From Deltaproteobacteria bacterium (GTDB taxonomy: Bacteria; Myxococcota; JADLHZ01), in assembly GCA_020848545.1 (NCBI GenBank), contig JADLHZ010000021.1, positions 1 through 64,000 on the forward strand: a stretch of DNA of 64,000 bases, written 5' to 3'. The notes below the pieces were generated by a model. It did not search any database. It had not been told where the DNA came from and saw nothing but the letters and a program-made list of their open reading frames with translations. Every line of letters starts with the position of its first letter. Within the stretch, counting starts at the first letter, position 1. Positions 1 through 64,000 of the stretch are shown piece after piece. Both the position numbers and the translations under genes were made by a program.

Positions 1-288
1 GACGATCGATGCTACGGCGACAGCCATGAACGACGTTAGCCAGCCGGCGAGCACATAGTGGCGCGTCCGCGCGAGCGCATACGTGATTGCAAGCGCACCG
101 ATGCCGAGCGCAGCCAGCCGGCCAGCTTCCGCATAGTCCGGATCGATCGCAAAACGAACCGCAGTCGAGACGGCGCCTATCGGCAACACCGCGGCGAGCG
201 TGCCGGCGAGAAACCTCGCCTTGCGCCGATCCGTCGCGTCGGTGAGTCCACGGGCGGGACTCACAAGTAGCTCGATCACGCCCCGCAT
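1..288 (-). CDS. Membrane protein N-terminus (runs off the left edge)
   Basis: Reading leftwards from an ATG at 288 the frame is open for all 96 codons to the edge of the window, so only the N-terminus is visible. The peptide begins MRGVIELLVSPARG, has a short basic stretch, then three hydrophobic segments (about residues 27-41, 57-68 and 78-96) separated by short charged turns. This is the layout of the membrane input part of a sensor kinase or a small integral membrane protein, but no signalling domain is visible, so no function is assigned. It points away from the accessory genes to its right and may be the last gene before the island. Confidence 0.55.
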   Translation of the reverse strand, partial: MRGVIELLVSPARGLTDATDRRKARFLAGTLAAVLPIGAVSTAVRFAIDPDYAEAGRLAALGIGALAITYALARTRHYVLAGWLTSFMAVAVASIV

Positions 289-363
289 TGAAATCCCCGC
301 AAAGAACGTTGATGCCAATACGCGAATACACTGTGCAAGTCGATAGAATCAGCAGAGTGGAAA

Positions 364-507
364 TCATGCCGCTACGACATAGTCGTCTGCGCCGGGCAGT
401 CGCTTTCGGATCAAATCGGCCTCGAACGTGTCGCCAGCGCGGATGCTCAGGAACCGCTCCAAGTTCGGCGCGGGGCACCTTGACCCGCGTCTCGTGAGTC
501 TTGCGCG
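364..507 (-). pseudogene. Frameshifted small-protein remnant downstream of ardA
   Basis: Immediately downstream of ardA on the same strand, one frame reads ETRVKVPRAEL. After one extra G, the next frame continues ERFLSIRAGDTF and ends DDYVVAA followed by TGA at 366-364. The two halves join into one sensible charged peptide if a single base is removed, so I read this as the frameshifted end of a small gene once cotranscribed with ardA. No family is recognised. The rest of 289-510 shows nothing else. Confidence 0.3.
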
Positions 508-510
508 TTA

Positions 511-1032
511 TCAGCGCCCGAGAACCCAGACACGCCCGTTCTCGAGCTCTATGAAGGTCACGTCTCCGTTGAGCTCGGCATCGCGGGCGAACGCGGTGTG
601 ATCGAAGTAGTAGGCGAGGCTCCCCAACACCCTCTCGAGATCGTAGGCCGCTTCAATGTACTCCTGAGCCCAAGACTCTTCGTTGTCATATTCGCCCTGG
701 TCGACGGCGACGATGTCATCGCGAAGGCTCGCGAGGTCGCTCGTGCGTCCAAGCTCGAGATACTTGTTCACCTTCTCAGCGCCGTATTCATCGACCGCTT
801 CGCTAATGCGGATCAGATTTGCGGCGCTCTCGTACTCGCCGACCTTGACACCCTCGTAGTCGTGAATCGCGGCTTCGTGCGTGGGGTGCGTCAAGCATTC
901 GGTGATGGCGGTCTGCAACTCGTCGCCACTCGCATAGTCGCTCGGGGTGATCCATCTCCCGATCAATCGGCCGTTGGTGAACTCGTGCAAATCTGCGACG
1001 TAGATCCGAAACTCGGGCTCACTGCTGTTCAT
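511..1032 (-). CDS. ardA: Antirestriction protein ArdA
   Basis: This 173-residue, strongly acidic protein has the ArdA family layout: an N-terminal IYVADLHEFTNGRLIGRWI segment, a central acidic DYEGVKVGEYES region and a C-terminal VWVLGR tail. ArdA proteins are dimeric DNA mimics that occupy type I restriction enzymes and protect incoming DNA. The length matches the usual 165-175 residues. It starts with ATG at 1032. It is carried beside a replication-relaxation gene and parB, which fits early-expressed genes of a conjugative or mobilisable element. The 262 bases upstream hold no gene. They contain two similar stretches (CAGAAACTTTG near 1109 and CAGAAAGTTTG near 1160) that could belong to its promoter. 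Confidence 0.88.
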   Translation of the reverse strand: MNSSEPEFRIYVADLHEFTNGRLIGRWITPSDYASGDELQTAITECLTHPTHEAAIHDYEGVKVGEYESAANLIRISEAVDEYGAEKVNKYLELGRTSDLASLRDDIVAVDQGEYDNEESWAQEYIEAAYDLERVLGSLAYYFDHTAFARDAELNGDVTFIELENGRVWVLGR

Positions 1033-1294
1033 CTCTGCTCCTGTGCCGCGTGGCGGCGTTCGTTGTTCGCCACCGGCCGCGGGACACGAGCTCCCGCCGA
1101 CGGGTCAGAAACTTTGTGAGAGGAGCGCACCTGCGACGAACCGAGCACCCGCGAGGAACCAGAAAGTTTGAACCCGGCCCCGTCGCGCTGAGCGCAAGGG
1201 GTGGAAGCGGCGGGCGCGAGGAGGCGGAGCCGGAAGGACGGCGGCGGCGACAACGAAAGGCGTCACGTAGCTCGTGTGCGGAACCGTCCGCCCG

Positions 1295-2428
1295 TCACGG
1301 TCGGGAATGCCGCCGTAACGGGAGATCCGATGCCGGTCGAGGTCGGCGGCTGTTTCCCCGGCTCTGTCGATGTCGGATTGCCTGTTCGATCGCTGGCATC
1401 TCCTTCGCCGGGACGCATACGCGTGCGACCCAGAGAAGTTCCTCGGAGATCGCCTGGTCGGCGCCGATCGCTACATCGAGCATCCGCCGCAAGCGCTCAC
1501 GAAGCTCATCGGGTGACGCCGGCTTCACGGGCCGAGCGCCGAAGATCTCGGCGGCAAGCTCGCCGCCAACTTCTGCCGACGCGCCAACCCGCCACGCCGG
1601 AATGTAGAATCCTTGTCGAGCGGCCGCCTTCTCGAAACACTCCCGCACGCTCTTCGCGCGAGCCGCCGAGTGACAAACGAACAAAACGACCGGCGCCTTC
1701 GTGTCAGGGTATTTCTGCGCGTAAGCGGATCGCTCGGCCACAACGCGGCCGAGCGAAAATAGATGATTGTACGGTGCGATCTTCTCGGACAGCACGCGCC
1801 CGAGCGACTTCGTCGGCCGCTCGATCTCGACGAGGTACCGCGTCGCGTCCGTCTCGAGCGTCACGTCGGGGATGACCTGCCGTCCAACGCGCTTGTTCAC
1901 GTCGCGCGGCTCGATCCAGCGAAACGCAGTATCCGCGTTCGACACCCGCCAGGTGAACGCGTCGGCGCGCCCGCGCGCGTCGAGCCATGATCCGACACCC
2001 GCCGTGACCAGATCGACGTACAGCTCGCTGATCGCGACCGCGTGCACGCGTTGCTCCCAACCGATGCGGTCGCGAAAGTAGTCGTCGTTCGGCTCCACCC
2101 CGGCGCGCCGGCACGCGAAGCGATAACCCTCGTCGGTCAGCAAGATGGCCTTGTCGCTGCTGAGCCGATCGACGAACTGCTCCTCGACGAGCCCGAGACA
2201 CACGAGCCGGCGAACGATCCAGCGGCCCGCTTCGTCGTTCACGAACGCGAGGCGCGCAATCTGCCGCACCGTCAAGCGCCGCACGCGCAACAGCTCGGTG
2301 ACCAGGAACGCCTCCCGCTCGGTCACGCGCGTGCCCGGTTTTTTGCGGCGCCACTTCTGCTTCTCTTTTCCTCCCCCTTCTTTTCCTTTTCCTATTTCCA
2401 ACTGAGTTATCTCTGTCTCTTCACTCAT
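1295..2428 (-). CDS. Replication-relaxation / MobC-like protein
   Basis: The product is 377 residues. After a lysine-rich N-terminus (residues 12-30) comes a winged-helix region (about 33-95: TEREAFLVTELLRVRRLTVR, then ARLAF, then a wing ending LLTDEGYRFA). This is the signature of the replication-relaxation family, which includes plasmid replication and relaxosome accessory proteins. The middle (130-270) carries the usual DVTLETDATRYLVEIERPTKS segment, resembling a degenerate nuclease-like fold. The start ATG at 2428 follows GGAGAGAG. Its upstream region holds hairpins and GGAGCA iterons, consistent with a DNA-binding role in replication, partition or transfer initiation. No relaxase gene lies in the window. 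Confidence 0.7.
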   Translation of the reverse strand: MSEETEITQLEIGKGKEGGGKEKQKWRRKKPGTRVTEREAFLVTELLRVRRLTVRQIARLAFVNDEAGRWIVRRLVCLGLVEEQFVDRLSSDKAILLTDEGYRFACRRAGVEPNDDYFRDRIGWEQRVHAVAISELYVDLVTAGVGSWLDARGRADAFTWRVSNADTAFRWIEPRDVNKRVGRQVIPDVTLETDATRYLVEIERPTKSLGRVLSEKIAPYNHLFSLGRVVAERSAYAQKYPDTKAPVVLFVCHSAARAKSVRECFEKAAARQGFYIPAWRVGASAEVGGELAAEIFGARPVKPASPDELRERLRRMLDVAIGADQAISEELLWVARVCVPAKEMPAIEQAIRHRQSRGNSRRPRPASDLPLRRHSRP

Positions 2429-2459
2429 TTTCTCTCTCCATCCACCTCTGCTCCGGCCA

Positions 2460-2559
2460 TCACTCCCAACTCTTCAACCCCCACCACCTGTACCCTCCTG
2501 CACTTTGGCCAAGACCCCTCAATCCAGTCGTTGGGAGTGAGGGGTCTTGGCCAAAGTGC
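2460..2559. repeat. Nested perfect inverted repeats (candidate oriT or replication hairpin)
   Basis: Bases 2500-2520 and 2539-2559 are perfect 21-base reverse complements separated by an 18-base loop. The core arm contains TTTGGCCAA. A second 11-bp perfect inverted repeat pairs TCACTCCCAAC (2460-2470) with 2530-2540, so part of the first loop can form an alternative hairpin. The site lies 30-130 bp upstream of the replication-relaxation start. A plain terminator is unlikely: there is no U-tract and the arms are unusually long. A nick/transfer origin or a replication control site is a reasonable inference. Confidence 0.7.
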
Positions 2560-2602
2560 ATCCGAAAGATCCCGTGGTGGCGGGGGCTTGCCTCCGTTTT
2601 GC

Positions 2603-2671
2603 TGCTCCATTGGCCGGAGCAGTCGTGGAGCAGTTTTTGGAGCACTCTTGGAGCATTGTTAGCGGGCTAAC
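2603..2671. repeat. GGAGCA iteron array plus GTTAGC palindrome
   Basis: GGAGCA occurs at 2616, 2627, 2639 and 2650, one helical turn apart (11, 12, 11 bp), and once inverted at 2603-2608 (TGCTCC). Immediately beyond, 2658-2671 is the palindrome GTTAGCGGGCTAAC. In the original element this array lay between the parB stop (2687-2689) and the replication-relaxation gene. Helically phased short repeats beside parB are typical of centromeres, iterons or autoregulatory operators. Which of these applies cannot be decided from sequence. Confidence 0.6.
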
Positions 2672-2686
2672 ATTGGCTTCTTGCCG

Positions 2687-2710
2687 CTAGGCTTGCGCGA
2701 CGAGCACATG
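2687..2710 (-). pseudogene. parB: Severed 3' end of parB
   Basis: If the IS21 element and one copy of its CTCGAG duplication are removed, the parB frame continues from ...SALE into HVLVAQA and a TAG at 2689-2687. These 24 bases are therefore the original end of parB, now 2.9 kb away from the rest of the gene. Confidence 0.75.
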
Positions 2711-2716
2711 CTCGAG
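2711..2716. repeat. Left copy of 6-bp target-site duplication CTCGAG
   Basis: CTCGAG directly abuts the TGCGCG left terminus of the IS element. The identical hexamer abuts the TGCGCA right terminus at 5646-5651. The reconstructed target is in frame within parB, which supports the assignment. Confidence 0.75.
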
Positions 2717-2733
2717 TGCGCGTTTCGCTCCTT

Positions 2734-2854
2734 CGTGATCACCCGTTTCGGAGCATCGTGATCACTCGTTTCGGTGGTCGTGATCACCGGGATCGGGCGT
2801 CGTGATCACGTGTTTCGGAGCATCGTGATCACCCGTTTCGGTCATCGTGATCAC
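2734..2854. repeat. Six CGTGATCAC boxes phased at 22-23 bp (IS21 left end)
   Basis: CGTGATCAC starts at 2734, 2757, 2779, 2801, 2824 and 2846, so successive boxes are 22 or 23 bp apart, about two helical turns. The spacers share CGTTTCGG or a relative. Matching GATCACGA boxes occur at the right end (5601 and 5623, 22 bp apart, opposite orientation). IS21-family ends are known to carry several subterminal transposase-binding repeats, so these are most likely IstA sites. Confidence 0.75.
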
Positions 2855-2965
2855 CGCCGCGCCGATAACGACGCAGGGCGGCAAAGCGGCCCGAGGTAGG
2901 ACCGCAGCCCAAGACGCTCGGATGGTCGCACAACGCGATCCGTCTCCTCACCGCGAGGAGGCGCG

Positions 2966-4540
2966 ATGGCAACGGAGCGACTGACGATGCTGAACATCAG
3001 GGAGATATTACGGCAGAAGTGGATGCTCGAACGGAGCCACCGGGAGGTGGCGGCGAGCATTGGGCGAAGCCCGGGGATGGTTGGCCAGACCATGATCCGC
3101 GCCAAGGCGGCGGGGCTTGATTGGGCCGCCGTCGAGAAGCTCGGCGATCTGGAACTCGAGACGAAGCTTTACGGTCCGAGGGCGGCGGCGGGAGAGAGCC
3201 GGCCGATGCCGGACGCAGCATGGTTGCACGACGAGCTGCACAGAGACGGCGTGACCCTCGAGCTCTTGCACATGGAGTACTTGGCGAAGGAGCCGCAGGG
3301 CTACCGCTACACGCAGTTCTGCAAGCACTACCGCGACTGGGTCGACGGACAGCGCATCAGCATGCGTCAGATCCACAAGGGCGGCGAGAAGACGTTCGTC
3401 GACTTCTCGGGCAAGCGGCCGTCGATCACGGACCGGCTCACCGGCGAGAAGATCCCGGTGGAGCTGTTTGTCGCCGTGCTCGGCGCGTCGAGCTACACCT
3501 ACGCCGAGGCGACGCGATCGCAGAAGCTCACGGATTGGCTCAGCGCGCACGTGCATGCGCTCGAGTTCTTCGAGGGCGCGACGACGGCGCTGGTGCCGGA
3601 TCAGCTGCGGAGCGCCGTGACGGTGCCGTGTCGCTACGAGCCGGAGATCAACCGAAGCTACCTCGAGCTCTCGCAGCACTACGGCATGGTCGTGTTGCCG
3701 GCCCGGCCGAGAAAACCGAAAGACAAGGCGAAGGTCGAGACGGCCGTGCGGCTCGCGCAGCGCTGGATCCTCGCCGTGATCCGAAACGAGATCTTCTACA
3801 GCCTCGCCGAGCTGAACACGCGCATCCGGGAGCTGCTCGTGGTCTTCAACGAGCGGCCGATGCGCTACTACGGCAACGAGAGCCGTCGCGAGCGCTACCT
3901 GCGGCTCGACAAGCCGCACTTGAAGCCGCTGCCAGCGACGCGCTTCGACCTCTGCGAGTGGCGCGTCTGCAAGCCGAACATCGACTACCACGTCGAGGTC
4001 GAGAAGCACTTCTACTCGGTCTTGTACACGCTGCGCCATCACCAGCTCGATGTGCGGATCGGCACGGCCACGGTCGAGGTGTACCTGCACGGCGAGCGCG
4101 TCGCCGCCCACAAACGCAGCTTCGAGCCGTACCAGTTCACGACGATCAAGGAGCACATGCCGAAGGCGCACCAGGCGCACGCCGACTACTCGCCGTCGCG
4201 GGTGATCGCGTGGGGCAAGGCGATCGGGCCGAAGACCGGCGAGTTGTTCGAGAAGATCCTCGCCGAGCGGCCGCACCCCGAGCAGGGCTTCCGTGCGTGC
4301 ATGGGCATCCTCCGGCTCGCAAAGAAAGGCGGCTACGAGAAGGAACGGCTCGAGGCGGCGTGTACCCGCGCACTCGCGCTCGGCCTGCGGTCGCGCCGCC
4401 AGATCGAGAGCGTGCTCAAGCGCGGGCTCGACAAGATGCCGCTGCCGAAGACCTTTGACACCCAACCAACCAAGCAGCTCGTGCACGAGAACGTGCGCGG
4501 CGCCGCGTACTACGACGACGAGGAGATCCCATCGTGTTGA
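2966..4540 (+). CDS. istA: IS21 family transposase IstA
   Basis: The 524-residue transposase of the element catalyses strand transfer at the IS ends. An N-terminal helix-turn-helix (about residues 8-50, LERSHREVAASIGRSPGMVG) binds the terminal repeats. The retroviral-integrase-like DDE core shows FVDFSGKR (first Asp), LVPDQLRSAV (second Asp) and KDKAKVETAV (Glu). A C-terminal domain with the YHVEVEKHFYSV segment follows. Length matches IS21-type IstA. The start follows a strong GAGGAGG at about 2952-2958. The stop overlaps the istB start (GTGTTGA), so IstB is translationally coupled. No frameshift or loss of catalytic residues is seen. Confidence 0.93.
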   Translation: MATERLTMLNIREILRQKWMLERSHREVAASIGRSPGMVGQTMIRAKAAGLDWAAVEKLGDLELETKLYGPRAAAGESRPMPDAAWLHDELHRDGVTLELLHMEYLAKEPQGYRYTQFCKHYRDWVDGQRISMRQIHKGGEKTFVDFSGKRPSITDRLTGEKIPVELFVAVLGASSYTYAEATRSQKLTDWLSAHVHALEFFEGATTALVPDQLRSAVTVPCRYEPEINRSYLELSQHYGMVVLPARPRKPKDKAKVETAVRLAQRWILAVIRNEIFYSLAELNTRIRELLVVFNERPMRYYGNESRRERYLRLDKPHLKPLPATRFDLCEWRVCKPNIDYHVEVEKHFYSVLYTLRHHQLDVRIGTATVEVYLHGERVAAHKRSFEPYQFTTIKEHMPKAHQAHADYSPSRVIAWGKAIGPKTGELFEKILAERPHPEQGFRACMGILRLAKKGGYEKERLEAACTRALALGLRSRRQIESVLKRGLDKMPLPKTFDTQPTKQLVHENVRGAAYYDDEEIPSC

Positions 4541-5271
4541 ACGAACCGACCTATCAAGCGCTGTGCGAGATGAAGCTCATCGGCATGGCCAACGCCTGGC
4601 GCGAGCAACAGAAGAACCCAGAGTTCACGAGCATGGCCTTCGACGAACGCTTCGCGATGCTCGCCGAGGCCGAGAAGATCTACCGGCTCAATCAGCGCAT
4701 CAAGCGCAGCCTGCGCGCGGCCAAGCTCAAGCAGTCGCATGCGTGCATCGAGGACATCGAGTATGCAGCCAAGCGCGAGCTCGACAAGGCCGTCATGCGG
4801 CAACTCGCGACGTGTCGCTGGGTGACCGAGCACCAGACGGTGATCGTAACTGGCGCGACTGGCACCGGGAAGACCTTCATCGCGTGCGCGCTCGCGCAGC
4901 AGGCGATGCGCCAAGGCTTCCGTGCCCTCTATCGCCGCGCCAACCGCTTCTTTGCCGAACTGCTCGCCGCGCACGCCGACGGCAGCTATCCGCGGCTCCT
5001 GCAGAAGTACTCAAAGCTCGACGTGCTCATCATCGACGATTTCGCCAAGGGCACGATCACCGAGCAGCAGCGCAAGGACCTCGACGAGGTGCTCGACGAT
5101 CGCTACGGCGAGCGTTCGACGATCATCGCGAGCCAGGTGCCGACACGGCAGTGGCACGACTACCTCGCCGATCCCACGACCGCCGACGCGATCTGCGAGC
5201 GCCTGTTGCACCGCGCGCACAAGATCACGCTGAAGGGTCCGTCGCGGAGAAAGGAGGAGCTGGCGGAGTGA
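4534..5271 (+). CDS. istB: IS21 family helper ATPase IstB
   Basis: This 245-residue AAA+ ATPase is the DnaC/DnaA-like transposition helper of IS21 elements; it activates IstA and influences target choice. Walker A is GATGTGKTF (about residue 108) and Walker B is LIIDDFAK (about 166). The N-terminal helical region (residues 1-90) contains the family's LNEPTYQALCEMKLIGMA. It begins with GTG at 4534 inside the end of istA. The C-terminus (SRRKEELAE) is complete. Downstream to the right IS terminus there are 374 bases without a gene. Confidence 0.92.
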   Translation: MLNEPTYQALCEMKLIGMANAWREQQKNPEFTSMAFDERFAMLAEAEKIYRLNQRIKRSLRAAKLKQSHACIEDIEYAAKRELDKAVMRQLATCRWVTEHQTVIVTGATGTGKTFIACALAQQAMRQGFRALYRRANRFFAELLAAHADGSYPRLLQKYSKLDVLIIDDFAKGTITEQQRKDLDEVLDDRYGERSTIIASQVPTRQWHDYLADPTTADAICERLLHRAHKITLKGPSRRKEELAE

Positions 5272-5645
5272 GCGCCGGCGATGCCGAATTGGGGGATGGC
5301 GCGGTAAGGGTCGAGCCGCCCGCGCGTCCTATAAGTCAAATGCGTGCGCTTTTTTCGGGCCGACCTCGGAAAAATCGGAAAGGAAGGGTGCAAGCGTCGC
5401 TTCGCTCCGAGAACCAAGGATGACGCCTTCGGCGTCGTTAACCTTGGCCGGCTGCGCCGGCGGGGCGCCAGTCGCGCTGGCTGGTTCGAAGGCCCCGCGC
5501 TGGCGCCCGGAGAACGGACGAGGCAAGGCATGACGTATCGAGGCGAATGAGGTAGAAGGCGTTCAACATACAACGCGACCAAAGAGCGTCGCTGCGCTCC
5601 GATCACGATGGCCGAACGGAGTGATCACGATGAGCGAAATGCGCA
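5272..5645. other. Non-coding right end of the IS21 element
   Basis: No gene is supported in these 374 bases apart from the last 21 bases of the parB reading frame. The last 45 bases hold two GATCACGA boxes (5601 and 5623) and the right terminal repeat. The final 110 or so bases are closely similar to the 139-bp insertion in the PIN toxin gene at 13503-13641. Confidence 0.7.
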
Positions 5646-6392
5646 CTCGAGCGCTGACAGAATCGAGCGCACCTGACCTTCTTTGATCTCGTCGAGCTCG
5701 TCCGATGTCTCGACAATGATCTCCGCACGGAAAGCGCCGTTTGGCGACGCGAAGCGCTGCTTGTGCGCGAACGATGCCGACGTCGGCTTTGCGTCTTTGG
5801 GCTTCGCGCTCATCGCGCCGGACGAGAGCTGGCGAACGACGTCAAGCGCGGCGGTCAGGCCGTCCTTCTTGAAGACCTGCGCCGCACGCGCCGCCTGCTC
5901 GAAGCGAAGTCCTTCGCGCCGGATCGCGACGAGCACTTTTTGATCGAGCTTGAGCAAGCTGAGATGCCGGCGCACCCAGCTCGACGACTTGCCGATCCGC
6001 TTTGCCAGCGCCTCGGTGTCGCCATCGTTCTGCGCGAGCATCGTCTTGAGCGCCTCGGCGACATCGATCGCCGGGAGATCTTCGCGTTGCACGTTCTCGA
6101 TGAGCTGCACCTCGCGTGTTTCCTCGGCGCTCGTCTCGCGGACGATCGTCGGCACCTGCGCGAGCCCGGCGAGCTTGGCGGCCTCGTATCGGCGGTGCCC
6201 CGCGATGATGCGATACCGCCCGGCGCCGATCGCCGCGACGACGAGCGGCTGGATGATACCGTGCGCGCGGATCGAGTCGGCGAGCTCGTCGATGCCGCTC
6301 ATTTTTCCGCGGACGTTCTGGGGGTCCGGTTCGAGATGAATCAAAGGCATGGAGTGAATACTGTGGGACGAAATTGTGGTGGCGTCGTTCAA
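5625..6392 (-). CDS. parB: ParB/RepB/Spo0J family partition protein, tail replaced by IS
   Basis: The 255-residue protein has the ParB N-terminal nucleotide-binding domain (about residues 17-110, with the GHRRYEAAKLAG box that binds CTP in this family). A KorB-type helix-turn-helix follows (about 125-170, TEALAKRIGKSSSWVRRHLS). It marks DNA for segregation, normally with a ParA that is absent here. The last six residues (CAFRSS) and the TGA are encoded by the IS21 right terminus; the native end was HVLVAQA. The loss is confined to the extreme C-terminus, so DNA binding is probably kept. The upstream AT-rich gap (6393-6583) holds candidate operators. Confidence 0.85.
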   Translation of the reverse strand: MNDATTISSHSIHSMPLIHLEPDPQNVRGKMSGIDELADSIRAHGIIQPLVVAAIGAGRYRIIAGHRRYEAAKLAGLAQVPTIVRETSAEETREVQLIENVQREDLPAIDVAEALKTMLAQNDGDTEALAKRIGKSSSWVRRHLSLLKLDQKVLVAIRREGLRFEQAARAAQVFKKDGLTAALDVVRQLSSGAMSAKPKDAKPTSASFAHKQRFASPNGAFRAEIIVETSDELDEIKEGQVRSILSALECAFRSS

Positions 6393-6421
6393 GGGTAACC
6401 TCCTGGCATCACCAATTAATC

Positions 6422-6457
6422 ATTTGTATTTACATGTCAATAATAATACTTACAAAT
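6422..6457. promoter_or_regulatory. AT-rich inverted repeat upstream of parB
   Basis: ATTTGTA (6422-6428) and TACAAAT (6451-6457) are perfect reverse complements flanking a 22-base AT-rich spacer. They lie 30-65 bp upstream of the parB start in a stretch far richer in A+T than its surroundings. This is a plausible parB promoter/operator. No consensus pair of hexamers stands out. Confidence 0.4.
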
Positions 6458-6481
6458 TACGGGGTGTTAGAGTGATGTCGA

Positions 6482-6583
6482 TTCACCCCTTGCTGAGGGG
6501 TGAATAAAGAATGAAACATCACTTACACTTGTAGAAATTACAATTCTACAGCAATATACCCCTATAAAAGGGGTGTTCTGCAA
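6482..6583. promoter_or_regulatory. Three inverted repeats upstream of abiEi
   Basis: Three palindromes lie within 100 bp upstream of the AbiEi start. They are TTCACCCC/GGGGTGAA (6482-6504), TGTAGAA/TTCTACA (about 6531-6551) and ACCCCT/AGGGGT flanking ATAAA just before the start codon. The first and third share a CCCCT...GGGGT core. AbiEi antitoxins are known to repress their own operon by binding inverted repeats, so the CCCCT repeats are the likely operators. The TATAAA within the last repeat may be the -10. Confidence 0.5.
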
Positions 6584-7417
6584 ATGAAAAGTCACGACGC
6601 CCCGGCGAAAACGCTGGGACCACAAGCAGCACGTGTCGTCGTCGAGCTGAACGAGGCGCGGCGCAACGTCTTCTCGGTGGAAGACGTCAGCGCTGTCACA
6701 GGCCTGAGCGAGAAGTCCGCTCGGAACCTCGCGGGGAAGTTGGTGGCGAAGGGCATCGCCACCCGGCTCAAACCGGGCCTCTTCATCCTCGTTCCGTTCG
6801 AGCTCGGTCGCGAACGAAACTACACGGGAAACCCATACATTCTTGCACGCGAGATGCTTCGGGGACGCGACTATTATATGTCGCACGCGTCGGCGATGGA
6901 CCTGCATCGTATGGTTACGCAGCCGCAGCTCGTGGTCTACGCCACCAGCACCCACCCCCTTCGCTCGAGAACGATTCAAGGCACGGAGTTTCGCTTCGTG
7001 CGCTGCAAACCAGAGCATCTCTTTGGCGTCATGGATCATTGGTTGGACAAGACGACCACCGTCAAAGTCAGCGACCTCGAGCGCACGATCATCGACGGGC
7101 TCAAACAACCCGAGTACAGCGGAGGCTTCTCCGAGGTGGCCAAAGGGTACTGGATGCGACGCAACGACATCGATGCAAAACGACTCGTCGACTACGCGAT
7201 GCGCCTCGACGTGGGGGCGGTGACTCGGCGGCTCGGCTTCTTGCTCGAGACGTGCAAGGTCGATGCACCAAGCGAAATGGAGCGCCTCTGCGACAGCCTC
7301 AGCGCCACGTATCAACTGCTCGACCCCACTCTGCCAGCCGAGGGGCATTTTCTCGCGCGTTGGCGCTTGCGAATCAACGTCAATGAGGACGAGATCGCGG
7401 CGGCTCGAGGCTCATGA
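6584..7417 (+). CDS. abiEi: AbiEi-type antitoxin / autorepressor
   Basis: This 277-residue protein is the antitoxin of a type IV AbiE toxin-antitoxin pair. An N-terminal winged-helix domain (about residues 12-75, VFSVEDVSAVTGLSEKSARN, then a wing ending RLKPGLFILVP) would bind the operator. The larger C-terminal domain (80-260) has the family's YYMSHASAMDLHRM, VSDLERTIIDGL and LLETCKV segments. It overlaps the toxin gene by 4 bp (ATGA), so both are made together. Known AbiE systems cause abortive infection or stabilise mobile DNA. No defect is visible. Confidence 0.88.
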   Translation: MKSHDAPAKTLGPQAARVVVELNEARRNVFSVEDVSAVTGLSEKSARNLAGKLVAKGIATRLKPGLFILVPFELGRERNYTGNPYILAREMLRGRDYYMSHASAMDLHRMVTQPQLVVYATSTHPLRSRTIQGTEFRFVRCKPEHLFGVMDHWLDKTTTVKVSDLERTIIDGLKQPEYSGGFSEVAKGYWMRRNDIDAKRLVDYAMRLDVGAVTRRLGFLLETCKVDAPSEMERLCDSLSATYQLLDPTLPAEGHFLARWRLRINVNEDEIAAARGS

Positions 7418-8247
7418 TCCCGCAACGCAACCTGTCGCGTTTGTCCAACCGCCTGGCCGAGGGCGGCGGTCGGCGCATTCCGGAGTCGGTGTTGGAACGC
7501 GACTACTGTCTGGCGTGGTTTCTCGCGGCGCTCGGCCGCTCCACTCTCGGCAAGCGCGTCACGTTCAAGGGCGGAACGGCGCTCAAGCGCTGCTACTTCG
7601 GCGACTATCGCTTCAGCGAAGATCTCGACTTCACACTTCTCGAGGATGCGTCGTTCGATGCGATCCTCGCCGAGCTCGTGCCCGTCTTCGCCGAGGTGCA
7701 GCGCGCGTCCGGTATCGTTTTTCGATTCATGCGTAGGGACGACCAAAGTCACAAGAACAGCCACACGTTCTACTTGGGCTTCGAGGGGCCGCTCCCCGGA
7801 GCAGCGCCACGAGAAGTGAAAGTCGACATCACCATCCGCGAACAGCTCGTGTTTCCGCTCGATCAACGCGTCGTGGTGAAGGGATACGAGGAGTACGAAG
7901 ATTTGCCGGACAACGCCGTCGTCCAGGTCTATTCGCTGAACGAGATCATGGCTGAAAAGATCGTCGCGCTCGGCGATCGCGCGCGCAACGAGCCGCGCGA
8001 TCTGTACGACGCCTGGTATCTCGCCGATGGCCACGTCGTGGTCGAAGAGCTCGTGCCCGCGATCGCCAGCAAGCTCGCGTTCCGAGGCAAGAAGCTCGGG
8101 GAGATCGGCGCCGAGCTCAAGAAGAAGGAGGCGCGACTGGAAAAACTGTGGAGCACCCGCCTCAGCGCTCAGATGGTGACGCGGCCGGAGTTCGAGGGCG
8201 TCTTTCGTAGCGTCCAGCGCGTGCTCCGCGCGGCGGGTCTTGAATAG
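7414..8247 (+). CDS. abiEii: AbiEii/AbiGii nucleotidyltransferase toxin
   Basis: The toxin of the AbiE pair has 277 residues. It belongs to the DNA polymerase beta-like nucleotidyltransferase superfamily: GGTALKR (residues 53-59) and FSEDLDF (67-73) carry the glycine-rich loop and metal-binding acidic residues. KVDIT (about 136-140) supplies the third acidic residue. The C-terminal motif MAEKIVAL...RARNEPRDLYD is also present. Related toxins transfer nucleotides to tRNA or other targets; the actual substrate is not visible. All key residues are present, unlike the AbiEii remnant at 35357-35817. Confidence 0.9.
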   Translation: MIPQRNLSRLSNRLAEGGGRRIPESVLERDYCLAWFLAALGRSTLGKRVTFKGGTALKRCYFGDYRFSEDLDFTLLEDASFDAILAELVPVFAEVQRASGIVFRFMRRDDQSHKNSHTFYLGFEGPLPGAAPREVKVDITIREQLVFPLDQRVVVKGYEEYEDLPDNAVVQVYSLNEIMAEKIVALGDRARNEPRDLYDAWYLADGHVVVEELVPAIASKLAFRGKKLGEIGAELKKKEARLEKLWSTRLSAQMVTRPEFEGVFRSVQRVLRAAGLE

Positions 8248-8369
8248 CCTCCGAAGGCATTGAGCACGAGGCGGTTCGGGGCCCGGACCATCCGGCATTG
8301 GCGAGCGACAGGTGTAGAAACGCCGCCTGATCGGCCTTGCCGGATGCGCGGCGCTCGCGCGGCAGGGCC

Positions 8370-8493
8370 TGACTCGCAGTGCAATCTTGACGCGCCGGTT
8401 CGGATCGCTCGGCGTCGACACGTTCGGCTCACCGTTTCGCGCGATGAAATCTTCTCCGTGGCCGACGCTTTTCGGTCGACCGTTGCACAGGGG
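8370..8493 (-). pseudogene. Possible OmpA C-terminal domain remnant
   Basis: Directly after the zinc-ribbon stop, minus-strand translation of this stretch gives GHGEDFIARNGEP followed by STPSDPNRRVKIAL. This resembles the tail of an OmpA-like peptidoglycan-binding domain (the NRRVE/KI end). There is no start codon and no upstream half, so if real it is a scrap. The remainder of 8248-8369 shows nothing convincing. Confidence 0.35.
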
Positions 8494-8925
8494 TCACCCT
8501 CGGTCGCATCGCGGGCAACCGCTCCCCATGATCACGCGATGATGAACCGTATCTTGCCATTCATGCCCGCGCTCGCATCGCCAGAATACATATGTCGTCG
8601 AGCTTGGAAGATAGTGCTCTGGGCCAAGCGGGTTTCGCGGGTGCCACTCGCGGGCAACCCACGGATAGCGTTGCGCGGCGTTGTTATGCTTCGTGACGTT
8701 GGCCTTCTTGGCCTGACAGAAGGGGCACAATGTGTTGGGACGCCTCTTTGCCCGCCTGACCATCTCGATGATCGGAGCTTCCCATACGTGGCGGCGAACG
8801 AGTGGACATCGCCATTTTGCCACTATCAGCGACAGTGGCGTCACTTCATTCCGCGGGATCTTGTTTCGCCGGTGCCAATGGATCGCAATGAGTGAACCGG
8901 GCGCAAACAAGGCGTCAGCGCTCAC
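8494..8925 (-). CDS. Small treble-clef zinc-ribbon protein coupled to the SNF2 gene
   Basis: Starting at a GTG (8925) that overlaps the SNF2 stop as GTGA, this gene gives 143 residues. It has two parts: a CPFCQ knuckle near residue 70 and a C-terminal treble-clef unit W..EWHPRNPLGPEHYLP, then FWRCERGHEWQ, then GCPRCDRG at the end. This matches the DUF4379-type treble-clef zinc fingers often fused to, or beside, restriction-like nucleases. Extending the frame upstream to an ATG at 9042 would overlap the helicase by 120 bp and adds only low-complexity residues, so I prefer the GTG. A DNA- or RNA-recognising partner of the ATPase is inferred. Confidence 0.65.
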   Translation of the reverse strand: MSADALFAPGSLIAIHWHRRNKIPRNEVTPLSLIVAKWRCPLVRRHVWEAPIIEMVRRAKRRPNTLCPFCQAKKANVTKHNNAAQRYPWVAREWHPRNPLGPEHYLPSSTTYVFWRCERGHEWQDTVHHRVIMGSGCPRCDRG

Positions 8926-11900
8926 TTTTGTAACCCGCGAGCAACGTGTCCCCGCTCTGACGTCGTTGCCCTCGGTTGTTCGCTGACAGTCCGGTCGTCC
9001 GCGCTCCTCGTAATGAGCGCTGCGAGCGCCGCCGTCGACCACTTGGCCGCGACGTCGCTCCCGTCAAGCAGGCCCATGACGAGCTCACGCTTTCCGGCAT
9101 GCAGCGCCAAGATCTCCTCTTCAATCGTTCCCGCCGACACCAATCGGATCACCGTGACGGACCTGGCTTGGCCGATCCGGTGTGCGCGGTCGGTTGCTTG
9201 ATCCTCGACCGCCGGGTTCCACCATGGATCGAGGTGAATCACGTAGTCCGCGCCAGTCAGGTTGAGGCCGACGCCACCAGCCTTGAGCGAGATCAGGAAC
9301 ACGTCGCCAGCGCCTGCCTGAAACGCGGCGACGCGCTCGTCTCGCGCCTGCGCCGGCGTCGAACCATCGAGGTACTGATACGCGATCTTCGCCTCGGCGA
9401 TGGCCTCGCGTACGAGCTCGAGATGACCGACGAATTGGCTGAAGATCAACGCGCGGTGACCTTCGACGATGATCTCCTTCACCGTTTCGATCAGTGTCTC
9501 GAGCTTGCTCGATCCGAGCCGCGATGATTCGTCGTACAGACGCGGGTGGCAGGCGCAGAGGCGCAACCGGGTCAGCTGCGAGAGTACGATGAAGCGGCTC
9601 GACTCCTCATTCATGTCCACGCCGTTGAGCCTGCCGATCGCGGCAAGTCGGGCGCCCTCGTAGAGCGATTTCTCGGCGTCGCTGAGCTCAACGCGGCGCA
9701 CGATCTCAATCTTCGGGGGCAGCTCGCGCGCGACAGCCTCCTTCTTGCGCCGCAAGAGGAACGGCTGCACCAAGGCCTTGAGAGCGGACATGCGGTCAGG
9801 GTCTTTCTGCTTCTCGATCGGCCGAACGAATCTCTGGGCGAACGCCTCGCGGCTCGGGAACAAACCGGGCACGATGAGGTCGAAGAGGGCCCAGAGCTCG
9901 CCCAGGTTGTTTTCTACCGGCGTTCCGGTGAGGGCAACGCGAAACTCGGCATTCATCTCGCGGGCTGCTTTCGCGCGCTTGCTGTCAGCGTTCTTCAGCG
10001 CATGCGCCTCATCGAAGACCGCCGTCGCAAAGGGAGCTTGCGAGATCCGTTCAACGTCGCGCAGCATCATGCCGTAGCTGATGACCAAGACCTGGCGCTT
10101 CTGCAGAGCGAGGGCGCGATCACGATCCTTCATTTCGCGGTAGAGCAGGACATCGAGATCGGGTGTGAAGCGACGTGCTTCGGTCAACCAGTTTGCCGCG
10201 ACCGAGGTCGGCGCGATGACAAGGGCCGGGCCGAGATCCTTTCTGTGCTCTAGCAAAGCGAGCGCCTGCAGCGTCTTTCCGAGCCCCATGTCATCAGCAA
10301 GGCATGCTCCGGCTTGCCACTCGGCGAGACGCGCCAGCCAGAAGAAGCCGTCTCGTTGATAGGGACGGAGCAGATCTTCGAGCGCTGCGGGACAGGCCGG
10401 CTCGAACGTGCGCGCCCGTTCCATTCGCACGCGCAGCTCGGAGAAACTGCGGTCCCCAGAGAAGGCACCTGCGACGGCAGCGAGATCTTCTATCGCCAGC
10501 ATCGCCGCCGGTCCGACAACGGGCGCGTCGCCTTTCGCCGCCGTTTGCAGCGCGACGGGCAACAGCTTGGTACGTAACTCATCGGAGATACGCGCAAACT
10601 CGCCGGGCGCGAGCTCGACATACTTTCGCCCGCTGCGCACAACGTCGAGCAGGACCGCCAGCTGGACCTTGCTCTCGGCGACTTCAGCCAAGCCTTCGAG
10701 GCCGAACCAGTCGCGCCGTCTGCCGATCTTGAACGACAGATTCTTCGGCTTCAGCGGATGTACACGCCACGCGCCTTTGTCCCACTCCAGCACGACGTTC
10801 GGTCGCTCGTGGAGCCGCTCGACGATTGCGAGCGCACGTTCTCGATCGAAGAGACGGTGCACGAAGGGAGCGTCTTCGCTCGAGGCATCGAGCTCGCATG
10901 TTTGGCAGAGCTCGATAGCGGCGCTCGCTTCGGCGGCAAGATCGCGTCGGGTAAAACGGCGCATGCTGCCTTCCCTCGCGCCGACCACGAGCGCACCGTG
11001 TCCGGGAATGAGCGCGAGATCCCCAAGAGGCCGTGCGAGCACGCGAAGCAGCAACGCGTCCGGTTCTGGAGATATTCGCACCACGATCCGGCGCTCAGGG
11101 GGCACTTCTTCTCCGCGCAGCGTCTCGGGCACCGTCACGTCCAGGTGTTGACCAATGCGATCGCAGACCTCGAAGAGGCGCTCGAGCTCCGCGCTCGGAA
11201 ACGTCGCCCGCCCGCCACACAAGATCTGCAACAGCTCGCGCTGCTTCTTCGTGATCGAAAAGATCGTCAACGTGTTGGTCTTCGCATCGAGCTCGGCCGA
11301 GAGCTCGCCGGCGCGATCGATCTGCTCCAAGACGGCCTCGACTTCGACGTCGCCGTCACCGATACGCGCCACGAGCTCGAGGCGTGCGTCTTGCTCCACG
11401 ACTGTGAGCGATGGGTGCAATACTTTCACCTCGAGGCGATGTTCCCACAGCTCATCGGCGTAGATCGGCGCCCGACCGTTCAGCGCAAGGACCGCGCGCA
11501 AGACCTGTGTCTGCGGGATCGGCGGCGTGTAGTAGTTGCCACTCCCTCCTTCGAACGCATGCGGCGCGATGATCTCCAGCGCGCGCCGCTCAGCCGCCGA
11601 TTCGCCGCACATGGACGCCGCAAGAGAAGCAGTGATCGGGCGAGGCTTCGACCAGCCGCCGCGCTTGAGGGGCTTTCGCGTCATTGGCTGAAGATGAAGC
11701 GTGCCGCCGACTTTCTTGAGCCACCAGCCGAGCGTCTCGTCGGCCGACGCTCGCGGAGCCCCGAGGGTCTGATCGAGCGCATGGAAGGTGCGTTCCCACG
11801 GGCTCATCGCCATCCGCTTGAGCCACGCTGATTGCGGCGGCAACTTGCGCAACCAAGCGATCGCCGCGTCGCACAGCCATAAGCCGAACCCGGCCGGAAG

Positions 11901-12830
11901 CTCGTGCGCCTCCTCATCGCCTTCGCGGTCGTCGCCTTCGAAGCGGGGCGTGAGCGGATCGACGGAGAAATCGAGCAAGACGGGATCGAACAGGCGCGGC
12001 TCGTACTGCCGCGATCGATAGACGTAGACGAGGCCTTCGTCCGTCGGCCGGATCTCGGCATGCTCGGGCGCCGGCCGTGGCGTTGCCTGCACGCGGAAGC
12101 GGAGCCGAAGCGTTCTCACCCTGCGGATGAGCTCAAGGCGAAATTCGTCATCCTGCGGATCGTTCCCCTCATTCAGGATCTCGCGCTCAAGAGCGAGGCC
12201 TCGCGTCAATGCCTGCTGTTCGGCGGTAAGATAGCGTTCGGCGGCCGATCGCAGAGCAAGAACCCCTGGCCTACCGATGATCTGGAATAGTCGCCCTCGA
12301 TACCAATCCTCTTCACAGAGAATCTCGCGCACTGTCGTGTCCGGCATCACCGAGACGAGCGCGCTCAGCTCGCGACTCGGGGCGATGTTCACCATCGCGA
12401 GCGCCGGGTTATCGAGACACTCGGAGATGCCCGCTTCTGCCGCCATCTTTTCGATCGCGGCAAGCTCGCGCGGCGGATCGACGTCCTGCTTTGGGACGGG
12501 CACTCTGCGCGGCGCTTGCTCGCTGAGCATCAACGCCAACTGCTTGATCGCGTGAACGAACTGGGCTCGTTGCGTTGGCGAGAGCCTGAGCAGGAACGTG
12601 TCGCTCGTGTCTCCGAGCAAGTCGCCGAATGTCTGCTCGTCGAGATTCGGAACCTCACGGTTCCAGCTCGCCAGCTGACGAACGTACCAGGCGTTCGAAT
12701 GTTCGAGCAAGGAGTTGACGGGGGCGTCGAGCAGGCCTTGGAGTCCGCGCGCGGCGAGCACGGCGCGAAGATGGCGAAGCGTGCGAGCGGCGCTCACTTC
12801 TTGCGCGAGTCCGCCTGACGGGGAAGGCAT
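8922..12830 (-). CDS. Large SNF2-family ATPase/helicase
   Basis: This 1,302-residue protein carries a complete SNF2 motor in its last 480 residues. LLRPYQRDGFFWL (Q motif region) begins near 820. Walker A DDMGLGKT is near 846-853, DEAH near 940, LTGTPVENNL near 968, and the C-terminal lobe has GGVGLNLTGA and ATDRAHRIGQ near 1212-1221. The first 820 residues, about two thirds of the protein, contain no enzyme motif I recognise; they may be recognition domains. SNF2 motors of this size in mobile islands are often parts of defence systems, but none of the usual partner genes (methylase, PLD nuclease) is here. It is divergent from the HTH/PIN pair and coupled to the zinc-ribbon gene. Confidence 0.85.
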   Translation of the reverse strand: MPSPSGGLAQEVSAARTLRHLRAVLAARGLQGLLDAPVNSLLEHSNAWYVRQLASWNREVPNLDEQTFGDLLGDTSDTFLLRLSPTQRAQFVHAIKQLALMLSEQAPRRVPVPKQDVDPPRELAAIEKMAAEAGISECLDNPALAMVNIAPSRELSALVSVMPDTTVREILCEEDWYRGRLFQIIGRPGVLALRSAAERYLTAEQQALTRGLALEREILNEGNDPQDDEFRLELIRRVRTLRLRFRVQATPRPAPEHAEIRPTDEGLVYVYRSRQYEPRLFDPVLLDFSVDPLTPRFEGDDREGDEEAHELPAGFGLWLCDAAIAWLRKLPPQSAWLKRMAMSPWERTFHALDQTLGAPRASADETLGWWLKKVGGTLHLQPMTRKPLKRGGWSKPRPITASLAASMCGESAAERRALEIIAPHAFEGGSGNYYTPPIPQTQVLRAVLALNGRAPIYADELWEHRLEVKVLHPSLTVVEQDARLELVARIGDGDVEVEAVLEQIDRAGELSAELDAKTNTLTIFSITKKQRELLQILCGGRATFPSAELERLFEVCDRIGQHLDVTVPETLRGEEVPPERRIVVRISPEPDALLLRVLARPLGDLALIPGHGALVVGAREGSMRRFTRRDLAAEASAAIELCQTCELDASSEDAPFVHRLFDRERALAIVERLHERPNVVLEWDKGAWRVHPLKPKNLSFKIGRRRDWFGLEGLAEVAESKVQLAVLLDVVRSGRKYVELAPGEFARISDELRTKLLPVALQTAAKGDAPVVGPAAMLAIEDLAAVAGAFSGDRSFSELRVRMERARTFEPACPAALEDLLRPYQRDGFFWLARLAEWQAGACLADDMGLGKTLQALALLEHRKDLGPALVIAPTSVAANWLTEARRFTPDLDVLLYREMKDRDRALALQKRQVLVISYGMMLRDVERISQAPFATAVFDEAHALKNADSKRAKAAREMNAEFRVALTGTPVENNLGELWALFDLIVPGLFPSREAFAQRFVRPIEKQKDPDRMSALKALVQPFLLRRKKEAVARELPPKIEIVRRVELSDAEKSLYEGARLAAIGRLNGVDMNEESSRFIVLSQLTRLRLCACHPRLYDESSRLGSSKLETLIETVKEIIVEGHRALIFSQFVGHLELVREAIAEAKIAYQYLDGSTPAQARDERVAAFQAGAGDVFLISLKAGGVGLNLTGADYVIHLDPWWNPAVEDQATDRAHRIGQARSVTVIRLVSAGTIEEEILALHAGKRELVMGLLDGSDVAAKWSTAALAALITRSADDRTVSEQPRATTSERGHVARGLQK

Positions 12831-12895
12831 GCATCGCCCACGAGCACGGGATGGAGAAAACCGTCAAGCGTTCGGCGCCAAGCGGCAAACAGTTA

Positions 12896-12922
12896 TTTCA
12901 CTTGTTTCATTTATTTCATTTG
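12896..12922. promoter_or_regulatory. Three tandem 9-bp TTTCAYTTR repeats in the divergent promoter
   Basis: TTTCACTTG, TTTCATTTA and TTTCATTTG follow each other without gaps in the 132-bp space between the SNF2 gene (minus) and the HTH antitoxin (plus). Tandem boxes there are likely binding sites for the HTH protein, which could repress both directions. Confidence 0.45.
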
Positions 12923-12962
12923 AAGTCAGGGCTGGCTATGCTGAGGATGAGCGAGGTGATTC

Positions 12963-13412
12963 ATGTTCGCAAGCGAGGTCATTCCGACGCCGGAGGTCGC
13001 CAGAGAGGCTGGAGTCGCGCTGAAGGCTCTGTACAAGCCGCGACCGAAGACGAAGCGCGCACCGACGATCCGCGTGGTTGTCGACGAAGCGAAGACGCAA
13101 GTGACGATTCCGAGAGCAGCGTATGACTTGCTCTTGGGTGTCTTGGCACAGCTCGCCAACGGCAATCCGGTTTCCATCGTTCCTCACCAGGCGGAGCTCA
13201 CGACGAATCAAGCCGCCGAGATGCTCAATGTCTCTCGGCCGTTTCTTATCCAGCTTTTGGAGAAAGGCGAGCTCCCCTTTCGGATGGTCGGGACACACCG
13301 ACGCATTCGCTACGAGGATCTGCTCAAGTACAAGCGCAACGATGACGCGAAACGTAAAGCGGTCGCGGACGAGCTAGCGGCGGAAGCAAGGAAGATGGGC
13401 TTCGAGTACTGA
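12963..13412 (+). CDS. Excisionase-family HTH protein (antitoxin of the PIN pair)
   Basis: This 149-residue protein has a C-terminal excisionase/MerR-like helix-turn-helix (about residues 78-125, TTNQAAEMLNVSRPFLIQLL, then LPFRMVGTHRRIRYEDLL). The N-terminal 70 residues probably bind the toxin. Proteins of this layout precede PIN-domain toxin genes in many bacteria as antitoxins and autorepressors. The ATG follows GAGGTGATTC. The toxin start (13417) lies 4 bp after its stop. The antitoxin is intact although the toxin is broken, so it could still act in trans or as a regulator of the neighbouring SNF2 gene. Confidence 0.75.
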   Translation: MFASEVIPTPEVAREAGVALKALYKPRPKTKRAPTIRVVVDEAKTQVTIPRAAYDLLLGVLAQLANGNPVSIVPHQAELTTNQAAEMLNVSRPFLIQLLEKGELPFRMVGTHRRIRYEDLLKYKRNDDAKRKAVADELAAEARKMGFEY

Positions 13413-13416
13413 CGAG

Positions 13417-14128
13417 ATGGCATTCACCGTCGTCTATGACGCCTGCGTGTTGTACCCGGCACCGCTGCGCGACCTGCTCATTCGAATCGCGCAGAGCGGG
13501 ATTGCGTATTTCGGTCATCTTGATCACTCCGATCGGCGATCTTGATCGGAGCGAATCGACGCTTTTTGGTCGCGTTTGATTGTTGGCGGTGGCCCTACCT
13601 CATTCCTTTCGTTTCGTCATCGGCTCGGCGGCAAACGCGCACGGGATCACGCGTGCCCGCTGGTCGAAGCACATCGTCGATGAGGTCCGCGGCGCCATCT
13701 TGAAGAACCGACCCGACCTCGATCCACGGCGCATCGAACGGACTATGGAGTTGATGAGCCAAGCGGTCCGTGATGCGCTGGTATCCGGCTACGAGGAGCT
13801 GATCGCCGGGCTATCGCTCCCCGATCCAAACGATCGGCACGTGCTCGCCGCCGCGATTCGGTGCCACGCACAATTGATCGTGACGTCGAACCTCGACGAC
13901 TTCCCGGCGGCGGAGCTCTCGAAGTACGGCATCGAAGCTCGCGATCCGGATTCGTTCGTCGTCGACCAGATCCACCTCGCCCCTGCGCGCATGTACCAAT
14001 TGATCACCGAACAAGCGGCCGCCCTTGGCGACCCGCCGATGACGGTCGATGACGTGCTCGATTCACTGGCGCGCAACGGGTTGTTGCAGGCCGTAGCGTT
14101 GCTCCGAGCGCAGCGGGAGAGCTTCTAA
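13417..14128 (+). pseudogene. PIN-domain toxin gene interrupted by a 139-bp insertion
   Basis: The frame opens MAFTVVYDACVLYPAPLRDL, carrying the first PIN acidic residue. It runs into a stop inside foreign DNA at about 13545. Removing 145 bp (a 139-bp insert plus one CGGGAT copy) restores ...QSG-ITRARW... and a continuous frame to 14128. That frame holds the remaining PIN motifs (LPDPNDRHVLAAAI and LIVTSNLDDFP). The intact protein would have been about 188 residues, a Mg-dependent ribonuclease toxin paired with the upstream HTH antitoxin. As it stands, no functional toxin can be made. A TTG-initiated C-terminal fragment from 13580 is open but lacks the first acidic residue. Confidence 0.8.
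13503..13641 (-). mobile_element. 139-bp internally deleted IS21-like derivative (MITE-like)
   Basis: The insert is bounded by CGGGAT duplications (13497-13502 and 13642-13647) and has TGCG...CGCA tips. Read from 13503, its first 75 bases match the right end of the IS21 element (reverse complement from 5645) at 65 positions by my hand count. Looser similarity continues to about base 125, after which come only some ten bases matching the left terminus (TGCGCGTTT). It is thus both ends of a related IS21 element with the interior lost. The match is too diverged to have come directly from the copy at 2717-5645. Confidence 0.8.
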
Positions 14129-14307
14129 TGTTGTTGCGCCTTCGACCCCTCGACGAAAGAAACCAGCGCCCCCGGTTCGACCCGAATGCTGTTCAGCACG
14201 CGCACATGCGGAAGCCGTCCGGAAAAGCAGAGCGCGTACACAACGGGTCGCGACACACCGAGCTTGCGCGCGACCTGCGCCACGGTCAGCAGATCCTCAA
14301 GCGGCAT
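14125..14307 (-). CDS. Small excisionase-like HTH protein
   Basis: This 60-residue protein starts at an ATG at 14307. Nearly all of it is one helix-turn-helix of the excisionase/AlpA kind: LLTVAQVARKLGVSRPVVYA, then LPHVRVLNSIRVEPGALVSF. It lies on the integrase strand, just beyond the tRNA fragment, and overlaps the PIN remnant stop by 4 bp tail to tail. A recombination directionality factor or small repressor is likely. The same HTH style recurs at 17317-17598. Confidence 0.6.
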   Translation of the reverse strand: MPLEDLLTVAQVARKLGVSRPVVYALCFSGRLPHVRVLNSIRVEPGALVSFVEGSKAQQH

Positions 14308-15526
14308 ATCGGCCGCGTTGGGACCAAACTTGGGACCAAAATCTTTGGTAACCGATGGAAAATCTGTGACCGGTTGTGATCGGCCGTTTTTTCGATCCCG
14401 AATCTTTCCGCCGACTTGCGAAGATTTGATAAGGTCTGGACTCCCCTCCGATGCCATTGCACTCGGTTTGGGACCAGAAGGCCGCAGGTTCGAATCCTGC
14501 TGCCCCGATGTTTTTCGCCTTTGAATTGCTTGGGTTTTCCCCGCCCCCCTCACCGTCTTTTGGGTCGTCGGGACCCTTTGGCAGCAAATTGGCAGCAAAC
14601 CACTGCTTACTCGAGAGCGTTTTCAGCGCCGCCTCGGGCATCGCCGCCGTCATCTTGTCCATGCCCGCGCGGCGCAGTGCCCGGCGAAAGATCGCCGCGA
14701 GCTTGATCTCCTCTGGATGCATCGTCCCGTCCGGCCGCGGGAACACGAGCTCCGAGGGCGAGGCGTTGATTGCGGCCTCGAGGATCGGAAGCAGCGGCGG
14801 CGCGATCGGCAGCATGTCGTGGTGGCCGCCCTTCGTTTGATCGCGATCCCACGACCGTCTCACCGTGAGCTCGCGCACGGCGAGGTCGACGTCTGACTTC
14901 CTCAACGCGGCCAGCTCGCCCTTCCGTAGCTCCGTCCACAGCGCGCAGGCGAAGAAGGCGCGCCATTGCTTCGGCAGCGCGGTCAGCACCGCCGACACTT
15001 CATGAAAGCGCAGGTAGTCGGGAAAGCGTTTTGCGATCTTCCGCTTCTTCACGCGCGTGACTGGGTTCTCGGCGGTGAAGACATCGGCGCCGCGCGCGTA
15101 GTTGAAGGCGGCGTGGAGGTAGCCGCGGAAGTTGTTGAGGCTGTGCGCAGACAGGCTCTTCGCCTTGCTCTGAAGAAACCGCTCAACCTGACCCGCCGTG
15201 ACTTGGAAGATGAGCGTCGAGCCGAGCTCATGCTCACGCAAATGCTTCTTCTGAAAGCTCCGCACGTCTTCTTCCGTCGGCGTGTCCTTCCAATAGGTCT
15301 CGACGCACCAATCGAGCAGCACGTTCACCGTCCAAAGGTCCTGCCCCTTTACGTCGGGCAGACGCTTCTTCTTCTCGCCAATGCCGATCTCGAGATCGAT
15401 CAGCGCGGCTTTCGCTTCGTTCTTCGTTCGAGCGTCGAGCCGTTGGTCGCGCCAGCGGCCATGCTCGTTCTTGAAGTGCGCGAACCATTGCCCGGGCCGT
15501 TTTTCATAGATCGGTGCCACGCTCAT
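14297..15526 (-). CDS. Tyrosine recombinase/integrase lacking its catalytic C-terminus
   Basis: The 409-residue frame has an Arm-type N-terminus (YEKRPGQWFAHFKNEHGRWR), a core-binding domain (about 75-170) and the first half of a tyrosine-recombinase catalytic domain. The box-I arginine (ALWTELRKGELAAL) and the beta-hairpin lysine (DQTKGGHHDM) are visible. After RRALRRAGM, where HxxR, H/W and the nucleophilic tyrosine should follow, the sequence becomes unrelated and the frame reads straight through the tRNA fragment to 14297. The enzyme should be inactive. ATG at 15526 overlaps the upstream xis-like stop (ATGA), the normal xis-int coupling. Confidence 0.8.
   Translation of the reverse strand: MSVAPIYEKRPGQWFAHFKNEHGRWRDQRLDARTKNEAKAALIDLEIGIGEKKKRLPDVKGQDLWTVNVLLDWCVETYWKDTPTEEDVRSFQKKHLREHELGSTLIFQVTAGQVERFLQSKAKSLSAHSLNNFRGYLHAAFNYARGADVFTAENPVTRVKKRKIAKRFPDYLRFHEVSAVLTALPKQWRAFFACALWTELRKGELAALRKSDVDLAVRELTVRRSWDRDQTKGGHHDMLPIAPPLLPILEAAINASPSELVFPRPDGTMHPEEIKLAAIFRRALRRAGMDKMTAAMPEAALKTLSSKQWFAANLLPKGPDDPKDGEGGGENPSNSKAKNIGAAGFEPAAFWSQTECNGIGGESRPYQIFASRRKDSGSKKRPITTGHRFSIGYQRFWSQVWSQRGRYAA
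14465..14508 (+). other. 3' fragment of a tRNA-Pro(UGG) gene: integration site
   Basis: These bases contain the anticodon-loop sequence TTTGGGACCAGA, a perfect T-arm (GCAGG-TTCGAAT-CCTGC, 14484-14500) and the 3' acceptor strand ending CTGCCCCGA. No matching 5' half (an acceptor starting CGGGGC) lies upstream, and the 5' anticodon strand does not pair, so this is not a complete tRNA. A tRNA 3' end next to an integrase gene is the classic scar of island integration (attL/attR). Confidence 0.7.
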
Positions 15527-15780
15527 CTCCTCCCGAATCGAACCCGCGCCAGCGCCGTCGACGCGCCAACGCGATCATGCCGCAAGAACTTCCGGGTCGC
15601 CTCAGGCTCGAAGCGCACGAGCCCACCGACACGGATGCGCGGCAGCAAGCCGGCTTCGACGCGTTGATGGATCCACGAGCGGCTGACTCCCATGAACTTC
15701 GCCGCCTGGTTCGCATCCCACAAGGGCTCCAGAATCTGTCCCGTCGGCTCGTCCTTCGTCTCATCGTCAGATCCCATCAC
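15523..15780 (-). CDS. Excisionase-like HTH protein upstream of the integrase
   Basis: This 85-residue protein has a single excisionase/AlpA-type helix-turn-helix (about residues 22-68: WDANQAAKFMGVSRSWIHQR, then LLPRIRVGGLVRFEPEATRK). It overlaps the integrase start by 4 bp, forming a xis-int operon. It probably acts as recombination directionality factor and regulator. Its upstream gap contains the palindrome at 15802-15819. Confidence 0.7.
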   Translation of the reverse strand: MMGSDDETKDEPTGQILEPLWDANQAAKFMGVSRSWIHQRVEAGLLPRIRVGGLVRFEPEATRKFLRHDRVGASTALARVRFGRR

Positions 15781-15801
15781 AAACCCTCCGATATTGTATG
15801 T

Positions 15802-15819
15802 ATCATTACTAATAATGAT
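15802..15819. promoter_or_regulatory. ATCATTA-TAATGAT palindrome in a divergent promoter
   Basis: ATCATTA and TAATGAT flank a 4-base centre between the xis-like gene (minus) and the 15840 gene (plus), in an AT-rich island. A related palindrome, ATTACTAGTAAT, lies at 17211-17222. It is probably an operator for one of the local HTH proteins. Confidence 0.45.
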
Positions 15820-15839
15820 TTGAAAAGTGAAGACGATCT

Positions 15840-16178
15840 ATGGCAGAAGTCGGCCATATGGCCAGACCGAAGAACGAGAATCCCCCACCGACAACGAAGA
15901 GCCGCTACGTGAGGCAGTTTCTGTTCGACGAGACTCTGTTCAAGAGCTTCGAGCAGCGCCTCGAGAGCCGAAGTCTCGCCGCTCACCTGCTGTTCAAGAA
16001 CGTGGTGAAGCACTACCTCGACGGCCTGTTCATCACCGTCGACACTCTCCAACCGAACACGGTCACGAAGCTGAGGGAGTATGCGAAGACGCTGACGGGC
16101 AACGACGAGATCCAGGTGGCGGTGACGGCGGTGCTCAACCAGTGGGCGCAGCAGCAAGAGCCGAAAGGCAAGCGATAG
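15840..16178 (+). CDS. Hypothetical protein
   Basis: This 112-residue soluble protein shows no recognisable family. It is predicted mostly helical, with a basic YVRQFLFDETLFKSFEQRLE region, a LAAHLLFKNVVKHYLDGLF helix and a polar C-terminus (QWAQQQEPKGKR). A second ATG at 15858 (MARPKNEN) is an equally good start. It is divergent from the xis-int operon and may be an island regulator, but nothing proves this. Confidence 0.5.
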   Translation: MAEVGHMARPKNENPPPTTKSRYVRQFLFDETLFKSFEQRLESRSLAAHLLFKNVVKHYLDGLFITVDTLQPNTVTKLREYAKTLTGNDEIQVAVTAVLNQWAQQQEPKGKR

Positions 16179-16224
16179 CGCGCGGGCGAAGCCCCACTCA
16201 CCAAGTTGGAAATTGCGCGGTTAT

Positions 16225-16264
16225 CTTGATTGTGTTGACAACAATCAAGAACGGATTGCATACT
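16225..16264 (+). promoter_or_regulatory. Promoter with overlapping operator for the DUF4160/DUF2442 pair
   Basis: TTGACA (16235-16240) and CATACT (16259-16264) are 18 bp apart. The -35 lies between perfect 9-bp inverted repeats, CTTGATTGT (16225-16233) and ACAATCAAG (16241-16249). Transcription would begin near 16271, at the GTG start codon of the next gene (16272), implying a leaderless mRNA. Repression by an operator over the -35 fits an autoregulated two-gene module. Confidence 0.6.
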
Positions 16265-16271
16265 CTCTCCC

Positions 16272-16499
16272 GTGCCCCGGATCGCCACCCTGAACGACAT
16301 CGCGATCTACATCTACGGCGACGACCACAACCCGCCGCACGTGCACGCGATCTCGGGTGACCACGAAGCGCTGATCGAAATCAGCAGCCTGCGCGTCATT
16401 GGCGACCTGCCGACCCGCAAGCTCGCTCGCGTCCTCGCATGGATGCGAACGAACCAAGCAACGCTCGTCGCCGAGTGGCGGCGCATTCAGGCCGGTTGA
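16272..16499 (+). CDS. DUF4160 domain protein
   Basis: This 75-residue protein matches DUF4160 throughout: IAIYIYGDDHNPPHVHAISG near the N-terminus, then ISSLRVIGDLPTRKLARVLAW. It starts with GTG at 16272, which coincides with the predicted transcription start. DUF4160 genes usually sit directly before DUF2442 genes, as here (18-bp gap). The pair is widely suspected to be a toxin-antitoxin-like module, but its activity is not established. Confidence 0.8.
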   Translation: MPRIATLNDIAIYIYGDDHNPPHVHAISGDHEALIEISSLRVIGDLPTRKLARVLAWMRTNQATLVAEWRRIQAG

Positions 16500-16517
16500 G
16501 CCCGGGAGGAGGAAACG

Positions 16518-16961
16518 ATGGGACGACTAAAGGTGACGCAGGTCGAGCCGCTCAGGAACTACAAGCTTCGCCTCGTCTTTTCGGATGGACACACGACTGT
16601 GTACGACGCTCGACCCCTCATCGACCGCGGCGGCGAGCTGTTCGGTCCGTTGCGCGGCGCTGCCTTCGCGGAGGTGGCGATCGATCCGGTGTCGGGCGCA
16701 GTTTGCTGGCCCAACGGTGCGGACCTCGACACCTACGTGCTGCGGGGCCAGATACCGACGTGGGGCGGCAAGCGCGAAGGCGCCGGGCGCACGGCAGCAG
16801 AGCCGACCGAGCGCGTGAGCGTGCGCTTGCCGACGCGCGTGGTCGAGCAGTTGAAGAGAGAGACCGGCGAGAGCTCGTCCGGTCTGGCGGTGCAGGCATT
16901 CATCACCGCCAAGAGCAGCGCCCGAGCATCGAAGAAGAGAGCTTCGGCGAGAGCAAGATGA
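16518..16961 (+). CDS. DUF2442 domain protein with RHH-like tail
   Basis: The first 85 residues are DUF2442 (VTQVEPLRNYKLRLVFSDGH, then YDARPLI, then WPNGADL). The remaining 60 residues are unlike the usual short family member. They include GKREGAGRTA and TERVSVRLPTRVVEQLKRET, the pattern of a ribbon-helix-helix strand-helix unit. That suggests a DNA-binding function fused to DUF2442, a good candidate for the repressor acting on the inverted repeat at 16225-16249. ATG at 16518 follows GGAGGA. A terminator-like hairpin follows at 17003-17024. Confidence 0.75.
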   Translation: MGRLKVTQVEPLRNYKLRLVFSDGHTTVYDARPLIDRGGELFGPLRGAAFAEVAIDPVSGAVCWPNGADLDTYVLRGQIPTWGGKREGAGRTAAEPTERVSVRLPTRVVEQLKRETGESSSGLAVQAFITAKSSARASKKRASARAR

Positions 16962-17002
16962 GTCTCGCACCCGACTTGACCCTTGTTAAAGCTACGTTGA
17001 AC

Positions 17003-17024
17003 AAGGCGCAGCGCTGAGCGCCTT
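17003..17024 (+). terminator. Terminator-like hairpin after DUF2442
   Basis: AAGGCGC (17003-17009) and GCGCCTT (17018-17024) pair around an 8-base loop, followed by ATTGAAT. It lies 42 bp after the DUF2442 stop. The U-tract is poor, so the hairpin is clear but its termination role is inferred. Confidence 0.5.
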
Positions 17025-17316
17025 ATTGAATGAAACCGATCCGGACCTAAGAGGAGGACGACGCGACTCGTCGCGCTAACCGAACAGCTCGCTCAGCCGA
17101 ACGCCCGCTTCATGAAATCGAGCGCGCGCAGGCGGTCGGCGGCTTCGGTTGGCGAATAGACGACGGTGGTCAGCGCGCGCAGCAACCACATGCAAAATAG
17201 AGTATCTTACATTACTAGTAATTACAAGCACAAACACACTAAACAGAATCATATAAATACGTAGGCATCTGAAGCGCACCAAGTGGCTCTCGATCAGCTG
17301 CGGCCGCCGTTGGAAG
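17025..17316. other. AT-rich gap with a palindrome and one tiny ORF
   Basis: No convincing gene is present. On the minus strand 17191-17093 reads a 32-residue peptide beginning MWLLRALTTVVYSP and ending MKRAFG with a proper stop. It could be a tiny gene or the tail of a lost one. The perfect palindrome ATTACTAGTAAT (17211-17222) lies just upstream of it in an AT-rich patch and resembles the operator at 15802-15819. Confidence 0.4.
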
Positions 17317-17598
17317 GTGTTGAAGGTGGCCCTGAGCGGCGTCGCAAATGTTCAGGAATCGCGAATCGACGATTTCCAGGGATCGCAGCCATTCGCAGCG
17401 TTTTCGAAGGATTTTGCTACCCATTTGCTACCAGGCCTCCTGACCGTGCGTGAGGACGCAGCGGTGCTCAAGGTGTGCACGGCGACGGTGTACAAGCTGT
17501 GCTCGGCGGGGAAGCTCTCGCACGTGCGCGTGTCGGGCGCGATCCGCGTGCCGGTCGCGGCGGTCGAGCGGTTGATCGGCACCTTTCCGGTGTCATGA
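17317..17598 (+). CDS. Excisionase-like HTH protein
   Basis: The C-terminal 55 residues (LLTVREDAAVLKVCTATVYK, then LSHVRVSGAIRVPVAAVERL) form an excisionase-type helix-turn-helix resembling the 14125-14307 protein. The first 36 residues of the 93-residue frame are not typical of the family. Alternative starts are TTG at 17425 or GTG at 17446, and I cannot choose among them. The preceding TTTGCTACC repeat (17413 and 17424) recalls the TTTGCTGCC-like repeats at the end of the integrase frame. Possibly this HTH once followed another integrase. Confidence 0.5.
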   Translation: MLKVALSGVANVQESRIDDFQGSQPFAAFSKDFATHLLPGLLTVREDAAVLKVCTATVYKLCSAGKLSHVRVSGAIRVPVAAVERLIGTFPVS

Positions 17599-17613
17599 CG
17601 GGGAAAAGAGCGT

Positions 17614-17847
17614 ATGTTCATGAACATGAGTTCGCGCGTACTGGGTTTCGTACACGGCAACACTGTGAAGCTCGATCGATCGGTCGATCAGCTCGACGGC
17701 AAGCGTGTGCGCGTCGTGCTGGAAGCGCTCGACGAGAGCGAGGACGCCGTGCTGAGCGCCGAGCAACAGAAGGAACTCTGGGCCGAGTGGGTCGCGCACG
17801 GACCGCAGGGCCCGATCGAAGACGAAGCAGAGAGCGACTTTCCATGA
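17614..17847 (+). CDS. MazE/AbrB-like antitoxin
   Basis: This 77-residue protein begins with a swapped-hairpin-like stretch (SSRVLGFVHGNTVKLDRSVD) followed by an acidic C-terminus (ELWAEWVAHGPQGPIEDEAE) suited to wrapping a toxin. It overlaps the MazF-like gene by 4 bp (ATGA). ATG 17614 follows GGGGAAAAGAG. In-frame ATGs at 17620 and 17626 are alternatives. Its role as antitoxin is inferred mainly from the neighbour. Confidence 0.65.
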   Translation: MFMNMSSRVLGFVHGNTVKLDRSVDQLDGKRVRVVLEALDESEDAVLSAEQQKELWAEWVAHGPQGPIEDEAESDFP

Positions 17848-18161
17848 TCCACCGCGGTGAGATCCGCTGGTTCAAGTTCTCGAAGCCAGACAAGCGCCGC
17901 CCGGTATTGATCCTTTGCCGCGAGGAACTGATCGATGGCCTCGACCAGATCCCGGTGATCCCGTGCTCGACGCAGATCCGCGGCCTCGCATCCGAGGTGT
18001 TACTCGGCGAAGCCGACGGCATGCCAGCGGCGTGCACGCTCAAGCCCGAGTGGATCCGCGCAGTCAGCCGCGGGGAGATCGGCCCGCTCATCGCGAGGTT
18101 GCCGTAGGGCCGATGGACCGATGTCGAGCGCGCCGTCATGTACGTCCAGGGATTTCGATGA
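17844..18161 (+). pseudogene. MazF/PemK toxin gene with an in-frame amber codon
   Basis: The frame starts MIHRGEIRWFKFSKPDKRRP and continues with VLILCREE and VIPCSTQIRG. These are the PemK/MazF beta-barrel motifs, including the arginine and serine/threonine region used to cut RNA. It meets TAG at 18105-18107 after 87 codons. Reading through, the same frame gives GRWTDVERAVMYVQGFR and TGA at 18159-18161. That is the expected C-terminal helix and brings the length to 105, usual for MazF. The truncated 87-residue product lacks this helix. Nonsense mutation or a sequencing error are both possible. Confidence 0.7.
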
Positions 18162-18236
18162 CGGTCTCGCGTTCTCGCAGCAGTGAGCGCCGCGCAGCGC
18201 AAGCGTTTCAACGATAGACAGTGTGTGGGTCTATGA

Positions 18237-18365
18237 ATCGTCATCGATCCTCGCGTACAGCACGGAAAGCCCGTGATCCAAGGGACGCGCGTCCCGGTTT
18301 CGCGAATCCTCGGCAGTATGGCCGACGGCATGAGCGTCGCGCAGGCTTGCGGCGTATGGGCGCGT
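18237..18365 (+). pseudogene. DUF433 antitoxin remnant
   Basis: In one frame this stretch reads IVIDPRVQHGKPVIQGTRVP, then SRILGSMADGMSVAQACGVW. This is the N-terminal half of a DUF433 antitoxin. A TGA immediately precedes it, where a start should be. The frame then runs into the 3' end of the malic enzyme gene, so both ends are missing. It is probably the island/backbone junction. Confidence 0.65.
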
Positions 18366-19700
18366 TCACGACAGCTCCGCCGTATCCGCGAGGCCGCTCG
18401 CTTGCGCTTCGGCCTGGACGTCGCTCGCCACTGCTTCGTGCATCTTCTTGTTCAGCACCGATGGCAGCAGCGCGTCCTTCTCGGCATGCGAGGCGATCTG
18501 TTCCGCCGCGGCGACCAACATACCCTTCGTGATGCTCCGCGCCCTCGCATGCAAGGCACCCATGAACAGCCCGGGAAAGGCCAACGCGTTGTTGATGCTG
18601 GCACCGTCAGACGCGATCGCGGCCCCGGCGTCGAGCGCGTCCCAGGGGGAGATCTCGGGCTTCGGGTTCGACAGCGCGAAGATGATTTGGCCTTTGCGAA
18701 CGAGGCGCGCCGGGATCAGCCCTTCTTTGCCGGTCGCCGCGATGACGACGTCGCACTCGCGCATGATGTGCTCGATGTTCACGCTCGCTGCTCCGGCCAT
18801 CGTGGCGCGGGCGACGGCGGCCGGTGATAGATCGTGGACGAGCACGTCGCGCACGCGAAAATGCAGGAGCAGCAGAGCGATCGCGCTCCCTGCCGCACCA
18901 AGGCCGATCTGACCGACGCGCAGCTCGCGTGGGTCCTTGCCGACGCGATCGCAGGCGTTGATCACCGCCGCGAGCGTCGCCGTCGCGGTGCCGTGCTGAT
19001 CGTCGTGCATCACGGGCTTTTTTAGCCGGCGCGACAGCTCGTCTTCGATGGCGAAGCAGTCGGGCGCCTTGATGTCCTCGAGGTGAATGCCGCCGACCGA
19101 CGGTGCTACAGCCATCACGACTTCGACGAACTTCTCCGGCGTCTTCGCATCGAGCACGAGAGGAAACGCGTTGAGCCCGGCGAGCTGCGCATAGAGGAGC
19201 GCCTTGCCTTCCATGACTGGCAAGGACGCCAATGTTCCGGTATCGCCGAGGCCGAGCACGCGCGTGCCGTTCGAGAACACGCCGACCGTTCGGCCGATGC
19301 CGGTCAGCGACCAAGCATCGGACGGGGTTTTCTGCAGCCGGCGAACGATGCGCGCGACGCCGGGCGTGTAGACATGCCGTAACGCACGCACCTGATCGAC
19401 CGGTCGCTCGGCGACGACACGGATCTTGCCACCCACATGCGCGTCGGCCACGGGATCGATGACTTCGAGCAGCTTGACGCCATCGAGCTTGCCCACCGCG
19501 TTCTTGAGCCGATCGAAGATGACGTCGCTCTCCGTCTCAACGGTGAAGTCCCGGATGGTGAGCTCTTCGGAGTCGGCGACGGTCGCGATTTCGCCGACGA
19601 GCGCGCCTTGCTCGGCGATACACTGAGCCACGCGTGCGAGCTGGCCGATGCGGTGTTGCAGCTTGAGGCGCAGAACGTAGTCGACGCTGTGCTTGCTCAT
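18366..19700 (-). CDS. Malic enzyme with N-terminal ACT domain
   Basis: This 444-residue enzyme decarboxylates malate to pyruvate with NAD(P)+. Residues 1-75 form an ACT-type regulatory domain (YVLRLKLQHRIGQLARVAQC). The malic domain follows with RHVYTPGVARI, LGLGDTGTLASLPVMEGKAL, EDIKAPDCF and VMHDDQHGTA (metal and substrate ligands). The nucleotide-binding domain carries GLGAAGSAIA. ATG 19700 is used; an upstream extension would overlap the neighbour. It is the last gene of the PEPCK-Dab run, 2 bp after the previous stop. ACT domains usually bind small effectors, so allosteric control is likely. Confidence 0.88.
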   Translation of the reverse strand: MSKHSVDYVLRLKLQHRIGQLARVAQCIAEQGALVGEIATVADSEELTIRDFTVETESDVIFDRLKNAVGKLDGVKLLEVIDPVADAHVGGKIRVVAERPVDQVRALRHVYTPGVARIVRRLQKTPSDAWSLTGIGRTVGVFSNGTRVLGLGDTGTLASLPVMEGKALLYAQLAGLNAFPLVLDAKTPEKFVEVVMAVAPSVGGIHLEDIKAPDCFAIEDELSRRLKKPVMHDDQHGTATATLAAVINACDRVGKDPRELRVGQIGLGAAGSAIALLLLHFRVRDVLVHDLSPAAVARATMAGAASVNIEHIMRECDVVIAATGKEGLIPARLVRKGQIIFALSNPKPEISPWDALDAGAAIASDGASINNALAFPGLFMGALHARARSITKGMLVAAAEQIASHAEKDALLPSVLNKKMHEAVASDVQAEAQASGLADTAELS

Positions 19701-19702
19701 GG

Positions 19703-20875
19703 TCAATTCCTCATAGTTGGCCAGACCGTGAGCAGGCCGAGGGTCACGGTGAGCGCGATCAAAGCGGTGCGTTCGCGGAGAAGCGCGTCGGCCGGGAGAC
19801 GAAGGTGGGTCTTGGGACCGAAGAAACCGAGCAGCACCAAGCGGAAAATGCCGATCGCGACGAGCACCGCGGCGAACATCATCAGCACGGCGATCATCGG
19901 GTTCGTCGAGAGCAAGCCGTCGACGAGCAGATCTTCGCCGATGAAAGCCGGCGCGCCCGGGAGCGCGACGATCGCGATGGCAAAGACGAGCGCGAAGCGG
20001 CCGAACCACTGGCCGCCGTCGTGACCGAAGCCGCTCATGCTCGCATCCATCGGTCGACCGAGCCGTGCCTCGATGCCGTGCAGGATCAAGAGCAGGCCCG
20101 AGAGCGCGAGCGCGGCGCTGGCGCCGAGCAGCGCGCCGCCCAGGCGAACTGATGAGGCGGGATGAGACAGCGCCACGACCATCGTGCCAGCCAAAGAAAC
20201 GCTGATCGCCGCGATCACGCGCTTAGAGCTGCTGCGCACGAGCGTCGCGAGAGCACCGCTCATCGTAGCGAAGAGACCAATCCAGAGCAGAGAATCGTGT
20301 AGCCGTGCGGACGGTGAAAGCAACGCGAGGGCGGAAAACGGAGTGGCGACGACGATGACCGACAGCTCTAGCGGCGCCTCGTCGATGAGCACGAACAGCC
20401 ACGAGTGAAAGGGGGGAACGCCGAGTCGTAGGAGTGCAGCGCCGAGCAGAAGAGTGGTGTCATGTGGCGAAGGAACGAGCGCCGCGGCGGTGATGAGGAG
20501 CGTGTGGGCGCCGATGCCGAAGAACCACGCCCGCCGTAGCCGGGCCACGTTCGGTGCCCGCGGATCGAGCTCGGCGATCCCCCACGCGAAATAAACGTTG
20601 GCGCCGGCGATGCCTGTCATCGTTGACGGCCAGAGGGTCGACGCAAGCACCGAGAGCTCGACGAGAACCAAGCGAACGGCGCCGCCGTGGCTTAGCGACG
20701 CCGTCGCACGAAAGGCCGCCACCGCGAGAAAGGCGACCGCAGCGACGGCCGTCACCATGGCGTGAAGCGGATCGACACCCGCGGCGTTTGGCGCGGCGGC
20801 GAAGTAGATCCCAGCGAAGGCGAGCACGGCATGGACGCCGAGCGACCAACGGCGCAGGCGAACGAGCTCGCTCAT
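19703..20875 (-). CDS. NuoM/N-like proton-conducting membrane subunit
   Basis: This 390-residue protein has about 11 hydrophobic segments. It belongs to the proton-translocating NADH dehydrogenase/Mrp antiporter superfamily: LLLGAALLRLGVPPFHSWLF is the characteristic helix, and SSKRVIAAISVSLAGTMVVA contains the channel-type lysine neighbourhood. It overlaps the preceding DabB-like gene by 4 bp and lies 2 bp before the malic enzyme. Known Dab systems need only one such subunit, so a second one, shorter than a typical NuoN, is unusual. It may complete a split DabB or couple a different ion. Confidence 0.7.
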   Translation of the reverse strand: MSELVRLRRWSLGVHAVLAFAGIYFAAAPNAAGVDPLHAMVTAVAAVAFLAVAAFRATASLSHGGAVRLVLVELSVLASTLWPSTMTGIAGANVYFAWGIAELDPRAPNVARLRRAWFFGIGAHTLLITAAALVPSPHDTTLLLGAALLRLGVPPFHSWLFVLIDEAPLELSVIVVATPFSALALLSPSARLHDSLLWIGLFATMSGALATLVRSSSKRVIAAISVSLAGTMVVALSHPASSVRLGGALLGASAALALSGLLLILHGIEARLGRPMDASMSGFGHDGGQWFGRFALVFAIAIVALPGAPAFIGEDLLVDGLLSTNPMIAVLMMFAAVLVAIGIFRLVLLGFFGPKTHLRLPADALLRERTALIALTVTLGLLTVWPTMRN

Positions 20876-22170
20876 TGGGGCCTTCGCTCGCCGAACAAGA
20901 TGCGTTCGAGCTCGTCTTCGAGCGTGATCAAGAGCCGGGCAGTCCGCGCGACCGGGCGCAAGAACACGCGGTGCAGCAACGCTTCGACGAAAAATCCGTG
21001 AAAGGCGAGCATGTAGAGATAGCTCGAGCGGGGCACGCTGGCGTGGCCGGCGTCTTCGCCGAGCGTCGCGCGGCGCGCGAGATGATCAGTGAGCCCGCTG
21101 CCCGCGCGCAGAAACTGAAAGGTGCGCAGCGTGACGTTGGCGAGCATGTGGACGAGCGCCACGACGTAAAGCTGGAGCGCGATCTCGATGAAGACGATGC
21201 CGACCTGTCCCACGGTCGCAAAGGCGAGCGCGTTCTTCGCGTCCGCTTGGGTTCGCACAGTCAGGCTCGCAGTGATCGCGGTGATGGCGCCGACCGCGAG
21301 CACACACATGCGGACGAGCAGTGACTCGTCGAGCAACGGCGCCATGCGGAGGAGCAGGAACACCCCCGTATGCACCGAGATGGCGCCATAGAAGAGCGCG
21401 CTCGACGGCGTCGGTCCTTCCATGGCTCGCGGCAGCCACATCGTGACCGGAAACATCGCTGACTTGCCGATCGCCGCGATGAGAAAGAGCCCGCCGAGCA
21501 GCGACGCTTGCGACGACTCGAGGTGCGCGGTCCACAGTGGCCATTCACCCGGGCCAAACGCGTGTTGCCAGTCGCTCGCGTGGGCATAGTGGTGCAACAT
21601 GACCACGCCGGCGAGAAGGCCCATGTCGCAAATGCGATAGACGATGAAGACGTACATCGCGCGTCGCACCGGCATGGGGCGCCGCCAGAAGAAGGCGACG
21701 AGCAGTACCGAGCTCAACCCGACGAGCTCCCAGCCGACAAAGAGCAGATCGATGTTGCCGCTTGTTTCGAGCACGAACGAGCCGAAGGCGAAGATCAGAA
21801 AGCAAACCGAAAAGCGGGCAGCGCCGCTCTCGCGGTACATGTAGGTCGCGGAAAAGCGCGCCACCACGCCGAGGATCAGCGCGCTGAAAAAGATCCAACC
21901 CACCGCCAGTGCGTCGACGACGAAGAGCAGGCGGAATGCGTAGTCGCCGACCCGGATGAGATCGCCGAAGTCGGCGCTCATCGGGTGACCCCGTGCTGCC
22001 ACGCTGAGCCCCAACAGCCCGACGCTCGCGAGCACACACAGCGACATCGCGGCGCCGGTGATGCGCTGGAGCGTCACCTCGCCGAACGGGCGGTTCACGA
22101 CCAGCGCCGCGAGGACGAGCGCGATGGCGCAGAGCGGCGAGAGCAGGAGGACGGCGAGGCACGCGCTCAT
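20872..22170 (-). CDS. dabB: DabB-like NuoL-family membrane subunit
   Basis: This 432-residue integral membrane protein of the NuoL family shows WELVGLSSVLLVAFFW, LIAAIGKSAMFPVTMWLPRA and TPSSALFYGAISVHTGVFLL. These are the lysine- and histidine-bearing helices of the proton channel. DabB partners DabA to couple ion flow to CO2 hydration/bicarbonate accumulation. The start overlaps the dabA stop (ATGA). It is shorter than ordinary NuoL proteins. After the channel it ends in LLITLEDELERILFGERRPQ rather than more helices, and the next gene supplies further membrane segments. Confidence 0.78.
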   Translation of the reverse strand: MSACLAVLLLSPLCAIALVLAALVVNRPFGEVTLQRITGAAMSLCVLASVGLLGLSVAARGHPMSADFGDLIRVGDYAFRLLFVVDALAVGWIFFSALILGVVARFSATYMYRESGAARFSVCFLIFAFGSFVLETSGNIDLLFVGWELVGLSSVLLVAFFWRRPMPVRRAMYVFIVYRICDMGLLAGVVMLHHYAHASDWQHAFGPGEWPLWTAHLESSQASLLGGLFLIAAIGKSAMFPVTMWLPRAMEGPTPSSALFYGAISVHTGVFLLLRMAPLLDESLLVRMCVLAVGAITAITASLTVRTQADAKNALAFATVGQVGIVFIEIALQLYVVALVHMLANVTLRTFQFLRAGSGLTDHLARRATLGEDAGHASVPRSSYLYMLAFHGFFVEALLHRVFLRPVARTARLLITLEDELERILFGERRPQ

Positions 22171-24998
22171 CGCTTCGCCTCAATCACTTTGGGCGTGACG
22201 AAGTCTCTCTCTCCACAGCAGGCGTCGAGCGATGTCGCGACCACCGCGAGGGGCTCGCGTCTCACATCGTAGGGTCGCAGCGTCTTGCCGTCATAGCGAT
22301 CGATTTGGCCGCCTTGTGGATCGAGGCGTAGGAGGAAGAACCAAGCGCGTTCGAGCCAACCGCGGGCGAGCGGCAGCTGCGAAAATGCTCGTTCGAGCTG
22401 TGCCGCGCTCGCCTCGACGACGACGAGCAGGCGCATCGGCTCGTGGATCTCCACGGTTTGCCTCCAGAGCCCGGTGCGCAAGTCGCTGCCGTGGCCGTTC
22501 ATCACCGCGAAGAGTCCTGTGAGGTTGTGTGGCAGCTTCGTGCCGCAGCCGAAGCGTTCGTTGTCGACGGTCGAGAAGTAGTACTCGAGGTTGATGCCGA
22601 CGACGACCGGCAACACGGCGCCGAGCTGCCGCGTCAGGTGCTCGGCGTCCGGGTCGATGGTTGCGTCGTAGGAGACCAGAAAGCTCCGCCGATCGAGGAA
22701 GAGCCCGCGCGTACGCGAACGCCGGCCGATGATGCAGGACGCGTTCGTCGCATGGTTGTACTCCGGTCGCGCCTCGGCGAGGTTCACCGAACGCGCCTCG
22801 ACATGCGCAAGCGCTTGGGCCAGCGTCCGGCGGCGCGAGCCAAAGGGGAAGCGCCGGATCCGTTCGTGTGCGTTCTTCGCCCGCGCTTCGTCGAAGAGCC
22901 GCGCAGCCTCGGCGAGCGCGGCGCGATGCGACGGCGGCACGAGCTCGAGATCGAAGAGCTCGATCTCTTCGTTCGTGGTGTCATGCTCGCCGCCGATGAA
23001 CCAAGTCGCATCGGGGATGCGCACGCCGCGCCCCGTGAGCTCTTGCCGCACCTTTGGATCGTTCGCCATCGCCGCGAAGCTGCGCGCGTTCGGGCCGCCT
23101 CGCCGACCGCCGCAAGCGCCGCACTCGTAAGCCGAGCGATGCGGATTGTTCGCGCTGGTCGAGCCGTGGCCGAGCAAGATCACGAGGGGCGCAAAGCGAT
23201 CCTTCAAGCCCGCGCCGGCGAGCACGACGTAGACACGCTCGGTCATCTCGGCGACGGAAAAGCCGAGGGTTTGGTCGCTCTCTGGATGCTCGTCGCGCGC
23301 CACGGTCAGCTTCGTCTGCGGCGGCTGAAAGAAGAGTCGGCGCAGCTGTAGCGACACGCGATGCGACAAGCGCGGGCTCAAGATGCGCGCGAGCAAGGGA
23401 AACGCGGTGGCGATCCCGAGCAGGAACGTAAAGAACGATCCGCGGACCAGCGAGCGCGAGCTGGCGCTCGAGTGCTTCTCGAGGTGCGCGAAGCGCCGGC
23501 GCCAGCGCGCGCGTATCGCCGCGAAGCCATGTGCTTCGATCGGTCGTTCCTCGACTCGGTGCGCCGGCGCGAGAACCACCGGGCAGAGCGGCGCGAAGCC
23601 ACCGTCGTCGAGCCCGCGGTAGGACATCGCGACGCCGAAGAAACCGGCCGCGCCGAAGGTCTCGACGCGCGCGTCCGTCTCTTCGAGGTGCCGGCGAAAC
23701 GACTCTTCGCGATCGTCGATGCACGTGATGACCTGGACGACTGGAGTTTCGACGACTGGCTGCGGCCGATGCTGCGCGAGCGCCGAGGCGATGGTATCGC
23801 GATAGCGCCGCTCGTAGGCTTCTTGCCAAATCTCAGCGCGCGCGAAGGCGTCGATGCGGGTGACGGCTGCGAGCAGCTCGAAGCAACGTTCTCGACTGAG
23901 CGTCGCGGCGGCGCCGGAGGAAACCCCGGCGTGCTGGAGCACGAACAACAAACGCAGCGCGCGCTGGAGCATGATGCCTTCGCTCGTGGTCGGCACTTCG
24001 TCGCCGCGCGGGGCATCGAGCGTTGCAGCGGCGATGTCATCGTCCGAATAGGCGAGCGCGAGCAGCAAACGAACGGCGAGGTAGTCGACGAGCCGGGCCG
24101 ATGGCAGCTCCGGTGGCAGCTCGGTCGGATTCTTCTCCAAGCGATTGAACATGCCGGCCCATCCCGCGAGCTGCAGGCATTGGCGCTCGAGGACGTGCGA
24201 GGCCTCGGCCCGCGCGACCCGGAGCGAGTCGAGCGCAAAGAGCACCGTTTGGCTCGCCGAGCGGCGCTCGACGGCCACCCGCTCGAAGAGCTCGGCCGCT
24301 CTCTTCAACGCGACACTGGCGAAGATCGATCGATGCCGGAGAAGCTCGGTCGCGGCGCCGAAGAAGCCAAGCTCGCGCTTCGGCATCTGCCACGCTGCCA
24401 TGCCGCGATCGAGGTAGGCTGCGCACAGCCGAATGAGCAGCGACTGCATCAAGGGATGATCGTTCGGCTCGTCGCGCGCCGGTTCGCCCGGCGGCTCCTC
24501 AATGGCTCGCGCTAATTGGATGCAGGCTTCCCAGAGCATGTGATCGGTTCTAGGGCGTGGCAGCACGCCCTCGCTCACCGCCCAGGGGAGGGAAGCGACC
24601 GCGATCTTCTTGGCGTGAAAGTCGAGCTCGATGAGCAGGAGGTCGCGCCAGGAGATGAGCTCGGCGATACGGCGCTTGCCGCCGAGCCCGGTCGCTTCCA
24701 AGTACGCGTCGACGGCTGCTTCGAGATCGCCGCGGCGGATCCTGCCACTCGTGAGCGCCGCGTGAAACTCGCGCTCTGACTGATAGGTGGTCGCGCCGTA
24801 GATACGCGCGGCATCACGCAACGCCAGGTGAAAGTCCCGATCCTCGAAGCCGTGCAGCGTGTTGTGGTGCACAAAGACTTCGAGCGGCCGTTGGTCCGGC
24901 AGGAGGTGCGCGATGTGGTCGAGCGTCTCCTCAAGCCACGCTTCGTCCCGTTCCTCGGAGCCGAGATGCCCGGTCCTCGCTGCGCTCGTGTGACTCAT
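22167..24998 (-). CDS. dabA: DabA inorganic carbon transporter subunit (DUF2309)
   Basis: This 943-residue cytoplasmic-side protein matches DabA/DUF2309, a zinc protein resembling a beta-carbonic anhydrase that with DabB accumulates inorganic carbon. The N-terminal FVHHNTLHGFEDRDF block is characteristic. The metal/active-site residues sit in VITCIDDREESFR (Cys, Asp) and in LLGHGSTSANNPHRSAYECG (His and Cys). All four expected ligands are present, so the protein looks functional. ATG 24998 is embedded in an inverted repeat with 25069-25079 that could hide the start codon in the mRNA. It heads the dab genes and is preceded by pckG on the same strand (133-bp gap). Confidence 0.88.
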   Translation of the reverse strand: MSHTSAARTGHLGSEERDEAWLEETLDHIAHLLPDQRPLEVFVHHNTLHGFEDRDFHLALRDAARIYGATTYQSEREFHAALTSGRIRRGDLEAAVDAYLEATGLGGKRRIAELISWRDLLLIELDFHAKKIAVASLPWAVSEGVLPRPRTDHMLWEACIQLARAIEEPPGEPARDEPNDHPLMQSLLIRLCAAYLDRGMAAWQMPKRELGFFGAATELLRHRSIFASVALKRAAELFERVAVERRSASQTVLFALDSLRVARAEASHVLERQCLQLAGWAGMFNRLEKNPTELPPELPSARLVDYLAVRLLLALAYSDDDIAAATLDAPRGDEVPTTSEGIMLQRALRLLFVLQHAGVSSGAAATLSRERCFELLAAVTRIDAFARAEIWQEAYERRYRDTIASALAQHRPQPVVETPVVQVITCIDDREESFRRHLEETDARVETFGAAGFFGVAMSYRGLDDGGFAPLCPVVLAPAHRVEERPIEAHGFAAIRARWRRRFAHLEKHSSASSRSLVRGSFFTFLLGIATAFPLLARILSPRLSHRVSLQLRRLFFQPPQTKLTVARDEHPESDQTLGFSVAEMTERVYVVLAGAGLKDRFAPLVILLGHGSTSANNPHRSAYECGACGGRRGGPNARSFAAMANDPKVRQELTGRGVRIPDATWFIGGEHDTTNEEIELFDLELVPPSHRAALAEAARLFDEARAKNAHERIRRFPFGSRRRTLAQALAHVEARSVNLAEARPEYNHATNASCIIGRRSRTRGLFLDRRSFLVSYDATIDPDAEHLTRQLGAVLPVVVGINLEYYFSTVDNERFGCGTKLPHNLTGLFAVMNGHGSDLRTGLWRQTVEIHEPMRLLVVVEASAAQLERAFSQLPLARGWLERAWFFLLRLDPQGGQIDRYDGKTLRPYDVRREPLAVVATSLDACCGERDFVTPKVIEAKR

Positions 24999-25079
24999 CG
25001 GCCACCCGCCGGCGTGAGGAGAACGACATTGTCCCCCTGGACGCGCCTGCTGGCGTAGTACGCCGTCTGGGTGGCCGAT
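24997..25079 (-). promoter_or_regulatory. Leader inverted repeat over the dabA start codon
   Basis: ATCGGCCACCC (24997-25007) and GGGTGGCCGAT (25069-25079) are perfect 11-bp reverse complements. In the minus-strand mRNA the downstream arm contains the GGGTGG ribosome-binding region and the AT of the dabA ATG, so the hairpin would sequester initiation. Translational control or a structured leader is an inference. Confidence 0.5.
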
Positions 25080-25114
25080 TCTATTTTCCCCCCGGAGAGG
25101 CCTGCTGGCCTAGT
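25045..25114. repeat. Direct repeat GCCTGCTGGCNTAGT upstream of dabA
   Basis: GCCTGCTGGCGTAGT (25045-25059) and GCCTGCTGGCCTAGT (25100-25114) differ at one base and start 55 bp apart in the pckG-dabA gap. The second copy contains AGGCC/GGCCT arms around four bases. They may be paired operator sites or part of the leader structure. Confidence 0.5.
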
Positions 25115-25131
25115 GGCGACCGAGTCGATCA

Positions 25132-26880
25132 TCAGGCGGCCGGCGGAAATTCCAAGCGACGAATGAGCGCGCCGTGCTCGCGGCGAAGCGTCATCGGCAA
25201 GCGATCGCCAAAACGTTCGAGAAATGCGCCGTTGCGTTCGGCCTCCTGCAGCCACGTTCCCCGATCGACGTCGAGCAGCGCGCGCAGGCGGTTTGCCGGC
25301 ATCAGCATGTTCGACGTGTCGATGTCGGTTGAGCGCGGCAGCCGGCCGATCGGCGAGTCGATCGCGGAGACCCGATCTTCGACGCGATCGAGGATCCACT
25401 TCAGGACGCGGATGTTCTCGCCGTAACCTGGCCAGAGGAACTTTCCGTCGTTGTCTTTTCTGAACCAGTTGACGTGAAAGATTTTCGGCCGCTTGGGCCC
25501 GGCGAACGTCAGCCAATGAGCAAAATAGTCGCCCATGTTGTAGCCACAGAACGGCAGCATCGCCATCGGGTCGTTGCGCGGCACGCCGACATCCCCGTTG
25601 GCCGCGGCGGTCGTCTCCGAGACCATCGTCGCGCCAACGTAGACACCGTGATCCCAGTTGAAGGCTTCGTAGACGAGCGGGGCCAGACGCGCGCGCCGGC
25701 CGCCGAACAAGATCGCCGAGATCGGCACGCCGCGGGTGCTGTCCATCTCGCGGCTCATGCTCGGGCATTCGCGCAAGGAGACCGTGAAACGAGCGTTCGG
25801 GTGCGCGGCGGGCTCGCCCTTCTCCAGGGTCCAGCCAAGTCCGCGCCAATCCGTCAGCCTTCCCGGCACCTCGTCATCGAGCCCTTCCCACCAAGGTGAC
25901 CCGTCAGCCGTGAGCGCTACGTTGGTGAAGATCGCGTTCTGCCGCACCGATGTCATCGCGTTCGGATTGCTGCGGGTGTTGGTGCCAGGCGCGACGCCGA
26001 ACATCCCGGCTTCCGGATTTACCGCCCAGAGCCGCCCGTCATTACCGGGGTGCAGCCAGCAGATGTCATCGCCAACGGTCTCGACCTTGTAGCCGGGCAG
26101 GGCGGAGACGAGGAGCGCGAGGTTCGTCTTGCCGCAAGCGCTCGGAAACGCAGCCGCGACGTAATGCTTGTGCCCGGCGGGAGTCGTCACTCCGAGAATC
26201 AGCATGTGCTCTGCGAGCCAGTTTTCCCGGCGACCCTGCACGCTCGCGAGCCGGAGCGAATGACACTTCTTGCTGAGCAGCGCGTTGCCGCCGTAGCCCG
26301 ACCCCACGCTGAGAATCGTGCTCGTCTCGGGAAAGTGACAAATGTACCGACGCTCCGGATGGAGGTCCGCCGTACAATGCACGCCGCGAACGAAGTCCGT
26401 ACCGTCGCCCAGGTGGTCGAGCGCGATCTGGCCCATCCGAGTCATGACGCGCATGCTGATGACGACGTAGGGACTGTCGGTGATTTCGACGCCGACGCGC
26501 GAGCACGGAGATCCCACCGGGCCCATCAAGTACGGCACGACGTACATCGTGCGGCCGCGCATCGCTTGACGGAGGATCGCGTAGACGCGCGTCTCGGCGT
26601 CTGCCGGGCTCATCCAGTTGTTCGTAGGCCCGGCGTCGGCCTTGTCGCGCGAGCAGATGAAGGTCTGTGCCTCGGTTCGGGCGACGTCGTTCGGATGCGA
26701 GCGATAGAGGAAGCTATTCGGCCACTTCTTCTCGTTGAGGGCGATGAGCGTTCCCGCACTCACCAACTCCTTCTTCAGCGCGAGATCTTCTTCGGCGCTG
26801 CCGTTGCACCAGACGATGCGATCCGGCGTTGCGAGCTTCGCGATCGAGTCCACCCATTGCTTGAGCGCTTGATTTGCCAT
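25132..26880 (-). CDS. pckG: GTP-dependent phosphoenolpyruvate carboxykinase
   Basis: This 582-residue enzyme interconverts oxaloacetate + GTP and PEP + CO2 + GDP. Visible family landmarks are RSHPNDVARTEAQTFICS, FPSACGKTNLAL (phosphate-binding loop plus the reactive cysteine), GDDICWLHPGNDGRLWAVNP and FGGRRARLAPLVYEAFNW. Length is typical of the GTP class (about 590-620). I use ATG 26880 (MANQALKQW); the frame extends upstream, but without family-like sequence. It is the first of five same-strand genes ending in malic enzyme and faces the PTS-enzyme-I operon across a 204-bp divergent region. Confidence 0.92.
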   Translation of the reverse strand: MANQALKQWVDSIAKLATPDRIVWCNGSAEEDLALKKELVSAGTLIALNEKKWPNSFLYRSHPNDVARTEAQTFICSRDKADAGPTNNWMSPADAETRVYAILRQAMRGRTMYVVPYLMGPVGSPCSRVGVEITDSPYVVISMRVMTRMGQIALDHLGDGTDFVRGVHCTADLHPERRYICHFPETSTILSVGSGYGGNALLSKKCHSLRLASVQGRRENWLAEHMLILGVTTPAGHKHYVAAAFPSACGKTNLALLVSALPGYKVETVGDDICWLHPGNDGRLWAVNPEAGMFGVAPGTNTRSNPNAMTSVRQNAIFTNVALTADGSPWWEGLDDEVPGRLTDWRGLGWTLEKGEPAAHPNARFTVSLRECPSMSREMDSTRGVPISAILFGGRRARLAPLVYEAFNWDHGVYVGATMVSETTAAANGDVGVPRNDPMAMLPFCGYNMGDYFAHWLTFAGPKRPKIFHVNWFRKDNDGKFLWPGYGENIRVLKWILDRVEDRVSAIDSPIGRLPRSTDIDTSNMLMPANRLRALLDVDRGTWLQEAERNGAFLERFGDRLPMTLRREHGALIRRLEFPPAA

Positions 26881-26960
26881 CGTGCTGCGCGGCTGAGCAA
26901 CATTCGGGCCACGGCAACGCTCGCGGTTTCGCGCCGAAAGCGCACTCATCGAAGTCGATC

Positions 26961-27071
26961 GTGCAGAAACTGCGCGATGTCGGATCGGTTGCCTGCCGCT
27001 CTTGTCTGCGGCCCCACCCTTGCGGTCGGCAACGCTCAGATCGGCCGTTCGTTGGTGGCATGGATTGTGCT
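26961..27071 (+). promoter_or_regulatory. Candidate activator site and sigma-54 promoter for the 27085-32194 operon
   Basis: TGGCAT (27056-27061) with GC at 27069-27070 gives the GG-N10-GC spacing of a -24/-12 promoter, two mismatches from the common consensus. Transcription would start about 27082, 3 bases before the ATG at 27085. About 90 bp upstream, 26963-26979 (GCAGAAACTGCGCGATG) contains a GCAG-N3-CTGC palindrome. It matches 16 of 17 bases of a site next to the sigma-54 activator gene (33674-33690). Confidence 0.5.
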
Positions 27072-27084
27072 GACGCCTGCCGCC

Positions 27085-27465
27085 ATGACTCGCAAGGTAA
27101 AAGGAACCAAGAAGCCGTCGCTCACCGGCGCTTTGACGATCAAAGAAAAACAGCGCCTCGCGGGTGAGGTGTTTCGACGTCGAAACTTGGATGGCCTCGA
27201 CTTACGCGGCGCCAACCTCAGCGACGCACGCTTCGAAAACGTTTCGCTGCGCGGCGCCGACTTCACCGATGCGAATCTCACCGGCGCCGCTTTTCACTGG
27301 TGCGATCTTCGTCAGGCAGATTTTTCCGGCGCCAGGCTCGATGGCAATAGCTTCACGCGCTCGACCGTGCGCGGCGCCCGCGGGCTCGACAGCGAACGCA
27401 TGTCCTATCTCGCCGACTGCGGCGCGACGCTCGACGACGAGCCGCCGGTCGCAGCGCTCGATTGA
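27085..27465 (+). CDS. Pentapeptide-repeat protein
   Basis: This 126-residue protein has a lysine-rich start. Residues 36-85 contain consecutive pentapeptide units of the A(D/N)LXX type (LDLRGANLSDARFENVSLRG and so on), predicting a right-handed quadrilateral beta-helix. Short proteins of this kind act as scaffolds or DNA mimics, and no specific role can be read here. It is the first gene of a tight operon, 9 bp before the enzyme I gene. Confidence 0.8.
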   Translation: MTRKVKGTKKPSLTGALTIKEKQRLAGEVFRRRNLDGLDLRGANLSDARFENVSLRGADFTDANLTGAAFHWCDLRQADFSGARLDGNSFTRSTVRGARGLDSERMSYLADCGATLDDEPPVAALD

Positions 27466-27474
27466 GAGAGCGGG

Positions 27475-29103
27475 ATGAACGAACGAGTCACAGTGCTCAA
27501 AGGTGTGCCTGTCTCCGAGGGCATCGGCCTTGGAACGATTGTCGTCCTGGCCGACGGCGACCAGTCGGGCTCCATCGAGCGCACGATCGCACCTGACTTG
27601 CTCGTTGCCGAATGGAGCAAGCTCTCGGCGGCCTTGCAACGCGCCTCGGCCGAGCTTCGCCATCTCGAAGGTCTCGTTGCGGCTCGCATTGGTCATCGCG
27701 TCTCGGACGTCTTTCACGCCCAGTCGATGATCCTCGAAGACGAGACCTTCGTCACCGAGCTTCGCTTCGTCCTCTTCGATCGGCGCATCGACGCGGCCGC
27801 CGCGGTGAGACACGTCATCGGGCGCTGGGAGAAGACGTTTCGCGACCTGCAAGCACCCCACCTGAGCGAGCGGTGGGCCGAGGTCCGCGAGGTCGGCGCG
27901 CTGGTCGTGGCGGCGCTGAGCCCTGACCCGACTGCCGAGCCAGGCGAGATCCCTTCGGGAGCCGTGGTCGTCGCGCGACTTCTGGGTGCGGCAACCTGCG
28001 CGCGCCTACCATTCGAACGAATCAAGGGGATCATCACCGAGCAGGGCGGGCGCACGTCGCACGCATTCATCCTCGCGAGAGCCGGCGGTATCCCCGCTGC
28101 TACCGGCATCGCGAATGCGCTCACGCTGCTCCGCAATGGCGACGACGTCATCATCGACGGGATGAGCGGGCTTGTCATCGCCAATCCAAACGATGCGACG
28201 CGGCGCGAGTACATGCAGACGCTCGCCAACCTGACGAGCACGCCCGTGAAAACACCGGCACAAGTGCGCGCCAAAGATGGCTCTGCCTTCGAGATTCTCG
28301 CGAGCATCGGCAAGTCCGCCGACGCCGCAGGTGCGATGGCGCTCGGAGCCGATGGCATCGGTCTCTTCCGTACGGAGTTTGCGTACATGGTGCGGCCGAG
28401 CCTTCCGCGCGAGGACGAGATTGCGGAGATCGCCCGCTTTGTCGAAGAGCGCTGCGCACCGAAGCCCGTCGTGTTCCGGTTGCTCGACATCGGCGGCGAG
28501 AAGACGCCCGTGTACCTCTCGGCGACGATCGGCACCGGTAACGCTCGCGGGCTACGCTTGCTCCTCGAGCATCGCGAGCTGCTCGAAGCACAGCTCCGCG
28601 GGTTGCTCGCCGGGCTGAAAGGCACCGAGGTGCGGCTGCTCGTGCCGATGATCACCTCCATAGGCGAGTTTCGCATCGTCCGTGGCCTCGCCGACGCGAT
28701 CTGGCGCTCGGCAGCGAAGAGCTACGGCGATCGCGAGCAACACTTGCGGGTCGGCGCGATGATTGAGACGCCGGCCGCCGTTTGGATCGCCGAAGACCTC
28801 GCGAAGGAGGCGGACTTCTTCAACGTCGGCCTCAACGATCTGACGCAGTACACGCTCGCGGTCGATCGCGACGATCCCCTGGAAAAGGACTTCGAGCCGG
28901 CGCACCCGGCGATCGAGCGCAGCCTGCGGCACGTCTTCGCGGTCGCGCATGCGAACAAGGTGCCGGTGACGATCTGTGGCGAGCCCGCGATGGCCGCCGG
29001 TCTCTTCGCCACGCTTGCGGCGATCGGATTTCGCAGCTTTTCGGTCGGCGCATCGAGCCTGGCTCGCGTCCGCGCAGAGCTCGAAGCGTGGGGAAAGGAG
29101 TAG
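27475..29103 (+). CDS. ptsI: PEP-protein phosphotransferase (PTS enzyme I homologue)
   Basis: This 542-residue protein has the enzyme I layout. The N-terminal HPr-binding/swivelling domain carries the phospho-accepting histidine in GIITEQGGRTSHAFILARAG. The C-terminal PEP-binding TIM barrel contains GLFRTEFAYM, VFRLLDIGGEKTPVYL and a terminal FFNVGLNDLTQYTLAVDRDD block. No GAF domain is present, so it is EI rather than PtsP type. No HPr or sugar permease is in the window. Its likely job is regulatory phosphate transfer reading the PEP pool, which fits the divergent pckG. The next gene is a partial receiver. Confidence 0.88.
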   Translation: MNERVTVLKGVPVSEGIGLGTIVVLADGDQSGSIERTIAPDLLVAEWSKLSAALQRASAELRHLEGLVAARIGHRVSDVFHAQSMILEDETFVTELRFVLFDRRIDAAAAVRHVIGRWEKTFRDLQAPHLSERWAEVREVGALVVAALSPDPTAEPGEIPSGAVVVARLLGAATCARLPFERIKGIITEQGGRTSHAFILARAGGIPAATGIANALTLLRNGDDVIIDGMSGLVIANPNDATRREYMQTLANLTSTPVKTPAQVRAKDGSAFEILASIGKSADAAGAMALGADGIGLFRTEFAYMVRPSLPREDEIAEIARFVEERCAPKPVVFRLLDIGGEKTPVYLSATIGTGNARGLRLLLEHRELLEAQLRGLLAGLKGTEVRLLVPMITSIGEFRIVRGLADAIWRSAAKSYGDREQHLRVGAMIETPAAVWIAEDLAKEADFFNVGLNDLTQYTLAVDRDDPLEKDFEPAHPAIERSLRHVFAVAHANKVPVTICGEPAMAAGLFATLAAIGFRSFSVGASSLARVRAELEAWGKE

Positions 29104-29107
29104 CGTC

Positions 29108-29449
29108 ATGGCGGTGCTCATTGTCGAGGACGACGACCGCGTGGCCGCGCTCATCGGCCGGCTGCTGCTCGAAGAGGGCTACACGACCGATGCCGTAGGT
29201 CGCGCGACAGAGGCGACGTCACTCGCGTTCGCTTCACGCTACCGATTGATCATCCTCGATTGGAATCTTCCTGACGTCGACGGCCTGTCGCTCCTCAGAT
29301 CGTGGCGTGCGCGCGGGCTCTCGACGCCCGTGCTGATGATCTCGCGTGCGACCGACTATCTCGCAAAACCGTTCTTGCTCTCCTTCATGCTGTCGACGAT
29401 CGAGCGGTTGGTGCGACCGCCATCTCCGCGAACAGGTACCGGGACTTGA
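29108..29449 (+). CDS. Receiver-domain protein with internal deletion
   Basis: This 113-residue response-regulator receiver begins VLIVEDDDRVAALIGRLLLE, keeps the phospho-acceptor aspartate in LIILDWNLPDVDG and the conserved lysine in DYLAKPF. Between VLMISRA and TDYLAKPF about 15 residues (beta4-alpha4 loop and most of alpha4) are missing without a frameshift. Alpha4 is normally part of the output face, so the domain may fold differently or signal in a new way. No output domain follows. Its stop overlaps the next ATG (TGATG). Confidence 0.7.
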   Translation: MAVLIVEDDDRVAALIGRLLLEEGYTTDAVGRATEATSLAFASRYRLIILDWNLPDVDGLSLLRSWRARGLSTPVLMISRATDYLAKPFLLSFMLSTIERLVRPPSPRTGTGT

Positions 29450-30105
29450 TGTCGCAGCCGTCAACGAACGATCGCATCAGTGAGCTGATCTCGCGGCTAG
29501 GGTCAGAGGCATCGCCGCGCCCGAGCTTCGGCACCGCCGACCGACTCTTTGATTGCTTGTATCCGCCTTGGGTGAAGCCACTGTCGGAGGTGCACTGGAC
29601 GCCCGTCAGCTTGGCGATTCGCGCGGCGCAGTTGCTACAGCTCAGCACTCGGATCTTGGACCTCGGCTCCGGCATCGGGAAGTTCTGCACCGTTGGGGCG
29701 ATGATCCATCCTTCGACACGCTTCTTCGGCGTCGAGCAACGGTTGCCGCTGATTCGAGTTGCGCAAGGGATCGCGCAGCGGCTGCGCCTCGATAACGTCG
29801 GCTACTTTCACGGCGCGATCGCCTCGGTCGCGCTCGAGGCCTTCGACGGCGCGTACATGTTCAATCCGTTCGGCGAGCACCTGCTCGATCGCGAGCCTCA
29901 GATCGACGGCTTCAAGCGGCCGCCGTGTCGTCGCCGCTTCAACGAGCTCGTCGCGACTACGGAGAAGCAGCTCGAGACCGCTCGCCCTCGGTTTCGCGTC
30001 GTCACCTACCATGGCTTTGGCGGTGACATGCCGACATCCTACGAGCGTCTCGCTCGTGAGGCAGCCGGCACGGATTTTCTCGAGCTGTGGATCAAACGCG
30101 CATGA
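29449..30105 (+). CDS. Class I SAM-dependent methyltransferase, paralogue 1
   Basis: This 218-residue methyltransferase has motif I ILDLGSGIGKFCTVGA, motif II FFGVEQRLPLIRVAQ and an unusual motif IV, AYMFNPFGEHLLD. It ends with YHGFGGDMPTSYERLA and a LELW[I/V]KR tail. The ordering recalls the DOT1-like/class I fold, but the substrate is unknown. Two relatives lie nearby (30102-30785 and 34115-34900); the third shares the motif IV and tail almost exactly. The start overlaps the receiver stop and its stop overlaps the next start. Confidence 0.78.
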   Translation: MSQPSTNDRISELISRLGSEASPRPSFGTADRLFDCLYPPWVKPLSEVHWTPVSLAIRAAQLLQLSTRILDLGSGIGKFCTVGAMIHPSTRFFGVEQRLPLIRVAQGIAQRLRLDNVGYFHGAIASVALEAFDGAYMFNPFGEHLLDREPQIDGFKRPPCRRRFNELVATTEKQLETARPRFRVVTYHGFGGDMPTSYERLAREAAGTDFLELWIKRA

Positions 30106-30785
30106 GCACCGCGCCGATCCTAAGCAGCCATGTCGTCATCGAGAATCTCCGCCGCGGAAGAGTGGTCACGGACGCCGAATTCGATCGCCTCTTCGATCCC
30201 TGGGTTCGGGAGTGCTCCGACGCGCATTGGACGCCGGTTGCGGCGGCATTGCGGGCGGTCGAATGGCTCGAGCCGTCGCCCGACACGCGGGTGCTCGACG
30301 TCGGCTCCGGTTGCGGCAAGCTCTGTCTCGTTGGCGCTCTGAGCTCTCCAGCCACGTTCGTCGGCGTCGAGCGGCGAGTCGCGCTCGTTCGTGCGGCGGA
30401 GGCCGTGGCGCGCGCTTTCGCGATCAGTCGCGCAGAGTTCATCCACTCGGATTTCCCTTTGGTATCGTGGAGTGATTTCGACGCATTCTACTTCTTCAAC
30501 CCGTTCGCCGAATACCTTTATGGCGCGAGCCACCCCACCATCATCGATGACAACACCTCGGAGCAGCCGTGGCGTTTCGACCGCGCGATTCAAATCGTCG
30601 AGTCGCGCCTCGCCGCCCTGCCGATTGGAACGCGGGTCGTTTGCTACAATGGCTATGGCGGCGACATGCCGAAGAACTTTCACGTCAAGCAGTGGCAGAA
30701 GATCAACGATTGCTATCTGCGCCTATGGGTGAAAGAAGCGCGGCCACGTCCCGTGCGCAATACCAGCGTAGGGCGCGCCGAATGA
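30102..30785 (+). CDS. Class I SAM-dependent methyltransferase, paralogue 2
   Basis: This 227-residue relative of the preceding protein is more diverged. Motif I is VLDVGSGCGKLCLVGAL, motif II is FVGVERRVALVRAAE, and motif IV is AFYFFNPFAEYLY. The tail is YNGYGGDMPKNFHVKQWQ. The shared order CSDAHWTPVAAALRA / SEVHWTPVSLAIRA at the N-terminus shows common descent. It overlaps both neighbours by 4 bp, so it is translated as part of the operon. Retained SAM-binding residues suggest an active enzyme with a shifted substrate. Confidence 0.75.
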   Translation: MSTAPILSSHVVIENLRRGRVVTDAEFDRLFDPWVRECSDAHWTPVAAALRAVEWLEPSPDTRVLDVGSGCGKLCLVGALSSPATFVGVERRVALVRAAEAVARAFAISRAEFIHSDFPLVSWSDFDAFYFFNPFAEYLYGASHPTIIDDNTSEQPWRFDRAIQIVESRLAALPIGTRVVCYNGYGGDMPKNFHVKQWQKINDCYLRLWVKEARPRPVRNTSVGRAE

Positions 30786-32194
30786 GTCTCTTGCGTCGCG
30801 TCCGCGCGCGCTCCGCCGTGACAGCACTCCTCGCCGACGGCGGCGTGACGCTGAGCTGGGCCGACCTCGACGATCGCTCGCGGGCGTTCGCCGCCCATCT
30901 GCGGGCGCGCGGCGTTCGGTCCGCGGACCGGGTCGCTGTGCAAGCGCCAAATTCTGTCGAAGTCGTCGTCGCCTTGCTCGCGTGCCACAGGCTTGGGGCG
31001 ATCTACGTCCCGGTGAACCCGGGCTACCAGGATCAGGAGCTCGCGCACATCGTCAGCGACAGCACGCCACGATTGTTGTTGCGTGCTGCCGATCTGACCG
31101 TGTCTCGTTCGAGCGCTGCTGTCGCGAACGAGGGGCCCGTCGACGCGGCGCAAACGGCGCTGCTCATCTACACGTCGGGAACCACCGGCAAGAGCAAAGG
31201 CTGCATGCTCAGCTTCGCCAACGTTCAGGCCGCCGTGACCGCGCTCATGGGTCTTTGGGAGATCTCTCCCGCCGACGAGATCGTGCACGCGCTTCCGCTC
31301 TTTCACGTCCACGGCTTGTGCGTTGCATTGCACGGCGCGCTGCTCACCGGCGCGCGCACGCGATTGCTGCCGCGCTTCTCACCCGAGCACGTCGTCGACG
31401 CAATCCGCGCGGGCGGCACCGTCTTCATGGGCGTGCCGACGATGTACCGGCGACTGCTTGATCACTTGGCGGCAAGGCCTGGCGACGGCGCGGTGCTGGC
31501 GGGTGCTCGTTTGTTTTGCTGTGGCTCGGCGCCGTTGCCCGCGGCCGATCTCGAAGAATTTTCGGCGCGCACTGGGCATCGCATCATCGAGCGCTACGGC
31601 ATGAGCGAGACGCTGATCACGCTCTCGAACCCGCTCACGGGCACGCGCAAACCGGGCAGCGTTGGCCAGCCGATCCCCGGCGTCAGAATATGTGTCGGCT
31701 CGGCCGAGGACAGCGATGAGCTATTGGTGCAAGGCCCTGGGGTCATGCAGGGCTACTGGAAGAACGCCGACGCAACCGCGAAGACCTTCGAGCACGGCTG
31801 GATGAAGACCGGTGACCTCGTGCGCGTCGATGACGATGGCTACGTCACCATCGTCGGCCGACTCTCGACCGACATCCTCAAAGTAGGCGGCTACAAGATC
31901 TCGACCCGCGAGATCGAAGAGGCGCTGGCTGACTTCCCCGGTCTCCTCGAGGTCGCCGTCGTGGGCGTGCCGGACCGCGAGTGGGGGCAGCGCGTGGTGG
32001 CATGCATCGTCGGTGACCTCGCCTTGCGAGCACGGCCGCGGGACGAGCTCTTGCGCGCATTGCAGGCCCACGTCCGGCTCTACGATTCCAAGAAGCCGCG
32101 CGGAGTGCTGATGCTGACCGCGCTGCCACGAAACGCGATGGGGAAGGTGCAGAAGAGCTTGCTCGCTCGCCAGGCGGTCGCCGCGCAGGTCTAA
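30782..32194 (+). CDS. Acyl-CoA synthetase / AMP-dependent ligase
   Basis: This 470-residue member of the ANL family activates a carboxylate to an acyl-adenylate and usually forms the CoA thioester. Motifs are LLIYTSGTTGKSKGCMLSF (P-loop), RIIERYGMSETLITLSN, WMKTGDLVRVDDDGYVTIVG and the C-terminal DILKVGGYKISTREIEE and PRNAMGKVQKS (catalytic lysine). It is shorter than most (500-560) and resembles malonyl-CoA synthetase-like members. It is the last gene of the operon, and its stop overlaps the convergent activator gene by 3 bp. Confidence 0.85.
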   Translation: MSLLRRVRARSAVTALLADGGVTLSWADLDDRSRAFAAHLRARGVRSADRVAVQAPNSVEVVVALLACHRLGAIYVPVNPGYQDQELAHIVSDSTPRLLLRAADLTVSRSSAAVANEGPVDAAQTALLIYTSGTTGKSKGCMLSFANVQAAVTALMGLWEISPADEIVHALPLFHVHGLCVALHGALLTGARTRLLPRFSPEHVVDAIRAGGTVFMGVPTMYRRLLDHLAARPGDGAVLAGARLFCCGSAPLPAADLEEFSARTGHRIIERYGMSETLITLSNPLTGTRKPGSVGQPIPGVRICVGSAEDSDELLVQGPGVMQGYWKNADATAKTFEHGWMKTGDLVRVDDDGYVTIVGRLSTDILKVGGYKISTREIEEALADFPGLLEVAVVGVPDREWGQRVVACIVGDLALRARPRDELLRALQAHVRLYDSKKPRGVLMLTALPRNAMGKVQKSLLARQAVAAQV

Positions 32195-33660
32195 TGGACG
32201 CTGTCTTCAGCGGCCTCCGGCGACTTCTGTGCCGATGCTTGCTCGTACTCGCGTAGCTTGACGAAGAGAGTTCGCAGCCCAATGCCGAGCACCTTCGCGG
32301 CACGAGCTTTCACGGGATGCTTGCGTAACGTGGCTTCGATCAACAGCCGCTCCGCCTCGACCAAAGACGTGCCAACCGGGAGATACACGTCGTCTGCATC
32401 GGGTACGGTGCGATCGATGGTGCGGTCGACCCTAGGGCCGGCGCTGGCGGATACCCGCTCGCGCACCTGGTCGTTCTTGCGCACGAGCGTGATCACCTCG
32501 TCGAAGACGTCGCCGGTGATCGTCTCTCCGGCAGCGAGCACCGCCGCGCTCTCGATCGTATGCTTCAGCTCGCGCACGTTGCCCGGCCAGTCGTAGCGCA
32601 TGAGCGCCGTGAGAATGTCCGGCGCAACGCTACGAATCTTGCCGCCGTTGCGACGATTGAAATCGCTGATGAAGAACTGAACCAGCGCCGGGAGATCCTC
32701 TTTGCGCTCGCGCAGCGGCGGAACCGAGACCGTCACGACCTTCAGCCGGTAGTACAAGTCCTCGCGAAATCGCCCCGCTTCGACCGCTTCATGCAAATTG
32801 CGATTCGTTGCCGCGATCACCGAGAGATCGACGCGAATCTTGCTCGTGCCGCCGACCCGGCGAAACTCGTTGCGTTCGAGCACCCGCAGCAGCTTCGCTT
32901 GCGTCGAGGTGTCCATCTCCGCGATCTCGTCGAGGAACAGCGTGCCGCCGTCGGCGAGCTCGAAGAGCCCCTTCTTGCGATCGTCGGCGCCGGTGTAGGC
33001 GCCTCGCTCGTGACCAAAAAGCTCGTTTTCGAGCAGATCCTTGCCGAGCGTCGCGCAGTTGATCGGCACGAACAGGTGGTCGCGCCGAGGCCCGCGAGCA
33101 TGCAAGGCCCGCGCGATCAGCTCCTTGCCGGTGCCGCTCTCACCGAGCAGAAGCACGGTCGTCTTGTAGCGCGAGATCTTCTCGATCGTGTTGAACACGC
33201 GGCGAATGGGTGGCGAGGTTCCGATGAGCCCAAGAAAATCGGGCGCCGTTCGTTCGTTCGCGGCATCCGCGCGAGGTCGGTCGTCACCGAGGATGATCTT
33301 TCTCACGCGACCGAGAACGGTGCGAGACTCTTCACCGAGCGCGCCATAGTCGGCTGCGCCCGCGCGAAGCGCCTCCACCGCTGCGACGGTATCGACCGTC
33401 TTGCCGAGCACGAGCACCGGCATCTCCGGGCTTTGGGCGCGACAGAGGCGAACGAGCTCGTGCTCGTTGAAGGCGCTATCGATCGCGATGACGACCAGCG
33501 AATAGTGTTTGTGACCGATCCGCGCGGCGGCCGCGGCTGAGCCCTGAGCTTCGACAGAGAATGCCGCCGCGCCGAGCGATCGGACGACGTTCTCGACCAA
33601 GGCGCCCTCGATCGCCTTGACGACGAGGCAGTCTTTCCCCCTTGCCCAACTCGAAATCAT
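32191..33660 (-). CDS. Sigma-54 interacting transcriptional activator (bEBP)
   Basis: This 489-residue enhancer-binding protein has three parts. The N-terminal 120 residues resemble a receiver but lack a clear acidic pocket and the conserved lysine (DYGALGEES where DYLxKP is usual), so it is a pseudo-receiver. The AAA+ domain has [11 protein letters not shown] (Walker A), GAYTGA (a tyrosine variant of GAFTGA, still compatible with sigma-54 contact) and [12 protein letters not shown] (Walker B). A Fis-type HTH lies at the C-terminus ([20 protein letters not shown]). I use ATG 33660. A palindromic site lies 14 bp upstream of this start, with a second copy at 26963. Confidence 0.87.
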
Positions 33661-33671
33661 GGTCGGCGATA

Positions 33672-33760
33672 GCGCAGAAACTGCACGATGGCAATTGGGC
33701 GGCCGGGATTCGCGCCGTAAATGCGCGCCCGGAGTTACCTCACGCTGGCGCAGGACTTGC
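33672..33760 (+). promoter_or_regulatory. Activator site and sigma-54 -24/-12 element
   Basis: TGGCGC-AGGAC-TTGC (33746-33760) has perfect GG-N10-GC spacing and differs from the common -24/-12 consensus at few positions. It points into the thioredoxin-like gene, with a start near 33772. Upstream, 33674-33690 (GCAGAAACTGCACGATG) is the near copy of the site at 26963-26979. It lies in the divergent gap beside the activator's own start, so autoregulation is also possible. Confidence 0.55.
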
Positions 33761-33763
33761 CGA

Positions 33764-34102
33764 ATGCCCCGAGTGCAAGTTGAGCTTCTCTTCATTCAGG
33801 GCTGCCCGAACCTCAGAAAAGCGCGCGCCGCTCTCGCCGAGACGGCCGGCTGCTTGGGCGTGGCATGGTCCGAAGTCGATCTCGAAGCAAACGACGTTCC
33901 CTTCTACGCGAAGGGCTACGGATCGCCGTCGGTGCTGATTGATGGGGTCGATGTCGAAGGTCGCAAGCCGGTCGGCGGCGAGTGCGCGTGTCGCGTCGAT
34001 TTTCGTGAGGGAGTGTTGCGCGCACGGCTGCGCTCGCGCCTCGAGTCGATGCTCCACCGGCGCAGGAATCATCCGCACAAGCAGGGATCCGAAGAGACAT
34101 AG
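33764..34102 (+). CDS. Thioredoxin-fold protein with CPN motif
   Basis: This 112-residue protein begins with a beta strand VELLFIQGCPNLRKARAAL, where a lone cysteine heads the helix, and continues SPSVLIDGVDVEGR with a cis-proline-like SPSV. Then GGECACRVDF and a basic tail follow. This matches small thioredoxin-like proteins found beside metal- or mercury-related genes, in which the second active-site cysteine is absent. If the sigma-54 promoter is right, the ATG at 33764 lies before the transcription start, and a GTG at 33773 would give a near-leaderless message. Confidence 0.65.
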   Translation: MPRVQVELLFIQGCPNLRKARAALAETAGCLGVAWSEVDLEANDVPFYAKGYGSPSVLIDGVDVEGRKPVGGECACRVDFREGVLRARLRSRLESMLHRRRNHPHKQGSEET

Positions 34103-34114
34103 AGGAGCGAGGGT

Positions 34115-34900
34115 TTGGCAAAAAGAGCCGATGACGATGACGACGAACAAGCGATCGCAGTGGAAGAGGCCAGGGCACGACCAGATCGCGTCGATCCCGA
34201 AGGTGCTGTGGAGCTCGTCCATCGCATCGACGACGAGCTGAAGCACCACGACGTTCCGTCACAGCTCATGGCGCCCGGGGCGTTTCGCGTTCCCATCTTC
34301 GCGTCGATGCGCGCGCGCTTCGCGATGGACGATCAGGTCTTCGACTCGCTCTACCCCTATTGGGTGCGCATGCTGTCTGACACGCACTGGACACCGGTGA
34401 GCGTCGCGGTCCGCGCCGCGCAACTGCTGCTGCCAGGCGCCGGCGAGCACGTGATAGACATCGGCTCCGGGACCGGGAAGTTTTGCACCATCGCCGGCAT
34501 GCTCCATCACTCGGCGATCTTTTACGGCGTCGAGCAACGCCTGCGGCTCATTCACGTGGCGGAGAAGCTCGGGCGCCGTCTTGGCGTCGACAACACTCGC
34601 TACCTCCACACCGACATCGCGTCCGTGAACCTCGATGACTTCGAGGCGGCCTACATGTTCAATCCCTTCGGCGAGCATGTGCTCGACGGGCGACCGCAGA
34701 TCGACGGTTTTCACCGGCCGTCACATCGGCGCTATCGCGATCTCATCGCGGTCGCGCAAGAGAAGCTCGCGCGCGCACGCCCGGGCTTTCGTGTCGTCAC
34801 CTATCACGGCTTCGGTGGCGAGATGCCGCGGTCGTATGAACGCATGGCGCGCGAGCCGAGCTGGTCCGATTACCTCGAGCTGTGGGTCAAGCGCGTGTAG
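34115..34900 (+). CDS. Class I SAM-dependent methyltransferase, paralogue 3
   Basis: This 261-residue protein is the closest relative of the 29449-30105 protein. It shares VIDIGSGTGKFCTIAG, FYGVEQRLRLIHVAE, AYMFNPFGEHVLDGRPQIDG, HRRYRDLI and YHGFGGEMPRSYERMARE. An extra acidic N-terminus (about 50 residues) precedes the shared part. The TTG start follows GAGGAG; an ATG at 34268 would give a shorter form equal to the shared domain. It lies 12 bp after the thioredoxin-like gene, so the two are probably one unit under the sigma-54 element. Confidence 0.75.
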   Translation: MAKRADDDDDEQAIAVEEARARPDRVDPEGAVELVHRIDDELKHHDVPSQLMAPGAFRVPIFASMRARFAMDDQVFDSLYPYWVRMLSDTHWTPVSVAVRAAQLLLPGAGEHVIDIGSGTGKFCTIAGMLHHSAIFYGVEQRLRLIHVAEKLGRRLGVDNTRYLHTDIASVNLDDFEAAYMFNPFGEHVLDGRPQIDGFHRPSHRRYRDLIAVAQEKLARARPGFRVVTYHGFGGEMPRSYERMAREPSWSDYLELWVKRV

Positions 34901-35416
34901 ATGTGACCACGGACGCGGAGAAGTGGTCGGTGCTCGGTTTCTCAATCCACGACATCGCTTCGTACGGCAATGATAAGCGCTTTGCAGAAGCCGGCGTCAA
35001 AGGCTGGTCGAGCGACGGCTGCAAGTGAAGCACGGCCAATGGCTGCCGATCCTGAACCGAATCCAAACACGGCTCACGACGAACGCCGGGCGCGCCTTCC
35101 TGCGTCTCAACGACGCAGCGGACGTGCCTGAGATGCGGCGCGATCTTCAGCGTGGGCTTCGCGCGAACGCGTGGCGGCCGGAGTCCAAGCCGAAACACCC
35201 ACAGATCGAGGTCGTCATCGTGTGGGTCGAGCGAATAGAGATCGCCCGTTCGGTAGACGGGCGGGCGCGCCGGTCGGCACCGCTTCAAAGATGCGAGCGC
35301 GTGCTCTGCGGGCGCGATGTCGGCTCGTTCGAAGCGCTCCGCGATCTCTGCGAGCGTCATCGGCTCGCCGCGTTCGAGCAAGGCAACGAGATGGGCGCTT
35401 GCACCTCGAACAACGA
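34901..35416. other. Decayed coding DNA
   Basis: No intact gene is supported. On the minus strand about 35416-35160 reads a sensible stretch (HLVALLERGEPMTLAEIAER, then RPPVYRTGDLYSLDPHDDDL). It looks like the middle of a helix-turn-helix protein but lacks a good start and ends in unlikely sequence. On the plus strand 35025-35130 reads VKHGQWLPILNRIQ, reminiscent of DUF3102-type phage/plasmid proteins, also truncated. These appear to be fragments of different genes brought together by deletions. Confidence 0.45.
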
Positions 35417-35817
35417 CGGGTACTCGACGTGGATGTCCGCGCTGCGCCAAAGCGGATCCTGTTTAGCGCCGAGCTTCACCTTCGCGCAGGACACCGCGAT
35501 CAACGCTGTTAGGCCCTCGAAATACCGGCGCCGGCCAGGACAGCGCCAGCGCGATCGCTGGTCCACGACGACACAGCCGGCAGCGACGGATGTTCCAGTC
35601 GCACGTCGATGTCTTCGGAAAATCGCGTGACCAGGCCGAACGCCTTCGACAACGACGTGCCGCCCTTGAACCACAGCTCGCAACGACTCTGCTTCGGCGA
35701 CCACAGGGTGTGCGTCACCCAATAGTCCTTTTCGACGAGACCCGGCGCGAGCTCCTTTTCCTCGGCGATCGTCCTGAGCCATTTCGGATAATCGGGATGC
35801 TCGTGAACGAAGCCCAT
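35357..35817 (-). pseudogene. AbiEii toxin remnant (frameshifted, deleted)
   Basis: From ATG 35817 the frame reads MGFVHEHPDYPKWLRTIAEE, then LVEKDYWVTHTLW, then FKGGTSLSKAF and FSEDIDVRLE, the nucleotidyltransferase core. It derails after SWTSDRAGAV and stops at 35509. The next frame continues RRRYFEGLTALI, then jumps to VKLGAKQDPLW, a C-terminal piece of the same family. At least one frameshift and one deletion are needed. Just upstream, overlapping the ATG, minus-strand codons read AEQYATAVNRARIENALKKA and stop, possibly the tail of the lost antitoxin. Confidence 0.75.
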
Positions 35818-36047
35818 CAGACATCCGCTTTCTTTAACGCGTTTTCGATGCGCGCACGGTTGACGGCTGTCGCGTACTGCTCGGCCATGCACGGACACTG
35901 CACTCACAAAAGCACCCGTTTCGGCGGTGGCGAAAAAAATCGAGTGGTGGTGCGAGAGAAGCGCGCCTGGAGCGGGAAGCTGCTGCGGCTGTGATCGGCG
36001 GCGTCGTGGTTGCGGACCCGGCGAGTCTCATGCCATGAGGCGCAGAC

Positions 36048-36779
36048 ATGAAAACCTGGATCGCCTGGGTTGTCCTCGCTCTCTTGGCCGATCGGGCCTT
36101 GGCGCAGTGCAGAGCGGACGTCGAGTGCAAGGGCGATCGCATCTGTGTTCATGGCGAGTGTCAGGCGCCCGCCGTGAGCCCCCTGCCGTCGGATCCACAG
36201 CCAGCGCCTCCTGAGTACGCGCAGCCGCCTCCCCCGCCACCGCCGTCGATGTCCGCCGGCTATCGTGGGCTCCCCGGCTGGTCGCTCGGCGCCGGCATCT
36301 TCGGCACGATCATGGTCCCGACGTTGGTCGGATTGCTCGTCGCGTCCGAGTTGACGAAGAGCAGCGCGATCCCGTCGCTGCCGCTCGGCGCCGCGGCCAC
36401 GATCGCCTTCATCAGCACAGCGCCCATCGTCGCCGCAGGCGCCCGCAGCGTTCGGCAGAGCGCGCAGGTCCGCGGCGTCGTCGCGTTGCAGGTGATCGGC
36501 TGGATCTTCTACGGCCTGACCATCGCTCAATGCTCGGCGCTCGTTGTCGTCGGCGCCATCGGGATCACGCCGCCGGAGGGCGTCATCGCCTCGACGGCAG
36601 CGCTGACCACGGTGACATACAGCGCGTTCGCCGTGGACGCGTTCGTCTCGCGTGCGCAAGCGAAGCGGGTGATGCAGTTGGCAAAGTCGGACGGCGTGCG
36701 CGTGTTGCCGATCGTCGCCGTCGCGCGCACGGGCAACGGCGGGACGGCGCCGACGCTCGGTCTCGGCGGCACGTTCTGA
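36048..36779 (+). CDS. Exported membrane protein of unknown function
   Basis: This 243-residue protein has a signal peptide (MKTWIAWVVLALLADRALAQ). A short cysteine pair region follows (CRADVECKGDRICVHGECQ), like a small disulfide-bonded knob, then a proline-rich linker (PPPPPPPS). Four hydrophobic segments lie at about residues 75-100, 108-128, 140-165 and 180-200. It is common in style among Polyangiales outer-envelope proteins. No enzyme motif is seen. It stands alone between decayed regions. Confidence 0.6.
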   Translation: MKTWIAWVVLALLADRALAQCRADVECKGDRICVHGECQAPAVSPLPSDPQPAPPEYAQPPPPPPPSMSAGYRGLPGWSLGAGIFGTIMVPTLVGLLVASELTKSSAIPSLPLGAAATIAFISTAPIVAAGARSVRQSAQVRGVVALQVIGWIFYGLTIAQCSALVVVGAIGITPPEGVIASTAALTTVTYSAFAVDAFVSRAQAKRVMQLAKSDGVRVLPIVAVARTGNGGTAPTLGLGGTF

Positions 36780-37076
36780 CGTCTCAGTTGTGGAGCGACC
36801 GCTCACCAACGAGACCTCGAAGCCTGCGCCGCTCTCCAAACGTCGATGATCACGGGCGCGGCGAAGATCGTCCAAGCCCGGTGAGGCGGAGCGTCTGGCC
36901 GAAAGCGCTCCTGCGCCGGATCGAGTTTCTCGCCGTGGCAGCGACGATCACCGACCAGTTGCAGCGCCGGCGATGGAGTGGGCGCCGCATCCTCGATGCG
37001 GCACGAGCGCTCAACGCCGTCGACGAAACGAAAGCCACAGGGGCGCGCGGTCTTCCTGTTCGCATCGTCCAGATGC

Positions 37077-37229
37077 TCACCAAACGGTGCGGATAGATCC
37101 TCGGCCACGGCCACGAGTGAGCCAAGGAACGCCCGCTAGACCGGCCGACTGCGGCCCCGCTTCGATAATCCTGGCCAGCTCTTCCTTCTGCGCGTCTGTC
37201 AATCTCGGCGTTCGTGCTGTCGGATCGCC
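37077..37229 (-). pseudogene. IS630-like transposase fragment
   Basis: Minus-strand translation gives RTPRLTDAQKEELARIIEAG followed by PQSAGLAGVPWL. This resembles the N-terminal helix-turn-helix linker of IS630-type transposases (RLTxxQ..EL...L..GP...G). A TGA precedes the fragment and another follows after SIRTVW. No inverted repeats or second half are present. Confidence 0.4.
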
Positions 37230-37274
37230 TCAGACGAAATCACGAAGAACTCCTGGCCTGGAGGCAATTACTTT

Positions 37275-37285
37275 GTTAGGCTAAC
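37275..37285. promoter_or_regulatory. Probable MarR operator
   Basis: GTTAG-G-CTAAC is a palindrome ending 8 bp before the MarR ATG, in an AT-rich patch typical of MarR autoregulatory sites. It would block the promoter or ribosome access of the MarR-SDR-VOC-carotenoid oxygenase run. Confidence 0.5.
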
Positions 37286-37293
37286 TATCAAAT

Positions 37294-37782
37294 ATGCCAT
37301 CCACCCCGCCACGTCGACCGGTGACCAGAGCCAGCCGAGCTCTCGCCCGGGGGCTCGAACGGAGCTTCGCGCTTCAACTTTGGGCCTTGAGCGACGCCTT
37401 CGAGCGGCGCCTCAGCATGGAGCTCGCACCCATGGGGTTGACGGTCGCGGGCTTTCGCCTCGTGGGTGAGCTGCTCGGCGCGCCCGATGGCCTGCGCGTC
37501 GGCACCCTGGCTGAGCGTCTGCGAGTGAAGGCGCCCACCGTCTCTGGAATGGTGGACCGCTTCGAAGCGCTGGGGCTGGTCGAGCGGATAGGGGACCCTG
37601 ACGATGCGCGCGCCTCCCGAGTGCGCCTCGCTGCGCAGGCGTCGCTTGCAGAGGGCCTCAATGTGCTTGATCGCATCGACCGCTCTCTCCTCGACGGCGT
37701 GAGCGCCGCGGAGCGCGCTGGAATAGCCGCCCACCTCGCGCGGCTGACGGCGCGCCTGCACCGAGACATGGGGAATCGATGA
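37294..37782 (+). CDS. MarR family transcriptional regulator
   Basis: This 162-residue protein has a winged-helix core (about residues 45-115). LTVAGFRLVGELLGA is helix 2-3, RVGTLAERLRVKAPTVSGMV the recognition helix, and DPDDARASRVRL the wing. Dimerisation helices flank the core. It overlaps the SDR gene by 4 bp (ATGA), so it probably controls that enzyme group in response to a small aromatic or lipid ligand. A palindrome just upstream suggests autorepression. Confidence 0.85.
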   Translation: MPSTPPRRPVTRASRALARGLERSFALQLWALSDAFERRLSMELAPMGLTVAGFRLVGELLGAPDGLRVGTLAERLRVKAPTVSGMVDRFEALGLVERIGDPDDARASRVRLAAQASLAEGLNVLDRIDRSLLDGVSAAERAGIAAHLARLTARLHRDMGNR

Positions 37783-38816
37783 CGACGCTTGCTTCACCTG
37801 AAGTGTCCGTGCTCGTGCGAGTCTTCGTCGTCGCAGGAGGTGCAAGCCTCACCATCTTCGCGTTGATCGCGCTCGCCTGGCTTCTTTCCTCACTTCGCCG
37901 ACGCCGCCTTCTCGGTATCGACGGGAGGTGGATCGTCGTCACGGGTTGCGACTCCGGCCTAGGCCAAGACCTCGCGGGGCAACTCGCGTCCCGCGGTGCG
38001 CGGGTGGTCGCTTGCTGCTTCACCGAAGCGGGTGCAAAGGCAGCACTCGCGCACGGAGTGGCGCTGGCTCCCTGCTTTGATCTGAGCGACGAAGACGCCA
38101 TCGTTCGCGCCGCACGCGAGATCGAGGTGGCGTGCGGCGGTGCGTTGTGGGCCTTGGTGCACAACGCCGGCATCGTGCTCCCCGGCTTCATCGACTACCA
38201 GCCAATGTCCTTCCTCCGACGCGTGATGGAGGTGAATTTCTTCGCACCGGCCCTCCTGACCAAGCAGCTCTTGCCTTGCCTCCGTAAAGCCCGCGGCCGC
38301 ATCACCTTCGTCAGCAGCGTCGATGGGATTGTGAGTCTACCGGGCAACGCGCCTTACGATGCCTCGAAATTCGCCATCGAGGCATATGCAGACGCATTAC
38401 GGGCCGAGCAGTTTCCCTGGGGCGTTCACGTCAGTGTCGTGAACCCCGCCACGATGCGGACGCCGATGGCCATGGGCTTTTTCGAGGCCCACCGCCGCGC
38501 ATGGGAGGAGTCGGAGCGACTCGATCCAGACGGCGAGTGGAGGAGCGCATATCCCCGTGAATGGCTCGATGCCTACGTGCGACTCAACACGGCCAACCTG
38601 GAGCGCATTGCCCAGGATCCCCGTCACGCGGTCAGCGACATTAAGCACTCGATCACCGCCGTCCGGCCGCGCCTGCGCTATCTGAGCGGCGCGCTCGCAA
38701 AGACGCTCTTCTACGCACTCTGGGTTGGGCCCGAGGCCTGGTCGGCGTGGTTCAAGCGCGCGCTCATTCGCCCGAGACCCGTGCAGCTCCCTCCTTCCCC
38801 CAGCAAGGAGCGATGA
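37779..38816 (+). CDS. Membrane-anchored short-chain dehydrogenase
   Basis: This 345-residue SDR has an N-terminal transmembrane anchor (about residues 10-35). The cofactor motif TGCDSGLG is at about 54-61, NAG is in LVHNAGIVLPG, and the catalytic set is SS-V, YDASK. The TGxxSGxG variant with Cys-Asp and the anchor resemble the animal retinol/11-beta-hydroxysteroid dehydrogenase group (SDR28-like). That fits a substrate from the carotenoid oxygenase encoded three genes down. Specificity is inferred only. Confidence 0.82.
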   Translation: MTTLASPEVSVLVRVFVVAGGASLTIFALIALAWLLSSLRRRRLLGIDGRWIVVTGCDSGLGQDLAGQLASRGARVVACCFTEAGAKAALAHGVALAPCFDLSDEDAIVRAAREIEVACGGALWALVHNAGIVLPGFIDYQPMSFLRRVMEVNFFAPALLTKQLLPCLRKARGRITFVSSVDGIVSLPGNAPYDASKFAIEAYADALRAEQFPWGVHVSVVNPATMRTPMAMGFFEAHRRAWEESERLDPDGEWRSAYPREWLDAYVRLNTANLERIAQDPRHAVSDIKHSITAVRPRLRYLSGALAKTLFYALWVGPEAWSAWFKRALIRPRPVQLPPSPSKER

Positions 38817-38819
38817 CTG

Positions 38820-39419
38820 ATGCGACGGCGACTTCTCATCGGCGGAGTTGTGCTGCTCGCCGCGCTCCTTGGGAGTATGGCGGCGCTGCGCTCTACCCGT
38901 CCATCTCCGGGTGGGCTCGCGACCACCGGCGTATTGCACGTCAACATCAATTGCAGCGACTTCGAACGCTCCCGTCTCTTCTACGAGCGGCTGGGTTTTG
39001 TCGTATTGATGGAGGTGACGCCTGACGGCGAAGGGAACGTCGCGGCGGCGGTCGGGTTTTCGCCCAGGTACGAAGTCAGAGGCGCCCTGATGGCCAATGC
39101 AAACGGTTTCGTGATCGATCTCTTGGAGTGGAAGGAGCCGCACGACCCGGCCCCGCCGTACGAGCGACTCAACCACATAGGCCTCGCCCGGCTCGCGTTC
39201 ACCACCACGGATCTCGATGCTGACGTTGCCAAGCTCAAAGCCGCCGGCGCCGCGTTTCTCTCTGAGCGCCCCGGCGCCGTCCCCGATCCCCTCGGCGGAA
39301 CGACCCGCTTCATCTCCTTCCGAGACCCTGACGGCACTGTGCTCGAGTTGGTCGAGATGGGTACCGCCATGAGCCTCATCCAACGCGCATCCTCGGCCGT
39401 GAGTCGGCCGCCTGACTGA
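38820..39419 (+). CDS. VOC family protein with N-terminal anchor
   Basis: This 199-residue protein has an N-terminal membrane segment or uncleaved signal (RRRLLIGGVVLLAALLGSMA). Two glyoxalase/bleomycin-resistance half domains follow: VLHVNINCSDFERSRLFYER, then LNHIGLARLAFTTTDLDADV and FRDPDGTVLELVEM. The metal-type His and Glu positions are partly kept. It is 3 bp after the SDR gene and therefore probably cotranscribed. It may be a dioxygenase, isomerase or binding protein for the same lipid pathway. Confidence 0.75.
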   Translation: MRRRLLIGGVVLLAALLGSMAALRSTRPSPGGLATTGVLHVNINCSDFERSRLFYERLGFVVLMEVTPDGEGNVAAAVGFSPRYEVRGALMANANGFVIDLLEWKEPHDPAPPYERLNHIGLARLAFTTTDLDADVAKLKAAGAAFLSERPGAVPDPLGGTTRFISFRDPDGTVLELVEMGTAMSLIQRASSAVSRPPD

Positions 39420-39459
39420 GCATCGCGCGTGCGCCTCACCCTTGGAGATCGACCACCAC

Positions 39460-40947
39460 ATGACCTCACCGTCTTCTGCCGAATTGACCTCTGCTCGCGC
39501 GCGTTCATGGAACGCCGCGATGGCCGCGTCCCCGGGGGCGCTCGATCTTCACATGCCCGCTTCGGCGGTGAGCGGCGTCGTACCGCAGGCCTTGCGCGGC
39601 GGTCGCCTGCTCTCGAACGGGCCTGGATGGACGCGCATCGGTGATCGTACTGCTCACCCCTTCGACGGCCATGGCTACGTTCGCGCCTTCGCCTTCGACG
39701 ATGATGGCGGCTGCCATCTGCGCGCGCGTTTCGTGAACACTCCGTCCTACCGTGCGGAGGCCGAGGCCGGTCGCCTCATGCATCGCGGATTCGCGACGAA
39801 CCTGGGCCAGCCGTTCTGGCGCAACATCGGCTTCGGCCCCCCTCGCAATGTCGCGAACACCACGATCCAGCGATGGCAGGGCCGCCTGCTCGCCGGATGG
39901 GAGGCTGGCGCACCCTATGCGCTCGACGCAGCGAGCCTCGAGACGCTCGGCGAAGAGCACTTCGGCGGAGCGATTGCCGGGCAGGCCACGCTGGCACATT
40001 TCAAGCGCGATGCGCTTCAGCGACGCTTGGTGTGCTGCAGCATCCGCAACGGTCGCCAGACGAGGTTCACCTTCCGAGAGGTCAACGCAGCCGGGAGCGT
40101 AGAGGTGGTGCGCGCAGTTTCTATTGACGGGATGCTCTTCACGCACGACTTCGCGATCACGCCGTCCTCGTACGTCATCGGCGGAAACCCCTTGCGCATC
40201 AAGCCGGCCGAGATCGTGAAGATGCTCCTCGGTACGTCCACGCTCTTGCGCTCCGTCGAGCCGGATCTCTCGCGTCCCGGGGTGCTGCACCTCGTCCCGC
40301 GCGGCGAGACAGGTCCGGTTCGCACGGTGAAGCTCCCCGGGACGGCCTTCGTCGTGCATTTCGCAAACGCGTTCGAGCACGGCGGAGCGCTCGTCGTGGA
40401 CGCAGCCGTCTTCTCGCGCTTCTCATTCGGTGAGGAGTTTTGCTACACGGGCCCGAGCACTCCGTTCGATCCGAGCCTTCCCGACGCGCGTGGTCCGCAA
40501 CGGCTGATGCGGATCAGAATTCCGGCTGGCAGCGACACGGCAACGTGGACGCCGTTGAGCGCGCACGGCGTGGATTTTCCGCGATTTCACCCCGACCACG
40601 AAGGCCACGAGACACCCGCGCTCTTCGGCGCCACGCGGCGCAACACGCAGTACTCTGATCCTTTCGACTCCCTCATTCGCGTCGACCTGCTCGATCGAGA
40701 ACGACCGTCGATGCTGTGGACGGCGCCAGCCGATGTCTTCGTCGGCGAGCCAGTCTTCGTGCCTGACGCCGAGCGCCCCAACGCCGGACACATCCTGGCC
40801 ATCCTCTCGGACGGAATCGCGAATCGCACGACGCTGGCGATCTTCGACGCGCTCGCGCTCGACGCGGGGCCCATCGCGGCGATTGCGATGCCGCTGCTGC
40901 CCATCGCCTTTCACGGCGACTGGGACGGAGCACCGATCGGAGGCTGA
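39460..40947 (+). CDS. Carotenoid oxygenase (RPE65/CCD family)
   Basis: This 495-residue beta-propeller enzyme carries the four iron-binding histidines expected of carotenoid cleavage oxygenases, visible in TLAHFKRD, LFTHDFAIT, VVHFANAFEH and IAFHGDWDG. It begins like family members (VVPQALRGGRLLSNGPGWTR). I take ATG 39460, preceded by GGAG; an upstream TTG at 39442 adds six residues. It cleaves a carotenoid or stilbene double bond with O2. Together with the retinol-dehydrogenase-like SDR this suggests apocarotenoid or retinal metabolism. Confidence 0.87.
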   Translation: MTSPSSAELTSARARSWNAAMAASPGALDLHMPASAVSGVVPQALRGGRLLSNGPGWTRIGDRTAHPFDGHGYVRAFAFDDDGGCHLRARFVNTPSYRAEAEAGRLMHRGFATNLGQPFWRNIGFGPPRNVANTTIQRWQGRLLAGWEAGAPYALDAASLETLGEEHFGGAIAGQATLAHFKRDALQRRLVCCSIRNGRQTRFTFREVNAAGSVEVVRAVSIDGMLFTHDFAITPSSYVIGGNPLRIKPAEIVKMLLGTSTLLRSVEPDLSRPGVLHLVPRGETGPVRTVKLPGTAFVVHFANAFEHGGALVVDAAVFSRFSFGEEFCYTGPSTPFDPSLPDARGPQRLMRIRIPAGSDTATWTPLSAHGVDFPRFHPDHEGHETPALFGATRRNTQYSDPFDSLIRVDLLDRERPSMLWTAPADVFVGEPVFVPDAERPNAGHILAILSDGIANRTTLAIFDALALDAGPIAAIAMPLLPIAFHGDWDGAPIGG

Positions 40948-40973
40948 GCTCAACGCCGGATGTGTGGAAGACA

Positions 40974-41035
40974 TGCGTTGATGCGTTTGATGCACTGATG
41001 CACTGATGCACTGATGCGTTGATGCGTCTCTGCGA
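40974..41035. repeat. Short tandem repeat TGATGCACT / TGATGCGTT
   Basis: About seven units of 8-9 bases follow each other just after the carotenoid oxygenase stop. The central units are TGATGCAC-type, flanked by TGATGCGT variants. It is non-coding and could vary in copy number. The rest of 40948-41145 shows nothing else. Confidence 0.7.
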
Positions 41036-41145
41036 TCCGCAGGCTTTCCGCGCTCGATGCGTCCGCGCGTGGTGAAAACGCCGCGAAGATGCCTCTGCGC
41101 GCCGAAATTTTGCCACGCTGGACGGCGCGCGCGAAAGTGCGGCGC

Positions 41146-41331
41146 ATGCGAACGACGCTCGATCTCCCGGACGAAGTCTTCCGCCGTTTGAAGGCGCACG
41201 CCGCGCTGCGCGGCAAAACCTTACGCGAGCTCTTCCTCGAGCTGACCTTGCGCGAGCTCAACCCGGCCGACGGTCCGCGCGCAGCGACCGGCATCCCGAT
41301 GGGCCGCCGCGACGGCGACTTCGTCGACTAA
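41146..41331 (+). CDS. Orphan VapB-like antitoxin
   Basis: This 61-residue protein begins MRTTLDLPDEVFRRLKAHAA, then RGKTLRELFLELTLREL. That is the ribbon-helix-helix pattern of VapB-type antitoxins that normally precede a PIN toxin. The C-terminus (GIPMGRRDGDFVD) resembles the toxin-wrapping tail. No PIN gene follows; the next gene is a DUF4380 protein. It is either an orphan or a chromosomal regulator. ATG 41146 is preferred over upstream starts. Confidence 0.6.
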   Translation: MRTTLDLPDEVFRRLKAHAALRGKTLRELFLELTLRELNPADGPRAATGIPMGRRDGDFVD

Positions 41332-41384
41332 TAAAGCGGGCAAAGTGGCGACGGCCGCTCGCTCCGGCTACGGTTTCGCACACG

Positions 41385-42233
41385 ATGCGCCCTGCTGTCT
41401 TTGCCGGCCACGACTGCCTCATCCTCGAAGACGACGCCTACGAAGCGATCGTCAGCGTTTCGGTCGGGCCGCGCATCTTGAGCTTCAAGAAGAAGGGCGG
41501 CGCGAACGTGCTCGCCGAACGCAGCGAGCGTGACCTGCACACGGCGCTTGGCCGCTGGCGCGCGCACGGCGGACATCGCCTGTGGATCGCGCCGGAGCAG
41601 ATGCCGCTCACGTACTCGCCGGACAACGAGCCGGTGATCTTGGAGCCCGGCGGCGATCGCTACGTGACGCTCGTGCGCGTCGATCGCGATTTGCTCGTCG
41701 ACAAAGCGATCACCGTGTCGCTCGACGAGCACGGCCTGCGCGTCGAGCACCGCATCACGAACCGCGGTCCGGCGCCGCGCCCGATCGCGGCGTGGGCCCT
41801 CACGATCCTCGCGCCCGGCGGCACCGTGCACGTGCCGCAGGAGCCGTACGCCGCACACGCCGACGACTTTCGTCCCGCGCGGCCGCTCGTGCTCTGGCGC
41901 TACAGCGATCTCACGGACACGCGGCTGTCGATCAGCCGGCGCTTCGTCTCGATCACGCCCGATCCGCAGATCGCCGCGCCGAACAAGCTCGGCTTCGGCA
42001 ACCGGCGCGGCTTCGCGGCGTATCAGCTCGGCGGCGAGATGTTCATCAAGCGCTTCGAGGATCAGCCGGCGGCGACGTATCCAGACTGCGGCAGCAACAC
42101 CGAGGTCTTCGTGGCCGGCGACTTCATCGAGCTCGAGACGCTCGGGCCGCTCGAGCTGCTGGCGCCGCAAGCGACGACGATGCACGTCGAGCACTGGGAG
42201 ATCGCGCGCGCGACCCTCGACGAGCTGAAGTGA
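41385..42233 (+). CDS. DUF4380 domain protein (aldose-epimerase-like)
   Basis: This 282-residue beta-rich protein matches DUF4380, related in fold to galactose mutarotases: VSVGPRILSFKKKGGANVLA, HGGHRLWIAPEQMPLTYSPD, VEHRITNRGPAPRPIAAWAL, and a C-terminal GSNTEVFVAGDFIELETLGP. Family members are thought to bind sugars, but the activity is unknown. The gene converges with the next one, 7 bp apart. Confidence 0.75.
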   Translation: MRPAVFAGHDCLILEDDAYEAIVSVSVGPRILSFKKKGGANVLAERSERDLHTALGRWRAHGGHRLWIAPEQMPLTYSPDNEPVILEPGGDRYVTLVRVDRDLLVDKAITVSLDEHGLRVEHRITNRGPAPRPIAAWALTILAPGGTVHVPQEPYAAHADDFRPARPLVLWRYSDLTDTRLSISRRFVSITPDPQIAAPNKLGFGNRRGFAAYQLGGEMFIKRFEDQPAATYPDCGSNTEVFVAGDFIELETLGPLELLAPQATTMHVEHWEIARATLDELK

Positions 42234-42240
42234 ACGGTGC

Positions 42241-43605
42241 CTACGGCAAGTCCGTGTTCGTGCAGGTCGAGAGCTGCAGCGGCGCCAAGTAGCTCCACTG
42301 CGCCACCGTTATCTTCGGATAGTAAGTGATGAAGTTGAAGCACATCTCTTCGGCGGTCTCTTCGCCGTAGTAGACGGGATCCGGCGTGGTGTTGTGCCAC
42401 TCGCAAGTGATGCGCACGGTGTCTCCGGCTTTCATCTGCACGTCGGTCGGGTACGAGATCTGGTGGTTGAAGTCCCACGGATTCACGTCGACCAGCGTCG
42501 TCGGCGCGCCGCTCTTCGGGATGAGCTCGAGCTTCGAGCGCGTGCCGAGCTTGTGCATGTGCGGGAAGGTCGCGAAGACGTTGACCGGCAAGTACGGCGC
42601 GAGCTGCTGGGGCGCCTTGACGTCGCACACCATGCGCAGCTTCTTGCCCGGCTGCAGCGTGAAGCTCGTGCCGCCGAACACCATGAAGTCGGCGTCTTCG
42701 TCGCGCAGCGTCTCGGTGAGGCAGAGCTCGACGCCGGAGCCGTCTTGCTTGCCGCTCGCGTGCGACGGGTTCGAGTAGTGGAGCTGCACGACGAGGTGGG
42801 TGACGGCGTTCGCCTCGATGGGAAAGCCGGCTTCTTTCGGCATCTGCGACCCGGTCGAGCCCGGCGCCCAACCGTAGAGCATCTTCCAATCGCTCTCCAT
42901 CTGCGCGCACGGCGACGGCGTCCCCGAGCGTGACTTCGACGCTGTGAAGACGATCATGTGGTGCAGCACCTGCGTGTTGTCGAGCGTCGGCGTCATGGCG
43001 ATGACTTGCCGGCGCTTCGCCGACTTCGGCAGATCGACCCCGTAGCAAACGTAGGTGTCGGTCACAGAGGTGCCGAGCGTGTACTTGCTCGCGGGCGCCA
43101 GCTTCGGGCTGTCGCTGCACGTCCCGGGCGGCGGCGGCTCCGGCGGATCCATCTTGTCCGGTGGATGCGGGTGCTCGCCGCAAGTTGCGTCGCCGCGCCC
43201 GGGCAAGCCTAGGGCGACCCACTCTTCGAACGCCGCGATCTCTTCATCCGTCGCGCGTGTATTCGGCGCTGGCGGCATCACTCTTCCTTCGCCCTTCAGA
43301 TAGCGGAGCGCCACGTCGGCGAGCGCCTCTTTGCCGTCTTTGTGCTCGAAGTCCGCCACGTCGAAGAGCGGCACCGGCGCCCCGTAGAGCAACGGATCGC
43401 CGTGGCAGCCTTGGCACTTCGCTTTCATCAGCGCGTCGATCGCACACGGCAGATCGTCGGCTTTTCCTGACGTATGCTCGTGTCCTGAGTGCGGCGGGTT
43501 GCTCGTTGGTCCGGGCTTGGGATCCTCCCCGGCGGGGTCGCTGCTCGGCGCGATGCAGGCGAAGAACGCGAGGCAAGACGCGGCTGCAATCGCGATGCGC
43601 ACCAT
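42241..43605 (-). CDS. Lipoprotein: haem c-type motif plus copper type II monooxygenase
   Basis: This 454-residue protein starts at ATG 43605 with a lipoprotein signal (AAASCLAFFAC). After a linker comes a single cytochrome-like CQGCH motif (about residue 65) in a domain resembling planctomycete-type cytochromes. Two PHM-like copper type II ascorbate-dependent monooxygenase domains follow, with copper-ligand motifs VLHHMIVF, LVVQLHYSNP, TFPHMHKLG and TCEWHNTT. The enzyme probably hydroxylates a substrate outside the cytoplasm, with the haem delivering electrons. It is monocistronic and divergent from the desaturase. Confidence 0.8.
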   Translation of the reverse strand: MVRIAIAAASCLAFFACIAPSSDPAGEDPKPGPTSNPPHSGHEHTSGKADDLPCAIDALMKAKCQGCHGDPLLYGAPVPLFDVADFEHKDGKEALADVALRYLKGEGRVMPPAPNTRATDEEIAAFEEWVALGLPGRGDATCGEHPHPPDKMDPPEPPPPGTCSDSPKLAPASKYTLGTSVTDTYVCYGVDLPKSAKRRQVIAMTPTLDNTQVLHHMIVFTASKSRSGTPSPCAQMESDWKMLYGWAPGSTGSQMPKEAGFPIEANAVTHLVVQLHYSNPSHASGKQDGSGVELCLTETLRDEDADFMVFGGTSFTLQPGKKLRMVCDVKAPQQLAPYLPVNVFATFPHMHKLGTRSKLELIPKSGAPTTLVDVNPWDFNHQISYPTDVQMKAGDTVRITCEWHNTTPDPVYYGEETAEEMCFNFITYYPKITVAQWSYLAPLQLSTCTNTDLP

Positions 43606-43694
43606 GGTGGGCCTCCGGGGAGCGGCGGGCTTAACATGGGCGGAAGCGAGGACGAAGCAGAAAACGCGCAGTCGGCGGCCGCCGATAACGGGCC

Positions 43695-44639
43695 GTGACC
43701 CAGGGCATTCCGTCACGCTTGAACCTCGTCATCGCCGGCGCGCAGCTCACCGCGCTCGCGCTGATCCTCGCTGGCGCCAAGCACGCCGCGGGCTTCGCGC
43801 TCTTTGCTTGGGCGATCGCCTTCGCGTTCGTCATGCAATCGGCGCACGCGCTCTTGCACGAAGCCTCGCATCGCAAGCTGCACCCGAACCGGCGCGTCAA
43901 CGACGGCGTCGGCTTCTTGCTCGCGGCGATCTTCCCGACGAGCTTCACCTTCATCACCGCGGCGCACCTCTCGCATCATCGCGTCAATCGCAGCGACGCC
44001 GAGCTCTTCGACTACATCAAGGCGCACGAGAAGCCGTGGCAGAAGATCGCCGGCTACTACGCGTTGATTATCGGCTTGTTGTGGGCGGGGCAGGTGTTCT
44101 TCTCGTTCGGCCTGTCCGTCACGAGCCGCGCGACGACGAAGCGGGCGTACGCCGCGCTCGACAAAGACGGTCGCCGCTTCTTCTCGTTCCTCTTGCGGCT
44201 GCCGCGCGCGAGGATTCGCGTCGAGGTGCTCGGCATCGTCGCGCTGTGGACGCTCGCGATCGTGCTGCTCGACCTCGACCTCCGCACGATCGCCGCCTGC
44301 TACGGCGCCTTCATCTTCAGCTGGGCGAGCCAGCAGCAGATTTACCACAGCCGAGCGCCGCGCCACGTCGTCGAAGGCTCGTACAATCTGCGGCTGCCTT
44401 TGCCGCTGCGCTGGCTCTACTTGAACTCGAACTATCACCTGACGCACCACCGGCGGCCGAAGCTGCCGTGGGTGCACCTGCACCGCGTGGGTCTCATGCA
44501 GGGCTCGTATCTCTCGGCGTACGCCCGCTTGTGGCTGCCGCCCGAGCCGGTTGCCCGCGCGACGGTCTACAAGGTCGAGACGTCGAGCGCCGGCGCCGCG
44601 CTCAGCGAGATCGGGTCGGCGCCGCGCAGCGTCACCTGA
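43695..44639 (+). CDS. Fatty acid desaturase
   Basis: This 314-residue integral membrane di-iron enzyme has the three histidine boxes HEASH, HLSHHRV and HLTHHRR, and four to six membrane helices. It introduces a double bond or hydroxyl into a lipid acyl chain. It starts with GTG 43695. Its last 73 bases overlap the convergent GNAT-type gene, an unusually long tail-to-tail overlap. Confidence 0.82.
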   Translation: MTQGIPSRLNLVIAGAQLTALALILAGAKHAAGFALFAWAIAFAFVMQSAHALLHEASHRKLHPNRRVNDGVGFLLAAIFPTSFTFITAAHLSHHRVNRSDAELFDYIKAHEKPWQKIAGYYALIIGLLWAGQVFFSFGLSVTSRATTKRAYAALDKDGRRFFSFLLRLPRARIRVEVLGIVALWTLAIVLLDLDLRTIAACYGAFIFSWASQQQIYHSRAPRHVVEGSYNLRLPLPLRWLYLNSNYHLTHHRRPKLPWVHLHRVGLMQGSYLSAYARLWLPPEPVARATVYKVETSSAGAALSEIGSAPRSVT

Positions 44640-45706
44640 TACAGCGTCCCGCGCGTGCGCATATGTAAAAAATCGTTTACATCGACGACGGTCGCGGGAT
44701 CGCCGGGCCACTCGAGCCAGCACAGCGAATGCGCGGCGCCGCGTGCGCTCGTGCGAAACGCTTCGACGAGGAGCGCCCGCCGCACTGCGCGCGCCTGGTC
44801 GCCGCGGGCGTGAAAGTGGCACGCGTAGGCGACGTCGAGCGGCATGCCGTCGCGCACGCGCTTGGCGCCAAAGAGCGCGGTCACCGGCGCGAACGCCCGC
44901 GCCGCCAGGGAGAGATCGCGCACGACGGGCTTCTTGCTCGTCCCCAAGCGCGGGGCCACGCAGCCGACGATCGCGCCGCCGGCGTCCGTCGCCAAGATGA
45001 ACGAGGCCCAAGTGAAGGCAGGCCACACCGCGAGCTGGCGATCGAGCTCGTCGGGCGCATCGCCGATCCCAGCGAGCGCGTTCTCGGCGGCGAGAAAGGC
45101 CCGCAGCGCCGGCGCGTCGGCGAGGGTCGCCCGGCGCACGCTGATGCCGAAGCCCACGCGGGCAGAGCGCGGCAAGAGACGCATGAACATTTGGCCCACG
45201 GCGTAAGGCGCCAGCGGCTGATAGACGATGCCCGGCAAACGATCGCGTAAGAGCTTCAGCGCGCGCTCGTTCGAGTCGATGACGGTGGTGAGGTGAAACG
45301 CGAGCGGCCCCACGCCGTCCACCTGCGATGCGAAGCGCACGGTGTCCTCGTAGTAGCGCAGCCACTCGAGCCACGTCTTGCGATCGAGCTTCGCCGTGCG
45401 CAGATCGCAGAAGTAACCGTAGCGGATGCGCTCGCCCGCGCACACAGCGTCGCGCAGAATCAGGCTCGCGGTGCCGCTGACCCGCCCGTCCTTGTTCTTG
45501 AACACCCCGATCAAGGCGTCCTTGCCGCTCTCGCGACAGGCGGCGAAGTAATCAGGCCCGCGCTCGTAGGCGATGCTCATGCCGCGCGCGCGCATCGCGA
45601 CCTGCCGGCTCAACGCGACGAGCTCGTCGTTGTCGGCCGGCGTCGCGATCGTGCAGCGCTCGAACGCCGCCATGAAGTCCGAGCGCGTGCGCGGATCGCG
45701 ATCCAC
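44567..45706 (-). CDS. GNAT-type acyltransferase
   Basis: This 379-residue protein has two GNAT-like halves: an N-terminal one (ERCTIATPADNDELVALSRQ, then VSGTASLIL) and a C-terminal one starting VRRATLADAPALRAFLAAEN. No clear Q/RxxGxG/A loop is visible, so the fold is inferred from overall pattern. It lies 3 bp after the 45710-46300 gene and completes a three-gene operon with a desaturase. GTG 45706 is used; ATG 45673 is possible. A lipid N- or O-acyltransferase role fits the company but is unproven. Confidence 0.6.
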   Translation of the reverse strand: MDRDPRTRSDFMAAFERCTIATPADNDELVALSRQVAMRARGMSIAYERGPDYFAACRESGKDALIGVFKNKDGRVSGTASLILRDAVCAGERIRYGYFCDLRTAKLDRKTWLEWLRYYEDTVRFASQVDGVGPLAFHLTTVIDSNERALKLLRDRLPGIVYQPLAPYAVGQMFMRLLPRSARVGFGISVRRATLADAPALRAFLAAENALAGIGDAPDELDRQLAVWPAFTWASFILATDAGGAIVGCVAPRLGTSKKPVVRDLSLAARAFAPVTALFGAKRVRDGMPLDVAYACHFHARGDQARAVRRALLVEAFRTSARGAAHSLCWLEWPGDPATVVDVNDFLHMRTRGTLYQVTLRGADPISLSAAPALDVSTL

Positions 45707-45709
45707 GGC

Positions 45710-46300
45710 TCAGGCTTCGTGGCGCACGGCGACGCCGGACTTACTGCGCCGGAGCACGCGGCCGACGAACCACCACGGCACGATCAGCACGCGTAAGGAC
45801 GCCGTCCACACCGTCGCCAGGCCGACGACCTCATGATCGGGCGCGCTCATGCCGGCGCAGAACACTTCGCCTTCGTAGAGCGTGCGCTGCAACGCGAAGC
45901 GGTAGATCTCGCGCAGCACGCGCACCCGCGCCGAGTAGGTGAAGACGCCGTGACGGCCGGCGAGGAAGGTGACGAGCCAGATGCCAAGCCAAAAGTAGGC
46001 GCACACCATCGGCGCGCGCACGGAACGATCGAGCCAGAGTCCCGTTGCCTCGAAGGTGCCGCGCGGGAGCGATGCGGAGGCCTTGGCGCGGTGAGGCTCG
46101 GGGATGCCCTCGATCGCACGAAAAGGCGGGCGCATGCAGTAGAGCGTGCCGCCGCGCATCGTGCCGCCTTCGTCGAACAAGGCGTAGACCCGCGAGCGTG
46201 ACAGGTACTCGTCGGTGTAGCGCACGCCGAGGCGCGCCTCGGTCAGGCGTGCGTAGGCGGCAAGACCCGCGCGATCGGTGACGCGGCGCAAGCGCATCAT
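45710..46300 (-). CDS. Hypothetical protein of the desaturase operon
   Basis: This 196-residue protein starts RLRRVTDRAGLAAYARLTEA, a GNAT-like opening. It has one hydrophobic segment (CAYFWLGIWLVTFLAG, about residue 105-120) and a second near the C-terminus (WTASLRVLIVPWWFVGRVL). It overlaps the upstream desaturase by 4 bp (ATG within GATGATG) and precedes the GNAT-type gene by 3 bp. It is likely a membrane partner or second acyltransferase. No named family is recognised. Confidence 0.55.
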   Translation of the reverse strand: MMRLRRVTDRAGLAAYARLTEARLGVRYTDEYLSRSRVYALFDEGGTMRGGTLYCMRPPFRAIEGIPEPHRAKASASLPRGTFEATGLWLDRSVRAPMVCAYFWLGIWLVTFLAGRHGVFTYSARVRVLREIYRFALQRTLYEGEVFCAGMSAPDHEVVGLATVWTASLRVLIVPWWFVGRVLRRSKSGVAVRHEA

Positions 46301-47196
46301 CGGCTGAGCTCCCGCGTCACCGTCGCGAAGTACGAAGGACTGACGGTGCACGTTTGCCGATAGCGCTCGTCCTGCATGAGCTTCTCGTGCAGCGCGCGCA
46401 GCCGATAGTAGGGGACTGCCGTGAACGCGTGGTGCGGCCCATGCACGCCGATGTTCATCGGCGCGATGAGCAGCCGCTCCCACCACGGCGCCAAGATCGT
46501 GCGCGTGCGGCCGACGGCGCCTTCGCCATCCTTCAGCCCGAAGTGATCGCTCACCGAGCGCAGGCGCAGGATCGCCTTCAACCAGGTGAAGGCCGGCAGG
46601 ATCCAATAGAGCAAGTACACGCGCCAGCCGGAGGCGAGCGTGATGACCGCGAAGGTCGCGAGCGCGAGCAAGAGCCGGATCGCATGATACGCGCGGTCGC
46701 CGGCCTCCAGGTTCTTCGCGTCCTCGGCCTCGTAGACGTACTCCTTCGTGTTCAGGAGCAGCACGTCGCGCACGAGCAAGCGCACGAGGTGGCGGCGCGG
46801 CATCGGGAACGACCAATCGGCCGGCGCCCGCCGCAGCTTGCGCTCGAAGTCGGGATCGGCCGTCGTGTTCAGCGCCTCGGCGACGTGGTGCTTGTGATGG
46901 TGGCGCCGATAGCCGCGCATCGAGACGAAGAGCGAAAAACCCAGGGCCTCGCCGAAGAGCTCGTTCACCCAACGCGTGCGCGCCGCCCGATAATGCGCCG
47001 CGTCGTGCATGAGAACGAGGAGCGCGTGTTGGCGGGAGGCGATGAGCAGCGCGACGAAGGGCGCGGTGGGCCACGCGAGCCAGCGCTCCTGCACCGTCAC
47101 GAGCGCGATGATCACCGCGACTTCGAGCGCGGCGCGGAGCTGGGCCCGGCCGGGGGTCACCGTCGACAGTTGGCGCAATGCGGCGACCGCGATCAT
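46297..47196 (-). CDS. Fatty acid desaturase
   Basis: This 299-residue membrane di-iron enzyme has histidine boxes HDAAH, HHHKHH and GVHGPHHAF, with hydrophobic segments around them. The last box lacks the common HxxHH order, placing it among alkane hydroxylase/carotenoid-ketolase-like desaturases rather than classical acyl-lipid ones. I use ATG 47196; the frame extends upstream into basic, unlike sequence. It is first of a three-gene operon and divergent from the VOC gene. Confidence 0.8.
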   Translation of the reverse strand: MIAVAALRQLSTVTPGRAQLRAALEVAVIIALVTVQERWLAWPTAPFVALLIASRQHALLVLMHDAAHYRAARTRWVNELFGEALGFSLFVSMRGYRRHHHKHHVAEALNTTADPDFERKLRRAPADWSFPMPRRHLVRLLVRDVLLLNTKEYVYEAEDAKNLEAGDRAYHAIRLLLALATFAVITLASGWRVYLLYWILPAFTWLKAILRLRSVSDHFGLKDGEGAVGRTRTILAPWWERLLIAPMNIGVHGPHHAFTAVPYYRLRALHEKLMQDERYRQTCTVSPSYFATVTRELSR

Positions 47197-47323
47197 CGGC
47201 AGCGTTATCGTCGAACGCGGGAAGCCGTTGCGGGACGCGAGAAAACGACGGATCGAACGGCGCCGGCCGTTGACAGCGGGCGGGCCTCGGCGTTTGTTCG
47301 CGGCCACAAGGGGACCAACCAAC

Positions 47324-47887
47324 ATGGCAAAGAAGACAAAAGCGAAGAAGGCGAAGCGGGTCGTGGCGAAGAAGAAGGCGGCGCCGAAGCGCGTGCTGCC
47401 GGTGCCGAACGGCTACCACACGGTGACGCCGCACCTCATCGTCGGCAACTGTGCTGAAGCGCTCGCGTGGTATGGCAAGGCGTTCGGCGCCAAAGAGCTC
47501 TCGCGGATGGCCGGGCCGGACGGCAAGGTCATGCACTCGGAGATCCGCATCGGCGATTCGATCGTGATGCTCAGCGACGAGCAGCCGCCCCTGAGCGCCG
47601 TCGTCGGCGTGCGCAAGGCGCCGACGAACCTCGGCGGAAACACCGGCGGCCTCATGCTCTACGTGAAGGACGTCGACGCCTGGTTCACGAAGGCCGTCGG
47701 CGCTGGTGGCAAGGTTTCGATGCCGGTGACGGACATGTTCTGGGGCGATCGCTACGGCCAGCTCGTCGATCCCTTTGGCCACGTGTGGGCGATCGCGACG
47801 CGTAAGGCGAACCTCACGCAGAAGCAGATGATGAAGGCGGCGCAGGAGTCGATGAGCCAAGCGCCGGCGCAGCAGCAGGCGGCGTAG
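47324..47887 (+). CDS. PhnB-like VOC family protein with lysine-rich N-terminus
   Basis: The 187-residue protein begins with about 25 mostly basic residues (AKKTKAKKAKRVVAKKKAAP), reminiscent of histone-H1-like tails. A single glyoxalase-fold domain of the PhnB type follows (YHTVTPHLIVGNCAEALAWY, then RIGDSIVMLSDEQPP, DMFWGDRYGQLVDPFGHVWA). The basic tail suggests nucleic-acid or polyanion association. Function is unknown. It converges with the DUF2314 gene 2 bp apart. Confidence 0.75.
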   Translation: MAKKTKAKKAKRVVAKKKAAPKRVLPVPNGYHTVTPHLIVGNCAEALAWYGKAFGAKELSRMAGPDGKVMHSEIRIGDSIVMLSDEQPPLSAVVGVRKAPTNLGGNTGGLMLYVKDVDAWFTKAVGAGGKVSMPVTDMFWGDRYGQLVDPFGHVWAIATRKANLTQKQMMKAAQESMSQAPAQQQAA

Positions 47888-47889
47888 CG

Positions 47890-49260
47890 CTATTCTTCCG
47901 TGACTCCCGCGCGGCGCCGCAAGATCGCGCCCGTCTCATTCCCATCCGACGTTCCGTTGGCGCGCTCTCGTAAGTAATCGTAGAGCTCGTCTTCCTTGGC
48001 GCTCACCTTGTCGCCGAGCGCCAGCGTGCTGACGTCCTCCGGCTCGTTCTGCAAGATGCCGTCGAGGCGCTTGCCCTTCCACTTCGTCACTTCGAGCCAC
48101 ATCCACTCGGTGTTGCCGTCGTAGGTCTTGAACGGCGCCTTCACCGAGAGAGAGTCGCCGGCCTTTCTGCCCTTCTCGAACCAGCGCTTGATCTCGCCGC
48201 TGATCTTCTTCCGCGCGCGATCACGGGCGGCGAGCAGCTCTTCGTCGTCGGGGGCGGTGGCGCTCACTTGCTCGGCGGCGGCCCCGAACAAGGCGGAAAT
48301 CGCCGCGGCGTCGCAGACCGTCGTGCCGGCGCAGTTGTCGCCGGGAAACGCGATCGCGAGCTGATCGGCCTGGTTGTCTCCGTCCTCGGGCTCGACTTCC
48401 TTCAGGTGCAGCGTGACGGTGCCATGCGCGCCGTCGACGACGAGTGCCTCGAGGCTTTCGCGCACGTCCTTGTGCTTCACCTTGGCGATCGCGATCTCGT
48501 ACTCGCCGGGCTCATCGATCGGCTCGCCTTCGAGCATGAGCTGCGCCGTCAGGTTGAGGACGCTCGTCAGCTGGTTCGCGTGGCGGCCGCCGGCGGCCAA
48601 GTAAGTGAGCTCGAAGCCGCCGAGCTTGTTCATGCCCAAGCTGACGAAGCGGTAGCCGTTGTCCGTCTCGTAGAAGTGCCAGTTCACTTGCAAGATCGCG
48701 TTCGGCGCCCCGTCGCTCCAGCCGGCGACGCGCCGCTCATGCCAGGCGGCGATGCTCATGATCTGGCGCGTGCTCTCGTCCCATGGAAAGCCGTCGAGCG
48801 CGGTGGCGAGCGCTTCGATCGCTTTGGCCGCCGCGACATGCTCCTTCTCACTGCGCGGGTTCGTCATCGAGAAGTCGACGACGACGGCGCGATCGCATGC
48901 ATAGACCTTCTTCTTTTGTGCGTCGTCCACGCCTTTGGCCATCGCGGCGAAGTGCTCGTCCTTTGGCAGCGCGTAGTCTTCGAGCGTGCGCTCGTGCACG
49001 TCCGCCTGGCCGGCATACATCTTCGTGAGCAAGGCCGTCGCCTTCGCCGCGCCGCCGGGTTTGTTCGTGTAGACGGCGTACTGGACTTTGTGAGGCCCGG
49101 GATCTTGCTGGGTGCTCTGCGGCGCCGGCTCGGTCGGCTCACTCGCTGCGGTCGCGACCGGCGGAGGCGCTTCTTCGGGCGCCGTCGCTATATAATAAAG
49201 GAGGAGACCACCGAGGAGGAGCGCCGCCAGGGCGAGTTGCAGCTGGCGCTCTTGGCTCAT
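47890..49260 (-). CDS. Membrane-anchored DUF2314 protein
   Basis: This 456-residue protein has an N-terminal anchor (QLALAALLLGGLLLYYIAT) followed by a Pro/Ala/Thr linker. The middle region (60-340) has no recognised family. A C-terminal DUF2314 domain (about 365-435: FKTYDGNTEWMWLEVTKWKG, then GILQNEPEDV) completes it. DUF2314 domains are small and beta-rich and of unknown function. It is probably periplasmic or extracytoplasmic. It lies 18 bp after the dipeptidase-like gene on the same strand. Confidence 0.7.
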   Translation of the reverse strand: MSQERQLQLALAALLLGGLLLYYIATAPEEAPPPVATAASEPTEPAPQSTQQDPGPHKVQYAVYTNKPGGAAKATALLTKMYAGQADVHERTLEDYALPKDEHFAAMAKGVDDAQKKKVYACDRAVVVDFSMTNPRSEKEHVAAAKAIEALATALDGFPWDESTRQIMSIAAWHERRVAGWSDGAPNAILQVNWHFYETDNGYRFVSLGMNKLGGFELTYLAAGGRHANQLTSVLNLTAQLMLEGEPIDEPGEYEIAIAKVKHKDVRESLEALVVDGAHGTVTLHLKEVEPEDGDNQADQLAIAFPGDNCAGTTVCDAAAISALFGAAAEQVSATAPDDEELLAARDRARKKISGEIKRWFEKGRKAGDSLSVKAPFKTYDGNTEWMWLEVTKWKGKRLDGILQNEPEDVSTLALGDKVSAKEDELYDYLRERANGTSDGNETGAILRRRAGVTEE

Positions 49261-49278
49261 GCGGCAAGGCTAGCAGCG

Positions 49279-50370
49279 TTAGGGCCGGATCGCCTTCAAC
49301 ACGCGCAAGAAGTTCGCGCCCAGGATCTTGTGGATGCGCTCGGGCGTCCACTTGCGATCGAGCATGTGCTGCACGAGGCGCGGCAGCTCGAGGCAGGTCG
49401 GCATGTCGATCGGCGGGATGATCATGCCGTCCCAATCGCTGCCGAGCGAGGCGTAGTCTTCGCCCACCACGTTCACGATGTGCTCCAGGTGATCGACCAC
49501 GCGCACCGATTTGCAGCCCCAGAACGGCCCGCCGAGGAAGGGCGATTGGTACATGACGCCCATCGTGCCGCCGGAGCTCGCGATCGTGCGGAGCTGCTCG
49601 TCGTCGAGGTTGCGCCAGTGCTCGGTCACCGCGTTGACGCCGGTGTGCGTGACGATGAGCGGCTGCGACTTGTCGTGCACGGACACCGCGTCGAAGAAGC
49701 CCTTGCGATTGATGTGCGCGAGGTCGACCAGGATCTTTCGCGCGTTCAGGCGCTTCACGTAGTCCTTGCCGAAGGTCGTGAGCCCGTCCTCCGGCCGCCC
49801 GAGCGACTTCTTCACGTTCGGCGCGCTGGTCACGCCGAGCGTCGAGGTCGACAAGTGCACGAGCGTGATGCGCACAATGAGGTCGTCGGTGATGAGGTCG
49901 AGCACGTCCTCGTCGCGATCGAGCGCGTTGCCGCCTTGGATGCTCAACATCGCGACGTGCTTTCCCTGCGCGCGCGCGGCGTCGTATTGCGTACGATTGC
50001 GCGCGATCGCGACGTGCTCGGGCACCGTGGCGAAGATCGCTTGGATCTCGTCGAGGTTCCGCTTGAAGGTTCGCGCACGGCTTTTGCTCGAGCGCAGCGG
50101 GTTCGTGGTGATCGACCACAGGCCGCCGGCAATCCTGGCCTCGCGCAAGCGTGGGAGGTCCGCCTGTGAGTAGAAGCGCCCGCCGAGCAGGCCGCTGCCA
50201 TGGCGCTTCCTCAAGTCGTAGCCGAACACGCGGTGCCAGATGAACGTGTCGATGTGCAGATCGATGACTTCGGCGCTCCGATAGACGTCGATCGCTTCGC
50301 GCGAGATGCCGAGCGCCTTCGCCCAGCCGTCCGGATCCTGCTGCCAATCTTTGTAACGGATCGCGATCAC
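49279..50370 (-). CDS. Membrane dipeptidase-like amidohydrolase (altered metal site)
   Basis: This 363-residue member of the renal dipeptidase family has the expected zinc motifs VIDLHIDTF (HxD), ITLVHLS, VDLAHIN, IVTHTGVNA and SLGSDWDG. The bridging glutamate, normally in a (V/I)EGG block, is glutamine here (LSIQGGNALD). This may change or abolish hydrolysis. It starts with GTG 50370 overlapping the aldehyde dehydrogenase stop (GTGA), so the two are coupled. Natural substrates would be dipeptides or N-acyl amino acids. Confidence 0.8.
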   Translation of the reverse strand: MIAIRYKDWQQDPDGWAKALGISREAIDVYRSAEVIDLHIDTFIWHRVFGYDLRKRHGSGLLGGRFYSQADLPRLREARIAGGLWSITTNPLRSSKSRARTFKRNLDEIQAIFATVPEHVAIARNRTQYDAARAQGKHVAMLSIQGGNALDRDEDVLDLITDDLIVRITLVHLSTSTLGVTSAPNVKKSLGRPEDGLTTFGKDYVKRLNARKILVDLAHINRKGFFDAVSVHDKSQPLIVTHTGVNAVTEHWRNLDDEQLRTIASSGGTMGVMYQSPFLGGPFWGCKSVRVVDHLEHIVNVVGEDYASLGSDWDGMIIPPIDMPTCLELPRLVQHMLDRKWTPERIHKILGANFLRVLKAIRP

Positions 50371-51956
50371 TTGCCGGCTCCGCGCGCCCCGTCGAGGATG
50401 CGCTTCTGTCGCTTCTTCATCAGGCCCGGGATCTTCAAGGCGCCGAGGACCTTGCCGAGCTGCGCCGCGAGCAAGCGTTCGCCGATGTCCGTCAGCACCT
50501 TGTCCGCCGGCGCCCACCAAAAGTCCGGCCCTTTGTTCGAGTCGATGACGACGGTGCGCGGGCGCGTGAACGAGTGCAGCGAGAACTCGCTGTTGGCCAC
50601 GCCGTAGCCCGTGTCTTTGACGCCGGTCCACGGCGCCGACGGGATGGCGCCGGTGAAGCCGTGGTTGTTGATGAAGATGGTGCCGGCCTCGAAGCGCGGC
50701 GCGAGCGCCTTCGCTTTGGCCACGTCCTTCGTCCAAATCGACGCGTTCAAGCCGTAGCGCGAGTCGTTCGCGAGCTTCACCGCTTCGTCCACGTCTTTGA
50801 CGCGGACGATCGCGATCACCGGGCCGAAGGTCTCGTCGTTGACGACGGCCATCGTGTGGTCGCAGCGATCGAGCACCGTCGGCTGATACCAAAGACCGAC
50901 GCCTGTCCTCTTGCCGCCGCAGACGAGCTTCGCGCCCTTCGCCACCGCCTCACCGACATGCGTCTCGACGAGCTGCAGCTGCGCCGGCGTGCTCAACGGT
51001 GAGAGCTCGGCGACGCTCAAATCATCGCCCGGCATCGGCACGCGGATCGCGGCCGCGGCTTTGCCGAGGGCGTCGACGAAGCGGTCGGCGATTGCGTTCG
51101 GCACGTACACGCGCTCGATGGCGCCGCAGTCTTGGCCGCAGGTGAGGAAGCCGACGCCGAGCACGCCGGCGACGGTGCGATCGAAGTCGCAGTCTTCGAG
51201 CACGAGCGCCGCGTCTTTGCCGCCGAGCTCGATGCTGCACGGGATCATCCGCTCCGCCGCGTGCTTGACGACGGCTTTGCCGCTCTTCACCGAGCCGGTG
51301 AAGACGAGCGAGTCGATGCCGGAGTCGATGAGCGCGCTGCCGACGTCTGCCGCGCCCTGCACGCACTGCACGATGCCCTTCGGCAAGTGCTCGGAGAGCA
51401 CCGCAGCGAACCACGCACCGGTGCGCGGCGCGTATTCGCTCGGCTTCATGATCACGGCGTTCCCGGAGAGCAGCGCCGGCATCATCGGCTTGAAGTACGC
51501 CGCCAAAGGATAGTTCCACGGCGCGATGATGCCGACGACGCCGCGCGCGATGATGTCGACGCGGCCTTTCTTTCCCGGCATCGCTATCGGGTTGATCGGC
51601 AGCTTGCGCGACTTCAGGTACGGCCGCGCCACGCTGATCCAGCTCTTCAAGTAGTCGACTGGGCCAATCGCTTCCGTCAGCAGCGCGAACGGCCGCAGCT
51701 TTCCGGCCTCGTCCTCGATGAGCTTCGCCGATTCTTCGGCCCGCGCGAGCGCCGCGTGACACGCCTTCTTCAAGATCTTCGCGCGCGCTTCGAAGCCGAG
51801 CGCTTCCCACGCGGGCTGCGCGGCGCGGGCGGCGGCGACGATGCTCGGGAGATCGGCGACGGGCGTCGTCTTGACGGGCGGAAGCGCTGCGAGATCCTGC
51901 GGCCGAACGCCGCCGATTTCGGTGGGGGAGAGCATGGGAGAGCGGGTATCGAGCAT
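50367..51956 (-). CDS. NAD(P)-dependent aldehyde dehydrogenase
   Basis: This 529-residue enzyme has the ALDH landmarks IIAPWNYPLAAYFKPMMPAL, VFTGSVKSGKAVVKHA (Rossmann loop), SIELGGKDAALVLEDCD (general base Glu) and LTCGQDCGAIERVYVPN (catalytic Cys). FGPVIAIVRV and FINNHGFTGAIPSAPW follow. A 60-residue C-terminal extension (WWAPADKVLTDIGERLLAAQ and basic residues) is longer than usual and may contact the membrane. It oxidises an aldehyde to the acid and is cotranscribed with the dipeptidase-like gene. Confidence 0.88.
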   Translation of the reverse strand: MLDTRSPMLSPTEIGGVRPQDLAALPPVKTTPVADLPSIVAAARAAQPAWEALGFEARAKILKKACHAALARAEESAKLIEDEAGKLRPFALLTEAIGPVDYLKSWISVARPYLKSRKLPINPIAMPGKKGRVDIIARGVVGIIAPWNYPLAAYFKPMMPALLSGNAVIMKPSEYAPRTGAWFAAVLSEHLPKGIVQCVQGAADVGSALIDSGIDSLVFTGSVKSGKAVVKHAAERMIPCSIELGGKDAALVLEDCDFDRTVAGVLGVGFLTCGQDCGAIERVYVPNAIADRFVDALGKAAAAIRVPMPGDDLSVAELSPLSTPAQLQLVETHVGEAVAKGAKLVCGGKRTGVGLWYQPTVLDRCDHTMAVVNDETFGPVIAIVRVKDVDEAVKLANDSRYGLNASIWTKDVAKAKALAPRFEAGTIFINNHGFTGAIPSAPWTGVKDTGYGVANSEFSLHSFTRPRTVVIDSNKGPDFWWAPADKVLTDIGERLLAAQLGKVLGALKIPGLMKKRQKRILDGARGAGK

Positions 51957-52021
51957 GGCGAGCCGTGTAGCTCTAAGGCCGCTGCTTTTCTACTGCGATG
52001 TTCGGCTCTCGCGAGGAGTGC

Positions 52022-52423
52022 TTACGCGGCCGCTTTCTTGAGCGCGACGATTTCCAGAACGGCGCCAATGGTCTCGGTCGCGACGAAAGCGAGGAAGATC
52101 TGCGAGGTGCCTGCGGCAAAGGTGGAATAGAGGATCACGGCAGACAGGAAGAAGCGCGCGCCGATGTCGCATTTCACCATGAATACATCGAGCGAACGCA
52201 TGCGCGCGATCGACCATACGAATGCGAGCACGCCGGTACAGTTGACGAACATGTGATGCATCGGCGTGAAGTCGGGGAACTGGCCGCCGAGGCCGAGGCT
52301 CTGGTGCAGCGACGCGTAAAGGCCGATCGTGAGCACCGACACGCCGGGCACCGCCATCCCAATCGTCGAAACGATGTCGTAGATGCAAACGCCGCGAATG
52401 AGCTTCTGGGAGGTTGGATTCAT
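52022..52423 (-). CDS. Four-helix membrane protein
   Basis: This 133-residue protein has four predicted membrane helices (about 12-35, 50-70, 85-105, 108-127) and little loop sequence. It starts MNPTSQKLIRGVCIYD after AGGGGAA. No family is recognised; it resembles small DoxX/DUF-type four-helix proteins. It is divergent from the ABC ATPase gene. Confidence 0.6.
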   Translation of the reverse strand: MNPTSQKLIRGVCIYDIVSTIGMAVPGVSVLTIGLYASLHQSLGLGGQFPDFTPMHHMFVNCTGVLAFVWSIARMRSLDVFMVKCDIGARFFLSAVILYSTFAAGTSQIFLAFVATETIGAVLEIVALKKAAA

Positions 52424-52573
52424 CGTCTGTTGTTCCCCTTGTAGGTGTCCACCATCCCTCCATTGTACCGAAGGATCGCCACAATCCAAATTCATGGAGA
52501 AACGGCTCTTCAAGGAGCCGAATCGGAGCTCGTAGCTTGAAATGATCCCGCGAGCTTGTAGACTGCCGCGCCG

Positions 52574-53251
52574 ATGCCGGAGCCCATTGTCACGCTCGTA
52601 GATGTCGCCAAATCTTACTATAAGGGCTCGCTCGAGATCCCCGTGCTCGATGGCATCGATTTGGAAATCCAGCCGGGGAGCTTCGAGGCGCTGATGGGGC
52701 CTTCCGGCTCGGGCAAATCGACGCTCTTGTATCTGATGGCCGGACTCGATCGCCCAACTGCCGGCTCGATTCGCGTGATCGGCGCCGATTTGGGCAGCCT
52801 CAGCGACGCGCAGTTATCGGAGTGGCGCGCCCTCAACATGGGATTCGTTTTTCAGCAGTACAACCTGGTGCCGGTTCTCACGGCGGCCGAAAACGTCGAG
52901 TTGCCACTCCTGCTGCGCAAGAAATTGACCAAGGCGCAGCGCGCTGAGCGAGTCGCGATTGCGCTCGAGGCGGCAGGGCTCAAAGGGCGCGACCATCACT
53001 ACCCGCGCGAGCTGTCAGGCGGGCAAGAACAACGTGTGGCGATCGCCAGAGCCATCGTCGGAGATCCGAAGATCATCATCTGCGACGAGCCCACCGGCGA
53101 TCTCGACGGCGAAAGCGCCAATGCGATCCTCGATCTCCTCGGCACCCTCAACAAAGAGTTCGGCAAGAGCATCTTCATGGTCACGCACGATCCAGACGCC
53201 GCGGATCGGGCGACGGTCCAGCGCCGCCTCAAGAAGGGCAGGTTGCTCTAA
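52574..53251 (+). CDS. ABC exporter ATP-binding protein (MacB/LolD type)
   Basis: This 225-residue ATPase has Walker A GPSGSGKST, Q-loop FVFQQYNLVPVLTAAENVEL (typical of the MacB/LolD/FtsE group), signature LSGGQEQRVAIARAIVGDP, Walker B IIICDEPTGDLD and switch VTHD. It would power FtsX-type permeases. Its permease genes are not adjacent but lie at 57939-60206, with adaptor and TolC genes on the opposite strand between. Confidence 0.87.
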   Translation: MPEPIVTLVDVAKSYYKGSLEIPVLDGIDLEIQPGSFEALMGPSGSGKSTLLYLMAGLDRPTAGSIRVIGADLGSLSDAQLSEWRALNMGFVFQQYNLVPVLTAAENVELPLLLRKKLTKAQRAERVAIALEAAGLKGRDHHYPRELSGGQEQRVAIARAIVGDPKIIICDEPTGDLDGESANAILDLLGTLNKEFGKSIFMVTHDPDAADRATVQRRLKKGRLL

Positions 53252-53261
53252 GGGCCGGTCA

Positions 53262-54578
53262 CTACAAGCCGAGCGGGAGCGTTGCGCTGATGTGCAATAG
53301 CAGCCGTGCCGTTGCGAGCTCGGCGCCCGCTTGAATCTGCGCCACCTCCGCAGCAAAAAGGTCGCGCTCCGCGCTGATTACCTCGATCTGACTCATGACG
53401 CCGGCGACGTACCGGTTATGTGCCACCTCGGACGCACTGCGCGCCGCGGCCACTTGGGTGCGCGCCGCTTTCACATTGGTCAACGCGGCGTTGAAACGTT
53501 GCCAATCGTTGTGGATGGCGTCGACGGCGGCCAAGCGCGTCTTCTCCGCGATCATTCGCGCGACCTGTGCTTGCGCCTTCTGCGCCGGCAACCCCATCCA
53601 GCTTTGCACGTCGAAACGCCAGTTCAGCGTGACCCCTGTCGTGAACTGCGTCGCAACGCCCGTGAAGCTCGTGGCATTCGAAATCTGCTCGGTGAATTGG
53701 GCATTCACCGTCGGCAATTGGCTGTAAGCGATTTGTGCGGCGATGCGCTCCGCGGCGACCGCTTCTTGTTGTGTCGCTTTCAGGGCTGGAACGTTCTGCG
53801 CACGCTCTTCGAGTTGTTTGTAGTGCGGCTCGACCGCTTGGTTTTCCGGTGGCATGGAGATGAAATCGTCCGGCTCGAGGCCCGTGAGCGTGCGCAAGGT
53901 GCGCTTCGCCTGCGCCGCCAGCGAGAGATTGCCCGCAAGCACTTGCGCGCGTGATTCCATCTCTGCTTCGGAACGCAACCGGTCGAGTTGGGTCACGGAG
54001 CCCGCGGCCGCGCGTGCTGATTGCAGGGCCAGCTGGGATTTCGCCACGCCGTGAGATCGCTCTGCGGATTGAACGACGGCGCAGGCAGCGACATAGGAAT
54101 AGTAGGCGGTCACGATCGCCTTGCGCATGAGATCGCGGTTCGCGGTGTCGCGTGCTTCGGTGGCGGCGAGCGCCGCCTTCGCCTGCGAGATCTTCATCCA
54201 TCGCCCCCAGTCGATGAGGGGCAAGCTGGCGCTGACGGTCGCACTGAGTTGGTGATGCAGCTGAATCGGGATCTGATAGATGGCGTTGAAGAGCCCCGTT
54301 TGTGTTCCGTCAGGATTGTTGACGATCGAAATGCCTTGCAGCGGATCGGCAACTGCGACGACCGCCTCCGCCTGGTTGTAAGTGTAACCCCCGGTGGCCG
54401 TGGCGACGGGCAGCAACCCGGTCCAACTTTGTTGCAGGTTGCGCTCGGCGACCACGGTCTGTCCGCGCGAAATTTGTCGATCGATGTTGTTGATTTCGGC
54501 CGCATCCATGAACTCTTTGAGTGAGGATGCGTCGATCGCCAGGCAGAGCAAGAGCAGTTCCACAGCCACCTCGGCCAC
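53262..54578 (-). CDS. TolC family outer membrane efflux protein
   Basis: This 438-residue protein has the TolC duplication. SLPLIDWGRWMKISQAKAAL begins repeat 1's coiled coil and TLNWRFDVQSWMGLPAQKAQ begins repeat 2, each followed by long heptad-rich helices. The N-terminus (GTG 54578, VAVELLLLCLAIDA) is hydrophobic but an odd signal peptide, so the true start may differ. It forms the outer-membrane channel for the exporter encoded around it. Confidence 0.82.
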   Translation of the reverse strand: MAEVAVELLLLCLAIDASSLKEFMDAAEINNIDRQISRGQTVVAERNLQQSWTGLLPVATATGGYTYNQAEAVVAVADPLQGISIVNNPDGTQTGLFNAIYQIPIQLHHQLSATVSASLPLIDWGRWMKISQAKAALAATEARDTANRDLMRKAIVTAYYSYVAACAVVQSAERSHGVAKSQLALQSARAAAGSVTQLDRLRSEAEMESRAQVLAGNLSLAAQAKRTLRTLTGLEPDDFISMPPENQAVEPHYKQLEERAQNVPALKATQQEAVAAERIAAQIAYSQLPTVNAQFTEQISNATSFTGVATQFTTGVTLNWRFDVQSWMGLPAQKAQAQVARMIAEKTRLAAVDAIHNDWQRFNAALTNVKAARTQVAAARSASEVAHNRYVAGVMSQIEVISAERDLFAAEVAQIQAGAELATARLLLHISATLPLGL

Positions 54579-54635
54579 GATCGTAGCCGGAAGCCGCGCC
54601 GCCGCAAAAAAACCCCTGTGCGAGTCGGCCCGCCG

Positions 54636-55133
54636 TTACTTCGCCGGCGCCGGCGGCGGCGGCGGCCAGAACATGTACAATCGCAGGTCCGTCACCATCC
54701 AGGTCTTGCCCTTCTTGACCAGCGCCAAGGTCCAACGCGTCCCGCCCGTGCCGCGAGATCCGTTGAGCATGAGCGCGTTCTCGTGTTCGACGCTCGCGTC
54801 GATCAGGATCGCATCGTGGCCGAGCTTGCGCGCGCCTTCGAGGGTCGCCTTCGACTTCGTGCCCTGGAGCAAGGTGTTGACGTTTTCCACGATGATCTTT
54901 GTAGCGTCCGCCTTGCCCTTGCCGGTGCGGCCAAAAGGATCGCCCACCACTCCTTCTTCGATAAATCCGCTCATGAATGCGTTGGCGTCACCCGCGTTCA
55001 GAGCAGCGACGAGCTTGTCGAGCGTCGCGTGCGCCACGGTCTTCTCATCATCGGACTTGTCAGACTTCTCGGCTTTCGCAGCGAAAGAGGTGGTTGCGCT
55101 CAAAACAACGAGGACGGCGACGGCGGCCTTCAT
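54636..55133 (-). CDS. Secreted NTF2/SnoaL-like protein
   Basis: This 165-residue protein has a cleavable signal peptide (MKAAVAVLVVLSATTSFAA), a charged spacer, then a small alpha+beta cone fold of the NTF2-like/DUF4440 type (TLDKLVAALNAGDANAFMSG, then WTLALVKKGKTWMVTDLRL). The C-terminus is proline-rich. It lies between the TolC and adaptor genes on the same strand and may be a periplasmic accessory. Confidence 0.65.
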   Translation of the reverse strand: MKAAVAVLVVLSATTSFAAKAEKSDKSDDEKTVAHATLDKLVAALNAGDANAFMSGFIEEGVVGDPFGRTGKGKADATKIIVENVNTLLQGTKSKATLEGARKLGHDAILIDASVEHENALMLNGSRGTGGTRWTLALVKKGKTWMVTDLRLYMFWPPPPPAPAK

Positions 55134-55273
55134 TCAGTATCTCCTTGTGAGTGCCTCACTCTTATCCCGCGACGGAGCGATTGCACGTTTTCTCGCGCGA
55201 AACTTCTTTCCGCGCGCGCCACACGCCGACGAGATCGCCCCGTCATATGCGTCGGAGGCCGTCGCTCAGCCAG

Positions 55274-56491
55274 TCAGTCGGTGACGACGGCGTCGCCATC
55301 TTTGAGCGTTGGCGGCGGGTCGACAATCACGGTGGTGCCAACGCTCGGGCCGGTCTTCAGCGTCACGGAGCCGTCGTTGTTGGGTTCGCCGACGCTCACG
55401 GGCACGAGGCGCACCTTGCCGTCATCGAGCGTGAAAACCGCTGGCGCACCGGCGTGTTGAATCACGGCGCTGGCGGGAATGGCGGATCGCGGCATCTGGT
55501 TCAGCTGCGCCGGATCGATGGGTTTGGACAAGAAGGCCGCCTTCGCCGCCATTTGCGGCAGCACCTTCTCGGGACTGTCGACGAAGGCGATGCGAACGAG
55601 GACGGTCGCTTTGTGTCGATCAACGGTCCGGCGAACGTCGGCCACTTGTCCGCGATACCGGCGTGTCGTGAGCGCATCGAAAGTGAGCTCCACGGGGCCG
55701 CCGATCTCGACCATGTCGATCTTGTTTTCCGCGACATCGGTCTCCACGAGAAGCGACGACAAGTCGATGATCTCCACGAGCCCATCGGTATTGGTCATCT
55801 CTCCGGGCCGTGCGAACACGCGGGTGACGGTTCCGGAGATGGGCGCCGTGACTTTCATATCGTCGACCTGAAGCCGCATACGCTCGGCTCGGGCTCGCGC
55901 GGAGGCGACCTCCGCCGCTGCCGCGCCGTGGGCGGCCGCCGCCGTTTGATAGCGCGATCGCGCGTCTTCGAGGGCCGCCTGCGTCGTGGAACCGGTGCGC
56001 GAAAGGTCCTGCTCGCGACGCAATCGGACCCGCGCGTCCTGGAGCGAAGCGATCGCGCCATTGAGCCGTGCTTTGGCTGTGCTCACGGCTGCACTCGCTT
56101 CGCTTGCGGCGGCCTTCGCGTCGCTGGCGTCGAGCAAAGCCACAGTTTCGCCGGCTTTGACCGCTTGGCCCTCGCGGACGAGCACGTTTGCCACACGGTT
56201 TTGATACTTCGCTGCGACGACGGCGTGGGTGCGTGGTACTGCGAACCCGGACGCGACGAGCTTGATGCTCTCGCCCTCCGTTCCGACGCGCCTCACCGAG
56301 GTCGTGCGGACCTGCGGCGTCGCTAACGTCGCATTGATTTGGGTGACGCCTAGATAAACCGCGGCGAGGATCGCGGCCGCCCCACAAATGAACAGGATGA
56401 TACGACCCCACGGGCTGCGCTTGCCCGGCGGCATTCGTTGAATTGGACGCTCGTCGTCGATTCTCAGCCGTGCGAGGTTGTCTAACGCCAC
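55274..56491 (-). CDS. HlyD/MacA-type periplasmic adaptor
   Basis: This 405-residue protein has an N-terminal membrane anchor (about 25-45). A lipoyl half-motif follows (VLVREGQAVKAGETVALLDA), then a long coiled-coil hairpin (DAKAAASEASAAVSTAKARL onwards). The second lipoyl half (APISGTVTRVFARPGEM) and beta-barrel/MP domains complete it. It bridges an FtsX-type permease to TolC. GTG 56491 is preferred; TTG 56509 adds six residues. Confidence 0.83.
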   Translation of the reverse strand: MALDNLARLRIDDERPIQRMPPGKRSPWGRIILFICGAAAILAAVYLGVTQINATLATPQVRTTSVRRVGTEGESIKLVASGFAVPRTHAVVAAKYQNRVANVLVREGQAVKAGETVALLDASDAKAAASEASAAVSTAKARLNGAIASLQDARVRLRREQDLSRTGSTTQAALEDARSRYQTAAAAHGAAAAEVASARARAERMRLQVDDMKVTAPISGTVTRVFARPGEMTNTDGLVEIIDLSSLLVETDVAENKIDMVEIGGPVELTFDALTTRRYRGQVADVRRTVDRHKATVLVRIAFVDSPEKVLPQMAAKAAFLSKPIDPAQLNQMPRSAIPASAVIQHAGAPAVFTLDDGKVRLVPVSVGEPNNDGSVTLKTGPSVGTTVIVDPPPTLKDGDAVVTD

Positions 56492-56603
56492 TCGCCGAGT
56501 ATGCCCCAAAGACAGAGCCGCACCACCACATTACTCACTCTCGACCTGGTGCCGACGGAGCGTGACGGCAACGTCGAGAATTCGCGTTCACTTGCGGGAG
56601 AAT

Positions 56604-57746
56604 TCATACGGCCCCCGAGTGAAAAACTTCGCCAGCAATAAAGAGCCGCACGAGGTCTGAAGAACCAGCCGCCAGCTGAAACATCTTCGCGTCGCGCATG
56701 AGCTTCTCGATGCGCTGCGTCTTTACGTAGCCGTGTGAGCCGAAGATTTGAACTGCATCGAGTGCTGCTTTCATCGCCGCATCCCCCGCGAAGCACTTGG
56801 CAACCAGGTCCTTTATCCTTGCCTTCTTTTCGTCGAACTGCCAGGCGGCTTGATAGGTGAGAAGTCGTCCCGCTTCGAGCCCAATCACCATTTCTGCAAC
56901 TCTGAGCTGGGTGGTTTGGAAAGACGCAACTTCTTGGCCATTCACCTTGCGCCGTTTCGCCCAATCCACGGCGAGCTCGAGCGCCGACCGAGCGAGCCCA
57001 AGAGACATGGCTGCAACCAGAAGACGAAATCGCAGCTGTGTTTGGCTAATGCACATCTGCGCCCGACCTTCTCCGCCGAGGAGACGATCGAAGGGAACCT
57101 TCACGTTTTCGAAGTTGACGACGACTATCTCGCACGCACGGCAACCCATCTTGTCGTGGCTGCTTTCGATCGAAATGCCAGGGAAGTCTTTGTCGACAAT
57201 CAGCGCGCAATTTGGCGGCCCGGGGTCGCTTCCCTCCAGGTGGGCGACCACGATCAACTGCGAGGCGACGCCACCGTTAGAGACCCAATATTTCTGTCCG
57301 TTCAAGAGATAGTGGTCGGCCTTTTTTTCTATTCTCGTCTGCGGCAGAGGGCCGCAGTGCTCGAATTCCGCGTAAGCGAGGGCGGCGAATCGCAGCTGCC
57401 CGACGAATGGTTTGACGAAACGCTGCCTCTGCTCATCGGTACCGTGCGAAATGATCGGACCTAGCCCAAGCTCGTTCATCAACATCGCCGAGGCGATCCC
57501 GGTGCAGCCCCGAGCGAGCTCTTCAGCGATGATCACCTGATCGAGCATTGGCCGGCCCTTGCCGCCGAGCGAGACGGGAATGGCGAGGTTGAGCCAGCCG
57601 GCCGAGTGGGCTTTTTTCATCACGACGTGGGGAAAGGCCTGCTGCTGGTCGAGCTCGGCGGCCACAGGGCTGATCTCGTTCTCGGCGAATTGGCGCGCGC
57701 TTCGCTGTAACTCCTCTTGTTCGTCGGACAACTCGAAGCCAATCAT
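56604..57746 (-). CDS. Acyl-CoA dehydrogenase
   Basis: This 380-residue flavoenzyme has the ACAD fold. The N-terminal helical domain is FELSDEQEELQRSARQFAEN. AYAEFEHCG occupies the place of the usual AxTEPxxGSD block, YWVSNG follows, and the C-terminal helices include QIFGSHGYVKTQRIEKLMRD (catalytic-base region) and AGSSDLVRLFIA. The AEFEHCG variant is unusual and may alter specificity. It oxidises an acyl-CoA to the 2-enoyl form. It stands alone, divergent from the FtsX genes. Confidence 0.85.
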   Translation of the reverse strand: MIGFELSDEQEELQRSARQFAENEISPVAAELDQQQAFPHVVMKKAHSAGWLNLAIPVSLGGKGRPMLDQVIIAEELARGCTGIASAMLMNELGLGPIISHGTDEQRQRFVKPFVGQLRFAALAYAEFEHCGPLPQTRIEKKADHYLLNGQKYWVSNGGVASQLIVVAHLEGSDPGPPNCALIVDKDFPGISIESSHDKMGCRACEIVVVNFENVKVPFDRLLGGEGRAQMCISQTQLRFRLLVAAMSLGLARSALELAVDWAKRRKVNGQEVASFQTTQLRVAEMVIGLEAGRLLTYQAAWQFDEKKARIKDLVAKCFAGDAAMKAALDAVQIFGSHGYVKTQRIEKLMRDAKMFQLAAGSSDLVRLFIAGEVFHSGAV

Positions 57747-57938
57747 TCGTTTCTCCACCGGATCGATTGCGCGACTATGCCACGGAAGCGCGTGCCGCAG
57801 AATATTTAGAGCGTCCGACTGAAGTGGTCCTTGGCACCGGCGCTCGAGTCCGGGTTCGAACCGCACCCGGCGTGCGAGAAGTGCGAGTGTTGCTGCACCA
57901 CAGGGGCTCGGTTAGTATGCGCGGTCGGAGGGCTGCGG

Positions 57939-59075
57939 GTGAGCATTTGGAAATTGGCGCTACGCAACATCGTGCGCACGCCGGTAAGGACACTGCTGAC
58001 CGTCATTGGAGTCGCCAGCTCAGTCGCCGGGTTCTGCTTTCTGCAGGCTCTGAGCGACGGGTTGCAAGCTGGGATGATGTCCACTGGAGGAAACAATCGG
58101 CTGACCGTTTACGGGTTGCTCGGTCCGATTCCGCAGAGGTTCACCGGTCGCCTCACGCGCGAGTTTCCGGAGCTCAGCGCCGTCTCGTGCTATATCCCGG
58201 TTGGGCTGCTCGACAAGAACGATCGCTTCGTTGAGCTGATGACGACCTCGGACGATGGGAGCACCGTGCCTCCCTATTTCGATGCTCCCCCGGCGCAGCT
58301 CGAAGCGTGGCGGAACGACCCGCAGGGAATCTTAATGACCGCTGACACGGCCGAGCGATGGGGCGTGCGCGTGGGCGATAGCGTCAACCTCTTCGCGAGC
58401 GGTCGCGCGAGGGAATTTCGGCTCAACGTCAGCGGCATCGTCAAGACACCACCCGGCCAGACGCAAGCGCCGCGAATCCACTGGAAGTTCGCGACTGGGG
58501 GCGCAACAGACGAGCGATGCGCGACGTTATGGGGGCTCGTGAAGAGTGGACAGAACCCGACGGACGTGTCGCGACGCATCGACGCTTTCACCGAGTCTTC
58601 TGAGGCCGCGACCCGAACCTTCCCCGATCGCGGATTGCGGCAAGCGATCCTGCGAACCTATCACTCGTTGTTTACGGGCATCAACATCATGTCGCTCGTG
58701 CTCGCAGTCATCGGGGTCACACTCCTTGGCAACGCGCTCTCGTTGAACATCGGCGAACGAACCAGAGAGTTCGCGGTGTTTCGCTCGATCGGTTTCGTGC
58801 CGAGCACGATCTTGCGCATGGTGCTCGTCGAGACGAGCCTTGTTTACGGCGCTGCGGTCGTTGGCGGCGCCGGCTTCGGAGTGTTGCTCACTCGACTTTT
58901 CGGTGCGTTTGCGAGGAAGAACGCTGCGTGGTTGTTTCCGTCCGTCTGGGTGAGGGCGGAACCGCTGATCTTCAACGCCGGCTGCATGCTGTTGCTCATC
59001 ATGGCCCTCGCTGTCGCTTCGGCGCATCGCGCCGCCTCCGTGAACCTGGTGGATGCGTTGCGCGGGATAGGCTAG
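57939..59075 (+). CDS. FtsX-like ABC permease 1
   Basis: This 378-residue permease has an N-terminal helix (IWKLALRNIVRTPVRTLLTV) and a large periplasmic MacB-like core domain (about residues 50-255). Three C-terminal helices follow, including the FtsX motif NIGERTREFAVFRSIGF. GTG 57939 follows GGAGGG. It lies 3 bp before a second permease, so the two probably form a heterodimer served by the 52574 ATPase. Confidence 0.82.
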   Translation: MSIWKLALRNIVRTPVRTLLTVIGVASSVAGFCFLQALSDGLQAGMMSTGGNNRLTVYGLLGPIPQRFTGRLTREFPELSAVSCYIPVGLLDKNDRFVELMTTSDDGSTVPPYFDAPPAQLEAWRNDPQGILMTADTAERWGVRVGDSVNLFASGRAREFRLNVSGIVKTPPGQTQAPRIHWKFATGGATDERCATLWGLVKSGQNPTDVSRRIDAFTESSEAATRTFPDRGLRQAILRTYHSLFTGINIMSLVLAVIGVTLLGNALSLNIGERTREFAVFRSIGFVPSTILRMVLVETSLVYGAAVVGGAGFGVLLTRLFGAFARKNAAWLFPSVWVRAEPLIFNAGCMLLLIMALAVASAHRAASVNLVDALRGIG

Positions 59076-59078
59076 CCC

Positions 59079-60206
59079 ATGCTACCTCTTCGCTATCATT
59101 GGGGTAGCTTGCGGCAGCGCAGCCGCGCGACCGCCGCCGCCATGATCGCTGCCTCTCTCACCGTGTTCGTCTTAGGGTCGATCGTCACGTTGCAGCGCGG
59201 TGTGCAAGGGGTCCTTCGAGGTGTGGCTCGAACCGACAACGCCATCGTTCTCTCCCGCGGGGTTTCTGCCGAGGACAGAAGTTTCATTCCGCGAAACCTA
59301 CTGGCACAGATCGAGAGCAGTCTCGGTGTCTCCACGCTCGCGACCGGCGAGCTGGTTCAGCCACGCGCGTTTATGGTGAGAGGCAATTGGATGCTCCTCG
59401 CGCTGCGCGGCACGACCGCCACTTCGCGCGCACTTCGTCCATACGTGACCGTCATCAATGGGCGGGAGCCTCGTCCTGGCACCAATGAGGCGATGGTGGG
59501 TTCGGCTCTCTCGCCGCTGCTGAAGAGTCAAAGCGCTTTGGAGTTTCACCCAGGCCACAACATCGACATCGTCGGCACTTTCTCGAGTGGTGGATCGAGC
59601 CACGAGTCGGAGATTTGGCTCGACGTCGACTTCCTTCGCGACATTTTCAAGATTGACCGCGTGTCGTCCGTCACGCTTCGGTTGACGGAGCCGGAACAAC
59701 TCGCGCAGCTCAACGAACAACTCGCGCGTATTCACGACGTCGATCTCGAAGCGAAGCGCGAGAGCGATTACTTTTCTCAATTGTCACGGGGTTTCGCTTC
59801 GCTCTTCGGCGGCATCGGCGCCGTCGTCGCGTTTGTCCTAGCGGTCGGGGCGATCAGCGCGACGACGACCACGATGTACGGGCTGATTGCAGCGCGTCGG
59901 CGCGAGATAGGGGTGTTTCGCGCGCTCGGTTTCGATAGGCGGGCGATCCTTTTCTCGTTCTTGCTCGAATCTTTGATGTTGTCCCTGACCGGAGGGATCA
60001 TTGGCCTCGGGTTCATGTTCATTCTGCCGTTCGTGACTTTCGACATTCCAGACGCCATCGGGCTCACGCGTGTGCTGCGCTTCGATCTGCGGCCAATCGA
60101 TATTCCGTTGGTGCTCGCTGCGTCGATCACGATGGGCTTGATGGCCGGCATTTTCCCAGCGATCAACGCCGCGCGAGTGTCGCCGTCGGAAGCGATTCGC
60201 CAGTAG
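59079..60206 (+). CDS. FtsX-like ABC permease 2
   Basis: This 375-residue partner has the same plan: RQRSRATAAAMIAASLTVFV helix, periplasmic domain (about 45-240), then three helices with LIAARRREIGVFRALGFDRR and FPAINAARVSPSEAIRQ at the end. It is cotranscribed with permease 1. The pair fits a MacB/LolCE-type exporter of lipids, peptides or secondary metabolites. Confidence 0.82.
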   Translation: MLPLRYHWGSLRQRSRATAAAMIAASLTVFVLGSIVTLQRGVQGVLRGVARTDNAIVLSRGVSAEDRSFIPRNLLAQIESSLGVSTLATGELVQPRAFMVRGNWMLLALRGTTATSRALRPYVTVINGREPRPGTNEAMVGSALSPLLKSQSALEFHPGHNIDIVGTFSSGGSSHESEIWLDVDFLRDIFKIDRVSSVTLRLTEPEQLAQLNEQLARIHDVDLEAKRESDYFSQLSRGFASLFGGIGAVVAFVLAVGAISATTTTMYGLIAARRREIGVFRALGFDRRAILFSFLLESLMLSLTGGIIGLGFMFILPFVTFDIPDAIGLTRVLRFDLRPIDIPLVLAASITMGLMAGIFPAINAARVSPSEAIRQ

Positions 60207-60231
60207 CGACGAAGGAGTTTGGGGACGGCTC

Positions 60232-60984
60232 TCAGCCGAGATGGCGTCGGATCGTCGCGCAAATCTGCTCTTCGTGCGTGGCGATGAAGTCGTGTCCGCC
60301 GTCCACGTCGACAGGCTCCATGTCCATGACGGTCCACTCCGCCCAGCGGTGCACATCGGCGGCCGGAGCGAGCGTATCGCGCTGGCCGCCGAAGGCGGTA
60401 ATCGGGCAATTCACCTTGATGGCCGGAGTGACCCACTCGTCTGCCAGCAGCGCGTCTGCCCGCACGACGGGCAAAAGCATCTCGCGCATCTCGGGCGTAT
60501 CGAGAACGACCTTGGGAAAACCGTCTAGCTTGCGCAGCCGCTCGGTCAGCTCCGCGTCGTTGAGGTGCCCCCACGGATCTGGGCTAGGGCGATCCGGCGG
60601 CCACATGCCGGACGGGAAGAAGCGCACAGGCGGCGTCGGCAAGTGCGCCATGGCGGCAAAACCGACGATGGCCCCCATGCTGTGACCGAAGATTGCATAA
60701 GGTTTTTCGGTGCATTGTCGCATCGCGGCGGCGAGCTCACGCGACATCACTGCCATGTCCGTGATGAAGGGATCGTTGATGCGGGTCTCTCGGCCCGGCA
60801 GGTGCGCCGGCCACACCTCGATATCCGGTCCCAGACGCTTCCCCCAGTTGCGGAAGAGCGACGCTCCTCCGCCCGCAGGAGGCAAACAGAAGAGCATGGT
60901 GCGGCCGCGCTGTCGTGGGAGGTGAGGGAACCAAGGGTTCGTTGTTCTGCCGCCGCGCACGGTCTCGGCTTGCGTCTTGTCCAC
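60232..60984 (-). CDS. Type II thioesterase (GrsT-like alpha/beta hydrolase)
   Basis: This 250-residue hydrolase has the family's FCLPPAGGGASLFRNWGKRL start, nucleophile elbow IFGHSMGAIVGF, a lid region and the catalytic histidine in VDGGHDFI. Type II thioesterases clear misloaded carriers of NRPS/PKS lines, but none is in this window. GTG 60984 follows AAGGAG and is preferred over ATG 61029. It is divergent from a second thioesterase. Confidence 0.82.
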   Translation of the reverse strand: MDKTQAETVRGGRTTNPWFPHLPRQRGRTMLFCLPPAGGGASLFRNWGKRLGPDIEVWPAHLPGRETRINDPFITDMAVMSRELAAAMRQCTEKPYAIFGHSMGAIVGFAAMAHLPTPPVRFFPSGMWPPDRPSPDPWGHLNDAELTERLRKLDGFPKVVLDTPEMREMLLPVVRADALLADEWVTPAIKVNCPITAFGGQRDTLAPAADVHRWAEWTVMDMEPVDVDGGHDFIATHEEQICATIRRHLG

Positions 60985-61043
60985 CGAGGCTCCTTCGCTG
61001 GGTCTGTGTTCGCGTCGCTTCGCGTGCATGTTAGCATAAGCGA

Positions 61044-61784
61044 ATGGCGAGTAACCAGAGCGAGTGGCTTCGCTTTCGCGACGGTAGTCCACCGGTTTGC
61101 CAAATCCTCGCCTTCCACCCGGCGAGCGGTTCGGCGGGCTTCTTCGCGAGCCTGGCGGTCCAGCTTCCACCTGAGCTCGAGCTGGTAGCATTTCAGCTTC
61201 CGGGGCGTGGGCGCAGACTCAACGAGCCGGCGCAAACCCACATGGCCGATGTCGTTGCGAGCATTGGAGCTGGCTTGCCGCCCATGCGCGTTCCGACGAT
61301 CTTCCTGGGTCACAGTCTTGGCGCATACGTCGCGTTCGAGTTGTGCCACTGGCTTCGTCAAGAGACCGGCATTCTCCCGCGGCAACTCATCGTGAGCAGC
61401 GCCTCGGCGCCGAGCGCCGCTGTGCGAGGCTCGAGGCTTCTTTCCGAGCTGGACGACGAGCGCCTCGCCGCCACCATCGCCTCGTGGGGCGTTTCCGATC
61501 CCAGCTTCTCGGATCCCGAGTTTCGAGAGCTCGTCCTCGCCACGGCCCGTTGTGATCTCAAGATCGCGGAGACTTATCGCTGTGAGGCGCGGCCGAACCT
61601 TGCGTTACCGATCACCGCTTGGACAGGCGATCAAGATAGCATCAGCGATCAGCAACTGGCCGCATGGAGGGAGTACGGAACAGGTGTGACCGTCGAGCAC
61701 TTCTCCGGCGGGCACGATCACCTGCGCAGACCCTCGCCGGCGCACCTGCAGGCGCTCATCGGGATCGCCAAGCGAAGCGCTTAG
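61044..61784 (+). CDS. Type II thioesterase (second copy)
   Basis: This 246-residue protein has AFHPASGSAGFFASLAVQLP, ELVAFQLPGRGRRLNEP, nucleophile elbow FLGHSLGAYVAFEL and FSGGHDHLRRP carrying the catalytic histidine. It is distinct enough from the neighbour at 60232-60984 not to be a recent duplicate. It is divergent from that gene across about 60 bp. Its stop overlaps the convergent unknown gene by 3 bp. Confidence 0.82.
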   Translation: MASNQSEWLRFRDGSPPVCQILAFHPASGSAGFFASLAVQLPPELELVAFQLPGRGRRLNEPAQTHMADVVASIGAGLPPMRVPTIFLGHSLGAYVAFELCHWLRQETGILPRQLIVSSASAPSAAVRGSRLLSELDDERLAATIASWGVSDPSFSDPEFRELVLATARCDLKIAETYRCEARPNLALPITAWTGDQDSISDQQLAAWREYGTGVTVEHFSGGHDHLRRPSPAHLQALIGIAKRSA

Positions 61785-64000
61785 CGCCGAAGGGGGAAGC
61801 TGGTGACGCCCGTTGGTCTCACTGCAACTTCGAGCGCCTGAGCGATGACGAGTCGGACTTGGTCGGCGAGCGGCACTAGCGAATGGCCGAGGAGCGCGCT
61901 TTCGATGGAGACGGCGAGCGCTGTCTTCGTCGCGTCGTCCTGCAAGAGCGGCTCTTCGACGAAGAAGCCAAAGCCGCTGTCCGCGAGCGCCTCGCCGCGA
62001 TGCGGTGTTACGATCGAGATGTCCAGCGCGTCGCGATCGCAGATGAGCATCCACTGCCCCACATCCGGTGGGCCAACGCTCGCGGTGAACACCGGAATCA
62101 CTCTGTTGTGAGCCTGACAGTAGGCGTCGGGGCCGAGCGGAGCACGCTCTCTTGCGAGCGCAGATCGCCGTCGCACGGAGAGCTCCGAAGGCCACGTGAA
62201 CGCGTTGCTCAGAATGACCTGCGCGGGGTGCGGCTCGGAGAGGAGCTGTGCAGCGCGTGAGATACTCTGCTCGCAGTCGACTTGCTTGAGAATACGCTGG
62301 AGGATCGCGCCTTCCTCTGCACGCGCGAGCTCACGTCCGAGGGTTGCTCCCAACGTCGCTGCGCGAGAGGTATCGGAGAGAATGGCGCGCGTGAGGAATT
62401 GATCGATGCCCCACAACGTGCTTGGCGCTGGCGCTTTGGCGTGCTCGAGATGCTTGTACGCGAAGAGGCGCCGAAAGCGTGCGTGCGATGCAAACCCCGC
62501 GACGAAAGCGCGTGCAAAGGCCTGCTTGCCTGATTCTAGGGACGATGCGCGCGTCATGAGCGAACGTGCCCGCTCGATTCTGTCGCGGAAGATCCGGTCG
62601 AAGAACGCGAGCAGATGCCTCGCGCGCTCGGGCGCTTTCGGATCGCTTGCGGATTGATGTGTCGTCTGCTCGATGTGGCTTCTTAGTGCATCGCGCAATG
62701 ATGCCGGTGCGTCGCTCAGCTCGGCGATGATCACAGACTCGTCCAAGTTGATCGGCGCTTCCGTCTGGTCGCCGGGGAATTCGCGAATCAGCAGGTTCAC
62801 GAACGCGCGCCTCAGGCTCTCATCGACGCGCGCGGACCACATCGTCCATTCCCATCGATCGATGACGTCTCTTCGCGACACGCGAGAATAAAGGACGAGC
62901 AGGTCGTGAAAGTTCTTGGGGAGGAGCTTGGCGAGCTGGTCGGAGACGCTTTCCCTGTCCGGTTGGGAAGGTAGGGTTTGGGTCAGGCTGTAGGCGAACA
63001 GCCCGGCGCTCACGGTCTCCCGCATGTCGGCGACATCGTCGAGGAGCTTCGCGTAGCTCTCGCCGACGAGCGACGCACGACGCCGCACCGAAGCGATCCG
63101 CACCCTCTCGTTTTCCGTCATCCGAATGCTTGCGATGACGCTGGACGCGAATGGCTCGTCCCCCATTTCGATCGCCGCTTTGCACACGAGCTGCAACGCT
63201 GAAAACACCAAGCGCACGGCTTCCCTGATGAAGTGAAAGTCGGTCTCATCCGTGCGCTGATCGGCCGTCGCGAGGATTTCGTCGAAGGCAACGCCAATCC
63301 GGTCCAGTAGGAACTGGCGATCGGTCGGCGCTGGAAAGGCGCCGAACAGCAGCATGACTCCCCCGAATAGGTAGTGAACACCGAGCAAGAATTGCTTCCT
63401 AATCGCCAAGCTCATCATGTCGAACGGCAGTCCGATGACTGCCACGCGAAACGCGGGAGGGACGCTGTCGTACCGCGTGAGCTCCAGCGCCGCGTGGATG
63501 AGTGGCCTCAACAGGGACGCGCGCGGCCATCCCACGCCCCACGCAAAAATTGGCAGATCGAACCTGGACCTCTGAATGTCGTAGGGCGCCTCGTGCGCTT
63601 TTGCGAGATCATCGGCCTCTTCCGTTATCGTCGTGCACACCCAAGAGAGGGCTCTCAGCTGTCCAAAGTCGGCGGTCCGTATCGCCGACGTCGCGAGCTC
63701 TTCCAGCGATGAGATCGTCTTGATCAGCGTGGTGTCGGTCATCTGCTCCGGCGAAACGACGAAGCAGCGCCGAAGCGCAGCCGCGAATTCGAGCACCGCT
63801 GGATGGTCCGCACTGATCATGCCCATCAGATCGACCGACGCGACGATACCGCGGTGAAGCGTCAAGGACTCACCGAGCGTCATGAGCTCTGTCTTCAACC
63901 GATGTCGCCGTGGATCGAGTGGGGGGGAGGGACCGAAACTCCAAGACACAGGGTTGCTTGGCAGCGCGCGGTCCAACGCCGCGCTTGCGCTCTCGAAGCG
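61781..64000 (-). CDS. Large unrecognised protein (N-terminus beyond the window)
   Basis: The frame is open from the right edge to TAA at 61783-61781, giving at least 739 residues. A TTG at 63976 could be a start but nothing forces it. The visible part is mostly helical and soluble, with no signal peptide or clear transmembrane helices. It has no nucleotide-binding or metal motif I can name. The last 120 residues (RVIPVFTASVGPPDVGQWML, then ISIVTPHRGEALADSGFGF) look beta-rich and may form a separate domain. Tail-to-tail overlap with the thioesterase suggests no functional link. Confidence 0.6.
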   Translation of the reverse strand, partial: RFESASAALDRALPSNPVSWSFGPSPPLDPRRHRLKTELMTLGESLTLHRGIVASVDLMGMISADHPAVLEFAAALRRCFVVSPEQMTDTTLIKTISSLEELATSAIRTADFGQLRALSWVCTTITEEADDLAKAHEAPYDIQRSRFDLPIFAWGVGWPRASLLRPLIHAALELTRYDSVPPAFRVAVIGLPFDMMSLAIRKQFLLGVHYLFGGVMLLFGAFPAPTDRQFLLDRIGVAFDEILATADQRTDETDFHFIREAVRLVFSALQLVCKAAIEMGDEPFASSVIASIRMTENERVRIASVRRRASLVGESYAKLLDDVADMRETVSAGLFAYSLTQTLPSQPDRESVSDQLAKLLPKNFHDLLVLYSRVSRRDVIDRWEWTMWSARVDESLRRAFVNLLIREFPGDQTEAPINLDESVIIAELSDAPASLRDALRSHIEQTTHQSASDPKAPERARHLLAFFDRIFRDRIERARSLMTRASSLESGKQAFARAFVAGFASHARFRRLFAYKHLEHAKAPAPSTLWGIDQFLTRAILSDTSRAATLGATLGRELARAEEGAILQRILKQVDCEQSISRAAQLLSEPHPAQVILSNAFTWPSELSVRRRSALARERAPLGPDAYCQAHNRVIPVFTASVGPPDVGQWMLICDRDALDISIVTPHRGEALADSGFGFFVEEPLLQDDATKTALAVSIESALLGHSLVPLADQVRLVIAQALEVAVRPTGVTSFPLRR

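Follow-up and report, generated by a model that had tools for sequence, protein, structure and literature searches.

The window, a 64,000-nucleotide stretch of DNA from a deltaproteobacterium, contains a five-gene run in which three genes very probably encode a DAB-type complex. The DabA protein of this complex has no counterpart of the membrane-finger glutamate of DAB2. Across the DabA proteins compared, absence of this residue goes together with a Glu-Asp module, or a NuoM-type Glu, carried by a NuoM-like third subunit or by a fused DabB tail. The module is flanked by genes for a GTP-dependent PEP carboxykinase (PEPCK) and a malic enzyme. A three-subunit DAB complex with a split proton half-channel, which would hold inorganic carbon at the PEPCK/malic-enzyme node, may explain the locus, and the chances that this explanation is right as a whole appear about equal to the chances that it is not.

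Organization of the gene run

The genes for PEPCK, DabA, DabB, a NuoM-like protein and malic enzyme follow one another on the minus strand throughout. The successive spacings are 133 bp (24999-25131), a 4-bp overlap, a second 4-bp overlap and 2 bp. These coordinates bear out the initial annotation, which described five same-strand genes with the last four overlapping or 2 bp apart. The five genes may be co-expressed. On the far side of the malic enzyme gene are an integrase gene and a MazF/PemK-like gene. The features are as follows.

25132..26880, minus strand: GTP-dependent PEP carboxykinase (Pfam PEPCK_GTP/PEPCK_N, NCBIfam NF003253, PDB 4wie)
24996..25114, minus strand: element of the PEPCK-dabA gap (repeats, stem, fold z-score)
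22167..24998, minus strand: DabA, 943 aa (Pfam PF10070, phmmer to PDB 9rd0 DabA2, alignment rows)
20872..22170, minus strand: DabB, 432 aa (Pfam PF00361, PDB 9rd0_B, NuoL alignment)
19703..20875, minus strand: NuoM-like third subunit, 390 aa (Pfam PF00361, NuoM and third-gene alignments)
18366..19700, minus strand: malic enzyme, 444 aa (Pfam malic and Malic_M, PDB 1ww8)

DabA and the membrane finger

DabA matches Pfam PF10070 with 766.1 bits, against a cut-off of 25. By alignment, the zinc and dyad residues C426, D428, R430, H611 and C626 are all present and correspond to C351, D353, R355, H524 and C539 of the Halothiobacillus neapolitanus protein. Two earlier claims, of intact DabA active-site residues and of an inorganic-carbon module, are thus upheld; the module is DAB-type, and it is found in a genome where a search gave no match to RuBisCO. 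The zinc and dyad residues are kept in 71 of 71 DabA rows, a table that omits L089 (a C-terminal DabA fragment from genome G070) and the fragment G070:C47:1-177. The same zinc site and Asp-Arg dyad are described for DAB2 of H. neapolitanus (PDB 9rd0) in the structural report (PMC13144422).

In DAB2, according to that report, DabA Glu444 is essential and occupies the place of NuoL Lys399/Asp400 (PMC13144422). Unlike DAB2, the window DabA has no acidic residue in the aligned segment of the membrane finger, and the Glu444-equivalent position is Leu or Phe (two alignments).

DabB and the NuoM-like third subunit

DabB (Pfam PF00361, Proton_antipo_M, 126 bits; E 7.4e-24 to DabB2 of PDB 9rd0_B) matches NuoL TM1-11, as does the DabB of DAB2, but is cut short, with 432 aa compared with the 551 aa and 15 TM of DAB2. 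It extends 61 aa past the column of NuoL residue 365; the corresponding lengths are 165 aa in the DabB2 fragment used and 156-199 aa in the DabB proteins that accompany finger-Glu genes. Tails of 61-99 aa are found where DabB is short, and tails of 135-287 aa in four clusters embedded among Nuo genes. Judged from these alignments, DabB appears to consist of the NuoL TM1-11 part plus a short tail, and the helices of the second half-channel appear to be missing.

The third subunit, an addition relative to DAB2, passes the cut-off of Pfam PF00361 (Proton_antipo_M, 32.9 bits) and falls below that of NDH_I_M (55.4 against 263.8 bits). Residues 313-315 form a Gly-Glu-Asp motif. Glu407 of TM12 and His241 of complex I NuoM are kept, while E144, K234 and K265 are not. 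Among 37 aligned third genes, where the last 560 residues were taken from open reading frames longer than 560 aa, NuoM E407 is found in 37, K234 in 4 and E144 in 4, and His241 is as invariant as the motif Glu. The other third genes are 26-33% identical to that of the window (tblastn). AlphaFold modelled the third subunit of the window too poorly (pLDDT 47.3) for it to be placed.

In six loci the module is fused to DabB. The fused tails resemble third genes, with best blastp E values of 1e-13 to 5e-6; for DAB2-type DabB tails, which show no such resemblance to third genes, the values are 0.048 and 0.28. When a fused DabB was modelled (pLDDT 75.9), 348 columns of the model could be aligned with E. 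coli NuoL at 1.5 A. The best rows of the structure search reach approximately residue 450, leaving the motif region outside, and DAB2 is not among the 50 matches listed.

Distribution of the finger Glu and the Glu-Asp module

Where DabB is visible and the finger Glu is absent, a Glu-Asp module or NuoM-type Glu is found in 44 of 44 cases, including the window. The module is a third gene in 37, is fused to DabB in 6, and in L069 is a third gene found by hand. In four Nuo-embedded loci within the 37 (L003, L007, L011 and L012), the residue after Glu is not Asp but, respectively, Leu, Phe, Phe and Gln. Where DabB is visible and the finger Glu is present, all 18 loci lack the motif in the DabB tail and a third-gene match nearby. 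In these Glu-class loci DabA follows DabB, whereas in the window DabA comes first. DabB is not visible in 9 of the 71 rows, six with Glu (one being the DAB2 ruler) and three without.

In the DabA tree, from which L087 was left out, the two groups are in essence separated by a single deep split rather than by many independent events. The tree tool flags long branches meeting at this split. In L045, which falls within the Glu clade, the finger residue is nevertheless Gly; the DabB of this locus is off the contig.

The proposed mechanism begins at the DabA zinc site, where CO2 would be hydrated to bicarbonate, driven by protons crossing the membrane part. DabB would provide a NuoL-like half, TM1-11, with the cytoplasmic half-channel, the later helices presumably having been lost. 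DabA itself has no equivalent of the finger Glu with which DAB2 completes its proton path; the NuoM-like third subunit, which seems to have lost most other NuoM channel residues and kept the TM12 Glu within an invariant Glu-Asp, would most likely supply the outer half-channel. That the third gene is an integral part of the complex appears probable. Its specific role as outer half-channel, suggested because the module is present in all 44 no-Glu cases and absent from all 18 Glu cases, is evenly poised; the motif Glu may instead be kept for structure.

In another reading, the third gene would be a relic of NuoM, either structural or degenerate, with protons, or Na+ and bicarbonate, passing through DabB and DabA alone. 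The divergence of the third genes and the loss of most channel residues agree with this, as does the Na+/bicarbonate transport proposed for MpsAB (PMC6689103). Conservation of the motif Glu in all 37 of the third genes aligned, and of Glu-Asp in the six fused DabB tails, points the other way, as does the absence from DabB of the NuoL part after TM11, and a relic is considered rather unlikely. If the outer half-channel reading holds, an equivalent acid in another subunit would explain the presence of a NuoM-type gene in clade C operons (see below). The structure of DAB2 dates from 2026, and a second class of complex would offer a direct mutational test of the model that couples protons to CO2 hydration.

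Comparison with known systems

The original DAB report is said to be a paper of 2019. The DabA-DabB-NuoM operon type is already known, as clade C of the COGNAT analysis of YbcC (COG3002). As excerpted, that study gives the order ybcC/dabA, nuoL homologue and NuoM-type gene (COG1008), which is the order in the window (PMC5700660). Clade C is also described there as often, although not universally, accompanied by SulP (COG0659), which the window lacks. The excerpted description of the clade does not mention PEPCK or malic enzyme, both of which flank the window module.

DAB1-type systems, as outlined in PMC13144422, have in common with the window DabA, DabB and one more membrane protein. The window differs from DAB1 in that DabA and DabB overlap directly, with no small membrane protein between them. 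On a Nitrobacter hamburgensis plasmid, DabB is followed by a protein of 254 aa and then by DabA and P-II, next to carboxysome genes, and the DabA has the finger Glu; by our own reading this operon is DAB1-type. MpsAB of Staphylococcus aureus resembles the window system by description, as a DAC homologue in a heterotroph that needs bicarbonate, and differs in its proposed Na+/bicarbonate transport (PMC6689103).

The PEPCK-dabA gap

The gap between PEPCK and dabA holds a 32-nt repeat twice, at 25083-25114 and 25028-25059. An 11-bp stem (25069-25079 with 24997-25007) closes a loop around the second repeat, and the dabA start codon is inside the stem. The leader fold has a z-score of -4.99. The predicted RNA may hide the start codon of dabA, and its class is unassigned by Rfam, which gave no match in the gap and no known riboswitch. 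No minus-strand promoter or terminator is predicted in the gap; a terminator-like site is at 25062-25075 on the plus strand. Region-wide, promoter-like sites number 1, compared with 1.1 expected, and terminator-like sites 11, compared with 6.4 expected.

With a search pattern derived from the two gap copies, the repeat core was found at 4 places across the genome when up to 3 mismatches were allowed. No match was found in plasmids or, with the exact pattern, in viral contigs. A two-sequence RNA model was run against 76 sources (1.25 Mb). Apart from the two input sequences it matched one place, L132, the third already known, and only weakly (27.2 bits, E 0.014); the rest of the sources gave E values of 0.22 or worse, and a further 398 kb of the own genome gave nothing new. 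Relative to the copy before flhB, 5 of the 11 stem pairs are changed on both sides.

PEPCK, malic enzyme and host metabolism

The longest open reading frame of PEPCK is 25132-26949. The homologous part begins at about 26880, the limit used in the initial annotation; the structure alignment, which opens at residue 25 of the longest frame, places the start near the same position. NCBIfam NF003253 names the protein GTP-PEPCK (861.6 bits, cut-off 504); the PEPCK_GTP score of 531.8 bits is above cut-off, and the match to PDB 4wie has an E value of 5.1e-203. Malic enzyme is above the Pfam cut-offs for malic (78.7 bits) and Malic_M (43.6 bits) and matches PDB 1ww8 with an E value of 6.5e-68. No NCBIfam malic-enzyme model passed, the best being the 764-position model NF009501 (218.5 bits, cut-off 1178). 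An N-terminal ACT domain is probable (ACT_4, 21.1 bits, cut-off 27). PEPCK carries the nucleotide motifs SACGKTN and VGDDIC, and signature motifs are present in malic enzyme as well; we take these motifs to be catalytic.

The host is a large-genome bacterium. The C3-C4 CO2 enzymes found in its genome are PEPCK, in two copies (the second at C85:49819-51585, 55%), and malic enzyme, in one. The genome search gave no match for pyruvate carboxylase (PYC_OADA) or PEP carboxylase (PF00311). As neither these nor RuBisCO were matched, PEPCK and malic enzyme may be the main C3-C4 route. An inorganic-carbon machine is here found in a cell with no RuBisCO match that perhaps relies on CO2-using anaplerotic enzymes. 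Isocitrate lyase gave only weak matches, the best at 1.1e-17, and is thus likely absent.

Linkage of PEPCK and malic enzyme to the dab genes

Conservation of the dab linkage to pckG and malic enzyme had been put forward as a check, with its absence from related genomes named as refuting the proposed unit; in the loci covered, no such conservation was observed. Neither PEPCK nor malic enzyme was found in the 58 other DabA loci, whose flanks extended to about 8 kb at most and less near contig ends, or in 11 plasmid stretches with DabA. These stretches are 11 of 123 matching records, chosen from 40 listed, and hold 12 genes, two of them in one record. Conversely, neither dab genes nor PEPCK were found around 11 other malic enzymes of this type. 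Thus, given the 58 loci without either gene, the linkage looks private to the lineage. The usual neighbour of the window's class of DabA is a SulP transporter, present at 37 of 46 no-Glu loci, a number that includes L045; the count also took in 11 Glu loci, and the upstream flank was short in 5 of these 11. No SulP match was found within the 64-kb window. Among the matches listed for the open-licence literature, titles and beginnings of abstracts report neither a linkage of PEPCK or malic enzyme to dab nor an exchange between finger Glu and Glu-Asp.

These results raise the question of whether PEPCK and malic enzyme are bystanders, part of a lineage-specific gene order beside an ordinary clade C DAB and uncoupled from it. 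The negative surveys agree with this, as do the integrase and MazF/PemK-like genes past the malic enzyme and the separation of DabA and PEPCK by at least 0.7 Mb (coordinates, by eye) in 12 other genomes with both matches on one contig. The comparison genomes are phylum-level relatives at closest, and the window's class is represented by one genome only. Also weighing against bystanders are the spacing of only 2 bp, on one strand, between the NuoM-like gene and malic enzyme, the placement of two CO2 enzymes of a single node on either side of the module, and the genome's lack of a match to pyruvate carboxylase or PEP carboxylase. Absence of coupling is rated at slightly under an even chance, and metabolic coupling of the module to PEPCK and malic enzyme is a tentative possibility.

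The initial annotation proposed a bicarbonate-fed anaplerotic or CO2-recycling unit. According to Table 1 of PMC10880623, PEPCK and malic enzyme have CO2 as substrate and are generally decarboxylating. The bicarbonate-fed part of the proposal is doubtful, since both enzymes use CO2, and as worded it was set aside. For the same reason, a machine that removes CO2 does not directly feed them. CO2 retention is the form of metabolic role more consistent with these enzymes. The likeliest use of the module, which here lacks the usual SulP neighbour and has PEPCK and malic enzyme on its flanks, may be to trap CO2 from or for this node as bicarbonate, such that leakage would be avoided in a cell with no match to RuBisCO, pyruvate carboxylase or PEP carboxylase.

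Without the finger Glu, the complex might also be uncoupled or run in reverse, with bicarbonate converted to CO2, which PEPCK and malic enzyme would use in carboxylation. The CO2 preference of both enzymes would suit this, as would the lack of any bicarbonate-using anaplerotic carboxylase among the enzymes found and the SulP transporters that accompany the no-Glu class elsewhere. But the no-Glu type occurs elsewhere with neither PEPCK nor malic enzyme nearby, the window itself has no SulP, and stored bicarbonate would be spent. Reverse action is very improbable, and retention is the preferred form of coupling.

A joint reading would combine two mechanistic classes of DAB (finger Glu and Glu-Asp helix), replacement of SulP by PEPCK and malic enzyme, hiding of the start codon by RNA and CO2 retention. 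All of this together is distinctly unlikely. If true, the locus would serve to retain CO2 around the one C3-C4 carboxylation node that this heterotroph has. In three genomes without a DabA match (G011, G028 and G047), matches to PEPCK and to another type of malic enzyme were seen by eye on the same contig, about 8 kb apart or less.

Gene order and genomic setting

Open reading frame calls, Pfam and NCBIfam bear out the five minus-strand genes (PEPCK, DabA, DabB, a NuoM-like protein and malic enzyme, 18366–26880) and the spacing described for them in the initial annotation. Pfam identity is clear for PEPCK, DabA, DabB and malic enzyme; the NuoM-like protein (19703–20875, minus strand), here termed the third subunit, is a divergent PF00361 member (32.9 bits, cut-off 21.5). 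The source genome is a draft assembly of 8.0 Mb (163 contigs), with completeness rated at 100% and contamination at 1.83%. It has a second GTP-PEPCK on another contig (G000:C85:49819-51585), 55% identical to the window copy, and the 20-kb stretch around this gene has no dab, malic-enzyme or SulP match. No malic enzyme match beyond the window copy is found in the genome.

A gene of the PTS enzyme I type (27475–29103, plus strand), encoding a PEP-protein phosphotransferase, lies upstream of PEPCK in divergent orientation; after it come a response regulator and two methyltransferase-like genes. Beyond the malic enzyme gene are found:

14297–15526, minus strand: phage-type integrase gene
17850–18107, plus strand: MazF/PemK-like toxin gene

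A GC dip is present near these two genes, at about 12–17 kb, and the window has no tRNA. This zone is possibly an island border.

Linkage to PEPCK and malic enzyme

The comparison set has one genome, the window's own, at the family, order and class levels, and other relatives are at the phylum level, where DabA is present in 45 of 195 genomes. The 58 other DabA loci consist of 48 stretches from phylum genomes, the second copy of the own genome and nine contigs from other organisms. When searched with the five window proteins (tblastn, E up to 1e-4), none of the 58 displays PEPCK or malic enzyme, nor were these found in 11 DabA-bearing plasmid stretches. Near-full-length matches to the window malic enzyme, including its N-terminal part as judged by query ranges, occur in 11 other phylum genomes, and none of these 11 neighbourhoods, some of which are short contigs, has dab genes or PEPCK. 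Thus, the linkage proposed initially is real in the window but private within the loci compared.

The usual neighbour is a SulP-type transporter gene, confirmed by Pfam for the three genes tested. It adjoins DabA in 37 of the 46 loci whose DabA lacks a glutamate equivalent to Glu444 of the Halothiobacillus neapolitanus DAB2 protein (no-Glu class; 33 upstream on the same strand, four downstream), and in none of the 11 loci that have it (Glu class), five of which have little upstream sequence. The window has no SulP match: upstream, its place is taken by PEPCK, and downstream by malic enzyme. The operon type itself is already known: COGNAT (2017), in its account of clade C, reports ybcC upstream of nuoL together with NuoM-type and SulP genes. 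The window lacks the SulP gene that is frequent in clade C and has flanking PEPCK and malic enzyme genes.

The DabA finger and the third subunit

In DAB2, Glu444 is on a membrane-entering finger, is essential, and stands in for NuoL Lys399/Asp400, according to the DAB2 structure paper (PMC13144422). In alignments the zinc site, invariant across 71 DabA rows, is intact in the window DabA, whose finger has no acidic residue. Counting only rows with a visible DabB (18 Glu and 44 no-Glu, the window among the latter), no Glu-class member (0/18) has a Glu-Asp module in the DabB tail, and none (0/18) has a third-gene match in its stretch. All 44 no-Glu members have the module or a NuoM-type Glu: 37 as separate genes, six fused to a longer DabB, and one further separate gene, at locus L069, found by hand. 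In four Nuo-embedded clusters (L003, L007, L011 and L012, the last being the own genome's second DabA cluster) the NuoM-type protein has the same Glu followed by a residue other than Asp.

NuoM Glu407 and His241 are each conserved in 37 of 37 aligned third genes. Lys234 and Glu144 are rare (4/37 each, in the same four Nuo-embedded clusters). DabB of the no-Glu class retains NuoL Glu144 and has Tyr and Arg (once Gln) in place of the His and Lys of Glu-class DabB. A fused-DabB model matches NuoL at 1.5 Å over 348 columns in its first part. Because a longer structural alignment pairs model residues 1–413 with NuoL 1–562, with about 403 residues aligned, the helices after TM11 are read, from the model, as lost. 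The simplest reading would be that the third subunit restores the outer half-channel. COGNAT, where it treats additional membrane subunits, suggests that these might mean additional ions. No earlier description of the Glu/Glu-Asp complementarity or of the module-DabB fusion was found in the available portions of the literature.

A DabA tree, built by a quick method, shows one deep split (support 100, with a long-branch warning at the split); the label changes twice on the tree, L045 being one of these cases. The pattern is therefore one contrast with three architectures on the no-Glu side, and not dozens of independent cases. L045 (2–2797) has a Glu-clade DabA with Gly at the finger position, and DabB is absent from its contig.

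Metabolic setting

The initial annotation proposed a bicarbonate-fed anaplerotic or CO2-recycling unit. Direct bicarbonate feeding is doubtful, since CO2 is the substrate of PEPCK and malic enzyme, both mostly decarboxylases; the bicarbonate users are PEP carboxylase, pyruvate carboxylase and acetyl-CoA carboxylase (entries in PMC10880623, Table 1). The expected effect of a DAB machine beside these two enzymes is therefore CO2 retention and not a direct supply to them, except where carbonic anhydrase re-equilibrates the pool. The own genome has no match to RuBisCO, the pyruvate carboxylase PYC_OADA domain or PEP carboxylase, for which control searches gave matches in 5, 7 and 7 of 14 genomes, respectively. 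Isocitrate lyase matches at 1.1e-17 only, and most other matching genomes at about 1e-47 to 1e-75.

A putative leader RNA before dabA

The PEPCK–dabA gap has two copies of a 32-nt repeat. Its core, allowing up to three mismatches, is found at four places genome-wide: two in the gap, one between fliR and flhB, and one after a Castor/Pollux-type channel gene. Two predicted start-codon-sequestering leaders have an 11-bp stem and a conserved loop:

window 24996–25114: leader before dabA
L131 (the stretch with the flhB copy) 1469–1556: leader before flhB

In both, the start codon lies within the 11-bp stem, which encloses the repeat. Five of the 11 pairs are changed on both sides between the stems and all still pair, in a comparison of two sequences only, whose result is equalled by 17 of 500 shuffles. 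Fold z-scores are −4.99 (dabA) and −2.97 (flhB); longer flanks give −3.71 and −1.26, respectively. No Rfam family fits either leader. The leader looks like a translational control element, and it may separate the regulation of PEPCK from that of the dab genes.

Other DabA clusters

The second DabA cluster of the own genome (L012, G000:C104, 5285–15579) encodes a cNMP-binding regulator, a NuoM-type protein, a 1073-aa DabA, a NuoL-type protein and two further PF00361 proteins. It is apparently inside the S10 operon, as it sits between the ribosomal protein L2 and S3 genes. A Nitrobacter hamburgensis plasmid (L118) has two tandem blocks of DabB, a 254-aa protein, DabA and P-II (1417–7303 and 8336–14222); these adjoin carboxysome genes, and the accession of the 254-aa protein is identical in both copies.
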